Origin: Asterias amurensis
Lineage: Eukaryota; Echinodermata; Asteroidea; Forcipulatida; Asteriidae
DNA length: 64,000 bases
Assembly (NCBI RefSeq): GCF_032118995.1
Contig: NC_092649.1
Span: forward strand, 24,907,332-24,971,331
Direction of reading: 5' to 3'
Shown here: positions 1 to 64,000 of the stretch, one piece after another
Layout of the letters: the number at the start of each line of letters is the position of its first letter
Position numbering within the stretch: the first letter of the stretch is position 1
The notes under the pieces: generated by a model
What the model saw: only the letters and a program-made list of their open reading frames with translations
Told to the model about the DNA's origin: nothing
Database searches by the model: none
Position numbers and translations under genes: made by a program

Positions 1-976
1 AATGAAAATTTTGTCAGAAAATTTGTCGTCTAGTCAGAGTCTCCAAAACACTTCAAAAGTTTGTGTTTTCTGACGTAGAGCCGGCCGCAGTTGGAGTACC
101 ACATAAACATGAATGAGAGCATAAAACTGCTCTTACATGTAGCACAGGGCTACCACGAATTCAGACATAGTCTTACAATGTATCCCAGCCTTCTTATGCA
201 CTGTCTATACTGTCTAGAGCGCCACTTATAAGTATCCACTAGCAACTACCCTTAGTGCGCAAAAGGGTAGCAGCCATTTTTTAAACCACTTCACAGGCAA
301 CCATGGAAATGCCAAGGCCAAGAGCCATATGGTTTCATAGAAGCTGCAAAGTACCTATGCTTTTATATGTGAAGTTTGTTTCTGTATAAAGTCATGTACT
401 TGTTTGTTGCGCTGCAAAAAAAGGTAACACACAGAAAGCGATTTTTGTATAGAAAAACCAAATCAAACTGTACTAATTATGTTTGTCCTCTGGCACTTTA
501 ACCTCGTTACAATAGTTGCACACTTGTTGTTTTGAAATCTAGGTATTTAATGGTACACCACTTTGAACTGGTCTATTTTAAAATTGTTCTGTTAACATTG
601 TTCACTTGTGTTGTTGATATAGTAATGTTGAACACAGCTAATTATTGAGGGGGAAAAACCATGACACCACTAATTTGTTCTCACACAAAATTACTTTTTT
701 TATATTAGTTTTGAGCCTTGTTTGCATTGTTGCTTTGCAGAGTTGTTTTGAGTGATACATATAGACTTTGTGCATGCTGCATTTATGTAAAATAAATCAC
801 AACACGTGTGAGCCATCTATGGTGAAACACAATCAGTAGCCAGCCCAATGCAAGGTGCAACATTTGGCCAGTGAAGAAAACAAGATATCAAACTTCGGCC
901 TTTTCATTATAAAGAACCCTGATTTTTATTTTCCTTTTGCGAAACATTTACCGTCTCCCCCTTTTCTCTAACGAAG
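1..976 (+). other. Filamin intron upstream of the repeat 15 exon
   Basis: No coding exon seen. AT-rich intronic sequence ends in a pyrimidine-rich stretch (about 948-969) before the first acceptor. The preceding filamin exon must lie outside the window. Confidence 0.7.
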
Positions 977-1224
977 AAACAATCACCAAGACAGTTACTG
1001 TTGAGGAGGAGACAGTATTCAAGGTGAACTCGCGCGACGCCGGTAAGGGTCATGTGACCTGCACCATCGTTGGACCTGACGGCAAAGAGGTACCCGATTG
1101 TTCCGTTGTTGACAACGGTGACGGAACCTTTGACATCATCTGGACCTGCCCTGCTCCAGGAACCTACAACGTGGACATCAAGTTTGGAGGTGTGTCCCTC
1201 ACTGGTGGACCCATCACTATCAGT
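977..1224 (+). CDS. fln: Filamin exon: Ig repeat 15
   Basis: Encodes most of repeat 15: strand B with [11 protein letters not shown], then [19 protein letters not shown] and CPAPGTYNV. Human FLNA has KAAGKGKVTC and ENEDGTFDI at the same place. The donor GTAAGT at 1225 leaves phase 0. The 5' edge is less certain: the first AG after the pyrimidine tract gives 977, but AGs at 990 and 994 are alternatives. Confidence 0.9.
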
Positions 1225-4200
1225 GTAAGTATCATTAACTCATATTATTATATACATCTATAGATCATGTGACCTTTGTTTACATTCAAACCGCCCTCTG
1301 CTGACAAACACTATACACGTCATGTTTCGCCGGGCACTGAGTTGCGTAGTCAAAGTAAGATTGCGTACACTTTCTAGCTGGCTGCCAAAACACAAAGGTT
1401 TTGCCCGGCGGTATGAGCGCGAATCATGTTATGGTTTTCGTGTGACGTCAGAGGTCACATCGTCTATAGATCATGTGACTTTTATTTACATTCAAACCGC
1501 CCTCTGTTGAAAAAACACTGTATACGTCATGTTTCGCCGGGCAAAAAGACACGTAGTCATGGTAAGATTGCCAACACTTTCTAGCTGGCTGCCAAAACAC
1601 AAAAGTTTTGCCGGCGGTATGCGCTTCGAATCATGTTATGGTTTTCGAGTGCGTCAAAGGTCACATCGTCTATGGGGTTTTCCCTGGAATTTTTCTGTAT
1701 GGTTTTGCTCCCACATCTAAAACTGGAGGTGTCTTCCTTTTCTTCACTACACCTGGTTCTTGGCCAGAGATTAAGTTTGCTTTTCTTTGAGTCGTTGGAT
1801 TCGCAACCAGAACTAATAAATAAGACAGATGCGAGCTACCACTGATATTGGGCACCCAGATGGAATGTGGGGTTATTTGTGCTAGAATGAATGCGGACAA
1901 CATCGTGTCTTGGAAGTGTCGTGGCTGAGCGGTTAAGAGCACCGAATTCTAACTCTGGTGTTTCTGATCAGCAGGTGGGTTTGAATCCCCAGCCATGACA
2001 CTTGTGTCCTTAAGCAATACACTTAACCATTGTGTTGTCCTTCTGATGGGACGTTAAGCTGCTGGTCCCATGTGTTATGTAATGCATGTAAAAGAACCCA
2101 GTGCACTTATTGAAAAGAGAATGGGTTCGCCGAGGTGGTCCTAGTCTGATTGGCAGCAAATTGCGCAACAGCACCTTGTAAAGCATTACATGGTGCTATC
2201 AGAATTAGGTCTCATAATTCAGACGTAGTTCCACATCTTGCAGGAAATACTGTATGTTACAGTGCCAGGAGCGCCACTGGGTGACAGACATGTGCGCTAT
2301 ATAAGAAGCCACAATTATATAGCGCCCCTGAGTTTCCCTTACTATCCACTTCTCCAAGTGTACAGAAAGCATGCGTGCACTTATTTGTCCCATCTGTGCT
2401 TGACTTTATGATTGAGAAAAAGGCGTGATTTTTTTTTTTTTTTTTTTTTTGGACCTCTGTCAGATATGCATTTTCAGAAGTTTTAAGAAATTGTTTAAGA
2501 AATGTTTACGTGCTGATGTACATGTATGAATGTGTATAGACTATGAAAATCAGATTCACTTGATGCATGCATTCTAACGTTGGTTGGATTTTTGGAGTAC
2601 AAGTTTCATTCTACACCTCTGTCAGATACGCAGTTTCTGAAGTTTTTGAAAATTGTTTGAGAAGTGTGTACGTGCTGATGTACATGTACATGTATGAATG
2701 CCTACATGTATGTAGACTATTGACTTTGGTTTAACCCTTACACCCCTAAGGATCTTTGTGAAGATTCTTTTCTTAATCCAACACATTCCGATTCCCATAG
2801 AGTTACTGAACCGCTAAGTCTGATTGAATTAGTTTGCCAACCTCTATGGGAACCAGATTCGCTTGGTGTATGCAATCGATCATTCATTTCACAGTGGGGT
2901 TTTCGGAGGACATGTTTTGTTGTGATGTCTACTGATGATAGATGCTTGATTTGCTTATAGTTTCAAGACGGGACGTGCAGCCCGCAATAATGAACATCTA
3001 CTTCTGTCTGTTGTTGTAGTGTAGGTTTTTATAGTACATTTTTTAATTGATCTAATCTTTCAGCGTTCCGTTATTCTCCTTACTCTTTGTGGTTTGTGCT
3101 ATGATGTAAGGCTCTTTGTGTATATAAGTTTTAATATTCTTTATCCCGATGCAAATTTAACATCTCTTCTATCGTTGCGGTACCCGCTGCAAAAACAAAG
3201 GATTCACACTGCCTCTAGCTACCGGGCAACCTCGGTAGTCTAGTTGGAAAGACACTGCTCTAGAATTGCAAGGTCGTGGGTTCGAATCCCACCCAAGTAA
3301 CATGCTTGTGACATTATTTTTTACAAAACTGGAAAGTACTGAGTATACAGTACACACATCGGTGTATGGGTAAAACAAACAAAATTATTATTATATAAGT
3401 TTTATTCAGTTTGAAAGTGCACACTGTGAAGCATGCCAGGGAACCCACAATATGCAATAACTGTACAAGAGATACTTTGAATTGGAGCATGCAAACTACA
3501 GAAAGGGGATAGAGGTTACTGACTTAACAAAGTAGCCCCCCCCCCCCTTCATCCACTCTCACCTGGTTCGAATGAGCTCCTTATATCTTGACCCTCAGAG
3601 CTGGGTTCAACACCCCCCCCCCCCTTCCTTGCATGCCATTGCGCCCAATCTGACCCAATGAAACCAGGAATTTGGGGGTCTTTGTTAAATGTCTTGCGGC
3701 TCGTTAATCGTCAATGATAACAACTTCCTGAGGTCAATGGTGACAGATGGCCTTGGGTCGGCATCTTCAAACCGGGAAACGAAACTAATTGGTCGTCGTA
3801 TCTGGACCTCTTGTTGAGTTCCGATCTCACATACTGTAAAGCGATTTGATCTTGGGCTACAGTCTACCGGATGGAAGAGCTAGTGTAGACATGAATGAAC
3901 TAATCAATCTTATCTCAAATATTCACCTTGATGCCCCACTGAAATTCTTACTTAAAGATGTTGTGCAGGAGCGGTAGGGATAAAAAACATTGTTCAATTT
4001 TAGTCTGAAGCTACTGAGAAGTCTCCCAAATTTTAAAAAGCTACTCCGCGTTAGAGTATAAAGCAAGATAAGTTCTCGAAAGAACGCAATATACCTGGCA
4101 AGTAGATACACACATGGTGTTACCGCAAAACCAATATACAAAGTTCATACTAGAATTATTTTTTCTGTAAAGTATTTTCCTCTGAACTGAAGTCATATTC

Positions 4201-7200
4201 CAGAAAACTGTATCTGAGAACCTAAACATAACGCAGTAAGCTAGTTTCAGTTGTAAGATAAAGTCTCAAAGAACAAAATCTACACAGCAGAGTAAAAAAT
4301 GCACATGGTAGCATTACCAGAAACCAAGTACACGTGTACATGCATAGAGTTTTTAAACCCACACATGTACTGTACATGACTCACTCAACATATTGGTCGA
4401 CGCGAATCAACTCAACATTTCGATCAGTATGTTTCAATCGTCTTTATGAGAAACCACCACAACGCACAAGAGAGAATATATACACGTACTGTGTTTACCG
4501 CAAACCTTTTACTAGATTGTGTTTCCACTGCGGTTATTTGTTCAGGTCATTGATATTGGTTTGCAGTAAGTCTATTTGATAACGAAGATGCCACGGATTG
4601 TTTTGAGTGTTACTATGGGTCATTGATTTCAGTGAATGGGAGCATTACCTCCTGCTGCTAAGAGATAAATGACCAGAGGGAATGATGGTCAGTTTTGATG
4701 AGAAAACAAAGTGGAAATGTTTTCTTTACAATATTTTTAGCTTTGGAGAAACTGCTACAGGTTCAAAACGTCGGGCCATTAACAATTTTTTGCATTTATA
4801 CCATGGTTTTATACCATCGTTAGCACATGTACATGTAGCAGTTTGCAACAGCAAGTTCCATTTTCTGTGTTGACGGTTATTTAAAAGAAGCTTTAAAAGC
4901 GTTCAAAATCTACAAACTGTATACAACTTGATGAACTTTGTTCTAGAATCAAAATTAGTTACCCATAGAATTATGTATCTGCAAGAGTTTAAGGCAACAT
5001 TTTTTTTTTTTTGCTGTGGTTATTTTATCTCTTTGGTTAAGGAACTGTTAAACTTTGGGTTACTTTAGATATCTGATGGAACAAAATCTGTTGTATTTTT
5101 CTTGTAATTTAGTCTAAAAGAAGGAGTGGCCTTTTTAAGAATAATTTCTTAAATAACTTTTTAATATAAATGATGATTCATACTACAAAGCCTGCTAAAC
5201 CTCTCCTCAAGATATTTGAAAGATAAAGTCTGGAAACATTTTGAGGTGAGCTTGACGTTGCCCCAGTTAGAACATCTGAAAATACGATACTTGTAGTTGC
5301 GGCTTTGTGCCATGCAGTGATTTGTTGGTCGAGTTCCTCCCCAAACTTACCCCAGATGGGGAACTTGTCTATAAGCCCTAATGCCATTCCTGAAAAACCA
5401 CAACAATTTTGACATTCATGATTCATGAATGTGTGCCTAACCAATATGGTGCATTTGGGTACTAGACATACTTTGTAGACTTTGTAGACTTTGTAGCTTA
5501 ATTGGTAATTGTCAAAGAAAAGTCTTCTCACTTGGTGTATCTCAACATATGCATAAAATAATAAACCTGTGAAAATTTGAGCTCAATTGGTCATCGAAGT
5601 TGCGAGATAATAATAAAAGAAGAAAAAAACCTTGTCACACGAAGTTGTGTGCATTCAGATGCTTGATTTTGAGACCTCAAATTCGTAACTTGAGGTCTTG
5701 AAATCAAATTCGTGGAAAATTATTTCTTTCTCAAAAATCACGCCACTTCAGAGGGAGCCGTTTCTCACAATGATTTATACTATCAACCTCTCCCTATTAC
5801 TCACAGTTTAAAACATTGTGAATAACGGCTTCCTCTGTAAGTAACGTAGTCTTTTAGGAAGAAGTAATTTCTCACTCAAATATTAAAAGACTTCAGTCCT
5901 GAAGCCTTTAATTATGCATTTGAAGCAAGTTTGTGCTAGAAGGGTGTTTTTCCTTTCATTATTCTCTTGCAACTTCAAAGACCATTTGAGTCAAGATTTT
6001 CACAGATTTGTTATTTTATGCATATGTTGGGATATACCAAGTGAGAACAATGTTTTTTTGACAATACCCAGTGTCTTTATAGCATGCCAGCTCACTGCCA
6101 TACAGTTTACCACTTTACAGAAAGAATTGATTGCATCATATGCTTTGGGGTTGGGCGCACAACTGGCAACTACAAAAAGATCCTAAATAAAATACTGTAG
6201 GATTTAAAGACATCGTAGACAGAACACAGCTGTCCTCTTTGCATTGCTCTCGGCCACGATAATTAGCAGAATTATAGTGGAGAGTGCGCGACATTTGATT
6301 TTAATCTGAACTGAGCTCTTTAAATTTGCTGATGTCATTCATGTTTCTGCTGAGAGAAACCTTGCGATTTGTTTGCGATTGGTTTTAAAATTGGCTGAAA
6401 GTTCAACAGCAAGAGCAAGACAATTTTAATGGATCTCTATTGACCCATTTCACCCGATGTCATCATCAGAAAAATCTTGAATGCGCCATACTGGTGGGCA
6501 ATTTCACTGTTCGTTTTTATATATAACTCTATGCTGTGCGTTATGCAGGGAAGTGTGCCTTTTATAGGCGACGCGGCGTTAATACACGTAAACCTAACTG
6601 CCCACCAACATGGTGAGCGTGGCATCAGTCGCCGCGTGTGACGCGCGGGCAAGGGGTCAATAGTTTTCACTTCTCAATCCAGGAATCCCTTAATGGAAAG
6701 TTGATTTCATATGCCAACAAAAGTTTCGGGGTTCTGGATGAGTGTTTTTATATATAATTTTTAGAAAAGCCTTTTAACATTGTGCACATGCTTTGTTTAA
6801 TTCACTTCGCAAGTGTATCTCGTAGTCCTTCTTTATTCCTTCCCTGTGAAAAATAGTTAATGGCCTGTTTCAACCCCAGCAGAGTCTTTCTCAAAGGCGA
6901 AAAGAAAGAATTTATATTTGCCCCTATATTTTACCCAGTAAAGATACAATTTTGTGATGTTATAGCATCATTCATGCAGAAAAGTTGACTGTTCTTATTT
7001 ACTGTTTAAATAACATGTATTTCAATCAGTTCAAAGGTTTTTCCCTCATTCCTTGTACACAATGTGAGGATGATTAGATACTAAAGGCTGCTTCATAAAA
7101 ATTGTAATAATTTGAACATCGACATAGTATGCAGTATATGATCATCTGCCAATTTAATTCACAATACTGTCGTATCCAGTCCAGGGGCTCAGATAGAACT

Positions 7201-10200
7201 AGTGGATGATTGGTTTTAATACTCCCCCAATGCATGAGCTGAACTCTTTTCTTGGCCTGGCATTTCAGTTATGCAACCCTCACACTGCACACAGGCCCAT
7301 TTATGGAGATGCAGTTGTCTGGTCGACCTGGGCAATGTGGAAGGCAGTGGGAAGCTGTGGTTCAATGCAAGCCTGAGGTAGTTCATCGAAATTGTTTGCT
7401 GTCTACTGTACCAAGCGGTTGATATCTAACTAGTATACAAACACTTGGGTGCCTACGTGTGGTTTGTCATTTTATGTGCTGAGCTTTATTGACACACGTA
7501 GGCAGTTTAGAAGCTTGATGCGTCTAAGGCTGAAAACAGTTTTTATTTAGTTGTAGACATAATATGTTCATCCTCTATCTGATGATTAATAATAATAATG
7601 ACGTCTTCGATAGCGCCAATATCCACAAAAAAGTGTTCATGGCGCTTGCTCCAATAAAAACGCTCCCCCTTGGTTAGAAGTTGAAAAAATAAGGGTTGGT
7701 GCTGATAGATTTTTTTGATTACTTCTTTTTTTTATCCTTGATGCAATTTTAACATCTGTTACTTCGTTCTTGGTATCTTGGATTGACTATTAAAAGTCAA
7801 CTTTTTCTTTCAAATCCTTATATTGGATTTCTTATATTATTGGTTGTGAGAAGCAATTTAGTAAAATACAAATTGGTTATTACACCTCGTTGAATTCTTA
7901 CTAATTGCTCAACTGTTTCATCCCTCATCTTATACTCAGTCAATTAAACAGAAAGGTCGTGGAGGCATTGCTGGTAGATCTTGTACAACAAGATAATTTC
8001 TAGAATGAAAGCTTTTAATTGTGAAGTGTGGACATTTGATAATATTTCTCCTTGATTAACACACACATTCTAACATGTCTAATATTCTGAAAGAACTGAA
8101 CAAGAAACTGTTACAACAATCATGGAGGCATTGCTGGTAAATATTATGCTACAAGATCATTTCTAAAATGAAGACTTCTTGAATGAAGTCTGATAATTGT
8201 GAAGTTGGGAAATTTGATAATATTTCTCCGTGACTACCACACACATTCTTGTATTCTGAAAGAACTAAGCAAGAAACTGTGAGAAAAGTGCAGATCAGTC
8301 AATGTTTGTTTGTTTGTAATGTTCCTTAATTTCTTTGAAAGTACAGAGGAATTTGCAGACATTCATGTGGCGAGGCTATCTGGTTTTCTAATCATACCAA
8401 GAGTCTCAGCTTTTGAGCAGACGTTAACTTAATCCACATTGTTTGTACATAAGTAACAAATGATGAAATGTGATTCCCATCACCATAGTTTGATTACAAG
8501 ACTGTTTCTTAGGAAGGGGGTCTTCATCGGTTTGTGGCGATTGTCACGACAGTGAACACTGCCTCTCCATCAGCAACACTATCAGAGGTGTCCTACCGCT
8601 TGGTAACCAGGGGGGTTCATCTATTTATGTAATGCATCCTCTCACCTGTTACACATCCAGTGATGACGGAATACCAGTGTCCTAAAGACATGGAATCCTT
8701 TTTAATAGTAATAACATTATTGTTGATTTGATCATAAGAGCTTTCTTGATATAAAGTTGGCGCTAACTCTTTACATAGGCCTGCTGAGAAATGTTTTTTT
8801 TTAAATGCTATCTTACTTATTCCACCCTTATTAGCCAACATTCTAAAAAGTTCATTCAGTCAGTTTCTGAAGAAGAAAAAAGAAACATATCTTGACAGCA
8901 TTCGATTTTGTTCTTGGAAGCTAATGTGGACTCTTCTATAATTTTGAATGATTTGTTTTATGAGTTAAGTCAACTGTGAGAAGCAAACTAACCCTAAACA
9001 AAAAGGCTGACCTGCCAATTTTGTCAAGTTTTTACCAACTTTAAAGTTTTTCCACTAGAGTGTTCCAAAGTCCTATTGTTTTGTACAGTATACAGTCAAG
9101 GTATCTTTTCATTTTCTTAGTTACAATGAAATGTTTTCATAGGTAATACTGATCTCTTATCACTCCCTCTAATCACACAACAAGCAAATTGGCCCGTTTT
9201 ATGACTTCAAATAGCAACGTCTGCAACAGTTTGCCCTAGATAGTCGGAAGCAGATCTGGCCAGGAGATTCAAAAAGCGTGGAATGCTCATAAACACACGT
9301 CATAACATTATCAAAGATTGTCCACTGTTTACATACAGTAATGGTTTGAGTACCGGTTGGGTGCATACTTGGATTCCAATATGATCTTGTGATGAAATGC
9401 AATTCCTGGTGGATTGCGTGCCTACACGTGTGTAAGACTTATGTGTAGATATAGCTACATAAGTCTGTCTTATGGACACATTGAAGAAGGTGATACAAGT
9501 ATAGCCTGCCACCCTGGGAGAACCAACAGTCCTGCCTGTCAGTCACGGTTTGTTTCAAAATGGCCGACCAGTCGTTACTAGGTAACCAGCATCATTAAGA
9601 GATGGACAGAAATAGCCGAGGATGCGTGAGGGACATCATGATTGTCCCACCAGTGATGGGTTGTGTGTGCTCACATTGGCTGCTCTCCACTCCACTTTTC
9701 ATGAGGCATGTGTGGCATTCCGAGGTGGTTTAAGATTACTTGTAGCTCAACTGTTGCCTCCCCATCGCCTGTTTCCTGAAATACCCCGACTGGACTTATT
9801 TGGTTGGCCACAAAATATTACAGACAGCGGTGACATTTAAACAACTGTGGTTTCTGTGTGTGTAGGAGTCTATATTCCTTCTCGTCAAATTTTTGACGGA
9901 TGTTTAGACTACACTTGTCTTGAAATACACCACGTGCTGTGCAGTGTTTTGTGTGTGGTTTTGCAGTCACTCTCGGACTTTACCACTCCTTGGATATACT
10001 GAGTACGTTTTGGATTGGAAACCTCCCGGATCGAGTCTCCAAAGTAAATTGTTCGTCTCTCAATATATTCTTCAAGAGTGTTGGAGATATCTTTTCTGTG
10101 GATCCACTCTGAACTAGGTATGTTTTCTTGGAACGTGGTGTTTATCTTTTGGGTTTACTGTTGTTGGAAGTCCATGGCTTTGGGTCATCAAGGTCATGGC

Positions 10201-13200
10201 AGTCACACTGTCCACTAAGGATGGAATGATTGACATCTTGGGATGAATCCAAGGTACTGGCTTGAAAAGTATCATCGTGAGTATGATGGGTTTGCCATCG
10301 CTCTGATGTCTCGATTGATGATATTTATCATTTTATGATAGCCGTTTGTACCGTAGACATGTTTTTTAAAGTGATTGTGTCTCGTCTTTTTTATTTATTT
10401 ATTTAATTTTTTTCGGGGGGGGGGGGGGGACTTCACTTGATTTCACTTGGTGCACATGACCAAGAGTGGTCCGTTTTAGCAAATTGTTTCAGGTACAGGT
10501 AGGTTATAATTTTTTTGAGCTGCTTTCAGAGTCGCCCGCATACATGTAGTTGTTGTCCGAAAAGCTTAATGTTAGGGAAAAAAATAACTTTACTTGGTTT
10601 TGCTTCCTTTCAGCGTTTGTCAGCAGCGAGTCAAAAATTAATATCCTTCCGTACAAGTATAATTTCTGACCCAAGTGAGTTATCTGGGCCAAATCTGGGC
10701 CAAATCTGGGCCAAATTTATGCTGTGAAGAAATGCAAAACAGCGTGACTGGAGAGCGGAGATGTGTTCATTGCACAATAGTTTCCTAGCGAGTTATCACT
10801 GTTACGTTCGTAGAAGAACTTTCACCCTATTAATAATGCTTCTTTACTCAAATTCATTTCTAAATCAGTCACTAAAAGTTACTGTGTTGTTACTGTGTTG
10901 TTACATTATTCGTTTAATGTTTTCACACGTTTGAGAACGGCCACTGTACTTTTAGAGAAGTACGCTGATTTCTACAAGTTCTACAATCGGAATGAGGTTG
11001 CGCCTCAAAGTATAAATGATAAAGTACATCCTAAATAACATGGAGGGATGCTAGTTCAATTTGACGATAGAAAATATCAAATTGAGCTTTTAACTAGTTA
11101 ATCTCTGCTCTGCGATTGCATTTGCCAACTGTTCCCAAAGTTACTTTTGAACTCTTCCAATATGTATAAATACTCTTCCATAATGAGCTATCCATACAAT
11201 CTTGCATCATTTTGATGTGCCTGGTAAACTTGTGGCATTTTAGTCATTAAGAAGTGTGACTGTACTTTACTGTCTCTGTCACTGCTCAGCTGGTTGAATC
11301 AAATTGAATTGAATTGAATTGAAGTAGATCTAATAAAATCATGGTAAAATTGTAGATAACAATAGGTACAAATAAATTCTCAAAGACAGTGGACACTAAT
11401 GGTAGTTACTCAAAATAGTTATCAGCATAAAACCTTCCTTGGTAACGAGTAATGGGGAGAGGTTGATAGTATAAAACATTGTTAACAACAGCTCCCTCTG
11501 AAGTAATGGAGCAAATGTTATGTTATTCCTCAAAGCATCCCGCTGTCCACAAAATGCAAGTTCAGCACGCATATTACATAACTGCTACAGAGGCCGTGAA
11601 ATGTCTAAGAGAGGTGATAATATTTGAGAATGCGGGTGAGAAACGATCCCCGCGGTGAGCAGGATAACACTGTGTGATGCACCACTGAGATGCTAATGCT
11701 TGGAATGCTGTCGCAGCACTTGAGTTTCATCCTCTCATCTTAACCATGAGAGACTTACTGTATGTAATCACAGACCAAAATAGAGAGTAAGATACTGTGA
11801 AGGAGGAGACAGACACAGGACCCTGGAGTACTATCATGGGGACTTGAGCCTCTTTCACACAAGAGTGATTCAGCAACGGTCCCTTGCTAAAATGTAGCAT
11901 TGCTGTCAAGTTAAACAAAACAGAGAGTAAGATACTGTTGAGGAGGAGACAAACACAGGACCCTGGAGTACTATCATGGGGACTTGAGCCTCTTTCACAC
12001 AAGAGCGATTCAGCAACGGTCCCTTGCTAAAATGTAGCATTGCTGTCAAGTTTAACAAAACAGAGAGTAAGATACTGTTGAGGAGACAAACACAGGACCC
12101 TGGTGTACTATCATGGGGACTTGTGAGCCCCTTTCACACCTTATTTCCTACCTAGATTGGTGAAATTAGTTTGTAACAGACACGGCCAAGTTCTCTTTCA
12201 CCCTAAAGGCAAATTTGTCTTAGGTTTCCAGATAGATAACTGTCTATTTGTAGCGTAATAACCGAAGTAGTTCAATCCAAACCATGTCAGCCAAGAATGT
12301 TTGGCCTTACAATGATCGCAACACAATCGGGCAAGTAATAAGTAGATCGTTAAATTCTAACCAGCCTATTTGGTGACCTGATTTACGCAAACAAACTACA
12401 AGGTGAACCAGTAAGACGATCCAAAAGGTTCACTGGTACCCAAATATTTGAGCCATATTTCAATTAGCTGCTGTTGATCAAAGTTGCAAGGAACCAGGCG
12501 CAAATCTCAGATCATGATAAATTAATTTTGTCTCGAAGGGGTCATAGACCGACTATAATTTATTTAAGATACATAGTTTACTGTATCGAAATGTCTTATG
12601 TGCTTCAAAAACAAATTCCACTCTGCCGATTATGAAATTATTACCGCAGAATTATAAGAAGATTTATATGTTGAGGTTTGAGAAGTCACAGCAACTATGT
12701 CAGAAATGTAATCAGTTGGCTGGTACTCCGGGTAGGCGTCAGCACCCTTTATTTTTGTTTTAGTCTTCCATGCTTTGCATATCATTCTTGTCCACATGGA
12801 ATCACACCTCTTCATTCATGTCATAAACACATACTATGACCATCTTGACTAGGTTACATTCAACTATCATGATGGGACATGTGAAGAGCTGTTTCGCTTA
12901 AAATAGTAACCCCCCCCCCCCCCTCACACTTGACGCAAATGCTCTCCAAAATTTGTGGATGCTTATTTGTTTGAAGATATATATGGGTTGCCAATTTTTT
13001 CTTTTTGTTTGTAATTTTGAAGTCTTATACATGTACAGCGCACGTATCTACCAAACAAGGTACTCAAGGCGCTGAGTATATACAAACTTTCAGAAAGATA
13101 GGTTATTGCAGTGATGGATTCTGAGACCCAGTTATGTAGCACTTGTAAAGGTGCTACATGTACGGCGCATGATGCAGCCACAACCAGGAACACCGGGGCG

Positions 13201-16200
13201 AACCCCTTCTCTTTACGATAAGTGCACTGGGCTTGTTTACATGCGTTACACAACACATGGGACCAATGGCTTTACGTCCTATCCGAAGGACGAAGCAATG
13301 GTTACATGTAAGTGTCTTGCTTAAGGACACAAGTGCACGGCTGGGGATTTGAACCCACACTCTGCTGATCAGAAACACCAGAGTTTGTATTTGGTGCTCT
13401 TAACCGCTCGGTCACGACACTTCCCCGCATGGGAGCTTCAGTAGTAATTGATTGGACTCTTCATTTTACACAACTGTGTTTTAGTACAAACACAATCTCA
13501 ATGGTCTTGGTTCAAGTTCATCATCGGGCATCTTTTTATTTTTAAAGCGATGTGCCCTACCATGTGTCTGGTGGTCTGTGGTTCAAATCCCTAAGCGTTA
13601 TGCAATAAAAAGAGCTTAGCTATAAGTCTGTGAAAATGTTTAATCGGCTGCAACTTGCAATCAGGAGGGTTACTAGTTAGATGAGTGGTTGACATGTTAA
13701 GATACATCAGCACACAGGTTCCATTTTGTTGCATCCCTGTTGACAACACCTTGTCTTCTTTTCCGTTGCCGCTGTACTTAAGAAGCTCCAATGGACTTTG
13801 TACACAAATTTTCTTTTGGAGCACCCCAATCTTAAGAATTTCCCCTATGGAGACCTTTTCTCTTCTTGGTTTCCATAAGGTATTGAATATGAATAGACGA
13901 TGTGACCTCTGACGTCACATGAAAACCATAACATGATTTGCGTGCATACCGCCGGGCAAAACCTTTGTGTCTTGGCAGCCAGCTAGAAAGTGTATGCAAT
14001 CTTACCAGGACTACACGTCTTTTTGCCCGGCGAAACATGACGTATACAGTGTTTTGTCAACAGAGGGTGGTTTGAATGTAAACATACGTCACATCGTCTA
14101 TACACCATCATGTTATCAATTTTGTTTTAGCCTTTTTGAGAAAGACTCTGCTTGTATCAAAACGTCAGGTCATTAAATATTTTTTTTTTTGCAATTTTGT
14201 TCTTTTCTGTACACAGGGTGCAGAAGGCCCACCTGAAGATCTTATAGACTCCGAACAAATCATGCCACAAGAGTGTCGACCCCTCGAGCTCCAACTTCCA
14301 GTGTTGGGTGCTGGTCATGGTAACATCAATGGTAAGACCCTTTGTAGTATACGTTCGGACACTCACTTCAGTGAAGTACATTTTGTTTTGACAGTTTCCA
14401 ATAGGGCAGCACCGTCAGAAGGGGTGTACCACCCTCGAGTTGAAAGTTTCCGATGATCGTCAGCATTTACTACTTTGGAAGCGTCCTTTTCTCGGACATC
14501 TGCGTAGCTCATGGTGTGTTTGGTAAATAAACCTGTGAAACTCAGCTTGAAGCCGTACTTCCAGTTCTTTACTGTATGGTAACACTTGAAAGACGTTCAT
14601 TCTTTGGTTTTGTATCTTTATTGCCCATCTTTTGTTCTTTCTCTTCATCATTTTTGTGTGTGTGTATGTCACAATATGTTTTTTAATTGTTGAAATTGTT
14701 TCTCAAATGTGTGAATGTTTTGTGAGTTTTCTTTGTTTGTGTTTTTTATGTCAGTGTAGTTTTTGTTTTTCATCAGTGATTTTAAGCTGGATTTAGGTTT
14801 GAACAAAGTGTTTGTTATCCTGGCCTGTGGAATATCGGACCGCTCAAGGAAGATGTGGCCAACTGCCAACTTTTCACTTTTTATTTTATACGCTGCTTTA
14901 TTTTCAGAGACAGTTTTTGCTGTATTGGACTTGTTATAACTCCCAGCAGGTACATGTTTCTACAAAGATTCGTTTCGGGATAATTCGGGGGATTTTTTTT
15001 TGTTTTGTTAATTTGTTGCATGCGATTAAACTTGCTCGTATATCTAGCAGATGATCAACATGTGAACGGCGTTCAGTTAACCACGACCTCGGCAGGGCCA
15101 ACCGTCATGGTGCTTGATGTCCAGGCTTTACCATGGCGACCGGAAGTAGGTACGGATTAAAAAGCCTTCTCTAAGTTTTCCAACCAGACCTCAAGGTGTA
15201 CATGTATGTCTATTAGGACAGGGATCAATGTCAACTCGTGTCAGACCATTTTCTTTTGACGTGATTACAAATGGTTATAATGTGAGAAAATAGCATTACT
15301 ATCAGTGCCAACTACAGTGTTATTTGTAGCTGTTAGAAAATTAATACTTCACTTATGAAATAGTTTTTATATTGTATTAAATGAAAATACTTTTGATGGG
15401 GATTCTGTTATGTGCAATTAAGGTTCTTGTTAGCTCAAAAAGTGGAATGATTTCAACGCTTCTGTAAATTTCTTTGTAGTTAGTTCAAGGGAAATCGTCG
15501 GACCCAATTGTCTTTTTCAAATGAGCATCATCTTCTACAATCATGGCCATATCTCGTTGCCCCCCTCCCCCCTCCTGCCCCCTTTCAATGTGGCTCTCAT
15601 CGCACAGTCTTTTCATTCCCGTCAACATTGAGCGGGGGGACGGGGAGCATAATGTTGATTGTCAGGGGAAAGTGGACAGGGTATTGTAGCGTTAGGGTAT
15701 GGGTTTTTGGTGGGATTGTAGCTGTAGCCCTGGTAGGGTATTTCAGCAAAATTAGAAGCATTTAAAAAAAAAGTGACCACGTTCGTACAAAGCAAATTAT
15801 TCACCCATGAAAAATCATCCATCCCCCCCCCCAAAAAAAAAGACTCTGTATTTGCAGACGATAAAAGCAATAGCCCGAGTGAATCCGATGATGATCGGAT
15901 CTATTACGAGGATTTTGTGGTGGTAGAGGAGGAAGCTGAGTATCTAGATGATGTTATAGAGATAACCGTCATTGAGGGCGCTGGTAGCAGCGACGAATCA
16001 GAGCCATCAATTCAACAAGGTAAGAAATCTGACGGAATCAATTTTTGTTAAATTTATCGTTAAATCTGGTTTATTATAACTAGGCCTATGCATTTTGTAG
16101 CTTATTTGCTACAGATTTTTAAAAACAATCAAATGTTCGTCATTGGTAAAATTATCAAGAACCAGGCCTCGGCGGGTTTAAACCACTAGTTTAAAACCTC

Positions 16201-19200
16201 TTCACCACACATTGATTCCCTTAATAATAATCAGTCGTACTTTACTATTATCGAGGCTGAACACTATTGAAAGTACACAGAGATCAACTTGACCACTAAG
16301 AGCAAGTTCGAGTGTGCACAATGGTTAACTAAAGGTTGACCATTTTGACAAGAACCCAGGCTGGTCGACCATTGGTTGACTACTGTGGTCGACCATTTGG
16401 AACCAGCCTCGAGCCCATGGTTTCTTCACTGGTCCCAACAGCATGTTCCATTCTAACATGCGTTGAGTGCAGAGGGGAACCAGTGACACTTTAGCGAAAA
16501 TGTGGAAGGTTGACTAGACTAGCAAAAGAGTCGTTCGGGCGAGTACGTCACTGCGCATGTGCGTTGCTAGTCTGTGGTCGGCCACTGGTGGACTAAATGT
16601 GCGCACTCGAACTTGCTCCTAGTGGTACATGTAATACACCTTCCTCATTTTGTGTTTGCCTGTTCATATTGTTATGTTTTAATACAACTGAGCTAACTTT
16701 TCTGCCAACGCCTTCATTTTAAGTTTGAACTATTGAACACTTGTTCACAAAGCATGACTGTCTGTGGTTGGAATTTTCTTTACCCCTGTTAGTTAACATT
16801 AATTGAGGGATTTATGACTTATATTTCCCCCTTTTTTTTCAATCAGAACCAAAAATGTTCCCGAAACGGAAGAGCGTTGGTAGATCAATGAAAGATGCAA
16901 TTAAGAAAAGAACATCAAGATCTAATCTAGAAACACCTGGCGGCAAGATCAAGCTGGTTGCACGCATTAAGTCTTCAGGTAAGTTCTAGATTTTATAACA
17001 ATATTTCAAAGTTAGTTAAAGGCAGGGGACACAATTGGTAATTACTCAAAATGATTTTTAGCATAAAAACTTACTTGGTAATGAGTAATGGGAAGAGGTT
17101 GACAGTATAAAACATTGTGAGAAACGGCTCCCTCTGAAGTGACGTTGTTTTCGAGAGAGAAGTAATTTTCCACAAATTTGATTTTGTGACCTCAGAATTA
17201 GATTTTGAGGTTTCGAAATCAAGCAACTGATGAAAGCACACAACTTCGTGTAACAGGGGTATTTTTTCTTGCACAGTATCTTGCAACTTTGACGACCAAT
17301 TGAGCTCAAATTCTCACAGGTTTGTTATTTTATGCATATGTTGAGATACACCAAGTGAGAAGACTAGTCTTTGACAATTACCAATAGTGTCTTCTCTCCA
17401 TGGGGATCTTTTCTGAGGTGGAAACATTTTTAATGATTCACGGTTTTGATTTCAATAATTAATTGACTGAAAACAATCGTACAATAGTAGTTGATTCAAA
17501 ACAATAGACCGATCCATTAAGCTCCGCCCTATTGCGTATTGACCAATCTATAAAGTCCGACATGCGAGCACGTATGCTTGGCCCGCACGGCAGAGCTGTG
17601 CAGAATGGATTGGAGAGGCTCACATGTTCTTGCTCACACGTGCGTTGTGGGCGATGCCTAATGGATCAGTGTATTGTACAATGTGGTTGATTAATTGCTT
17701 AGCCATTAAACAAAATTTTGACAACCTTGTTTTTGTAGATAATGATGATTCGGCTAGCGACCCTGTAGGCTCAGGTGAGATTTAGTTCTATATTCCACTA
17801 AGACTCATTTGTGACCCGCTACGTGAAAATGAGTCAGATGTTGACAATTTCAAGAATTGAGTTGTATGCATGGTTGGAAGGAGCAGCAGTAATTTGGTAT
17901 ATGTCTAAGCTTTGGGGTGTGTCGCGTTGCTGAGTTACTCCCGTTTGAAATTAGCCAATACATAATTTTTTCTGAAAAACGAATTACAAGTAAAGTGATG
18001 TTTTAAACTACCATTTTGCCCGAAAGGATACAAATAAGACATAAGTATGATCACAAAATTATTGTATTTATAGCTTTATAGCTAAACTTTAAACTGTCCA
18101 TAACTTAATAATGCATTGGGCGACATCTGACTCATTTTTACGTAGCGGGTCACATTTTAAGTCGTTAATACTGCCGTTGTGATTTGTATCATGACACCAC
18201 ACTTTGCTGATTCTTATTATTCTTCTTCTTATTATTATTATTTATTCAGCCTATTCAACAATACATGACAATACAAAAATACTTCCAGATGGGCTAGGAG
18301 AAACAAAAGCAAAATAATTAACGATTAAGATTGATACACAGTTAAGGTTGATCTTGGCTCTTTGTGAAATCAGCCCAAGGATCTTTTCTTGTTTCTGAGA
18401 AGTTTTCCTCAAATAATGCATTCGTTTTTCCGAGTCAATTTAACCACTTACTGACAGTAAATTGGTTAAATTGATCCATATTAAAATGAAAATTTTTGAT
18501 AAATTACTCAATCTTCTGTGAAATAAATTCTGACCTCTGAAGTAAATTGTCCTTTCTTTATTTATTTTTTTATTTTTTCTTCACAGATTCACAAAGGGAA
18601 CCCAAATATCTTAAGCGTGTAGACAGCGTTGGTTCCAGGTTGAAGGAAGTCCTGAAAAAGAAAAAGACCAAGTCCTCCGTTTCATCAGACGTCTCGGAGA
18701 CTGGAGATGAAGACGCACAGAAGAAAGATAAAACAGGTGGGAAATGTGTAAACAATTAATAATAATAATAGTAATAACCAGTTTTTATATAGCGCTTTTC
18801 ACACCCGAAGGGCGTCTTAAAGACAGTGGACACTATTGGTTATTACTTAAAATAATTATTAGCCTAAAACCTTACTTGGTAACGAGTAAAGGGGAGAGGT
18901 TGATAGTACAAAAAATTGTGAGAAACGGCCCCGTCTGAAGTGACGTAGTTTTCGAGAAAGTTTTCCACTACTTTGATAAGACTGGTTTTTGAGAATTACC
19001 AATAGTGTCCAGGGTTTTTAAAGCCCTTCCAACATTATTACCCTGCCACGACCACTACATAAATAGTCCAGACTACTGCAAAAATAGTTGCAACTACCTC
19101 TTCGGTGAACCAATTGTGTCACTCAAAACTAGTCACGGCAACATAATTAACTTACAAAACACAATCAAACATCAGTGACACAATCTTTCAATCCTTTCAG

Positions 19201-22200
19201 CATGAGTTTTACTATATTGCGCCTGCGGTAAACATTTTGCTGCATTGCATCTTAGAATTTAAAATAAGTCGTGACTATTTTAGGTGCGACTAGTCGGGTA
19301 GTAAATTTTACTTCACTAGTCCCCCAGGCTTACTCATGATGTGATGCACTGGTGAAACAAGGAACGTAACCAAAATATCTGAATTGCATTGCAACTATGC
19401 AGGCACGTACTAGTGTGGTAGCGTAATCGAACATTTCTCATATCACTTGTGTGATAACACATGTATTACAACATTGGCAAGGCTTGTACGTTTTGAGTTA
19501 TTGACACTGTTTGACAAGGTATGGGGACAATGTAGTTTGGCACACCACATGTAACCATTCTACCTAAGCTACATGTGATCCTTGCATTTTAACTCATAAG
19601 TTTTTCCAATAATCTTTTCTTGTGTGTCTTTCTCAATGACTCAAAACCCAAACAGATAAAAAAGAGGCGTTCAAATTGTCGAAACGACTAAACCTTTCTA
19701 AGGTCATACGAAGCGGAAAAGCAAAAAGAGGTTCAGAGAGTGATGGAAATGGTGAGTTCAAAAAGTTTCAGGAATTATGGGCAGTGGACACTATTGGTAA
19801 TAACTCTAAATAATTATCAGTATAAAACCTTACTTGCTAACGAGTAATGGGGAGAGGTTGATAGTATAAAATATTGTGAGAAACAGCTCCCTCTGAAGTG
19901 ACTTAGTTTTCGAGAAAGAAGTAATTTTCTACAAATTTGATTTTGAGACTTCAGAATTACATTTTGAGGTCGCGAAATCAAGTATATGAAAGGATACAGC
20001 TTCGTGTGACAGTTTTTTCTTTCATTACTATCTTGCAACTTCGACGAACAGTTTAACCAAATTTGTTAGGCATTTGTTGAGATACACCAAGTGAGAAGAC
20101 TGGTCTTTGACGATTACCAAAAGTGACCAGTGTCTTTAAATGAATGATTTCTTCTTTATCTGATAGTGTATTCATTTCTGAAGAAAACGACTTTTAGTGA
20201 AATATGTGGTTGTCATATTTGTGTTTTTGTTTTTTCCTTCTTTCTTAGGCAAAGATTTTGAAGTGAATGCAGGTTCGTCCAATGTCTCGCACAAAAGAGG
20301 TTGGGTTTCACATTTCCTGGTTATAAAAATACCTTTTAGATAGATGTACAAGTTAGGGACAAAATTGTGAAATTTTTTAAGTTTTAGCATAGGATCCGTG
20401 TTTGAAAATTGGGGTGACTTTTTGGACACTAGGTGGCAGCAGACTTGCCAGGTAAATCCACTAATCTAGGTAGTATGCTCATGCACAAGCAATGAAAATT
20501 TACCTGGCAAGTCTGCTGCTATCGAGCGTTCCAAAGTTTCACATAAGATTAACATTATCCGAGCAGAAAAATGCTCATCAGATTTTATACAAAGGGAGGA
20601 AGACGCCAGCATCTCGTTAACTACCATTTTATATATTTGTCTGTGAATTCTGAAAAAAGAGACCTTTCCAAAGACGTCATACACTATTGTTGAATAGGCG
20701 AGCTATATATTGAATAAGCGAGCGACCCCAAAAGTAGGGCGGGATATCTCTTTTGTAGAACGATGGTATGTTATCTGGAGGTCGTTTGTTCAAGTCCCAC
20801 TCCTGTAAATTTTTCTTTGTTTAAACCCAAAGCTTAACGTTAAATGTGGTAAAGATAGACTCATATCTTTTAATACAATTTGGAAGGATACCCTCATTCT
20901 TGATGCAGGTCATTTTTGCTTATTGAATTGTTTGACCAAAGATACACAGCACATCTAATTTTCATTCATAAAATGTTTTACAAATTACCAATTTTTTCAG
21001 GAAACATTAATGATGTTTATAAAGACATTCCATTTGGATTCGATACTGACTTCGGACTTGACTTTGGAGGTGACAAATTTTTTACAATTTCTAAATGCAC
21101 TTTCGGTGTCCCCTACTATTCTTGTACACCAGTGTTAATTCATAGAAGTTTCTATGTAAATATTCATGTTTTAATGTGTAATAACTTGTGTATATATGTG
21201 TATTCATGTCTGTCTTAACTGTGTTAGAAAGTGTGAAAAGGAAGAGGGAATTGTTAACTCAAATGTTTTTGTCAAACCTAAAAATTATCCCTAATGGAAA
21301 TTTAACATTTATAAAAAAACAACATAGTGAACTAAATGTTTCTAATATTACAAAAAGTGTTTTTGGTAGAGGGTTTTTTAAATATTGCCAGTCAAAAGAC
21401 ATTTAAGTCTTGCGATGATTGCAAACTGTTGTATTCTACATGTAGCTTGACTTTGTAATCGTTATCTAACATTACTCACCTGGTTTTTTTTGTTGTAACA
21501 ATTGGTTGAATATTGGTTGAAATGGATTTAAATTTGCAGCAGTGAACAGCCTCAACCTGAGTACACAATATTTTTTGTGTCCAGTTTAAAAACCACTAAT
21601 GTCACAGTGTTTTTTAATCAATTAACAATTACAGTGTCTATTCTTGAGTTTGTCAAATTACAAGATTTACAAAGATTTCCTGTTGTTTATTTGGTGTCTT
21701 TGATACAAAAAAAGTACCCATAATTCTGGCTGTGCACAGCATCTTTACGAAAAGGCAAATATAGGAGTGTGTGTATTTCTTTATTTCAATGCCACTTCTT
21801 TTGACATCTCTGACATGAAGCCATGCAATTCAGAATGATTTACATCACCTTTTACCAGTAATGAAGAATCTGGTTTCCTGTACTATACTTATTGACAGAT
21901 ACAGCAAAATATCAAAAATAGCACACAAAATTGTTCAACTCAATGATGTCATTTGAAGACCAGGGGTCAATTTCACAAAGAGTTAGGACTAGTCCTAACT
22001 TAGGACGTACATCAAAAATGTACAGCTAGTCCTAAGTTAGGACGAGTAACTGGTCCTAACTCGAGATAAGACTAGTCCTAACTCTTTGTGAAACCCACCC
22101 CTGGCCTCAATTACATAAAGGACGGTACTTGGTCACAACAATGTATGCTTACCAGAATAGGGTTACCAACCAAACTACCATGTCACATGGTCTCCTGCTA

Positions 22201-25200
22201 TTTTTCCCGAGGAGAGAGTTTTTTCAGCTCAGTGAAATTGAACTCAAGTCCATTATCTTTACAATTATAACTGTGTGTTGATTAACAGTGAAATAAAACA
22301 GACTTGTTTAACTATTGATAAAGGAATCGCCTTTTATTTAATAGTGGTCACACCCCCCCCCCCCCAAGTTATCCAAGTTAACACTAATGTTTGCTTTAGG
22401 GCCTCTTTCTTCCCACTTTGTTTTATTCAAGCTTCAAATCGTCACACAAAGATATTGTCAAACTGTGTTCCCTTTCATGCCAATCTTTAGTTCTAACTAC
22501 CACTGGATTATTATAACATAATATTGTATCCTCTTTTCACCCTGTTAAACATTCTAATCAATTTACACAAATCTCAGCAGGTTCTGGTGACATGGACGAT
22601 GCAGCTGGGGATTGTTCATGTGGAGTTATTGACCAACGTTTTGTTTTAACTTGGGGTATTTTCTTTAAAACCTTAACAAACTTGTTGTTCTTATTGATGT
22701 TCAGTTTTAATGCACTTTCTAGTTTGAAAATAGCACAGGACTGATCAAGTTACTAATTAAAAAGTCGATAAGTTTTACATTTGCAGGTTGTACACGTAAC
22801 TTACATATTATAGAGAGCAGTTTCACAATGCATTGTTTTTAATTTCCAACTAGCCACCCAGCTAGCCTCGCTTTTGTGTATACAAAAAAAGTCCCTTTTT
22901 TTAGCAGGATGCTTGGTGTAAAATGGACAAACAAAATATGTGTGTCGAACATTTCAGACAATGGTTATTTAAACAAAATTTTAAATTTTCATAGAAAAGA
23001 TTAATGTTCAAAAATACTCTTTAGGTGCCATTATTTATGGGAATGATTTGTGCGGTGTGCATTATATCAACATAATAACAAATGTTGGCTTCAGTAGTTT
23101 TGGGGTGCATTTTTTCCTGTGTTAAATTAAAACATGTTGATTAATATTTGATGAAGGTAAACCAGGTGAGAATGGCCACCCAAGTGAGAACGATGATTTC
23201 ATTGAGGAAGTTATTGGCATGGAGCAGGTTAAACCTGTTGAAGCAGGTGAGGGGCCCAATTGCGGAGCAATCTTAAAAATCGTTAAAGATTCTATTGATA
23301 GCAATCTCGTATATCAGTTCAGCTTTCAGCTGATTTCAACTTTCTCTTTTATAAACTTCTCTTAATATTTATGCATGAGGTACGTCACAATGCTAACTCA
23401 AAACGAGGCTATAGGCGCAGCCACTGCAAGTGATGGGGGACGTGCGCCTCATTTTGGGTAAGGATTATGATGTCATGCATAAATATTAAGAGAGGCGTAT
23501 AACAGTACTATCGAAAACCAGAAAACACTGTACAATGTTAGGTGTGGTTGACCATTTCCTCTCTTTGTTCTCTTTGTACATTATTGAGAGACATACAAAA
23601 GTAATGTTTTTTACAGAAACCTCATTTTGGTTACGAGCAATAAAAATGCCTTCTACAAAAAGGAAATGGAATAATTATACTCTAGATTTAAAAATTCTCA
23701 AAATTATTTAAATAAAACAGAATTGTAGATTTCAGTTCTTAAAACTGCATGTTCTTAGTAAAAATTCCAAACTGGTCGGAAGTATGGGACCAGCAGTTAA
23801 ACTCTGTGTGATGTCACTACACAGTTACTCCAACATTCAAAAGCAGACAATTTGCATCATCACATAGTTAATCCACCATTCAAAGCCAGACAGTTTTCAT
23901 ATTCTCTAAGTATAAACAAAATACAAGTGTTTAAACAACGGCCGTTTAAGAACTCGTCGCTACCCTTTTATTCCCCTAGTTGTAAGTTCATTAAGTATTT
24001 ACAATTGAGGCTAAGCTAGCTCTGTAATTTCATGGACAGGAGTAAGCTTTGGAGCTTTTGAGGATGAGCCAGGCTCTCGGGACAAAGATGCGGAGAACAA
24101 AGATGACGCAGGTGAACACTTTGGTGGAGTTTTTCATTCTTCTGACTTACAAATTTATCAACATTTAAAGACACTAGACACTATGGGCAGTTTTGAGTTA
24201 TTGCCAATAGTGTCCATTGCCTTTAAATTTAACATACTACCATGAAACCTCTAAATAAATGCTTAAAAAATTATGATTTTAATGGTAGATGAATTTGTTT
24301 CAAACATTTGGTAGATATTTTAATTATTCTGACATAAATATTGATTAACATTTAATTTTTAACATACTGCCATGAAAACAAAATCTCTCAAAGAACCCCT
24401 CACAATTTGGTATTTAAAAAAATAACAATACAATAATGCGTATTTATTTTAAGCGCTATTTCATTTAGGTTGCAGCGCTTTAGCAAGCATCATACCTCAT
24501 CGGATAAAAAGAACATTCCAGAAAAGGGGGGGGGGATGAAAAGGGGTAAAACAAAAACATAAAAAAACTACTGTGAATTTGAAAGTAAAAGTGTAACTAA
24601 AACCTAAGGCTTTTCATTTCCATCAAAATTATTGACGTGAATTTTTGTGTGCAATGATAAATCAATACATCCAGTAAATTAACTAAATAGGTGAACGATT
24701 ACAAATGACACTTTGCGTAAACATCTTGTCAACAGCAGAGCCAACCTCGCCTAGCTTTGCGATGGGCTTTTTTCAAAAGGTCACGGAGCCCTTCCGAAGG
24801 TTGGGCGATCGTTTCGGGGAAAAGGGTGACAAGGATGACAAGGATAAAGGGCCCAGTGACGACTGGGATTTTGCCTTGGATTTGGAAGGGGATGTTGGAA
24901 AAATTGACGGTGAGCAGTGGTGTATGGATGATAAAGCGTTTATCTATTGATGCCTTGCTTGTAATCACTTCATCATTGCAAAGGACTACTGTTGGCTCAT
25001 CATATGTGGAAAGGCCATTCACTCATTCACACTGTCCTTTAGTTATACTATGACTTGATTAACAGTTTACTCTTAAATTGGGTTTCGTTTCTTCTGCACT
25101 CACCGCATTGATAAACCATGGGATTAGATCGTTGCATGCGAATCTGAAGCAGCTTAGTGGTAGACATTTGATGAAACACAATATTCTCTTGTATTGAACA

Positions 25201-28200
25201 TTCTTCTGTTTTAAGGTTCTTGGCGGGATATTAATTTGTATTTTTATTTTATTTGAGGAAAAATAATCCATCACTTTTGTTAATCAGTGTATATTTGATT
25301 TGCGGTAATGCCATTGGATAGTTTTTACTTTACCGTGTTTCATTTACAAATTTTGGTTGTGAACTCAAGGATTACTGTACTTGGCCAAGAACCCCATGGA
25401 TAGAAGACAAGGAAGGACGTTTTAGATTTAAATGAAGAGGAAAACCTCGGATAACTATTCAGGGGACAACCCACACAGCTAGTTGGGGGCCTGAGAACCA
25501 GTGTCCTAGATGTGAAAGCTCAGAAGAAAAACCACTACGCCAAACCGGCTGTCCTAAGTTGCTCTTGCAAGAGCACTCTACCCATCAACTATCACATGGT
25601 GTTCACTGCATATAATAATATACATTGATACCTCACCATGAAATTCCTTTAAAGGCAGTGGACACTATTGGTAATTACTAAAAAAAAACCAGCTGTCCAA
25701 AGTTGTTCTTGCGAGAACAATAGTAATAATAATAATAATAACAAGACTTGTAATGTGCACGTATCCACCCTAGTGGGTGTTCAAGGCGCAGTAAAAAACC
25801 AACAACAACAAAAAGAAAGAAAAACAAAGAAAAGCAGACACAAAAAAATTATTCCTTGAAAACCTGTGACATAAGATAAGTTTTGAGAAGAGATTTGAAT
25901 GTTGTGGTACAAAAACAAGATCTAAGATTAAGTGGTAAAGAGTTCCAGATGCGTGGCGCGGCTGAAGAAAAAGACCTGTCACCCCATGAGTGTCGAGAAT
26001 TGGGTTCAATGAGAAGAAGCATGGAAATTGATCGAAGATTTCTTGATTTCAATCTATTCTACCCATCAACTATCAAATGGTGTTCACTGCAAATCAAATA
26101 ATAATACACACTGGTACATTACCATGCAATTCCTTTAAAATCTATACTTTGTTAATCCTCAGAAACTAATAAAATAATTTATTTTATCTCTTAACTATTT
26201 AGTGAGTTGCTGAGTGCTGTCAGTGACTGCTTATTTTAGGGTCATGTCATTCTTGGTCAAACATTTCTACAGTAGTTACGTGCCATTTGTTGATTACAAG
26301 GTGGTACGGTAGTGTTTAAATCCCACATTGTACGCCAGTTGTGTAAAATACAAGGTGTAAGGATTGCTAACACCGCACCAAGTCGTGTATAAGCGCACCG
26401 TTTGGTTTGTGACAGGTTTTCTAACCAGATATTTATTAATCTGTCGTAAAAATTTACCGTCGTTTTTCTTTCAGGTGCTTTCCTTCCGCCAGAATTCATT
26501 GTGTAATAATTGCTGGGTAGTGTTTTTACCCCACACTTTTGATTGATCGTTCAAATGAGTTTGATTGGGGAATTTACAAATTGGCTCACATTAACATGAT
26601 GTTGTACTCTTGTAAATGCTTTTAAAACTACAGTCACATGCTTTGATTTTGAAAGGGCAAGGGCACCAAGGCATTTTTTCCTTGGTAAAGGGGAAACTAT
26701 GAGAAAATTGTAAATTTCTACTGGAGCTTTTCAAGGGCACAAAGGCGATGACCAGGGGCAACAGAGACAATCACCTCTGTTGCCTATATGAAATATAAGG
26801 CCTGCCTGCAGTCACAAACCGGTTATCTTTAGTTCACTTGAATGATCAGTCAGTTAAACTAGAAATTGAACACCCAATCGATAGTGACAACCTGTTTTTT
26901 CACATTAGCACTTTTCTTTTTCACAGAGGTAGCGCTGCGGCAACTGCTAACACTATTCATCACTTGCTTTGAAGCAACTGCCCCGTTAATTTGCTCACTA
27001 ATTATGGAAGTTGTATTTTACTTTTCAAATATTGTTGACCTAAAATTTCACTTTGTATGCGAATGATCCATGACTATCTTTTAGATGAAGGGAAACCAAG
27101 GAAGAATGGCGGACCTAACGATAGTGGGGATGAGATTGAAGAGATTATCGGTAAACAGGAAACAAAGCCTGTCGAGGCAGGTGAGGCAATTGGATGTATT
27201 GAACAAAACAAGTCCAAAATGGCGGCCATTTTTAAATCCAAGATGGTGAAGTTTCCGGTAGCCCTTAGAGTAAAAATGTTTGTATTGTGTTACTTTAACA
27301 ATGGGCCAAGTTTCATGCTTTTAAGAGAAAGTGCACAATTTAGCAGCTGAATCGCCCCACTACAGATGAAAACGAAAACTAAAAATGAAACGAGTGCGAC
27401 CATAAATATTAAGTATTTACGTTATTTCCTGGCATAGTTTGATTACAGCCATTCTGGGCTTTTCACTTACAAAGATATTGGCAAATTAGGGGAGAACACC
27501 AACATTAGGGCTACATAGCTCAGTTGGTTAAACGCCAGCGCAATAATCCGTAGGTCCTTGGTTCAAATCCCTTACTAAAGGCACTCGAGCCTTAATTATA
27601 TATTGTGTTAATTAGCCTTCAGTCTTAAATTTGCATTAAAGTTGTTACGCCTGTACTTTTAACCTTCTCCAAAAGAAGTTATTTCAAGTCAGAAGAGTCG
27701 CTCAACAAGAGTTAATTTAATCGTATGTGTTATAAACTGAACTGTTACGATTTGAATTTTTTTATATATTTTTTAAGAATGCATTAATCTTAAGTAGAAT
27801 CCACGTTATAATTTAAGCAGAGGCACTGATTCTAATAGCGTTAACTGTCTATTTTGTTGGTGTTTAGGAGTCAACTTCGGTGCATTTGTGGATACTCCAG
27901 AGGACGAGGGGGCTACCCCTGATGATGACGCAGGTGAATTGCAATTCACTAACGAACTATAATCATGTTTTTTATTCATTTTTTTGGGTCCTTTTTTTAA
28001 TACAAATTCTTGTGGGTTTTTTTTCCGGATAAGTTATTCATAGAGACTCATACTTTGAGTTGATCAAGAGCCACGAAACAAGAATACTACGCCTTGTTAA
28101 TTGTTCCCGGGGATTCCATTTGGATATGTTGCCCGATTAGGGTACTTCTTATTTTGAATGAGATTGAATAATCAAAATCTCTGCAAGGACAAATATATAT

Positions 28201-29928
28201 ATATAAAGGGCATAGTTCCCTGCATAGATCTCAATTGGATGTTCTGCTGCATAAGGGTACCTTCTGTAAAGTTGAATGAGCTTGAATTATCAAAATAGAA
28301 CTGTAACAATTCTATTTTCTACACATAAACAAACACATACATGTACGGAAGTGCATGGTTCCCTTCACACTCCGTATCCGCCCCCCACCAGGATGCTGCG
28401 CTTTCGGTTCGTTCAGTCCAAAAATACAACGTATAAAATGGTTTTCTACTTTAACAACAGGACGTCCGAGCTCCCCATCAGGGTCGGGTCTCAAGGGTCT
28501 CTTGAGAAGGGTCACTGATCCGATCATTCGGCATTTCGGGGATAAGCCTGGGGAGGATCCCAACGGGGAAGTGTCTCCCTTGGGCACCCCAAATGATAGG
28601 AACTTCGCCGTGGAAATTCCCGATGATTTTGAGCGTAAAGGACCGTTGAATGGTGAGTCTTTGGAGGACTCGTGAGTAGTCGGCGCAACGAGTCGGAGTA
28701 ACAACAAAAACACATCTACTACTCTCACTGGCTACAAATAAACTACTGCAAGCTCATTGTGTTTGATTCTAACATGGTCATCATCTTTAATTGGGCAATC
28801 ACGGAATGGACTGATTTGTTCTTTTAACCGTTTATCTCTAAATCAGCTATTACTTTTGGCACATTGATGTGACTATAATGATTTTTAACTTCATGAAACT
28901 TCAATGAGCTAATCCATTCAGATAATCCATAGGGAATTAAGGTGCAGGAATACTTAATATTAATCTCCTCTCAGATGGTATATTATCACTGGCACCAGCA
29001 ACAACAATATTACAATTTCACAAAACCTGCCGGAACACTTGCCTTCGAGAATTTCCTGACTGCCGAAACCATCATAATAGATTGGAGTATATGAAACTCT
29101 GTTAATTGTGGAATGGCCAAGGGGTTAAAAGCACCAGACTCTAGCTCTGGGGTTTCTGATCAGCTGAGTGTTGGTTTGAATCCTGTTCGTGGCACTGAAT
29201 TGTGTCCTTAAACAAGATTCTTCATTACTGCTTCACAGAGCACCAGACTCTAGCTCTGGGGTTTCTGATCAGCCGAGTGTTGGTTTGAATCCTGTTCGTG
29301 GCACTGAATTGTGTCCTTAAACAAGATTCTTCATTACTGCTTCACAGAGCACCAGACTCTAGCTCTGGGGTTTCTGATCAGCTGAGCAAGATGCTTTACC
29401 AAAGTTGCTTTGTCCTTTAGATGGGACATGAAACTGTACTTGCAAATTCTTTGAACAGAACCCCCTAAAATGAATAGAAGTAAACTTTATTTATCAGGAG
29501 TCGGATTTGTGTTTATTTAATTTACTTATTATTTGGGGTCATATAGATCACTAATACATGAGCTCATTGATTTATCTTGTTCTCTTCCTTTAACAATTTA
29601 ACCTTTGACCTTTCTTTTCCACCAGATTATTAGAAGGGTAATTTATCACAACTAATATTTGACACAGACGACATGCTATGTTTTGTTAATCTATGAACAT
29701 GCTTTTATCATTTTTTTGAGAAGGGATTCAAATTGCTATTTTGGTAACGGAATATTAACAACTTGTTTTTGTTTTTTCTCTCTCTTTAAATCATCACAGC
29801 TTAAACAGACTTCATCAAGAGTATTCTGACCTCTGACCTCCATCTTCTAACGCTAAACTTCTTTCTTCCAACAGTAATCAATTATTTCTCCCAACTCCAT
29901 GTAACATATTTTTGTCTGTATATATTTT

Positions 29929-29964
<36 letters not shown>

Positions 29965-32900
29965 CTAAATGTTTACAATTAATAATTATCACCTCTTTTT
30001 CTCCTGTCTATGCATCAACTTTACCATGCACATATTTCTTCTTTTTTTTTTAATCGTTCATTTTATTCATGTTGGTCTATTTCTGTTTCTCGTTGGTGAA
30101 TGTGTTTCTGTCATTTCATAATAAAGACTTCATTTTTGTAATCCATATACAAAAATTTAAGTGTTGTAGACTTAATTGTTGACATTCATGAAATACTGGG
30201 GTTTTTTAAGAAGGGTTTTGTTGCTGTTATTTTTAAGAAAGAAAAATATTATTTTGTATAGTTGTAAATGACTTAATGTGTCAAACTTTCTGTTTGCTAA
30301 ATGCAAATGAAAACCAAAAATTCTTAAAAGCCTGTCACTTTTTGCTTTTCAAATATTACTTGGGTTACGAACCTTAAAATTAAAGAATTTTTCAATTTTT
30401 TGAAAAATTACCTAAATTCTTTGTTATGTTGGCGAGCAATCAACACTCAACTTAAAGTTATCAAACATTGATTGAAATTAAGCAATTGCTACAAAGGTAG
30501 TCGTTGCCTTGAATCGGGCAAGTTGGTCTATGAAAAGCATTTGAAACTGTTTGTTATAAAATGCATACGGTCATAAAGATATTTTATAAGTAGAATATAA
30601 GGATCAACACAAATGTATTTGCACGCCAATTTGTTAGTGTTAGTTCGCAAGGTATAAGGAAAACCATGCAATTTTGGGGGATATTTGTGTGGATCATTAT
30701 ATTCTACTTTTAAAACAACTTCCAACCGTTTCAACTCGCCTGATCCAAGGTACTGTTTACCTTTAAGTTTTGAACACCCTGTGTTCTTCATGTGACCTTT
30801 GACCGACTTTTCCCACAATTCTTTGTCAAGGTGAGGTCAAGAGACCATCGGGTAAGAAGGACATTCCCACCATCACAGAGAACAAATCTGGCACCATCAC
30901 CGTCAAGTACGCACCACAGGAAACTGGCAAACATGAACTGTCTATCAAGTACGGAAGCAGCCATGTACCAGGTAAATCCTTAACAATGTTTTTGATTGCT
31001 CTGGGGTGGATTTCACAAAGAGTTAAGACTAGTCTTATCTCTAGGACTAGTCCTAAGTTAGGATAAGTCCTAACTCTTTGTGAAATCGACCCCAGATGTT
31101 TTGGGGAAGACCCACTTCAAGATATTCAATTACATTTTTGTTTATTTTTTTATTTTTTAAATCTTTAAAATACATCAAGATAACACTCCAAAAAAAGAAA
31201 GGAATTACAAAACTGGGCATAAAGTGAAATCTTAAGTACTTCAAAAGACCTATTGGAAAAAAAAAATAAAAGAATCTACCCCCCCCCCTCCCCCTCCTTA
31301 ATCAGCAAATCAAATACTGTACATAAAAATAATATGGAGACGACTGAACGACAGAGTGAGATAGTGAAAAAAAAACCTTACAATTTGACCGTGGAAACAT
31401 ATTGGTTGATATGAGTTCTATAAAGCGCAACTATTTTTCATTTCTAGGGAGTCCGTTTGAGTTCCACGTTGATGAGCTGAAGAGCGGCCAGGCTACAGCC
31501 TTCGGTCCCGGTCTGACTCATGGTATCTGTGGTGAGACTGCTACCTTCACTGTCAACACAAAGGATGCTGGACCAGGTATGTACATAATATTAATAATAA
31601 GACTTGTCATGCGCACATATCCACCCTGCTTGGTGTTCAAGGTGCAGTAAAACCCGGCAAAAAAAAACAAAAAAAAAAAGAAAAAAAAACAGACACAACA
31701 AAATTCAAGAGTATCATCATAAACTCAAGAACCCACTCAAAACTCATATCTTTCAACAAGGTGTTTTATCAAGGTTCTAGTATTTGTATATGTTTCGCGG
31801 GTTTCAGTTTGGTGAAGGTTTTTTTCTGCACATGGGGAGTCACTGTGCGACCTCATTCCAAGTGGTGTATGATCCTGCTGCGCCATTTTTTTTCTTTCCC
31901 CTGAATGCCTTGATTGATCTTAACCTCTGGAGTGCGTTTTGGCGACCCCCAACTAAAGCTCAACCGAGTCCACAAGTCATTTACCGGTTGGTTTGAACAG
32001 CATCATCACTGCGCTCAACCGAACACGCGAAATGCTTACCCAAGCCCAATGTTTCTGGTTGGGGTCGCCAAAACGCACTCCAGGGGAAGGCATTATGGGA
32101 AAGAAAACAAAATGGCGCAACAGGATCATAAAATAACCAAATATATTGGATATTTTAAATAGTCCCGTGGGTGATCCATTCTGTTTTGGAGACTATGCGG
32201 GGATATAGGAAGTCATAAAATAACTGGCCCTTCTCATTCTTTTTGATCTTGTGATTTGTCTAACTGTATGCAGTTTAGGGTGACCACATAAACACATAAT
32301 TCATTTGAAATGTATTGAGTCGAAATGCATTCATTTTTGTACACACGCATACTGAGTGCCCGACAAGAGCATCGTAATTAAATACTGTAAAAAGTACACC
32401 AACTGTTCTGTCTCCTATGAACAGAGAGTGTGAAATGAAGATATTTTACTGAAAAACTGTGATTTATTTTGTGCGTAGGTGGCCTGGCCCTTGCAGTAGA
32501 AGGTCCCTCCAAGGCGGAGATCAAGTGTGTAGACAACAAAGATGGAACATGTAACGTGACATACTTCCCACAGAAGATCGGCCAGTACGAGGTCACTGTC
32601 AAGTTCGCCGACAAGCATGTCCCAGGCAGTCCATTTAAGGCTAACGTTGTCGGTAAGTTCATGAAGGTTGTCCTAAAGGCACTTGGGTCGATTTCACAAA
32701 GAGTTAGGACTAGTCCTAACTTACATGTAGAACTAGTCCTAAGGGATATTAAAAATGTACAGCTAGTCTTAAGTTAGGACTAGTAACTCGTCCCAACTCG
32801 AGATAAGACTAGTCCTAACTCTTTGTGAAATCCACCCCTGGACACTATAGACCGTATTGAATATGTCTTCACGCGGCTCAAATATCTGACCTACAAGATA

Positions 32901-35900
32901 GCATCTGGGCGCGTGCGTGTGTGTGTGCCTGCATGTGCCGTAGAAATCAAACCAGGATTTTTGTGTGCAGCGTGCTTCGATGATGTACGCGTTTGGACGC
33001 GCATACAGTTTGCCCTACAATGTGGCGACTTTTCATAGCAAAAAGGGGTTATTCAATACGGTCTATTGATAACTATTCAAAATAATTGTTAGCATAAAAA
33101 CTTGCTTGGTATCGAGCAATGGAGAGCTGTTGATAGTATCAAACATTGTGAGGAAAAGCGCTCTGTGAAGCAACATTTTAGAAACAAGTTTTTAAGAAAG
33201 AGGTAGTTACTCACTCGGATATTAACATGCCTCAGGCTGGAAGCCTTTTATTAGGCATCTGAAAGCACACAAATTGGTGCAACAAGGGTGTTTTTCTTTC
33301 ATTATTCTCTTGCACCTTCCAATTAACTTTTTTTTTAAAATGGATTTCACATTTTATGTGGGTGGTGGGATACATCAAGTAAGGATAATGGGGTGGATTT
33401 CACAAAGAGTGAAGACTAGCCTTAGCTCGAGTTAGGATGAGTCAGGACTAGCCTTAAGTTTTTAATTTCTCCTAGGCTTAATGACCTGGGGTCGATTTCA
33501 CAAAGAGTTAGGACTCTTCTTATCTCGAGTTAGGACGAGTAACTCATCCTAATTTAGGAATAATTTTTAGGTCTGCATGCTACAGTGCAGGGTTGGGACT
33601 TGTCCTAAGTCGTAAGATTAGTCTGAAGTTAAGAAGAGTTTTGTGAAATCGACCACAGGGCACATTGGTAAAGTTATTTTGAAATGCGCTATATATAAGA
33701 ACTAGTTGTTATTATTATTATCCTTGTGTTTTACCAACAGACAAGGCAGGCAGTATGATGTCAATCGGAGCAGCTAGCGATGTTCCTCTTAAGATCACGG
33801 AGACTGACATCACTCAACTCAAGGCTTCCATTACTCCACCCAGTGGAGGAGAAGAACCATGCACTCTGAAACGTCTTCCCAACGGAAATATCGGTGAGTC
33901 CTCATGATGGAACTGCATTGAAAACCACAGTCAACAATGAAACGTTTTCCGACAGCTTTCTCTGTCTAAATGGCAAAAAAAAACATTAAAAAAATATCAA
34001 ACCTGTGTGCTGTGGACGCACAGCATTCTTCTCCTTGGAAAGATTAGACTTACAAAAAAGTGAATTCCCGCAGCCCAAACATTGATCAAGATGGACATGA
34101 AACTCGGCGGAACATGTCTGACTGAAGCGTCCATTGAAGCAAAGGATTGGGGGATACATTTCTGGTCCCAAAACAAAGTCTAAAAGGGTTTTCCAATGAC
34201 GAGCATAACATCACAAAATATGCTCTTGAAAATCAAGTACTTTGGCATTGGTAGCATTTTGCTCTGCTACGGTGTATCAGGAAGCTCTCTCAGCGAATAT
34301 AGTTTAAGAAGCTCTATGAAATTTGGTTCTGTTTGAGATGCCTGTCAGTTGTGATAACGTACAATATAAGAACTACATATTAAACTTGTTATTAAATCTT
34401 AAAGGGAAGGTACACGTTTGGTAAATGTCAATGACCAGTCTTCTCACATGGTGTATCCCATCATAACCATAAAATAACAAGCCTGTGAAAATTTGGGCTC
34501 AATTGGTCATCAAAGTTCATTAAAGAAATAAAAGACTTCTAGCTAGAAGTCTCTTATTATTTTAGTGAGAAATTACCTCTTTCTCAAAAACTACATTACT
34601 TCAGATGGAGTTGTTTCCCACAATGTTTTATACTACCCACAGCTCTCCAATGCTCGTTACAAAGTCAGTTTTTAAGTTAATATTTGTTTTGAGTAACTAC
34701 CAAACGTGTACCTTCCCTTTAAGAAGTTCTGAAATATGTTGTTTATAGTATATATCTTTTAATGAAGGGGGGGGGGCATTTTGATATTATCAAAATGTTT
34801 AATAATCTGACGTCTTCATTCCAACAGGTATCACATTCACACCCAAGGAGGTCGGGGAGCATCTTGTCACCGTTAAGAAGTTCAACCGTCAAATCCCAGG
34901 TAGCCCCTTCAAGATCATTGTCGGCTCCCAGGAGGTTGGCGACTCCTCTAAGGTCAAAGTCCGAGGGCGTGGAATCTCTGACGCCGATGCTGGCCAAATG
35001 GCGGAGTTTGTTGTGGACACCAGGGATGCTGGTATGTTGCTTTCTCTTCATGAAATTGTGGTTTTTGGTTGATTAGAATTGAAGTTCAAAAGAAGAAAAT
35101 GATGTTTACTGAACAAGTAAAAAGAAATCTCCAATTAAAATGATTTCATTGTCCTAAATAAATAAGCATGAAATTAAATGCATTCCAGATTCATTATAAT
35201 CAAGAATACTAAATGCAGATTTCTAGATTCACAGTTATAAAGGGAGAACTGAAAAGAAATAGAGCACTTTTTGCCCCTAAAACTTACTTTTTACTCCAAG
35301 AGCGGATGATGAAATTGCTAGTCACTAAAAGAAGTTAAGGGCAAACCCTACAAGGGAAAGTATATTGTAAAAGTGTAGCATTTGGTTTAAAGGGCAAATG
35401 TCGGCCCCAAAAAGTAGTAATATGCTTTTGAACTAGAGATTAACATCAAAAGTCAGTGTATAGACGATGTGACCTCTGACGTCACACGAAAACCATAACA
35501 TGATTCGCGCGCATACCGCCGGGCAAAACCTTTGTGTTTTGGCAGCCAGCTAGAAAGTGTGTGCAATCTTACCATGACTACGGGTGTTTTTGCCCGGCGA
35601 AACATGACGTATACAGTGTTTTTTCAACAGAGGGCGGTTTGAATGTAAACATAGGTCACATCGTCTATAGGCTCTAGGATAAAATTGCCTCGTTTTGTTT
35701 GACAGGCTATGGAGGTTTGGGTGTATCCATTGAGGGTCCTAGTAAGACTGAAATCAACTGCTCTGATCTTGGCGATGGTACGTGTGCAGTGACCTACAGA
35801 CCAGCCGAGCCCGGCACCTACAAACTCAACGTCCGCTTTGCCGAGCAGGACATCCCTGGTAGCCCGTTCAACGTCAAGGTACACCCAGAGGATGGTAGCT

Positions 35901-38900
35901 GCATGGAACCACTGATGCAGGCTACACTGGACAAGCCAACCCGGGCTGCTCCCGTATCGCACATTGGCAGCGAATGTGAACTTGGCTTGAAGATTCCAGG
36001 TATGTCATTGTACAGTATGTCTCTTGACGTCTAGCTTTAACAGATGCTAACTTTTATCAGGAAAAATAGTATAATTTGTTTTTACCCTTACACTGATGTG
36101 TATTAAGCTCTGTATCCTCAGTGTTTTCCTGAGTTCTGTGAAATCAGAGCATCATCTGTTGTGTTCCAAGCCAAGTATGGTCAAGCTCAAATCACTGCTT
36201 ATCACAGAATCATGTTCTGAGGGCCTGCATGCTTGTGAGGTGCTTAATTTTATGACTAAGATCTTTGTCACACAAGGCAATTTTTACAGGCATTTCGAGG
36301 CAACCAACTGCAGTGCATGCTTCCAGACCACTATGGTAGCATATGAGTAATTTTTCAAACAATGTTTTACGATTCCCAGGAATAGTATGTGTACATTCAA
36401 ATGTGAATTGGGTTGGAACTTGTAATTGCTGGGGCTGATTTCACAAAGAGCTGAGATCTTAACTGCAAATCAATCGTACATGTAGTTGCTTAGTAAAGTG
36501 TGATGTCATAGTACAAATCACTATGGTGATACTGAAGCTTTGTCTTACCATGGATTTTATTGCTTTGTGAAATCGAGCGCTGGAATAAATATTTAATAAA
36601 TAAACAAATATTGTCTATGATATATTCTTTATCTAGATACTGATCCACTGGACATGACAGCACAAGTGACTAACCCTAAGGGTAAGACTGAAGATGCTGA
36701 GATTGTTGATGGAGCGGACTGCCGCTACGTCGTCAGGTTTGTCCCCACTATGGACGGGGTCCACACAGTCAGCGTTAAGAGCAGAGGCCTGCATGTGCCA
36801 GGTAACTATGCATTGACACACATAGTTAAGACACCATTAATTCTGTCTTTCACTTTGACAATCCTAGGTTTGATTTCACTCACTAAGATTCATCTCAAGA
36901 TGAGTTGTCATTATTACCATTGGTAAAACATTTGTGACATCACAATAAAATTCAAGCAGAAGTATTTATGTGACAAATATGACATAATTATTTTATATCA
37001 TCAATATGAGTTTGCTTCCAGTGCTGCTCTACCTGTTTTCTTAATAGATTTTCTGTTGAAAGAGGAGTTGACAGATTTCCATGAATCCAGATTGTAACCT
37101 TCATGATGTAATTCTGCCACTAAGGCCCAATTTCATAAAGCCTTTATAAGCACAAAAACTTGCTACGCTCGGAATAATACAGCTTAGCAGAAACAGATAC
37201 ATTATGTTTGCATTGTTGTGGCTGGTCCCCTACTCAAGTTGTGCTCGGCAAAGAAATTTGTCAAGAAATATTTTCTGCTTAACAGTTTTATGAAGTTGGG
37301 CCTAGACCATTTGTTACAAAGAGGTTCACATGGCATTGCTGCAAGCATAAAGTCTGGACAATTTAAACCCACATTTTTGAAGAGAAAATATTTTCTTGAT
37401 TGAACCTTAGGATGGTCTTATCATGGTTATATTTGTTTTGTGTGTATTAACAGGAAGTCCCTTCCAGTTCACTGTTGGTCCTTTCGGTGAGGGAGGAGCT
37501 CACAAGGTCCACGCTGGAGGCCCAGGACTGGAACGTGGAGAGATCAATGTACCAGGTTAGTTGTTTGTTGTTGTTTATTTCGGCTGGTGTCCTCGAACTG
37601 TGATGGCCCTCCAGGGTTCAAAAGATTTACGTAGGTCATTCAACCACGTTTCCTGCATCATCCGTACAACTAGACCAGGTCTAAGATCTATCAGAAATAT
37701 GCTCCATGTTCCTCGAACTCGGCTGGTCAGTTATGGGGACAGGGCTTACTCCAACATAGCACCAAGACTCTGGAACTCACTTCCGGATTACCTCAGACAA
37801 ATGCACAACATCACTCTCTTCCAGCAGAAACTCAAAACACACTTATTCTTGCTTGCTTTCCAACATCTTGACAAAACTTGACCGGCGCCTTTGAATGTTT
37901 CTCCTTTTCAGTAAAGTGCGCCTTATAAATGCTGTAGTCTATTATTATTATCATGTTTTGGTTCCCAGTGGATGAGTTTTGATGCAGACTCTTGCTCTTA
38001 CTTAAGTGCCCAGCAAATCTTATTCCTCGATCCCTGATCTTATCACTCAATCTTGGCAACTCTTCATACAGCTCTGCGTTTGTCATTCGCTGTTTCCAGT
38101 CAACATTTAGGAACATCCAAACCCTTACCTTATTCTCTGCCCCCCCTCCCCCCTCCCCCCTCCAACCTCGTCTGTCCCTTTCCTTACCCTAAACCTATTC
38201 CCTATTATTTGCAGTCGCCTCTGAATTCCTCCATATCTTCAACCAATAACAATGTTCATCTCTTCAGAAACAACATGAAATAGAAAATTTAGTATTTTGT
38301 TATAGAAGTTGGGATACTCTGTTAACATACTACGTCGGAAAATTTCATATCCAGACATGACCTTTACTTTGACCTCTTGAATTGAAGTAGGTCTAACCTT
38401 GAAGATGTTTGTACATGTGGCTGCTATGGGCAGTTTGGTACCAGCCGCTTGTGGCTGCTATGGGCAGTTTGGTACCAGCCGCTTGTGGCCGCTATGGTCT
38501 CTAAATGCTTAACAAAACAAGGATTTCAACAGAGAGCAGTTTACCTATAAACAAAGGGCACATGGTCTATACACCCAGTGTCTCGTTGGTGCTAAGCAGT
38601 CCCTGCACACCTTTTAATGGCGTATTAATGCTTCATTTCTAATCATTGTCTGCCACAGCTGAGTTCACCGTCTGGACACGTGAAGCTGGTCCCGGAAAAC
38701 TTAGCATCTCTGTGAAGGGTCCTGCTAAGGCCAAGATTGACATCCAAGACAACAAAGATGGCTCCTACCAAGTCATCTATACACCAACAGCACCAGGTGA
38801 TTACAAACAAAATTCTTGGTTTTAAAATAAAAGCAAGAAATCTTCCCTCATTTTCTTAAAGGCACTGGACACTATTGGTAATTACTCAAAATAATTGTTA

Positions 38901-41900
38901 GCATTAAAACTGACTTGGTAACGAGCAATGGAGAGCTGTTGATAGTATAAAACAGTGTGAGAAACGGCTCCCTCTGAAGTAACGTAGTTGTTGAGAAAGA
39001 GGTATTTTCCACTGAAGTATTAACAGACTTCAGGCTTGGAGCCTCTTTTAGGCATTTGAAAGCACCCAAATTTGTTCAACCAGGGTGTTTTTTTTTTTTA
39101 ATTCGCCTTGCAAATTTGATGACCAACTGAGTCAATATTTTCACAGGTTGTTGGGATACACCCAAACTTAGAATACTGTTCCTTGGCAATAGCAATTGTG
39201 CACCATGCCTTTTTAAGGCATTAACTTAGCAATTGACGAAGATAGAAACTTAATCAGAAATTTACACCGCTCAAACTTGTCTTTGCGTGACAGAAACCAT
39301 TGGTCAGTTACCAAAGGTGTCCGGCCGTCGATTTCACAAAACTCTTCCTAACTTAAGACTAATCTTAGGACTTATATGTACATGTAGGACGAGTCCCAAC
39401 ACTGCACTGTAGCATGCAGACCTTAAGATTAATCCTGTCCTAACTCGAGATAAGACGAGTCCTAGCTCTTTTTGAAATCGACGGGAGTGCCTTTAAAAAA
39501 ACTATCAGTTCTACCTTGTACATCACTCACAATGACTAGACAGAATAGACCCCCCATTACTAAGTTTCTATGATATCTCTTATTCACAGGTGAATATGTG
39601 ATTGACATCATGTACAATGACCAGCCGATCCCTGATAGCCCATTCAAAGCTATGGTCACTCCAGCCATCGGTGAAGCCAGAAGACTCAGTGTATCATCTA
39701 TCCATGTAAGTCACTCAACAAATAGACCCCCAAAATACTGCCATAAGCCTAAAACGGGAACCTCACTGAGGTCAATGAAAACCTACCATTGGCTGAGAGT
39801 TGTGCAAGACACTCACACCCGTGCATGAAATCAAGACCCTGTCCCCTTTAGGCCTGGGCGAATAATTCGAATATCCGGTTAATGGCGAATAGGTTTTCCT
39901 ATCCGTAACCGCGAATGCCATTTTTTTCTTAACCGGATATCCGCCATGGGCGCAAATACCTATTTATAAACCGGAAAGTCCTGTAGTTACAACCAAGTAA
40001 CCAGATTTTCTTTAATATCCGAATATCCGCGGACGTCGAGTGACAACTGATAGGAATATTTTGTTTGAATCCTTATGAAACTTCTTTTAAGACAGCATAA
40101 AACGGCATAAATTAAGTATTAACTATGCTCACCTCCAGGAAGAGTTTAAACAATGACATTTCTGACGTAATTTGTTCAAAGATTACGAAAGTTTTCCTTC
40201 ACGTAGAGTCAATCACGATCAAAAGAAAAAGCAAATCGCCATCTTTAAATTAGATCCAGTTATTTTTATGGATGAACCGAGTGACACTGTCTTAAACTAA
40301 TATCAATCGGCCCATAAGGTCTCATTCACAAACGAACAGCGCCCTCTAGTGGCAATTTTTTTATATTTTTTTTAATTATATTTTATTATATATATAGAAA
40401 GCGCCCTCTAGCGACAAAAAAAACTATTCGAATATCCGGTTAATTTTGGATAGTTGGCCAGCGGTAACCGAATACCAAAATTTCACTATTCGGTCAAGGG
40501 TTCTATAAGCTCTCGTTGATTGTGTACAGTTTATTGATCAGGAAATGTCTTGTGATTTCATTGGTACAGGAGAGTGGTCTGAAGGCCAATCAGCCTTGCT
40601 CATTCGCTGTTCAACTAAATGGTGCTAAGGGAGATCTTAAAGCTAAAGCTGTAGCGCCCTCTGGTGTTGAGGATGAGTGCACTATCACAGAGATCGATAA
40701 CGGTAAGCAAAATTGTCCATCACTTTAACCATTTGAAGTAAATTATTCTCTCACAAGAAGCAATTTGAGATTTTCTGTGCCATGTTCTATCCAAACTATA
40801 TTTTCTTTGATATGTGTATTTTTAGTTTGTTATTACTAAAGAGAGGTTTGTGGTAACACCATGTGAATATCTCTTTGGGTAGTGTTGGCTCTGACAAGAA
40901 CCGGTGGTTAACGACCAGAACCAAAACTACTCAAAAAGAGATATTCTCATGGTGTTACCACAAACCTCTCTTAGTTATACGTACTTCCACCATGCAAAGT
41001 TTCAAGTCCTATAGACGATGTGACCTCTGACGTCACTCGAAAACCATAACATGTTTTGGCAGCCAGCTAGAAAGTGTCTGCAATCTTACCATGACTATGT
41101 GTCTTTTTGCCCAGCAAAACATGACGCATAAAGTGTTTTTTTCAACAGAGGGCGGTTTGAATGTAAATACATCGTCTATACTTTCTCTACTTTTTATGTA
41201 TTTTATTATATGTTAAAATGAGTAGGGTTGATTGCCTTAGCTTTCGTTCCAACCGGACCATATTCAGAGACAAACACATGTCCATTTACAACAAAAAGAG
41301 GGGGCAATCATTAAGGGAAGTGACCTAGAAAAAGAGTTTTTGGAAACAATTGGTTAATTTTTTTAATTCACAATCTGTCAGCCATCAAGCAGTTTCAAAT
41401 AAACCATTTTTAATAAATCAATAATCAAATTTCACCGGTATCCTCTATGTCCGTGCAGAGAACTACGCTGTTCGCTTCTTGCCTCGTGAGAACGGAGTCC
41501 ATCTTATCCATGTCTTCTTCAAGGATGCCCCAATCCCAGGCAGTCCCTTCAGGGTTCGTGTTGGAGGACCTGATGTCATCGGTGACCCAGGCATGGTCCA
41601 TGCCTACGGCGACGGCTTGGATAAAGGACGAACAGGTACAATCTTTTTCTTAATATGTCCTGGGAATGTTCAATTTAGAAAAGCAATAATAGTTTGTTTA
41701 CAATTTCTTTTTGCCCTTTACACCAACATGTTTTAGGCACTATATTCACTTAATACCTTCTCAAGTTCTCAAAATTTCATAAGTACAGAGTACTTAAAAT
41801 ACATCAGTTTTATCCCTGAAACTAAAGTATACAAAATAACTATTATCTATTATAATTTGTTTGTATTTGTCAGTTTTCACAGAGAAATAACTAACAGCTT

Positions 41901-44166
41901 TTAGCTGTAAGACTCAATGATAAAACTATACTTACATGTAAAACTACAATCTCACACACACGTAAGGGCCAAAGAGTAAGAAGTACTCAAACAAAACTAT
42001 GTATAAATTTCGGCGAGTTGTGGATTTGTTGATTTCCTGTATATCTCCGTGTCCAGAACATTGATCATGGGGGAATAATTTTGAACAAAATTTGTTTTTC
42101 AAACAAGCTGTGCAGTTGCATTGCAAAAAATCATCCCAACATTTAAATTCAGGCATGCTTTTCTTTCTACTTAAGTCTGTTTTACGATTTCCATTTTTTA
42201 AAATCTCTAAAAATGTTGGATAAATGACCTGAAAAGTCTCTTAAGGCTTACACCATGTGAACATGCAGGCTAGCCCTTGTTCTCATTTATTGTTTCTACT
42301 TCCCGTAACTTGTTTCCCAAGGTCACAAGCCTGATAAATGAGCATTGATCATGAGAGAATAATTTTGAACTAGGATTTTTTGTTTGACAAAGTTTGAAGT
42401 TACACAATAACAAAATCCTCACAAAGTAATATCACACAAGAAAAGAAAGGATGAAACTTTTACATTCTTTGATTGGTTTTGGTGTTTCTAACTAATTTTA
42501 GGTGAGCCCGCTGAGTTCATCGTGAACACCTGTGGTGCTGGGGCAGGCTCATTGTCTATCACCATTGACGCACCTTCCAAAGTCAAACTGGATGTGCAGG
42601 AGATCGGGGAGGGCTATAAATGTATCTATTATCCCACCCAGCCCGGTGACCATCTCATCTCCATCAAGTACGCTGGGGCACACCACATCGGTGGCAGCCC
42701 GTTCAAAGCCAAGATCATCGGTAAGTACAAATTCACTGATGGTTTGTGGCAAACTTTCAGTTCCGTCCTAAATCCTTTATCTTACTTGTTTTTGCGTTAG
42801 AATTGGTTTTATAATAGTTTCATATTTTTTTTTAGACTGAAGCCTGGGGATGTGAATGCAAAGCAAACTTGACCTCACAACTCAAAGTTTGCTCCAAATT
42901 GTTTGTTTAGTTCAATATTGTTTTGCATTCGTTATTTGTTGGTAGTTGGTTTGATCAGGTCAATTTTTTAATTCTCGGTGGCAGCAGACTTACTAGGTAA
43001 ACCCACTGTTCTCTGTAATGTGCGCATGCTCAGAACTGCGTAAACAACGGGGATTTACTTGGTGAATCTGCCACCACCTAGCGATCCAAAGTCTCCCAGT
43101 GTTACATTCACATAGGTTGCTTGTATTAAATTATTTAGTTTTGTCATAAAAGAATTTTGATTGATTAGCAAAAGAGCTACTAGTTTGAAAGCTTTAATTC
43201 TTTGCAATTATCTTTAACTGTTATCATTTTTCATCATATAAAACAAATCCGATTTTATTTTTGCCAGGCAAAGGAAAGGGACCCGTCAGCCACAAAGTAG
43301 AGCAGGCCAACGTGACTGTAGAAACCACCATTAAGACAACGCAGACTTCATCCATGCCATGCTTCTCATCAGATGCTTCCAAGTGTACCGCCTCAGGAGC
43401 GGGTCTCAAGAAGGCCTTCCTCAGCAAGAAGTCACAGTTCACAGTCAACTGCTCCGATGGAGGTGGGTGTCAGATTCTCATTTCAGGCTTTTCAGCTCAG
43501 GTTTAAACTTGATCTTTCAGAGGCAATAGACCATTATCGAATAACCCCTAAGGGCTAAAATGTGACATACGTGTCTACAACATGCTCGAGAAGCAGGCAT
43601 GCAAGGGCGCCTTTGGCAGCCAGCCACATCAACCCATAATGAGTTTGAGAAAGTGCACTAAAGATTGATTCAATACACTTACATGTAATAGTGTTAGTCT
43701 TGGTGTCGTTTGGACACCCTGTGTTTAATTTGCTGCAAATTTTGACACCATTTTAACAAATACCAGCTAAAATTACACTACAAACTCAAAAAAATATGTG
43801 TGACGATCATTATTGTTTGTGATTTCATATTTGAATATTTTTGTCTCAACTAAGATGTCGGTAAAAAATTCTTCCTTATACCCATTGTTGCACTTTCAAG
43901 AACAAATAAGAAAATTAAATTGTTTGAAAAGATGTTGTTTATGTTTGCTATAAAAACTCTTCCTTATTTCCATTTCAGGTCAAAACATGCTCCTTGTAGG
44001 CATCGCTGGTCCCAAGACACCATGTGAAGAAATCATCATCAAGCACATGGGCAGGCAACGATTCACAATCTCATATATACTGAAAGAAACTGGTAACTAT
44101 AAAATGATCGTCAAGTGGGGCGAGGATCACATACCCGGTAGTCCATTTATGCTCCATTGTTCATAG
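977..44166 (+). CDS. fln: Filamin, C-terminal half (Ig repeats 15-24), partial at 5' end
   Basis: Filamin crosslinks actin filaments and scaffolds membrane receptors; its C-terminal rod binds partners such as integrin tails and repeat 24 dimerises. Seventeen constitutive exons are visible: 977-1224, 14217-14331, 30831-30971, 31448-31576, 32479-32652, 33741-33893, 34828-35031, 35706-35999, 36637-36801, 37454-37555, 38659-38796, 39590-39705, 40570-40702, 41459-41635, 42502-42720, 43268-43462 and 43979-44166. They join in one frame to about 963 codons. Typical filamin signatures recur: DAGxG loops, EGPSK, D(N/G)DGT and (I/V)PGSPF. Order and content follow human FLNA repeats 15, hinge 1, 16-23, hinge 2 and 24 closely, including REEPC/GEEPC in repeat 18 and GPxTPCEEI in repeat 24. 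The actin-binding domain and repeats 1-14 lie upstream of the window. Fourteen further in-frame candidate exons sit inside the repeat 16 intron and are listed separately. Family assignment is certain; exon edges are inferred. Confidence 0.97.
1259..1468. mobile_element. MITE, 'CGTCTATA' family, copy 1
   Basis: About 210 bp bounded by inverted ends of the form TATAGAYSATGTGACC ... GGTCACATCGTCTATA. The interior carries GTTTCGCCGGGCA and CAGCCAGCTAGAAAG-like blocks shared by the copies at 1465, 13893, 35459 and 41010. No coding capacity. Confidence 0.85.
1465..1674. mobile_element. MITE, 'CGTCTATA' family, copy 2 (tandem)
   Basis: A second, slightly diverged copy follows directly and shares the terminal TATA with copy 1, as if inserted into its end or formed by unequal exchange. 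Same orientation and interior blocks. Confidence 0.85.
1916..2216 (+). mobile_element. tRNA-headed SINE
   Basis: The first ~86 bases fold like a class II (Leu/Ser-type) tRNA. They start GTGTCGTGG and end CCATGACAC, pairing as an acceptor stem, with A-box GTGGCTGAGCGG and B-box GGTTTGAATCC. A non-tRNA tail follows (CTTAAGCAATACACTTAACC, then GATGGGACGTTAAG). The same head and tail occur on the - strand near 13136-13420. Confidence 0.8.
2451..2930 (+). repeat. Diverged tandem duplication, ~163-bp unit
   Basis: The segment beginning ACCTCTGTCAGATA at 2453 recurs about 163 bp later, with shared ACGTGCTGATGTACATGTA blocks. A third partial unit (AGATTCGCTTG near 2866) matches the end of the first. 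Confidence 0.65.
3228..3396 (+). mobile_element. tRNA-derived SINE
   Basis: The head has an A-box-like TCGGTAGTCTAGTTGG and a perfect B-box GGTTCGAATCC, followed by an unrelated tail that ends in a short ATT microsatellite. The anticodon arm is poor and there is no paired acceptor stem, so it is a SINE rather than a tRNA gene. Confidence 0.65.
5500..5812 (-). mobile_element. MITE family A ('GTGGACACTATTGG'), inverted and truncated copy
   Basis: Carries the family's diagnostic blocks in reverse: CTTGGTGTATCTCAACATATG, CAATTGGTC and CCGTTTCTCACAATG. It abuts a forward copy at about 5808, making a head-to-head pair. Full copies elsewhere are ~375 bp, with ends GGCAGTGGACACTATTGGTAA / TTACCAATAGTGTCCACTGCC. 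Confidence 0.75.
5808..6083 (+). mobile_element. MITE family A, forward truncated copy
   Basis: Begins in the AAAACATTGTGA block and runs to the family's 3' part (TTTGTTATTTTATGCATATG ... GACAATACCCAGTGTC). Lacks the 5' inverted terminus because of the junction with the preceding copy. Confidence 0.7.
6437..6663. mobile_element. Palindromic MITE with CTATTGACCC ends
   Basis: Starts CTATTGACCCATTTC and ends GGGGTCAATAG. Inner blocks (CCATACTGGTGGGCA and TGCCCACCAACATGG) pair roughly with each other. No coding capacity. Confidence 0.65.
7950..8282 (+). repeat. Direct duplication, ~163-bp unit
   Basis: GGAGGCATTGCTGGTA at 7961 recurs at 8124. Both units also share TTTGATAATATTTCTCC, ACACACATTCT and CTGAAAGAACT...CAAGAAACTGT. 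Two diverged copies. Confidence 0.75.
10682..10714 (+). repeat. Minisatellite, three exact 11-bp units
   Basis: ATCTGGGCCAA is repeated three times without error. Short and isolated. Confidence 0.9.
11383..11516 (+). mobile_element. MITE family A, 5' fragment
   Basis: Starts AAGACAGTGGACACTAATGG and continues through GGTAACGAGTAATGGGGAGA to CTCCCTCTGAAGTAA, then diverges. The 3' half is missing. Confidence 0.75.
11781..12140 (+). repeat. Tandem repeat, 140-bp unit, ~2.6 copies
   Basis: AGAGAGTAAGATACTGT begins at 11782, 11922 and 12062, exactly 140 bp apart. Units share GACACAGGACCCTGG-like and AGCAACGGTCCCTTGC blocks with few differences, implying recent amplification. The third unit is partial and has a small internal deletion. 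Confidence 0.9.
13136..13420 (-). mobile_element. tRNA-headed SINE, reverse copy
   Basis: Reading the - strand from 13420 gives GTGTCGTGACCGAGCGGTTA (A-box) and GGGTTCAAATCCCCAGCC (B-box), then the tail CTTAAGCAAGACACTTAC and GACGTAAAGCCATTGGTCCC. Same family as 1916-2216. Confidence 0.82.
13893..14102. mobile_element. MITE, 'CGTCTATA' family
   Basis: Ends ATAGACGATGTGACCTCTGA and GTCACATCGTCTATA; interior GCCGGGCAAAACC and GGCAGCCAGCTAGAAAGTG. It lies only ~115 bp upstream of the hinge 1 exon. Confidence 0.87.
14217..14331 (+). CDS. fln: Filamin exon: hinge 1 and first strands of Ig repeat 16
   Basis: Acceptor TTCTGTACACAG, donor GTAAGA, phase 0 in and phase 1 out. The product has a short acidic hinge ([14 protein letters not shown]), then [20 protein letters not shown]. 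This matches human FLNA repeat 16 (LRPFDLVIPFTIKKGEITG). Joining to 30831 yields [11 protein letters not shown], equivalent to human EITG-EVRMPSG, so the break falls in the B-C loop of repeat 16. Confidence 0.9.
15051..15149 (+). CDS. Candidate filamin cassette exon 1 (33 codons)
   Basis: Acceptor ATATCTAGCAG; donor GTACGG. The 5' exon's leftover G gives [19 protein letters not shown], then [14 protein letters not shown]. Phase 1 on both sides, and it leaves a G that completes GAC in the next cassette. An alternative donor four bases earlier would break the frame, which favours 15149. It is not Ig-like and I recognise no family. Confidence 0.65.
15858..16019 (+). CDS. Candidate filamin cassette exon 2, strongly acidic (54 codons)
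   Basis: Acceptor CTGTATTTGCAG, donor GTAAGA, phase 1-1. Translation is densely acidic: [36 protein letters not shown] and [13 protein letters not shown]. No stop in frame over 162 bases. Its hydrophobic-acidic alternation could form a short linear motif. Confidence 0.72.
16291..16627. mobile_element. Palindromic MITE (AGCAAGTTCGAGTG ends)
   Basis: GACCACTAAGAGCAAGTTCG at the left pairs with CGAACTTGCTCCTAGTGGTA at the right. The interior has repeated TGGTTGACYA-type words. No coding capacity. Confidence 0.75.
16847..16978 (+). CDS. Candidate filamin cassette exon 3, basic (44 codons)
   Basis: Acceptor TTTTTTTTCAATCAG, donor GTAAGT, phase 1-1. The product is lysine/arginine rich: [20 protein letters not shown], then KRTSRSN and [12 protein letters not shown]. 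The core [13 protein letters not shown] resembles [13 protein letters not shown] in cassette 5, suggesting the two exons arose by duplication. A short amphipathic helix is plausible. Confidence 0.75.
17017..17396 (+). mobile_element. MITE family A, near full length
   Basis: Starts TAAAGGCAGGGGACACAATT and ends GACAATTACCAATAGTGTC, with all internal family blocks including GAAACGGCTCCCTCTGAAGT. About 380 bp, in the intron after cassette 3. Confidence 0.85.
17506..17672. mobile_element. Short MITE (CCGATCCATTA ends)
   Basis: Left end GACCGATCCATTAAGCTCCG and right end CCTAATGGATCAGT are imperfect inverted repeats. GC-rich interior. No coding potential. Confidence 0.55.
17739..17774 (+). CDS. 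Candidate filamin cassette exon 4, acidic micro-exon (12 codons)
   Basis: Acceptor CTTGTTTTTGTAG, donor GTGAGA, phase 1-1. Encodes [12 protein letters not shown]. Very short, so supported only by splice sites, frame and its place in the series. Confidence 0.6.
17811..18153. mobile_element. Palindromic MITE with GTGACCCGCTACGTG ends
   Basis: GTGACCCGCTACGTGAAAAT at the left is mirrored by ATTTTTACGTAGCGGGTCAC at the right, each extending inward through GAGTCAGATGT. About 343 bp. Confidence 0.88.
18587..18736 (+). CDS. Candidate filamin cassette exon 5, basic then mixed (50 codons)
   Basis: Excellent pyrimidine tract with acceptor TTCTTCACAG; weaker donor GTGGGA; phase 1-1. Product: [50 protein letters not shown]. 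The serine-rich stretch next to lysines would suit phosphorylation. Its helix core resembles cassette 3. Confidence 0.75.
18817..19010 (+). mobile_element. MITE family A, internally deleted copy
   Basis: Both ends are present (AAAGACAGTGGACACTATTGG ... AATTACCAATAGTGTCC minus one base at each quoted edge) but the middle is shortened to ~190 bp. It follows an (AAT)n and TATAGCGC segment resembling a LINE 3' end. Confidence 0.75.
19656..19751 (+). CDS. Candidate filamin cassette exon 6, basic (32 codons)
   Basis: Acceptor CCCAAACAG, donor GTGAGT, phase 1-1. Encodes [20 protein letters not shown] followed by [12 protein letters not shown], again a basic, potentially helical segment ending in an acidic/serine tail. 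Confidence 0.72.
19781..20138 (+). mobile_element. MITE family A, near full length
   Basis: Begins GCAGTGGACACTATTGGTAA thirty bases after cassette 6 and ends near AAAAGTGACCAGTGTC. Retains the GGGGAGAGGTTGATAGTATA block. Confidence 0.85.
20249..20272 (+). CDS. Candidate filamin cassette exon 7 (8 codons, or 18 with a later donor)
   Basis: Strong pyrimidine tract with acceptor CTTTCTTAG. The short form encodes GKDFEVNA with donor GTTCGT. A later donor after 20299 (GTTGGG) would add GSSNVSHKR, also in phase 1. Both donors are weak. Confidence 0.5.
20434..20520. repeat. Hairpin repeat (GCAGCAGACTTGCCAGGTAA)
   Basis: GGCAGCAGACTTGCCAGGTAA and TTACCTGGCAAGTCTGCTGC are inverted arms around a ~45-bp loop. 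A diverged relative is at 42975-43075. Confidence 0.85.
21001..21069 (+). CDS. Candidate filamin cassette exon 8, acidic/aromatic (23 codons)
   Basis: Acceptor CCAATTTTTTCAG, donor GTGACA, phase 1-1. Encodes [20 protein letters not shown] then DFG. The DFGLDFGG end resembles DFALDLEGD in cassette 11 (Z1). Confidence 0.68.
21962..22104. mobile_element. MITE, 'GATTTCACAAAGAGTTAGGAC' family, copy 1
   Basis: Near-perfect palindrome: TTTCACAAAGAGTTAGGACT at the left, AGTCCTAACTCTTTGTGAAA at the right, with nested CTAGTCCTAAC words. Related copies at 31002, 32687, 33391, 33488, 36430 and 39331. Confidence 0.88.
22581..22604 (+). pseudogene. Possible decayed filamin cassette exon
   Basis: An acceptor (ATCTCAGCAG) is followed by 24 bases that read GSGDMDDA in the filamin phase, like KDDAG and DDDAG of cassettes 10 and 13. 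In those exons DGAYGCAG is followed by GTGAA; here the donor position reads CTGGGG. No good donor follows, so the exon is probably dead or is a chance match. Confidence 0.35.
23157..23246 (+). CDS. Candidate filamin cassette exon 9 (X1, 30 codons)
   Basis: Encodes [20 protein letters not shown] then [10 protein letters not shown]; donor GTGAGG; phase 1-1. Clearly homologous to cassette 12 (X2: [22 protein letters not shown]). The acceptor used here (GATGAAG) is poor: the position of X2's acceptor TTTTAG reads ATTTG, so splicing would shift 6 bases downstream, in frame. Confidence 0.65.
23346..23504. mobile_element. Palindromic MITE (CTCTTAATATTTATGCATGA)
   Basis: CTCTTAATATTTATGCATGA is mirrored by TCATGCATAAATATTAAGAG about 115 bp later, with outer ATAAAC / TATAAC flanks. 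Confidence 0.78.
24040..24111 (+). CDS. Candidate filamin cassette exon 10 (Y1, 24 codons)
   Basis: Acceptor TTCATGGACAG, donor GTGAAC, phase 1-1. Encodes [20 protein letters not shown] then KDDA. Homologous to cassette 13 (Y2: [15 protein letters not shown] ... DDDA), which supports both as exons. Confidence 0.73.
24166..24226. mobile_element. MITE family A, termini only
   Basis: AAAGACACTAGACACTATGG joined almost directly to ATTGCCAATAGTGTCCATTG: both inverted ends remain and the middle is deleted. Confidence 0.7.
24736..24909 (+). CDS. Candidate filamin cassette exon 11 (Z1, 57-58 codons)
   Basis: Tandem acceptor ACAGCAG allows a start at 24736 or 24739, both in frame; donor GTGAGC. Product: a hydrophobic/basic segment ([20 protein letters not shown]), a lysine-aspartate run ([13 protein letters not shown]), then [17 protein letters not shown]. 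Homologous to cassette 14 (Z2), with which it shares SPS, (K)VT(E/D)P, R, F-GxK and FA(L/V). Confidence 0.77.
25720..26060 (-). mobile_element. LINE 3' fragment (reverse transcriptase C-terminal tail)
   Basis: On the - strand, [20 protein letters not shown] followed by NLRS...[10 protein letters not shown] is the typical end of CR1/L2-type non-LTR polymerase proteins. Downstream is an AGGCGC/ACACCCACTAGG-like 3' tail with an ATT microsatellite. Truncated and non-functional. Confidence 0.8.
27085..27180 (+). CDS. Candidate filamin cassette exon 12 (X2, 32 codons)
   Basis: Acceptor ATCTTTTAG, donor GTGAGG, phase 1-1. Encodes [20 protein letters not shown] then [12 protein letters not shown]. 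Starts two codons earlier than its paralogue X1 because the acceptor is intact. Confidence 0.75.
27506..27600 (+). mobile_element. tRNA-like sequence (SINE head or tRNA pseudogene)
   Basis: A-box CATAGCTCAGTTGGTTAAA and B-box GGTTCAAATCC are intact, but the start GGGCTAC cannot pair with the 3' end, so a functional tRNA gene is unlikely. Confidence 0.55.
27868..27933 (+). CDS. Candidate filamin cassette exon 13 (Y2, 22 codons)
   Basis: Acceptor GTTGGTGTTTAG, donor GTGAAT, phase 1-1. Encodes [20 protein letters not shown] then DA. Paralogue of cassette 10. Confidence 0.75.
28461..28652 (+). CDS. Candidate filamin cassette exon 14 (Z2, 64 codons)
   Basis: Acceptor TTTAACAACAG, perfect donor GTGAGT, phase 1-1. 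Encodes [56 protein letters not shown] and [25 protein letters not shown] is a good amphipathic helix candidate. Paralogue of cassette 11. Confidence 0.8.
29107..29430 (+). mobile_element. tRNA-headed SINE with 109-bp internal tandem duplication
   Basis: Head GGAATGGCCAAGGGGTTAAA ... GGTTTGAATCC is the Leu-type SINE head. The block starting GCACCAGACTCTAGCTCTGG begins at 29131, 29240 and 29349 (109 bp apart) with almost no differences, so the duplication is recent and repeats the B-box twice. Confidence 0.85.
29800..30140 (+). other. Possible alternative terminal exon of filamin
   Basis: A strong pyrimidine tract (TTTTTTCTCTCTCTTTAAAT) and CATCACAG acceptor are followed by CTTAAAC. After a phase 1 exon this reads GCT-TAA, an immediate stop, and AATAAA follows at 30120-30125. 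Splicing here would end filamin after a cassette and drop repeats 16-24. A similar acceptor-stop (CCACCAG then ATTATTAG) lies at 29626. Inference only. Confidence 0.3.
29935..29962 (+). repeat. Poly-T tract
   Basis: A run of about 28 T inside the possible terminal exon. Low complexity. Confidence 0.9.
30494..30767. mobile_element. Palindromic MITE ('GTTGCCTTGGATCGG' family), copy 1
   Basis: Left arm CGTTGCCTTGAATCGGGCAA and right arm CCTGATCCAAGG, with shared GTGTGGATCATTATATTCTA and TAAAATGCATACGGTC blocks. The larger relative is at 60188-60597. Confidence 0.78.
30831..30971 (+). CDS. fln: Filamin exon: rest of Ig repeat 16
   Basis: Phase 1-1. [47 protein letters not shown]: strands C to G of repeat 16, matching human GEVRMPSG ... 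YAPSEAGLHEM. Acceptor TTTGTCAAG (AAG, slightly weak), donor GTAAAT. This exon is the landing point for any use or skipping of the cassette array. Confidence 0.95.
31002..31095. mobile_element. MITE, 'GATTTCACAAAGAGTTAGGAC' family, short copy
   Basis: GGGGTGGATTTCACAAAGAG and CTCTTTGTGAAATCGACCCC are the arms of a 94-bp near-perfect palindrome just after the repeat 16 exon. Confidence 0.88.
31448..31576 (+). CDS. fln: Filamin exon: end of repeat 16, start of repeat 17
   Basis: Phase 1-1. [20 protein letters not shown] then [20 protein letters not shown]; ends at the DAGPG loop. Human: GSPLQFYVDYVNCG ... [20 protein letters not shown]. Confidence 0.95.
31869..32130. mobile_element. Palindromic MITE (GATCCTGCTGCGCCATTTT)
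   Basis: Ends GATCCTGCTGCGCCATTTT and AAAATGGCGCAACAGGATC. An inner pair GGAGTGCGTTTTGGCGACCC / GGGTCGCCAAAACGCACTCC is also inverted, so the whole 260 bp could fold into one hairpin. Confidence 0.88.
32479..32652 (+). CDS. fln: Filamin exon: rest of repeat 17
   Basis: Phase 1-1. [56 protein letters not shown]. Repeat 17 of FLNA is a ligand-binding repeat (GPIb-alpha in vertebrates); the C-D face sequence is well kept. Confidence 0.96.
32687..32838. mobile_element. MITE, 'GATTTCACAAAGAGTTAGGAC' family
   Basis: GGTCGATTTCACAAAGAGTT ... AACTCTTTGTGAAATCCACC with nested CTAGTCCTAAC words. Confidence 0.87.
32846..33066. mobile_element. MITE with ATAGACCGTATTGAATA ends
   Basis: TATAGACCGTATTGAATATG at the left, TTATTCAATACGGTCTATT at the right, GC-rich interior with a GTGTGTGT run. 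About 220 bp. Confidence 0.8.
33066..33390 (+). mobile_element. MITE family A, truncated copy
   Basis: Starts inside the family at ACTATTCAAAATAATTGTTA and runs to a TGGGATACATCAAGTAAGGA block. Both termini are replaced by neighbouring MITEs. Confidence 0.65.
33391..33660. mobile_element. Two abutting 'GATTTCACAAAGAG' MITEs
   Basis: A left arm GGTGGATTTCACAAAGAGTG opens a partial copy (33391-33487). A full palindrome of a longer subtype follows: GGTCGATTTCACAAAGAGTT ... GAGTTTTGTGAAATCGACCA (33488-33660). The subtype recurs at 39331. Confidence 0.8.
33741..33893 (+). CDS. fln: Filamin exon: repeat 18, first part
   Basis: Phase 1-1. [51 protein letters not shown]; human: VGSAADIPINISETDLSLLT ... 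PSGREEPCLLKRLRNGHVG. Acceptor TTTTACCAACAG, donor GTGAGT. Confidence 0.96.
34399..34722. mobile_element. MITE with AAAGGGAAGGTACACGTTTGG ends
   Basis: TTAAAGGGAAGGTACACGTT at the left, AACGTGTACCTTCCCTTTAA at the right, with a TTAA target-site-like flank. The interior resembles family A (TTTCCCACAATGTTTTATAC), so the two families share a core. Confidence 0.9.
34828..35031 (+). CDS. fln: Filamin exon: end of repeat 18, start of repeat 19
   Basis: Phase 1-1. [40 protein letters not shown], then [20 protein letters not shown] and TRDAG. Human has ISFVPKETGEHLVHVKK and AEFIIDTRDAG. Confidence 0.96.
35459..35669. mobile_element. MITE, 'CGTCTATA' family
   Basis: TATAGACGATGTGACCTCTG ... AGGTCACATCGTCTATAG; ends 36 bp before the next filamin exon, close to where a branch point would be expected. 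Confidence 0.9.
35706..35999 (+). CDS. fln: Filamin exon: rest of repeat 19 and start of repeat 20
   Basis: Phase 1-1, 98 codons, the longest constitutive exon here. [60 protein letters not shown], then the repeat 19/20 linker and [15 protein letters not shown]. In human filamins the 19/20 region is alternatively spliced (var-1); here it lies within one exon, so that form cannot be made by skipping an exon. Confidence 0.96.
36430..36585. mobile_element. MITE, diverged 'GATTTCACAAAGAG' family
   Basis: GGGGCTGATTTCACAAAGAG at the left, GCTTTGTGAAATCGAGCGCT at the right; interior unlike the other copies. Confidence 0.7.
36637..36801 (+). CDS. fln: Filamin exon: repeat 20, middle
   Basis: Phase 1-1. 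[56 protein letters not shown]; human: IQDMTAQVTSPSGKTHEAEI and GTHTVSVKYKGQHVPG. Confidence 0.96.
37123..37303. mobile_element. MITE with GGCCCAATTTCATAAAG ends
   Basis: GGCCCAATTTCATAAAGCC and TTATGAAGTTGGGCC are inverted ends; interior rich in GCTTAGCAGAAA-like words. A second copy is at 51718-51907. Confidence 0.78.
37454..37555 (+). CDS. fln: Filamin exon: end of repeat 20, start of repeat 21
   Basis: Phase 1-1. [35 protein letters not shown]; human [20 protein letters not shown] is almost identical. Donor GTTAGT is a weak variant. Confidence 0.96.
37556..37960 (+). mobile_element. LINE 3' fragment (reverse transcriptase tail)
   Basis: Translation contains [39 protein letters not shown], the usual C-terminal end of CR1/L2-like non-LTR polymerases. 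It is followed by GTGCGCCTTATAAATGCTGT and a TTA microsatellite. It begins at the filamin donor itself, so the element sits directly after the exon. Confidence 0.82.
38417..38500 (+). repeat. 34-bp tandem repeat, ~2.5 units
   Basis: GTGGCTGCTATGGGCAGTTT + GGTACCAGCCGCTT begins at 38417 and 38451, with a partial third unit at 38485. Confidence 0.9.
38659..38796 (+). CDS. fln: Filamin exon: repeat 21, middle
   Basis: Phase 1-1. [47 protein letters not shown]; human AEFSIWTREAGAGGLAIAVE. In vertebrates repeat 21 binds integrin beta tails. Confidence 0.96.
38856..39215 (+). mobile_element. MITE family A, near full length
   Basis: TTAAAGGCACTGGACACTAT ... GTGCACCATGCCTTTTTAA; keeps GAGAAACGGCTCCCTCTGAA. 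In the intron after the repeat 21 exon. Confidence 0.82.
39331..39487. mobile_element. MITE, 'GATTTCACAAA' longer subtype
   Basis: GCCGTCGATTTCACAAAACT ... AGCTCTTTTTGAAATCGACG. Shares the CAACACTGCACTGTAGCATG interior (inverted) with 33488-33660. Confidence 0.83.
39590..39705 (+). CDS. fln: Filamin exon: end of repeat 21, start of repeat 22
   Basis: Phase 1 in, phase 0 out. [39 protein letters not shown]; human has EEHIPDSPF and GDARRLTVSSLQ. Confidence 0.96.
39847..40500. mobile_element. Probable DNA-transposon remnant (GAATATCCGG repeats)
   Basis: CGAATAATTCGAATATCCGG near the left and TTCGAATATCCGGTTAATTT near the right frame several further AACCGGATATCCG words in both orientations. No protein recognised. 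Family uncertain. Confidence 0.45.
40570..40702 (+). CDS. fln: Filamin exon: repeat 22, first part
   Basis: Phase 0 in, phase 1 out. [44 protein letters not shown]; human ESGLKVNQPASFAVSLNGAK. Confidence 0.96.
40836..40977. mobile_element. Palindromic MITE/hairpin (AGAGAGGTTTGTGGTAACACC)
   Basis: AAGAGAGGTTTGTGGTAACA and TGTTACCACAAACCTCTCTT are perfect arms, extended inward by ATCTCTTT / AAAGAGAT. About 140 bp. Confidence 0.88.
41010..41180. mobile_element. MITE, 'CGTCTATA' family, internally deleted
   Basis: TATAGACGATGTGACCTCTG ... ACATCGTCTATA. The GCATACCGCCGGGCAAAACC block present in other copies is missing. Confidence 0.87.
41459..41635 (+). CDS. fln: Filamin exon: end of repeat 22, start of repeat 23
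   Basis: Phase 1-1. [59 protein letters not shown]; human KYAVRFIPRENGVYLIDVKF and GHGGDPGLVSAYGAGLEGG. Confidence 0.96.
42502..42720 (+). CDS. fln: Filamin exon: repeat 23
   Basis: Phase 1-1. [67 protein letters not shown]; human AGALSVTIDGPSKVKMDCQE and [17 protein letters not shown]. Confidence 0.96.
43268..43462 (+). CDS. fln: Filamin exon: hinge 2 and start of repeat 24
   Basis: Phase 1-1. A ~35-residue Thr/Ser-rich hinge 2 ([18 protein letters not shown]), then [20 protein letters not shown] and FTVNCSDGG. Human: DASKVVAKGLGLSKAYVGQK and FTVDCSKAG. In vertebrates hinge 2 gives flexibility and is a calpain site. Confidence 0.95.
43979..44166 (+). CDS. fln: Filamin terminal coding exon: repeat 24 (dimerisation)
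   Basis: Phase 1 in, stop TAG at 44164. [60 protein letters not shown] then CS. Human ends ...WGDEHIPGSPYRVVVP. Repeat 24 mediates filamin dimers, and the end of the protein is at the usual place. Confidence 0.97.
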
Positions 44167-46920
44167 TTTAATTAACATGAGAACCACCGTGTTACCAGTC
44201 GGGGAGGATAATGACAAAAGGGCTTTGGCTTATGGTCTGGTAACATACTTCACAATGTTCTTTTGGAGTGAACTTCCTAAAAGGTACCAGACTATACTAG
44301 CCAATGGCTTATGGTATAGTAACATGCTTCACTATGTTACTTTGGAGTTGACTCCCTAAAAGGTACCAGACTATAATAATAGCCAATTCACCATTAAGTT
44401 AGCAGTGCTGGTACCATGCTCATGTGGTATGTTAATCTAATAGAAAGTAAGGAAACCAGTGTTTTATAGTTTAGCCAGGGTAAACATTATATAATAAGCC
44501 GGGATCTGAAATTAAGTTCCAGAAAGAAAAGAAAAACAGTCAAAACGGGATGTGTTTGACTGCAGCAAGTTAGCAGGTGCTAAAATCTAAATACTTCTAT
44601 CTTGCTTGCTGTAGCTAGATGAGACTTGTGCAAGTCTAGGGAACTAGAGTAGTTTTTCTTCTTCAGGAGCCTGTTGTTGAAAGACTAGGTTGAAATGTCA
44701 ATCAACTGAAGCGTACTAGTCTTCCATAATATTAATAAAGTGCAAATGGGAAACATCTCTTGTAGAAATGTATAGTGGGGACGTTTGACGTGGATATTAC
44801 TGTGTAGATGTAGAAGCGTGAACCATAAATTTTAAAAGAAAAAAAAGGCAAAGAAAAAAAAAAACAGGAAAAGCTACAAAAAAATGAATTATAAAAATAC
44901 CAATTGGGAGTTGAAAACTAACTAGATGAAAAAAGTGACTAATAAATTTTAAAATCATGAAAAACGATATGCAATTAATAATATAAAAAAAATATAGTAG
45001 CTATTATTGTATCAGTTGATAACGAAATTTAATATAATCCGTTTTGTTGGGGAAATCGTGAGCAATGTTTTAAAAACATTTAATTTTGTGATTTGTTTAT
45101 GTTATTGAAGCAACAATGAATCAAATTTGATTTACTTCCCCTATGTAATTTATGCTTTTTAATGAAAAACAATTTATGACATTTACAATTAACAATGATA
45201 AAAATTACTCTCTTTATCTATATCTTTTTGTTGAAGGAAAAACAAAATAACCTTATTGTGGGCATGGTTTATGCCACATGGTTGTTTTGTTTAGTTGTTT
45301 ATATATCTGCTTGCAATGGAGGTATACATTTTAGTTATTGGTGATTTGCTTTTAATTAGAGAATGGACGAACAAATCCATGCAATGCGAGATTGCTTGGG
45401 TTAACCAGTACCAAGAGTGCCTTGGTGAACAAACACGTCGCAACTTTTCATAGACTCATTTTTGAAATATGTATGGTTAAAAAACTACAATAATAAAAGC
45501 ATTTTGAAAAGTTTTACAACAATACATAACTGAGTCAATATTGACTAGTAATAATATTGCAAGAAAGAAAAAAAAAAACAAGAAAAGAAACTAGCAGTGG
45601 GTGAAACAAATTATGTATCTGTAATATATTTCTGGTTGTGGTGTGGCTTGAGAAACAATCATGGCTTTAGTCTCGATTCTTATAGAAGTATTAGTAGTGG
45701 TAGCATTTCCATGGCAACCGCCCTTTATAACATAATATAGTATATTTTGGGCATCTTTCAATAATGCATGACCGTTAGAATTAAGAAGAACGAAACAAGA
45801 TTTTTAAAAAGTGTTATTGTAAAAAATAAAAAAAATGCACTAACAAAAGTACTGAGAGCCAATGATATGGGAACTCTAAAGCAATTTATTGTTTAAGCAA
45901 AACTGCCTATTGCTGTTTGTTTTTGTTCAAACTGTTAATAATATACTACTGTAGCCTGCTTTTATACTGTAGTTCATGTATTCAGATTTTTTTCCGGGGT
46001 ATAGAACGAATCATGTCGCAATATGCCAAATTGTTTGGTGTAAACTGAGCATCACTATAACCATATTCTATAAACAATTGGTTTTGTGTTTGTTTTTCAC
46101 CGCTGAATTAAATCTTTGTAGTCTCTAATAAACCCTTATTGTTAATTAGAATAATAATAAAAGTATCAACTTATGATTGAGATATTGTTCTCCTACTTAT
46201 ATTGGAACTTGTTAGTCACTCTACACAGCTATAAGAAAAACAAGATATTTTTGTTTAATCATAATAATTATAATGCAACATACATTTGATAGTTATGCGT
46301 ACAATTGTTACTAATTTTTTATTAATGCTATAGATTCATCGCTAACTGGTTATAGACGCTTGCTTTTTAAGAATATCAGTGTCAAAGTAAATCATTTAAA
46401 ATAAAATACTAAAACATATTGCCATATTATTACATAAACTGAGGTTTAATCATTCTAATTACAACCGAAAATAGGCGAGTATAGAGCTACAGTTGTTGGT
46501 ACAAAAGTCAGTGTTTTAGTTTTGTCTTAACATCCATTTTCATTTAAAGTTTCTTTTTTTCTATGCAGTGTGAACTGTTTTATGTCACATCATTTTGTTT
46601 GTGGCTATCGTGCTTATAATATACGTGGGGAAAAGTTGTGGATTTGATGCCTAACGAATAAGCACTCTCTACTGTGCCTTTTTCTATCTCTAGCACACAA
46701 TGAGTTTTATATTACTCGTTTTGGTATACCCTAGGTTTTTATTCGAAATCATGGTTAGAGTTTGTATAACAGTTTAAGTGTCATAACCGGACTATGTCGT
46801 CAGGCTGTGGGTTTTGAACTTTAATGTTTATGTATTTTATTTGTTGTTTGTTTGGAAGGGGTTTGTGTCGGTTTACTAATTGCATACAGACAAAATAAAC
46901 CTTCATTTTGCACAAAATTT
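44167..46920 (+). other. Filamin 3' UTR
   Basis: About 2.7 kb of AT-rich non-coding sequence with no transposons recognised, unlike the introns. AATAAA occurs at 46894-46899 and is followed by T-rich sequence, a good end. Earlier AATAAA words near 45492 and 46128 could give shorter ends. Confidence 0.6.
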
Positions 46921-47660
46921 AATTCCGTTTCTCGTTTTTCCTGTTTCTTGAGTAAACTGTGCAGGTAATTCTTCATTTTGGATTATACGTATTGGTTTAT
47001 GTATTAAACACAAATTAAGTATCCCCCCTTTTTTTTGGGGGGGGGGGGGTGGGGTGGTAGCTTCACTTTCACTGTTCACCTACCACACTGTTATCCACCT
47101 CCTCGTATAACTCGGCAAACACTGGACGTATGGTGGAATGACTCGCAGAGTTGGTTACCTCCATGGGAGAATGAGCGCAAACTAATAGAAGGCTTTATCG
47201 ATTCAAATGTCTAGAAGATAGCCGACCAGAAGAGCATAAGTTTTACAAAGTCATAAAATGCAAGCACAATAAGACCCAACTTCACCACTCTTCAAAAACC
47301 GGCTCCACACGGGACTTAGTTGGAGCATGGAGGAAAGGATAAACCTTCCTCCATGGTTCGAGGAAGAACTTCTCCCAAATACCGAGTTGTTGAGTTGTCT
47401 CCGCAAATGTTGCAAATTTTAAGAAAGAGAAAACTTCAAAGGAAAAATTTGATAAGTTTTTGAAAACAAAATGGATTCGTGTTTTGTTTTACTAAGAAAA
47501 CGTACAGACAAAAATTAGTCTCCGAAAGGGCCCTGAGAATAACACCAACAAAAAACATCAAGAAAAATCGAGGATAAATGCGTACATTTAAAAGAGGAAA
47601 ATAGACAATAACCTTTAGATAAGTTTCTAGAGAATAAGATGCGGATACCTATTTTAAATC

Positions 47661-47820
47661 AGTCACCGTGGTCAAGTGGTTAGACTGCACTGGACTTGCA
47701 ATCACAAGGTTGTGGGTTTGAATCCCCCAGCTAACCGCTGACTTCACAATGACTAGAATAAATATTGTCGTCTAGTTAATGAATCACAATTTCTTGATTT
47801 GTGTATTTCATAATAGACAT
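47661..47820 (+). mobile_element. tRNA-like SINE
   Basis: A-box GTGGTCAAGTGGTTAGACTG and B-box GGGTTTGAATCCCCC with a loop reading CTTGCAA. The acceptor stem does not close, and the tail is unrelated. Probably a SINE, possibly a tRNA pseudogene. Confidence 0.6.
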
Positions 47821-47905
47821 TGAGAGAGATTGGCTGATGCCAGCTTGGTGTTTATATCCCTTTGTGGGAGTTTGCCGAGTTCCCTTGATGTGTAGATCAT
47901 TCATT

Positions 47906-47938
47906 CAAACAAACAAACAAACAAACAAACAAACAAAT
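47906..47938 (+). repeat. (AAAC)n microsatellite
   Basis: About eight CAAA units in a row after TTCATT. Confidence 0.92.
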
Positions 47939-49737
47939 AAGTAAACATGGCTTACCAATTAATTTAAAGGCTTATAAATTCCACCCGTCGGTCCTAAATA
48001 AATAAGAAAATGCCAATGCTGTAACAGGCCATTTCAGTGATTGCAGTGTTAGCTAATTTGTATTGGTATAAATCTACAACCACTAATATCAAGGGTTATG
48101 CATGTTTACCACCAAGTTCACGAAACTGCCAAAATTACTACACCTTGGTGCTTTCACCATAGAAGTGTATCACCATTACATGTGATGAGATAAAAGTCAA
48201 GTGGTCCTCAATTATCCAATGGGCGTTTTAAAATGAGGCTCAAGCAGGCCAAGCAGTGTGGTTTACTTAAGGGTCCTTATAAATAGAGGTATTTTAACAC
48301 TGTCATGGAAGACTGATTGCAAGAGAGGTTAGCGTTCATGCTCCATGCCCTGTCACCTAACCCTTTAATTTGATGTTGACAATAGTTATTGTTTAAAGTA
48401 ATGACTCGCCCTGGTTTAGCCTAAGGGATTAGTATTTGCATAACAAAATGTGTGAAGTCGATGATCCGTGAAAAGCTACCCGTGAATTGTAAGACATTCC
48501 CTGTTGAACAAGCTTGTTGGGATAAGGGTTGACTACCAGATTTCGTCCCAAGAAAATTCCAAGAAACTAGGAGTCAAAATCAAAATGGAACTATCTGGAA
48601 TACCTCTGAAAAGCAGTTAAATCCACCTCTGGAAGTTTGTTGTAAAGAGCAGTATTTTATAAGATCTTCAAAGATATAAACTTGAAGACTGGAGCTGAGG
48701 AAGACCACAGAATGCCTGAAGGTTTGGAAGTATGGAAGTACACACGCTAACGCCAGGTCCATGCCAACACTGCATGCTGCAATTTCTTGGTAAGGTCATT
48801 GTTAAGAGACAGTCAGTATAATCCGTTTCAAAGTTGAGTGTGGGTGGGGTGGGCATGTCTTGAAGAACTAGAGCTCACGTTCATGATGAGCAATAAATAC
48901 TAGCTTTAAATGTAATGAAAATCAAGGCACATTTTATATTTCAAAACGAGTTTACTCATGGCAGAATATAGCATTAAGTGGTATTTAAAACTGTTAACTG
49001 CTGTTCGCTGAAAGCGCTAGGCATGCTAATTGATAAACAGTGGTTTCCCCTGTTGTTGTTTTTGTTTTGCGTCTCAATAATTATTAAAGTTGCATTATAG
49101 AACTCTTTGGCGAAAAATATCTCCGTATCTGGTCGCCATTAATTTTGTTCATTCATTATGAATTAATATAATGTAATCTCATATTAGATTTTAATTATAG
49201 TACCCACATCACATGAGACTATTTCCCTTTTTTGTTTTAAAAAATGTCAGTCGGGAATGTTTTAGGAAAAGTTTCCAATGTTTTTTTTTTTTCTTCCCAA
49301 TGTTTTTGGTAACAATGAGGGTGACTTGCATTATTTGTATATCATTCTAAAAATACGTTTTACCATAACCCTTTAAAAAAAAAAAATTGCTTTCAATAAT
49401 GGGATGCCGAATACGGGCCTTCAATATTATCACCGACAAAAAGGAACAAAATGTTTCAAAGTACATTATTTAAACTCGTTTGGCAGTGACTGACATAAAA
49501 CATAATTAAATAATTAAATTTGCTACCAAATTTGGCGATAAATGAACAACACATCCTAGTCAATTGCGTTTCCCTCCATGGTTTGTGTAAAAGTAAAAAA
49601 TGAGTCGGGGTAAGTTTAGAAGTCACCATTAGGCCTAAACTATATTCGGTATCGTTCCCAAACGCGGTTCGTTTTTAATTGTTCTTTTAAGGAAATATAA
49701 TATCATAAGGCCTTTGTTTTGCAGAGTGAACTATTCA

Positions 49738-50118
49738 ATGAGACAAGCCAAACATCCCACACCAAGAATGAGTTCCTACACCAGTACCACCGGTGAGGGC
49801 AGCACCAACCCTTCCTCTCCCTCATGCCAAGCAACTACCCTCTCAACAAACCAACCACCAAACCAAGGCACGAACACCAACACCATCAAAATAGAGAAGA
49901 CCGAACAAAATGGCAAGAAACGGAAGCGCGGTAAGCGAGACAGGCTTCCCTCGGACAACCCGACGTCAGCAGACAACAAACCACGGCGGGAGCGCGCCAA
50001 TTTCAACGCTGCACAGATCGACGCGTTGGAGAGGCTCTTTCACGACCAGAAGTACCCGGATGGTGACTTGCGAGCAAAGATTGCATCACGACTTGACATG
50101 AACGAAGAACGAGTCCAG
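49738..50118 (+). CDS. Homeobox gene exon: N-terminus and homeodomain helices 1-2
   Basis: Acceptor TTTGTTTTGCAG at 49724, donor GTCAGT at 50119, phase 0 out. Met codons at 49738 and 49768 are the first two candidates. Serine/threonine-rich start, then a basic stretch and the homeodomain to position 46. Confidence 0.9.
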
Positions 50119-53100
50119 GTCAGTAATAATACCAATTCCTATTTATTTCACATAAAGATATGTCCTGGAACTCAAAGCGTATCTTCTATAGACCTTTTGA
50201 TCACGATTTTTCCAATACTCAGTAATCATTGCTAACATTCATTGCGCGTGGCACCAGACTATTATTTCCTCCAGCCTCAGTTTTGGTTACAATGAGTTTG
50301 AATGGAGCGAAATCGAGATGACCGATACCGTGATAAAGGTCTATAAAGTGAAGGGGCTCATGTTAATAAAGTATGCACAAAATGACGCTGGTATTTGTTC
50401 ATATATTGTAGATCCCCTCACATGCCTGGATCTACACGTTGCCCTGGTCTAGTTGGCCTTGGTGCTCCTTCAAATGTTTCCTATAGACTTTAATGTTTTC
50501 CCAATGAGAATGCCCTTTAGCAAAGTTACATATGGCCAATTGCCTTTTTAAAGATGACATTTCATGTCTGCCCTCTCGTGGGGCGGGGGTGGGGTAAACA
50601 AAACACAACAATGAACGACAATGTAATCCACACTTATTATTCTGACTTGTTTGGACTTGCAGATCTGGTTTCAGAATCGACGAGCAAAACACAAGCGTAG
50701 CCAGCGTGAAGGCGGTTCGGTTCCCCCGTCGAGCGAGCTTTCTCCCGGCCTAGCATTCGGGTTGCAGCCCCCATCCTCCGTCGATGAATACATACCGCCT
50801 CAGCTGGACGAGGAGATGTTCGGCCCTGGGCCGTGCACGGTTCAGGTGCTACCCCATCAGGTCACCACAGCTGCTCCACCTCAAACCACTGATCAAATCC
50901 CCGGAGTTCTTCAAAAGTGCACAGTGAATGGTGGTCAAGACCTAATCTCTAGAGGCAATTATTTGGGACCTCCTCCTGACCAGTCGAATGGTACCAACCA
51001 TTCTAAGTCAGAGTGGTCTCTGGCTGGCAACCGCGATCTCGAAATGTTCAGCCCACTGTCTGTAGATGGGATGCTTTGTAACGCCAACAATTTTCACAGG
51101 TATGTTGAGGTTGATTTTACTCCAAGGAGGTCCAAAATGTGATCTTTAATTTGTGTAATCTAGGGTACCAAGGCAAGTACTCAAAGCACTTATCGTGTAC
51201 GTGTTAAAATGTACAGTTTGTGAAGGAATATTTGGGAAGCGGCAGTAGTGATCAATTTTGTAAGCAACAATTCTCTGTTTTTGATTTGTTTGGGGGCGCC
51301 CTATAAAATAATTTTCATCTGGAATCATGGTCGACTGGCATGATTTCCTCAACAATATTTGGCATGTTTAAGTTTGTTTTATTTGTACACTTTTGCAAGA
51401 GTAACACAAAATGCATACGGCTACCGGTACATTTTTTCAAATAAAGAATCCTATGCTTAGAAGTTCTTGTTTATTTGTTTAGAATTAACTTACACCAACA
51501 TGTAACCATCTGTCCCGTTGTGCAGTTATGATAATACTGGAATATCCTCACACTGTCGTGGTTGTATACCTCACAATCCAAAGTAATATCAAACTACAGA
51601 GAAAACCATTTAAAATCATGATCGACATTATGAAGTAACTTCACGTTAATTGTGCACTACCAATGGCCCCATCAAATGAAAGACAATACACACTGACATC
51701 CAGTAGTCAGATAAACTGGGCCCAATTTCATAGAGTTGTTTAAGCAGACTAATTTGCTGACAAATTTTTTGCTTAGCAGAATCTAACAGGATACCAGTCA
51801 GAAATTGTACATGTGACGTTGCTATTTGGCTGGTATTCTCATTCTGGTAAACATTTTTTCTGTGCTTAGCTACCTTGTGTGCTTAAGCAGCTCTTTGAAA
51901 TTGGGCCATGAAAGGAACTAAAATAGAATTATTTTAGTACAGAAATAAATCACAGTTTGTGTACCGAGCAATTACACAACATCCGAGTTACAACAAGACA
52001 ATGAAACATGGACATCGATTGGTTTCGCTTTAGAGGCCTTAATTCTGTGGTTAGATTTGAGAAACTGCAGCATATCATCAGATTTTCTTTTCCATCGCTC
52101 CCATAATACAGTCCAACGAAATCGAGACTCGAAGGGGGTCGCAATTCCCTGTACACGTAATAGGAAGTGTGCGTTCGAACTGCAATACAACATGTATTAC
52201 CACTTCACTGCCAACACTTGGGTGTTAAAATTAACACATCTGGTGTTGTCTCATAGAAAAGGAGAATCAAACATCATTGGATGTGATAACCCCTTCTCCT
52301 CCCCACTGAAAAATAAACACAATATTAAAGTTCCCCCAACAAAGTCAAAAATAAAGAAGTTAAAGCCCGTCCCAACTAAAACAAAATGTTGCGAACCACC
52401 CCCCCCCCCGCCCTATAATGAAAGAAGAACAAAAAAGTAAAAAATGCCAAAAAATTTACCAAATTGCTTGAACTACATGTAGGCATTCATGTCTTGCGAG
52501 GTAACAGCGGGTACCAACGGCGCTTTTGGACGCGGCATTCGCGAAGGGACACCGATCCTCATAAATCCGAGAAACAATTGCATTACTAAATTTCTCACAT
52601 TCGAATGTTTTTGAGAATAAATTTTACCAAATCTTTAACTTCTTCTCTGCTGTGCTTCTTGCCAGAGTAAGTTTTAATGCCTAATTAATTACTGAGGTAT
52701 TTACCATTCTATGACACTACCTTTAAAAAAAAAATAGCTTTTTAGGAGATATTATTTAAAACAGTATTCAGTAAATATTTGTGCCGTTCATTTGCATTAC
52801 AATCGACAGCAATTGTGATTTAAAAAAATGCGAAAGTCATTGAGCCCGTTTCCAACTGGTACTCACTGCCGCAATAACGCGGATTTGATATTATGAAAGA
52901 TAACCCAGCACTGCTAAGCTGCAGCAAAGGACAGTGTTATATGATTCATTTTCAATTTTGTTAAAATTAATGGGGGAAATTCCATGTATAGGCATATTCT
53001 AGTTCCGTTTTCCGTTAACAATAACAGGCCTGTATAAATATGCTCCGTTTTTTTAAATGTTCATTGCCTTGGTGCCCTGTAAATGCTCATGTAGAAATAA

Positions 53101-55663
53101 CTTCATAGTGTGCCCTGTAAATGTATTGGTGTCATTGCCCTTTCAAAAACGAAGCTACAGTTTAAAAAAAGAAAAATATATACACTTTTGAAATTACAAC
53201 TTGCACAATTGCAGTCGTGTAATCTGCCGATACTTCCTATAGCAGTTTAATTATCATTGCCATTCACGTACAGCACGTCTCATAGGATACTCAGTTCATC
53301 TCTTTCCTGTTGACCCAGACAGGATGCTGTCTGTACTTTTATTTAGCAAGAGATAGTAGAGAGATGGGTCAAACAGAAAGACAAATAATCCATTGACTTT
53401 CCTTTATACTTTCCCTTTTTTCATAAACAGTCAAAGCGTGGGAAAGTTTACCGGATTCGAGCCAGTCGAGTTCCCGCCGTCCACGGTCAATCACCACATG
53501 AATGAGACTGACGTGACTGATCCGCCTGTTAATACTATGTGCCCTGTGGATGAGGCTCCGAGGAACACTGCGAGTCACCAGAGAAGTGTTGTTCAGATTA
53601 ATAACATCAAAACAAACTGTCTCCCTGTACTACAGCAGTCGTTCACCAAGACGGTTTATCAACAGAACCCATCGCAGCATCACAGTGGGGAGACACCGTG
53701 CCGTAAGGACAGCAAGTGCCTCACTTGCCGTGAGAAACCACCCCCGAATCAGGTCTGCACAGCCTTACCGCCCGGTGAGCGAAACGAACTGGACGAAGCG
53801 CTGTACAGATGTGCCGTGGGATCGATATTCGGCATCCGTTCACTGACGCCTCGACCGACTGATGCTGCTGAGCCTCCCACTATAACTGCAAACCCATCAG
53901 CTGCGGATACCCCATCCATCGTTGCAATTTCAGTTGACGCGACGAAGCTTGCTCAGTCAAAGGCCGCCAAGAATTCCAAAGAGTCTTCGCTCTCATCTCA
54001 AAGACGAATGGCTTTGGCGAGGAAGCAGCGACAGCTGGAGGCCGGCTACCTTAGCTCATCCAGTGACTCGTCAAGCGACGGCGAGGGAGAAACGCTACGA
54101 AGACGACGTCGGAAATGTGCCCGTACTGGTGACACCAACGGCGCGCCACCAAACCGTGTCTGTACAGCCGTCCCATTGCTGGATAGAACTCTACCCCTCC
54201 CGTGCCTGACCAAGGACTTGGATCTCGATAGCTACCTTGAAGGGGATAAAACATTGGGTCATAGGGAGGTGGTAGTACCGCCAGGTGGATTCCCATCGTG
54301 TCTGCCGAGCCCTCTCTCGCCAGACCGTCTGTCGTCTCCTGAACCACGCTCGTCGCCATCGGAACCACCGGAATTTTCTAGCTCTTCCAGCTCGAGTGAC
54401 CTCTCGGATTTTGAATACATTCCTCCTCCCCCTGCAACGTGTCGTAGTTTGCCGTCCACTGTTACGACGGCTTTTACTCCCGGATATGAATTCCCAGGTA
54501 GGAACAAAGTTGCTGGAGATTTGAATTTGCAACGCGGCAGAGAAGGGCAAGCAACTCATGTGGTTGCCAATAAACATATTGTGAGCCGTAGTCTTCCAAA
54601 ACAAGATGGCGTTCATACGGTTCACTGCAGGACAGGACCACCACCACAAGCGGACCGTATACAACCACCATCCTGTTCGTATGCAACCGGTGGTCGGGCA
54701 GCAGCGCTAGAAAGAACAAACTTTAACAGACATGACGGCATTTTATCCTCCATCCCGCCACCTTTTGCAATGCAGCTCAACCCCGCAACGCTATCTTCAA
54801 GTGACAATTCCAGCAAGCAAGTACACATCGGCAATGGGGCGTCCTCATCTGCTTGCGACGAGAAAAGGAAAAACCACAACTGCGAAATTCTAACAGAGTC
54901 GAGGGTTGTTGGTGAAATGTGCAGTAACTCTCCCGATTCGCCGTGGTCTGATTCCGGACTACACTCACCGTACTTCAACCACTCGTCACCCCAGACTGAT
55001 CAGCTGTACCCAAGACTTCCGTCTGATGCTCGCCCTCATCAGTTCCAGCCTCATACCTCACACCCTCGTCATGCAGCACCCTACGAGTCCCAACAAACAT
55101 TAGCAGTTCCTAATGGAATCAGCCCACATGTGAATCACAACGATTTCGGCTTCACCGGGATGACTTCTAAACATCTCCAGTTTCAACGACACGACCAACC
55201 AATCAACTCTCAACCCATCAACTCTCAACCCATCAACTCTCAACCCATCAACTCTCAACCCATCAACTCTCAACCAATCGCGTGCCACTATCCACCAATG
55301 ACGCAGCACTTTGGGACGCCAATGTACAATCCGCCAATCAGAGTGCACCAAACAACCTACGGAGGAGAAAATGGCAGGGAAATTTACCGCGAACGTTTGC
55401 CAATGAGAAGCTTGGAACGAGCACCAGTTGCAATGGGTGTGCCAATGGGAGCCCAGTTCACTCAGAATGGTTACGGTTTAAACTGCCGTTCGCGGACTGA
55501 TAGCTACCCCAATTTTCACCCCACACATCCACCGCCAAACAGGTCGTGTATATCTGCAACGGACTCAAGACGTTATAATCCACAGCAGAAACCTGTAGGT
55601 GTAATGGGACACAGTCAGCCCTTGCCTTTTAGTCGCATGTTTAGTGATACATGCAATTACTAA
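49738..55663 (+). CDS. PRD-class homeobox transcription factor (ANF/Hesx-like candidate)
   Basis: Three exons (49738-50118, 50663-51099, 53431-55663) join without a stop into 1016 residues. The homeodomain is at about residues 82-141: RRERANFNAAQIDALERLF, YPDGDLRAKIASRLDMNEER, VQ|IWFQNRRAKHKR. L16, F20, W48, F49, N51 and R53 are present, position 50 is Gln, and YPD at 25-27 is a PRD-class mark. The intron between positions 46 and 47 is common in that class. The EERVQIWFQNRRAK-x-KRS-x-RE run resembles HESX1, but A6/N7 is unusual and there is no PRD domain. A lysine-rich segment (KKRKRGKRDR) precedes the homeodomain. The ~870-residue C-terminal part is low-complexity Ser/Pro/Gln. Family is certain, subfamily is not. 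Translation could start further upstream, since the frame stays open to the acceptor at 49724. Confidence 0.93.
50663..51099 (+). CDS. Homeobox gene exon: recognition helix
   Basis: Acceptor TTGGACTTGCAG, donor GTATGT, phase 0 in and phase 2 out. Opens with IWFQNRRAKHKRSQREGGS, then a Pro-rich acidic stretch (PPQLDEEMFGPGPC). Reading through the donor reaches a stop at 51142, so intron retention would give a short protein. Confidence 0.93.
51100..53430 (+). other. Homeobox gene intron 2
   Basis: 2.3 kb, no exon seen. Holds a GGGCCCAATTTCATAGAG MITE (51718-51907), a poly-C run near 52400, and otherwise AT-rich sequence. Confidence 0.6.
51718..51907. mobile_element. MITE with GGGCCCAATTTCATAGAG ends
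   Basis: GGGCCCAATTTCATAGAGTT and GCTCTTTGAAATTGGGCC are inverted ends. GCTTAGCAGAATCTAACAGG interior as in 37123-37303. Confidence 0.85.
53431..55663 (+). CDS. Homeobox gene terminal coding exon (long disordered C-terminus)
   Basis: Acceptor CATAAACAG, phase 2 in (AG+T = Ser), 744 codons to TAA at 55661. Contains a Cys cluster (PCRKDSKCLTCREKPP), two PPNxVCTAxP motifs, an eh1-like FGIRSL near residue 406, serine runs (SSSSSSSDLSDFEY) and five exact QPINS units. It is unusually long for a PRD-class gene. No known domain seen. Confidence 0.9.
55196..55279 (+). repeat. Coding 15-bp minisatellite (QPINS x5)
   Basis: CAACCMATCAACTCT is repeated five times and followed by a partial CAACCAATC. 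Three-fold length keeps the frame at any copy number. Near-identical units imply recent expansion. Confidence 0.95.
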
Positions 55664-58600
55664 AAACTTGTTCAAATCGCCTACAGAAACCTTGGCTGCA
55701 GTGTATACCATTTGACACCACACGTTTGTAAAAAAAAAAAGGAGCCAAGTAGCCTGGACTTCCTGCGGACACGATTTGTTTACAGCCAAATGAAAGGAAA
55801 CATAAAAACTTACAGTACATGAAGAAAGGATGCACATTTAAAAACTTGTCCACCTTTTTAAAAAATTTTATTGTGTGAAATTATGACACCAATAAAATTA
55901 AGTAAAATATCCCATAATGGCCAGTGCAGTATCTTGCCTGCCATAAAGTCTATAGAATTAACAGGAGCAACCCTTTTCTTAACAAAGGTGTCTATAAATT
56001 TACCGGTAGGGCCGTTTCCGAAACCATGTCTAAAACTTGCGGCTCCGTCTTCGTCACCGGTCACCTGTTTGATGATCCGTGCCGATAGCCGTGATTTCGA
56101 AAACCGAGTTGTACCTTTTGTCAACCCCATTGTGCCAACTTTTAAAACGTTTTACCTTGTATATATTAACATTTTTATTGAAATGCAATGCAATTTTTGT
56201 GCACAAGCCAAAGTATTTTTTACACGAGCAACAGTACATTGTTATTTGTTTTAAAGCCATTATACACTTTCGGAACAGAACAAAAGTTCACAGATTTACA
56301 AATAACTTACAGGGCTTACAGAAGGTAATGGTGAAAGACTTCTCTCGAAATATTATTCCATGAAATGCTTTACTTTTTGAGAAAACATCAAAACAATCGT
56401 CAGTTCTCGATAGCGAGAATTGCGGATTTACTGTAAACACATGTCATGACACGGCGAAACGTGCGGAAACAACGGTGGGTTTTCCCGTTATTTTCTCCCG
56501 ACTCCAATGACCAATCGTGCCTAAATTTTCACAAGTTTGTTATTTTATATATAAGTTGTGATACACAAGTGTGGGCCTTTGGAAAATACTGTTTACTGAA
56601 AGTGTCCAATGGCTTTAAAGTGCTTTTTAAACACCTTTTTTTTAAGTCTACGGTTTTAAAATATGTATGATATATCAGATGTAGGATGTTTTACAAAGGA
56701 TGTCAGTGTATGCCTATGTGATTGACCTGACAGTGAAGGTATAATGGCGGATATAAATTAATCCAACTCTTTCATAGATTGATCAATGGCGTCACACTTG
56801 GTAAACACTATTTGCATGCAATAGAACACACAAAACGCAGTGCTGCCAATTCTCACTTATTATTCAGAAATGTCCCTGATAAAGCAATCTTTCAATGTTT
56901 GGACGGGAAAAAAAATTGAAAATACCCGTGATAATAACCAACTCTTCGACTTTTTTGTTTATTGTGGTTCAAAGAACCTCCCTGATTGCAATATATAAAT
57001 GTTGGCAGCTCTGTAAACATAACCAGTCCAATAATATATTCTTCACTTGGAAAGAGAAAGAAACAAAATTGCATTTTCAAGATGTTCAATTTCTTGGATC
57101 ATCGTATTTATTTTATGTAATTATTTCAGCACAACTTTGCACAAAACTAATTAGATTACAGCTCATAATAATACGTTTTGACATAAATTCTTGAAACATC
57201 CTGAGAGTAAAAAAAAAAGAAAAAATCGTCTTTACAAATCGCCGAGAGGAATGTCACAAAAGACAAAATGTGCAAATAAGGCAACCAACAGCACTGCATA
57301 CAAACTGTAGCACAGTACACCTTGATCAGTCTGCCACCATCATTGTGGTGTTCCCAATCTGCAAATACGACAGTGAACACCCATTCTCATTATACCACAG
57401 TGGTACCAGACTATTTTCCCTTCCGCTAACAGTTTGGTCACACCGATTTGAATGGTAGAAGAATGGCTCTAACATAAAGATATACATTTGTACATATACT
57501 GCTTTTAAAACACGCAAACAATGTGTACTTTAAATTCAGAGTTGTTTCTTCTTTTGAGAATGCCCGATCTGGTTGCCCATCATAATGTCGTATGCGACAA
57601 GGCCCTTAGATATTTACGAACACACTTTAAGGCCGTATCAGATTTGGCGGATGTGGCTACAGCTGTTTCTAAGGCTGTTGCTAAGGACATCCTATATACT
57701 TTAATGTATGATATGATGGCGTGATCAAGCCATAGTAGCCAATTCGGAGACAGCCTAAAGGCCGAGTCACACTGCTTCCTATTGGTTGAATTGCTCCACA
57801 TAGAATATGCACACGCTCATTCAACCAATAGAAGGCACCCTCTTTGCATCGTGATCGTGTCATACAAAATCATTTCCATATATACCGTGTACACCGCTAC
57901 AAAAAAAAACACCATACAAATGAAAAACTCAAGTACCAGTCTATACTCCGAGGTGTGGAGAAGCACATTACAGCAATTAAGAGCCAATTTGCCAAGTCTG
58001 AATTTCTGTATTGATTGCCTTAAAGTACACAGTGTAAATTGATAAACAATGTTTTTACGAGAATAAAAAGTCATTCAATTGAGATACTTTTGCCTTCAGC
58101 TCAAAGTTTGATTCTTTTCAAATGTTATCACCAATCAGGGACGGGAGTAACTGCTGACAAAATCATCTGAAACAAGGATCCATCATTTAAGGAGGTATTT
58201 CTAAAATGGAGAGGCTTTGCAATTGAGTGGATACAGATAAAGGTTGATAACCGTAGCCATTCACGTCGGCCGCGTGTTGGACTTTGTTCCGCAAACTACA
58301 GTATAGGTATGTTTCACTCGAGTGCGCTTGCATTTATCATGAGTATTTTTCTGACAAACGTGACCGATAGAGACCCCATGATTTATACATTGGATTTTCT
58401 CATCGTTTTGCTCACCGTGAAACATTCTTTTCAGGTTTCTATGGCACTATTAAATCAGATAAATCAATAGAATATAAGAGACGACTAGGCCTGGGGCTGG
58501 TAATGTTCCTATACAGGTTCTGGTACAAATTTAATGCAAAAATACATTAGAGTTTATGAGAAAAGATAAATAATGAGTGTTATCCAATGTCTCAAAGAAG

Positions 58601-58939
58601 TTTCTCTCAGAAGCTAAACAATCCTTATCATTGTATGTGACTTGTCACTGAAGTTAAGTTGTGTAAAACTGATCACTACTTGAGTACTGACTATTATAAA
58701 ACTAACAGAGTATGGGCAAATTTTGTCAGTAGACTACACATGTCTTGTGAATTCTGAGGTTATAACAATAAACAACAATGATGCTTACAAATATTCAGCG
58801 TAGCAACCAAGCTATTTTCATGCCTTTGCAGTCAGACTAAACTAAAAACAAGTATTGGAATCGGAGGGCTAGCTTCTTCATCAAACAGCTTCCTCGTCAA
58901 ACAGGTCGTAGCGTCTAAGTTGATGCTCGTCGTTCATTA
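55664..58939. other. Homeobox 3' UTR and intergenic region
   Basis: AATAAA at 55891-55896 may end the homeobox transcript. A family A MITE fragment lies near 56500-56630. The - strand gene's 3' UTR should occupy the right end, but I found no clear polyadenylation signal for it. Nothing else recognised. Confidence 0.5.
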
Positions 58940-59458
58940 TCAATACTGCTGTGAGGCTTTCTTAAGAGACTTCGGTAAGTACGCCTGAGTAACCTGGTTC
59001 ATGATGACTAAAGAAATCCAGGCCACGATTCCGATACAGATATACCAGGCTGTTTCATGAGCGTTGCTGGTGAACCAGTTGGTGCACAGGCCAAAGACTA
59101 GAGTCACACAGGCTAGAGTGAACAGCACCAAGCCTGAGGTGGCGTGGTACAGCTTCAGATCGGCCAGTTTAAACATCTTACTTGTCAACGCAGGGTAGAG
59201 GAGGGTCGTCCCGGCGCAGGCTTGGATGCAGGCGTACGCCACGGTGCTAACGCCCAATATCCCATGCCAGCTCTTCAAGTGCGGGTAGCCGTTCATTTCT
59301 TTGTTGAGGACGATTATTACGAGGCCCGCTATGGCGCACAGGACGGCCGTCGTATTGGTGATCCAGTGGTAGGTGACTTTGGTTTTGCGGACGGCTTTAG
59401 GGACGAGGTTGCTGTCCGGGGAGAAGAAAAGGATAGCTTCTGTCATCAGGAAAGCAAA
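58940..59458 (-). CDS. cyb561d2: CYB561D2-like exon 3
   Basis: Acceptor ATTCCACAG; 172 codons and stop. FAFLMTEAILFFSPDSNLVP through to the tail; holds three of the four haem histidines and five membrane segments. Confidence 0.95.
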   Translation of the reverse strand, partial: FAFLMTEAILFFSPDSNLVPKAVRKTKVTYHWITNTTAVLCAIAGLVIIVLNKEMNGYPHLKSWHGILGVSTVAYACIQACAGTTLLYPALTSKMFKLADLKLYHATSGLVLFTLACVTLVFGLCTNWFTSNAHETAWYICIGIVAWISLVIMNQVTQAYLPKSLKKASQQY

Positions 59459-60991
59459 CTGTGGAATGAAAACAACATATCATACAAATAATTATGACAG
59501 GTGTTTATTCTATTTTCCTAAACAACCCACGATGGACCTTAGAATTAAGGCCATCACGCCACTATGTTTGGGTTTACAAGCCCAATGCTAAAAATAAATT
59601 GACATGGGATCCACAGTAAAACCTACATTTATAAATGGTGTATGTTTTAGCTTTTTTTACCGGACTATTTAATCAAATTTGTTCATATTTTTCAAGGGGT
59701 AATAAAGAAATCAGACATCAGCCAGCAAACATACCGTGCCTAAAATGAAGCCATGAAAATTAGATGAAGCTGTGTTTTTTAATGCATTTATTTAAAAGGT
59801 TTGTTTTAGATTACTTACCGCAATGGACATGAGTACTGGGTGCCATGAAAATAGACCTGAATTTGAAACATAAACAAAAAAAATAGAGAGCTCAACTGGG
59901 AATTTGAAATCAGGATTCACAGTGGAGCCAACAGAACACACTAATTTCACACATAGTTGAAATCGGGATTTACACAGTGGTGGGGCAGGCAGAATACACT
60001 ACTTTCACACACAACACTGTGTTCCAATGGTGGACTACTCGTTAATGTACACAACCTTTATGGTAGCTATGTTTCGACACAATGAATAGATGTTACATTT
60101 TCAGAAACCTTATCCAACTGGAATTGCCCCTTTAACTTTTAACAAAACGGCCTCTCATTCTCAAAGTCAAAGATTAGTTGTGATAACAGACCCCTCGTTA
60201 AAGGAACACGTTGCCTTGGATCGGACGAGTTGGTCAAAACAAAAGCGTTTGTGACCGTTTTTAATAAAATGCATATGGTTGGAAAGATGTTTTAAAAGTA
60301 GAATACAATGATCCACAAAAGTTTCCCTCGAAATTGCCTGGTTTTCCTTCTACTGTCCGAACTAACATGGTCGGCCATTTATGGGAGTCGAAATTTTGAC
60401 CCCCATAAATGGCCGACGTGTTAGTCGATGAGGTAAAAGGCAAACCACGCAATTTCGAGGCATGTTTGTGTGGATCATTGTATTCTACTTTTACAACATC
60501 TTTCTACCCATATGCATTTTATAAAAAAAGGTTACAAACGCTTTTCAAAGACCAACTCGACCGATCCAAGGCAACTTGTTCCTTTAACGTCCCCTCCTGC
60601 CGTCAGGAGGAGGGTTTATCGCAACTACTCAAAGATGCGATAACTCTACTCGGTCATAGAACTGCATACAAACACTTAAAACACACTAGAGGCATTTCTT
60701 TCTCAATCAATGTTAGACAGAGGAGAGCAACTGCTAAACAAATAACATTATAAATAAACAAAGTAAAAACACACACACCCGACACAGGCGTGACAATTAA
60801 CAGTCAAAAACTTGCACATTTTACTTACTTGAGAAAGGCCAAGCCAGGTAAATCATGTAGGAGATAAAACCAATAGCCAGTAAGTGTGCTGCCATGCTGA
60901 AAAATGAGCAAAGTTGCTGAAAATGTCCTTTTTTGCCCTTGTAGTTTAGGTGAGCCAGTTTTGCTGCATCAGCAATAACATCGGACTCCAT
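58940..60991 (-). CDS. cyb561d2: Cytochrome b561 domain protein, CYB561D2-like
   Basis: Predicted transmembrane reductase passing electrons from ascorbate across an endomembrane, with two b-type haems. Exons on the - strand: 60991-60829, 59856-59819, 59458-58940, joining to 239 residues (human CYB561D2 is 222). The four family histidines are seen at 60 (FSWHPVLM), 98 (TYHWIT), 132 (KSWHGIL) and 172 (KLYHATSG), in the expected transmembrane segments; six helices are likely. The start MESDVIAD is the first ATG in frame; an open frame continues upstream without an ATG. The C-terminus has a Lys/Gln tail (SLKKASQQY). Head to head with NPRL2, as in human 3p21.3, which favours D2 over D1. Confidence 0.94.
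59819..59856 (-). CDS. cyb561d2: CYB561D2-like exon 2 (38 bases)
   Basis: Acceptor AAATTCAG, donor GTAAGT. Encodes SLFSWHPVLMSIA, which includes the first haem histidine. Both flanking phases fit (1 in, 0 out). Confidence 0.92.
59857..60828 (-). other. CYB561D2-like intron 1
   Basis: 972 bp, more than 40% of it a 410-bp palindromic MITE. No exon inside. Confidence 0.8.
60188..60597. mobile_element. Large palindromic MITE ('GTTGCCTTGGATCGG' family), copy 2
   Basis: TTAAAGGAACACGTTGCCTT at the left and AGGCAACTTGTTCCTTTAA at the right. The arms match almost to the centre (GACCCCCATAAATGGCCGAC / GGTCGGCCATTTATGGG), so ~400 bp can fold back on itself. Confidence 0.92.
60829..60991 (-). CDS. cyb561d2: CYB561D2-like exon 1
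   Basis: 54 codons plus one base. MESDVIADAAKLAHLN ... MAAHLLAIGFISYMIYLAWP: cytosolic start and first membrane helix. Donor GTAAGT on the - strand. Confidence 0.9.
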
Positions 60992-61139
60992 CACAAATGA
61001 TATAGCGCCATCAACGGCGAGCTGATGCGAGTAAAACAAAATGTTCAGGCGCAGTCGCGTACCCAGACGCCAGAATGAAGAGTTTACATGTACTTCGATA
61101 GAGACGGGTTCAATCACATGTCAGTGCAGCAGAAACATT
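60992..61139. promoter_or_regulatory. Bidirectional promoter between CYB561D2-like and NPRL2
   Basis: Only 148 bp separate the two start codons, so 5' UTRs and promoter must lie here or overlap coding sequence. Locally GC-richer (GGCGCAGTCGCGTACCC) and without a TATA box. An E-box CACATG occurs at 61115, inside TCACATGTCAG. Confidence 0.75.
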
Positions 61140-63170
61140 ATGGGAGGCAGTGGAAAGTTGAAGTGCATTTTCTTCAGTGAATTTCACCCAACAGCCGGGC
61201 ATAAAATCACATATCAAGTAAGCATACTTATTATATTATGCATAACCGCTTGCTGATGCTAACGTACTAGCTTAGGCCGTCGGGGGATGGAGGGTTACGT
61301 ATTTTAAGTTGCAACTTGCTACTTGCTCCCAGTCTCGCTGACCTGTCCACTCGGGAGGTCATGCTGTCAAAAGCCAAGCCGACCACGTGGGCGGGGCTTT
61401 TTTTTATTTTGGACAAAAAGCACCTTCCATCTCACAACATGTTTGATTTGGCCTTGATTCCTCGACGTTGAATACATTCAAGTGTATAGGGCATACCATT
61501 CTACTCCATTTGATTTAGTCTGTTTGTTATTGTTATTTTATTTTTATAAATTTATATGGAGTTTACTTGTATTTTTTTTTAAGGATTGGAATTGGATATG
61601 GAAATGGAGTTAATTATAATTATTGATTTATGAATATTTTTAACTTTCTTGTTTATTTATTTTTAAGATTAAACTTAAACAAAGGTTTGTCACACAGTCA
61701 CACTCACACACAGTCGTAAATAAAATATAGTTTTGCATCTCATCTCTGTTTATTTTTTTAAGTGGACTCCCTTTGTATGGTCCAACGGACTGGCCCGTTT
61801 CCCTCCTGTTATCAGAACCCCCTCAGGACAATAGTACATGTACACTACAGCTACTTCTAGAAACTATAAGGCTCCTCTGTGAGCCCTCTGTGAGGCTTAT
61901 TAAAATAGGGGTCTAATATTTTGTGCCTCCTTAACGCTATACTCTTTTAAAATCGGTGTTGATAGATGAAATTGTTACGACCGTTAGCCAGCAATAACTG
62001 AACTGAAGTTTCCTTTGCCCTACACAACCAAAACTTTTCCCACACACTCAATATACATTCATAATGCTTGCATTGCCTTTTTTCAAGAGTGAAATTAAAA
62101 AACATCTTCAAAAAATGCAATTTTCTGCTCGGTACTCACTGTTGTTTTTCTGCCGCATCGCCCGTTTTTTAATTTCTCAATACATGCAATATGCTCAACG
62201 CTTTATATTTTTGGTCACCAAGCGTTGTACACTCGGGCACCAGCCTACTGGATCGACGAACTGCCAAACCGCGGCCGACTCAGACTAGACCATTCTGTGA
62301 AAGGGGTGTTACAAGGCAGTGCGGTAGTGCAGGTCCTGCGTGCATCATTTTTTTAAAGAAATTTAGGCCTATTTGTGGAGAATTTGTTTCTTCTTCAAAA
62401 TGTAATAAAATACATCAAAGATGGCAGTCAATGACGCGTAGGCCTCCAATTACAACCCATTAATACAAGGCCTGCATTCTGCCTGGATAGTGGCTGGGGT
62501 TTATTTAGTTTTATTGAAAATATAAATCAATGCATTTTTCCTTTATTGCCATAATTTCTTCATAATTCTGCAAAGGTTTTTATTAAAGCAGTTAAAGACA
62601 GTGGACACTATTGGTAATTGTCAAAGACAAGTCTTCTTACTTGGTGTATCTCAACATATGCATAAAATAAAAAACCTAAGAAAATTTGAGCTCAATTGGT
62701 TGTTAAATTTGCGAGATAATAATGAACACCCTTGTCACATGAAGTTGTGTGTATCTGATGCTTGATTTCGAGACCTCAAATTCTAAACTTGAGGTCTCAA
62801 AATCAAATTCGCGGAAAATTACTTTTCTCTTGAAAACTACGTCACTTTAGAGGGAGCTGTTTCTCACAATGTTTTATACTATCAACCTCTCACCATTACC
62901 CATAATCAAGAAAGGTTTTATGTTCATAATTATTTTGAGTAATTACCAATAGTGTCCACTGCCTTTAAACTCAATAAAAGCAAGGTAACAACTTGTGTTG
63001 AAGTGTGCGCAGCAATGGTTGCACAAAGCCATTTTAAAAAAATTATTGTTTTGATTTATTATTTTTCTTGGTGTACAGGTTCCTGAAGACTTTGTTTCCA
63101 GAGAATTATTTGACACATTGCATGTGTACATCATCACTAAACCAGAATTACAGAACAAGCTTATTACGAT
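61140..63170 (+). CDS. nprl2: NPRL2 (GATOR1 subunit), first two coding exons, 3' partial
   Basis: NPRL2 joins NPRL3 and DEPDC5 in GATOR1, the Rag GTPase-activating complex at the lysosome that turns mTORC1 down when amino acids fall. Exon 1 (61140-61217, donor GTAAGC, phase 0) encodes [20 protein letters not shown] then HKITYQ. Exon 2 (63079-63170, acceptor GTGTACAG, donor GTAAGT, phase 2 out) encodes [20 protein letters not shown] then [10 protein letters not shown]. Human NPRL2 reads [20 protein letters not shown] and [20 protein letters not shown]: nearly identical, at the same exon join. This is the longin-type N-terminal domain. The rest lies beyond the window. Confidence 0.96.
61218..63078 (+). 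other. NPRL2 intron 1
   Basis: 1.9 kb. Contains a full family A MITE (62592-62968) and otherwise AT-rich sequence without exons. An open stretch near 62064-62460 has no recognised similarity. Confidence 0.7.
62592..62968 (-). mobile_element. MITE family A, full-length copy
   Basis: Both ends complete: TTAAAGACAGTGGACACTAT and ATAGTGTCCACTGCCTTTAA, 377 bp, with all internal blocks. The best reference copy in the window. Confidence 0.92.
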
Positions 63171-64000
63171 GTAAGTATCAATCAACTATCTTCTACGTTA
63201 GTATTTCTTTGTAAAAGATCACTTTTTAAAGTTTTCTTAACAGTAGTTTTTTATTTGGAGAACTGTAATTGCTGAAGACAAAACAACTGGAACTCAAATT
63301 GGTGCGGGGAACTAGACATAGTGCTAGTAAAAACTGGGCTGCCGCTTATAGGCTTGATGCAACTCCTCCCCTGGAGACCTCTCAGGTTGGGGCGGCCAAC
63401 ACCACAATTGGGAGCGTGTCCCAAGGTTTGACAGTTCTGGGAAACGGGGAACTAAGTTTTGGGTGGGGCTTTAATCAGGAGTTTTCAAGGGTGGTGCGAT
63501 CTGTTGGTGGAGGGCATCTCCACGAGGAAATTGTAAATTTCTATTGAAACATCTTAATAATTATGATCATAAAACCTTTCTTGATTATGGGTAATGGTGA
63601 GAGGTTGATAGTATAAAACATTGTGAGAAACAGCTCCCCCTAAAGTGATGTAGTTTTGGAGAAAGAAGTAATTTTCCACAAATTTGATTTTGAGACCTCA
63701 GATTTAGAATTTGAGGTCTTGAAATCAACCATCTTAAAGCAAGCACACAACTTAGTGTGACAAGGGTAATTTTTTTCTCATGAATATCTCGCAACTTCAA
63801 CGACCAATTGAGCTCAAATTTTCACAGGTTTGTAATTTAATGCATATGTTGAGATACACCAAGTGGGAAGACTGGTCTTTGATAATTACCAATAGTGTCC
63901 ACTGTCTATAAGTATCAGGTCTAGCTCTGTTATCAATAAATGCCAGTATCAATTGTACTACCAGGGGTGTGCAAAAAAGCGTGCCCCACTAGCCAGGAAA
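63171..64000 (+). other. NPRL2 intron 2, start
   Basis: No third exon seen before the window ends. Holds a family A MITE (63553-63909). Confidence 0.7.
63553..63909 (+). mobile_element. MITE family A, 5'-truncated copy
   Basis: Enters at AATAATTATGATCATAAAAC and keeps the 3' terminus AATTACCAATAGTGTCCACT. About 350 bp. Confidence 0.85.

Follow-up and report, generated by a model that had tools for sequence, protein, structure and literature searches.

A fourteen-segment candidate cassette array in filamin Ig repeat 16 of the starfish Asterias amurensis and its predicted bearing on hinge 1

The filamin gene of the starfish Asterias amurensis raises the question of what a long array of open segments does in the intron that splits one of its immunoglobulin repeats. 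The window, which is the whole stretch of 64,000 nucleotides analysed here, contained the 3′ part of this gene at 976–44166, with repeats 15–24, the stop codon and a last exon starting at 43979. Repeats 15–24 matched the A. rubens filamin-A-like isoform X2 (P0001), and outside the insert the gene model differed from it by one substitution; a first-residue difference and seven missing residues came from the approximate exon edges of the model. When the exons were joined without cassettes, tandem filamin Ig repeats were detected (PF00630, E 6e-100, 6 stretches), and the joined exons R16a and R16b gave an uninterrupted alignment with human FLNA domains 16–17 (2k7p, E 1e-65). The actin-binding CH domains (PF00307) were listed for the database protein P0001, and the corresponding part of the gene lies upstream of the window. 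The intron at 14332–30830 interrupts repeat 16 after strand B and before strand C. The exon that flanks it upstream begins at 14217.

A sequence-only reading had proposed at least 14 cassette exons in this intron. The AG...GT borders of all 14 segments were confirmed at the coordinates listed in Table 1. The length of every segment is divisible by three, each is open in phase 1 and leaves one G over, and the total is 1458 nt, or 486 codons. The NAGNAG acceptor of E11 allows a start at 24736 or 24739, and the extra alanine is absent from P0001. A possible extra exon near 22580–22654, noticed by eye, was not among the candidates of the splice scan described below.

Table 1. Features of the filamin locus in the window and the evidence for each.
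Feature	Position	Strand	Evidence or remark
Filamin exon, repeat 15	976..1224	+	Translation and P0001 match; start approximate
Exon R16a: hinge 1 and strand B of repeat 16, phase 1 end	14217..14331	+	P0001 match; strand B LELQLP in the control model
Cassette-bearing intron	14332..30830	+	14 checked segments; enrichment scan
Cassette E1	15051..15149	+	Open 1-1; weak homology, p 0.034 in a restricted test
Cassette E2, acidic	15858..16019	+	Open 1-1; passes splice scan; homology not significant
Cassette E3, basic, KRxSVG motif	16847..16978	+	Homologous to Patiria P0006
Cassette E4	17739..17774	+	Open 1-1; homology not significant
Cassette E5, basic, KRxxSVG motif	18587..18736	+	Homologous to Patiria P0006
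Cassette E6, basic	19656..19751	+	Homologous to Patiria P0006
Cassette E7, 24-nt microexon	20249..20272	+	Open 1-1; unsupported by homology
Cassette E8	21001..21069	+	Homologous to Patiria P0006
Cassette E9, first copy of duplicated triplet	23157..23246	+	In A. rubens P0001; Patiria and Acanthaster counterpart in alignment
Cassette E10, GVSFGAF motif	24040..24111	+	In A. rubens P0001; not in the Patiria and Acanthaster isoforms examined
Cassette E11, conserved 18-residue segment, NAGNAG acceptor	24736..24909	+	P0001, P0002, P0004
Cassette E12, second copy of E9	27085..27180	+	P0001 and Patiria; paralogue of E9
Cassette E13, second copy of E10	27868..27933	+	P0001, Patiria, Acanthaster; paralogue of E10
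Cassette E14, second copy of E11; predicted substitute strand B (19 residues) in its final 57 nt	28461..28652	+	Homology, alignment, AlphaFold2
Exon R16b: repeat 16, strand C onward	30831..30971	+	Translation, P0001 match, alignment with human FLNA domains 16–17
Remaining filamin exons, repeats 16–24	31448..44166	+	Translation, P0001 match; stop codon 44164–44166

The distribution of the insert was studied by protein searches. The insert alone was compared with about 5.8 billion proteins (7983 scored candidates), and the seven matches with E ≤ 1 were all starfish filamins (one from Asterias, four from Patiria and two from Acanthaster). With the hinge as query, 15 proteins were matched, namely these seven, the starfish-like protein P0128, two further Patiria isoforms, three sea urchin proteins and two crinoid proteins. 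None of the three sea urchin proteins had an insert. The crinoid protein P0134 showed no insert across the 38 residues preceding strand C, the last 19 of which were shared by P0135. Of the 127 proteins measured, which were the seven starfish proteins and the best 120 of 2058 found, 99 had 29–72 residues between repeat 15 and strand C. The script misplaced P0009, which reads normally on inspection, and it misplaced repeat 15 in 20 amphioxus rows, where re-reading put the variation before strand B, not after it. The examined sea urchin, crinoid, mollusc and vertebrate proteins ran uninterrupted across the insertion point. Among the matches listed, which held no brittle stars, sea cucumbers or hemichordates, the array provisionally appears to be confined to starfish.

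The exons carried by each isoform were assigned by alignment and by eye. Isoforms named X are computed models that are usually backed by RNA-seq. Patiria X9 (P0129) contained no cassettes, X7 contained E12–E14, X6 E9 and E12–E14, X5 E9 and E11–E14, and both X8 and X2 a block of the E1–E8 type together with E12–E14. The two Acanthaster proteins carried E9 and E11–E14, Asterias X2 carried E9–E14, and P0128 had no cassettes. The six Patiria proteins displayed five exon combinations, full skipping included, and all of them were in frame. The insert was present in eight of the ten starfish or starfish-like proteins, and E10 in one. The E1–E8-type block was found in two of the ten, never alongside E9–E11, in a small sample whose database clusters have further members (10 for P0001, 5 for P0004 and 4 for P0006). 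The duplicated copies were not used in a mutually exclusive way, E9 with E12 and E11 with E14 co-occurring in P0001 and P0002. Judged from these alignments, cassette use looks modular. The proposal that any subset of cassettes keeps the frame agreed with the in-frame alternatives, but the observed combinations were restricted, with E12–E14 in all eight insert-bearing forms. Full skipping had been expected to give an ordinary filamin, and P0129 and P0128 are such proteins. Because these two skip the cassettes, the reading as constitutive exons was rejected. A separate nested gene was also ruled out by the location of the insert inside starfish filamin proteins.

The support for the exons was then compared one by one. 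E9–E14 were all present in P0001, whose 229-residue insert differed by three substitutions and one optional alanine. E3, E5, E6 and E8 matched the Patiria isoform P0006 (shuffle p 0.002); the initial match of E3 was to the same Patiria segment as that of E5, and E3 also matched a separate segment of its own (p 0.001). When tested individually, E2 and E4 gave p values of 0.25–0.99, E1 gave 0.78–0.92 (0.034 with the first 40 residues alone offered), and E7 gave 0.046–0.83, its best match not following the exon order. In their genomic order, E1–E8 scored higher against the Patiria block than every one of 500 shuffled arrangements of the exons, a score driven by the strong exons. The count of at least 14 exons was borne out by homology for ten of them, but E1, E2, E4 and E7, with weak support or none, are plausible only.

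Part of the array has arisen by duplication. E9–E11 and E12–E14 are paralogous triplets, with 17/30, 13/22 and 19/58 identical residues, a pooled pS of 0.73 and a pooled pN of 0.37. Their introns were not alignable, and outside E9/E12 no aligned stretch was longer than 21 nt. Both copies of the triplet were found in Patiria; the duplication is therefore older than the split between Asterias and Patiria, and these comparisons indicate that it is old. The identity between the two genera was 118/194 in the insert versus 637/700 downstream. Within E14, it was 21/28 in the tail versus 18/33 in the rest.

The density of candidate exons was determined by a scan for open phase 1-1 segments of 60–220 nt, using splice-site matrices from the constitutive exons of the gene. 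The threshold for each site was that of the fourth-weakest cassette; since the thresholds were derived from the cassettes, the contrast between regions counts and not the absolute number. E1, E6, E8 and E10 fell below a threshold, and E7 was under the minimum length. The plus strand of the cassette intron gave 13 candidates at nine exon loci (several being overlapping variants), and its minus strand gave two. The 13-kb intron at 1225–14216, before hinge 1, gave one and two on its two strands, and the plus strand of 44300–64000 gave five. Candidate cassettes are denser in the array intron than on the opposite strand or in the control intron.

The end of E14 resembled the strand B that the intron cuts off. 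The E14 tail matched four echinoderm R16a tails with shuffle p values of 0.0014, 0.00015 and 0.0003. This comparison repeated one with a profile of 42 unique R16a tails, in which the vertebrate tails were one residue out of register and E14 scored −17 to −20 in absolute terms, above its shuffles (p 0.007–0.021). In the MAFFT alignment, the E14 tail lay opposite R16a of the urchin, crinoid, mollusc and vertebrate rows, and no alignment of R16a from other filamins on the original strand B was obtained. For the insert form, AlphaFold2 placed a predicted strand of the E14 tail at 250–255 (block means of pLDDT 82 and 91), and the original strand B formed no strand (pLDDT 35); Ig16 as a whole had pLDDT mostly of 81–94. 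In the control without insert, strand B was LELQLP in R16a. Furthermore, the alignment of human FLNC domain 16 (2d7n) began at residue 248 of the insert model and at residue 21 of the control, these being the first aligned residues in a comparison that listed mainly domain 17 and few domain 16 rows, with rmsd above 4. The insert model was without the 16–17 packing shown by the control, and it was poor between domains. The insert had been assigned to the B–C loop. It does enter between strands B and C, but the E14 tail is predicted to replace the original strand B, and it is therefore more likely that the insert lengthens hinge 1.

All 14 cassettes joined gave 486 residues with 22% D/E and 15% K/R. 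Their mean hydropathy was 0.390 with a Uversky boundary of 0.441, which is on the disordered side, and the C-terminal repeats lay above their boundary (0.466 versus 0.416). The charged, disordered insert that had been suggested is thus predicted by charge–hydropathy as well as by AlphaFold2. No Pfam domain was found in the insert at E ≤ 1 or in a Patiria insert at E ≤ 0.1, no PDB sequence matched the insert at E ≤ 1, and no RNA family was found in 14200–31000 at the gathering threshold. Basophilic sites ([RK][RK]x[ST]) occurred at 1.23 per 100 residues in the joined insert, compared with 0.18 in P0001 with its own insert included; this density makes phosphorylation plausible and no more. Repeated basic amphipathic helices in E3, E5 and E6 were unsupported in Asterias (p 0.22, 0.28 and 0.94). 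In the same test, p was below 0.05 in 4 of 10 segments (E11 and E14 of Asterias, E11 of Patiria and one Patiria block segment).

Several explanations can be set against these results. Chance open segments, or a mis-annotation without a real product, would fit the four exons that have no clear homologue and the splice sites of several cassettes, which scored below the constitutive ones on which the matrices were trained. However, the insert is part of filamins from three starfish genera, the candidates are enriched over the controls and the E1–E8 block is colinear with Patiria; the idea is already contradicted for E3, E5, E6 and E8–E14, and it is scarcely tenable. It is rather unlikely, though conceivable, that Ig16 keeps its original strand B and that the insert is a disordered docking loop from the B–C connection, as in filamin C Ig20. 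The site is equivalent to that of the 82-residue filamin C insert in a homologous domain, and excerpts of PMC7650280 describe that insert as required for the self-interaction of domains 19–21. R16a is also well conserved in insert-bearing starfish, but it is present in the skip forms too, which makes its conservation indecisive, and the strand-B-like tail of E14 is the one used in the structure prediction. An insert that leaves neither strand B to complete the domain would open the 16–17 pair and make inclusion an off switch for it. The packing missing from the insert model would suit such a switch, as would human 16–17 simulations in which the interface opens and domain 16 then unfolds under force (PMC5484675, excerpt). 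The missing packing may nevertheless be an artefact of a model that is poor between domains, and both the high pLDDT of Ig16 with the insert and the better conservation of the E14 tail speak against disabling, which we consider improbable.

The best explanation, with a probability of roughly 0.6, is that the array is alternatively spliced and tunes how long hinge 1 is and what it contains, with strand B of E14 completing Ig16. Skipping every cassette would give a normal Ig16. Insert forms end in E12–E13–E14, and Ig16 would still be foldable with the strand B that E14 brings. The original strand B and everything up to the E14 tail would then become a single long disordered linker from rod 1 to rod 2, gaining 229 residues in the A. 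rubens E9–E14 form and 419–420 residues in the Patiria forms with the E1–E8-type block and E12–E14. Charged and possibly phosphorylated short motifs in the linker could allow splicing to select binding sites as well as hinge length. Hinge 1 connects rods 1 and 2 (PMC5484675, excerpt), and the parts consulted of PMC7216277 and PMC7714767 describe it as calpain-sensitive and as spliced in FLNB and FLNC. Effects of the starfish insert on hinge mechanics, phosphorylation, proteolysis, partners and tissue control might be expected. A further reading, which is unlikely, makes Ig16 a splice-installed strand-swap switch in which a strand B ahead of the insert competes with the one that ends it. The strand B that completes Ig16 would be picked by force, phosphorylation or a partner, and the linker would alternate between two states, a closed loop and full extension as a hinge longer by some hundreds of residues.

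Hinge 1 is a determinant of the flexibility of filamin actin cross-links and a protease-sensitive control point. If hinge tuning by the array is true, it would illustrate how a folded repeat can take up sizeable disordered modules and still keep its structure. A direct test would be possible in starfish, whose tissues regenerate and change stiffness.

Variation by inserts and by hinge splicing is already known in filamins, and a multi-exon array in Ig16 with a spare strand was not found in the literature searched. Among the matches listed, titles and the starts of abstracts mentioned no filamin splice array in starfish or amphioxus. The earlier statement that no filamin with such an insert had been described held for the papers searched but not for databases; public protein models already carry the insert, and its sequence itself is not new.

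Compared with known systems, the array is similar to the filamin C Ig20 insertion, which also separates strand B from strand C in an even-numbered domain of rod 2 and is charged and S/T-rich. That insertion has 82 residues more than FLNA at this place in P0127 and P0054, and it serves in Z-disc targeting via partners such as myotilin (PMC7216277, excerpt). It differs in being in Ig20 and not Ig16, in being a single insert and in having no spare strand B that was noticed, and by eye the two sequences appear unrelated. No FLNC-type Ig20 insertion was found in P0001, which has a short, FLNA-like spacing of 13 residues in Ig20 and does not differ from the window model there. Vertebrate hinge-1 splicing (exon 32 of FLNB and FLNC) likewise alters the linker that joins repeat 15 to repeat 16 (PMC7216277, excerpt), and the vertebrate proteins measured included short hinges of about 33 residues and long ones of about 65. 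However, it involves one exon and a short hinge before strand B, whereas the starfish array has many exons after strand B and hundreds of residues. A vertebrate-type hinge-1 cassette was not found in the window, the array being after strand B and the intron 1225–14216 at background density. In amphioxus filamin, hinge 1 also has optional segments in combinations, with 10 distinct lengths of 0 to 605 residues in 20 isoforms. Unlike those of starfish, these segments precede strand B of repeat 16, and the sequences are largely unrelated, but the inserts of both share a GVxFGA motif (local alignment p 0.01–0.06).

Repeats were found in the intron that carries the cassettes (the optional exons E1-E14 within filamin repeat 16). 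Three of the introns between cassettes contain copies of a roughly 370-bp dispersed repeat, which also occurs elsewhere and gave 17 BLAST matches in the window, the self-match included. In addition, a tandem repeat had an offset of 109 bp and an identity of 98.6% over 148 bp.

Features located in the window
Feature	Position	Strand	Remark
tRNA-Ser (AGA)	3229-3299	+	ARAGORN prediction; inside the 13-kb intron preceding hinge 1
Dispersed repeat	17016-17395, 18817-19009, 19780-20125		Copies in cassette introns
G[VI]xFGA[FLM] motif	24040-24111, 27868-27933		E10 and E13
Tandem repeat	29130-29386		Between E14 and the following exon
Homeobox-like ORF and 767-aa open frame	49639-55663	+	Follows the filamin gene; named by eye among the listed ORFs
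Open frame resembling a cytochrome b561-type membrane protein	58940-59479	-	Named by eye

Hinge 1, the linker between repeats 15 and 16, holds about 590 coiled-coil-like residues in the amphioxus filamin isoform X26 (P0017). Pfam returned only weak matches for this hinge-1 sequence, all of which were below the cut-off. The coiled-coil-like hinge may represent either a real isoform or a model error.

The G[VI]xFGA[FLM] motif of the two starfish cassettes was also present in the amphioxus proteins P0034 and P0036. Among the 135 filamin proteins compared, it was restricted to the eight insert-bearing starfish proteins and these two long amphioxus hinge-1 isoforms. Its occurrence in both the starfish insert and amphioxus hinge 1 might be because of shared ancestry or convergence on a putative binding motif.
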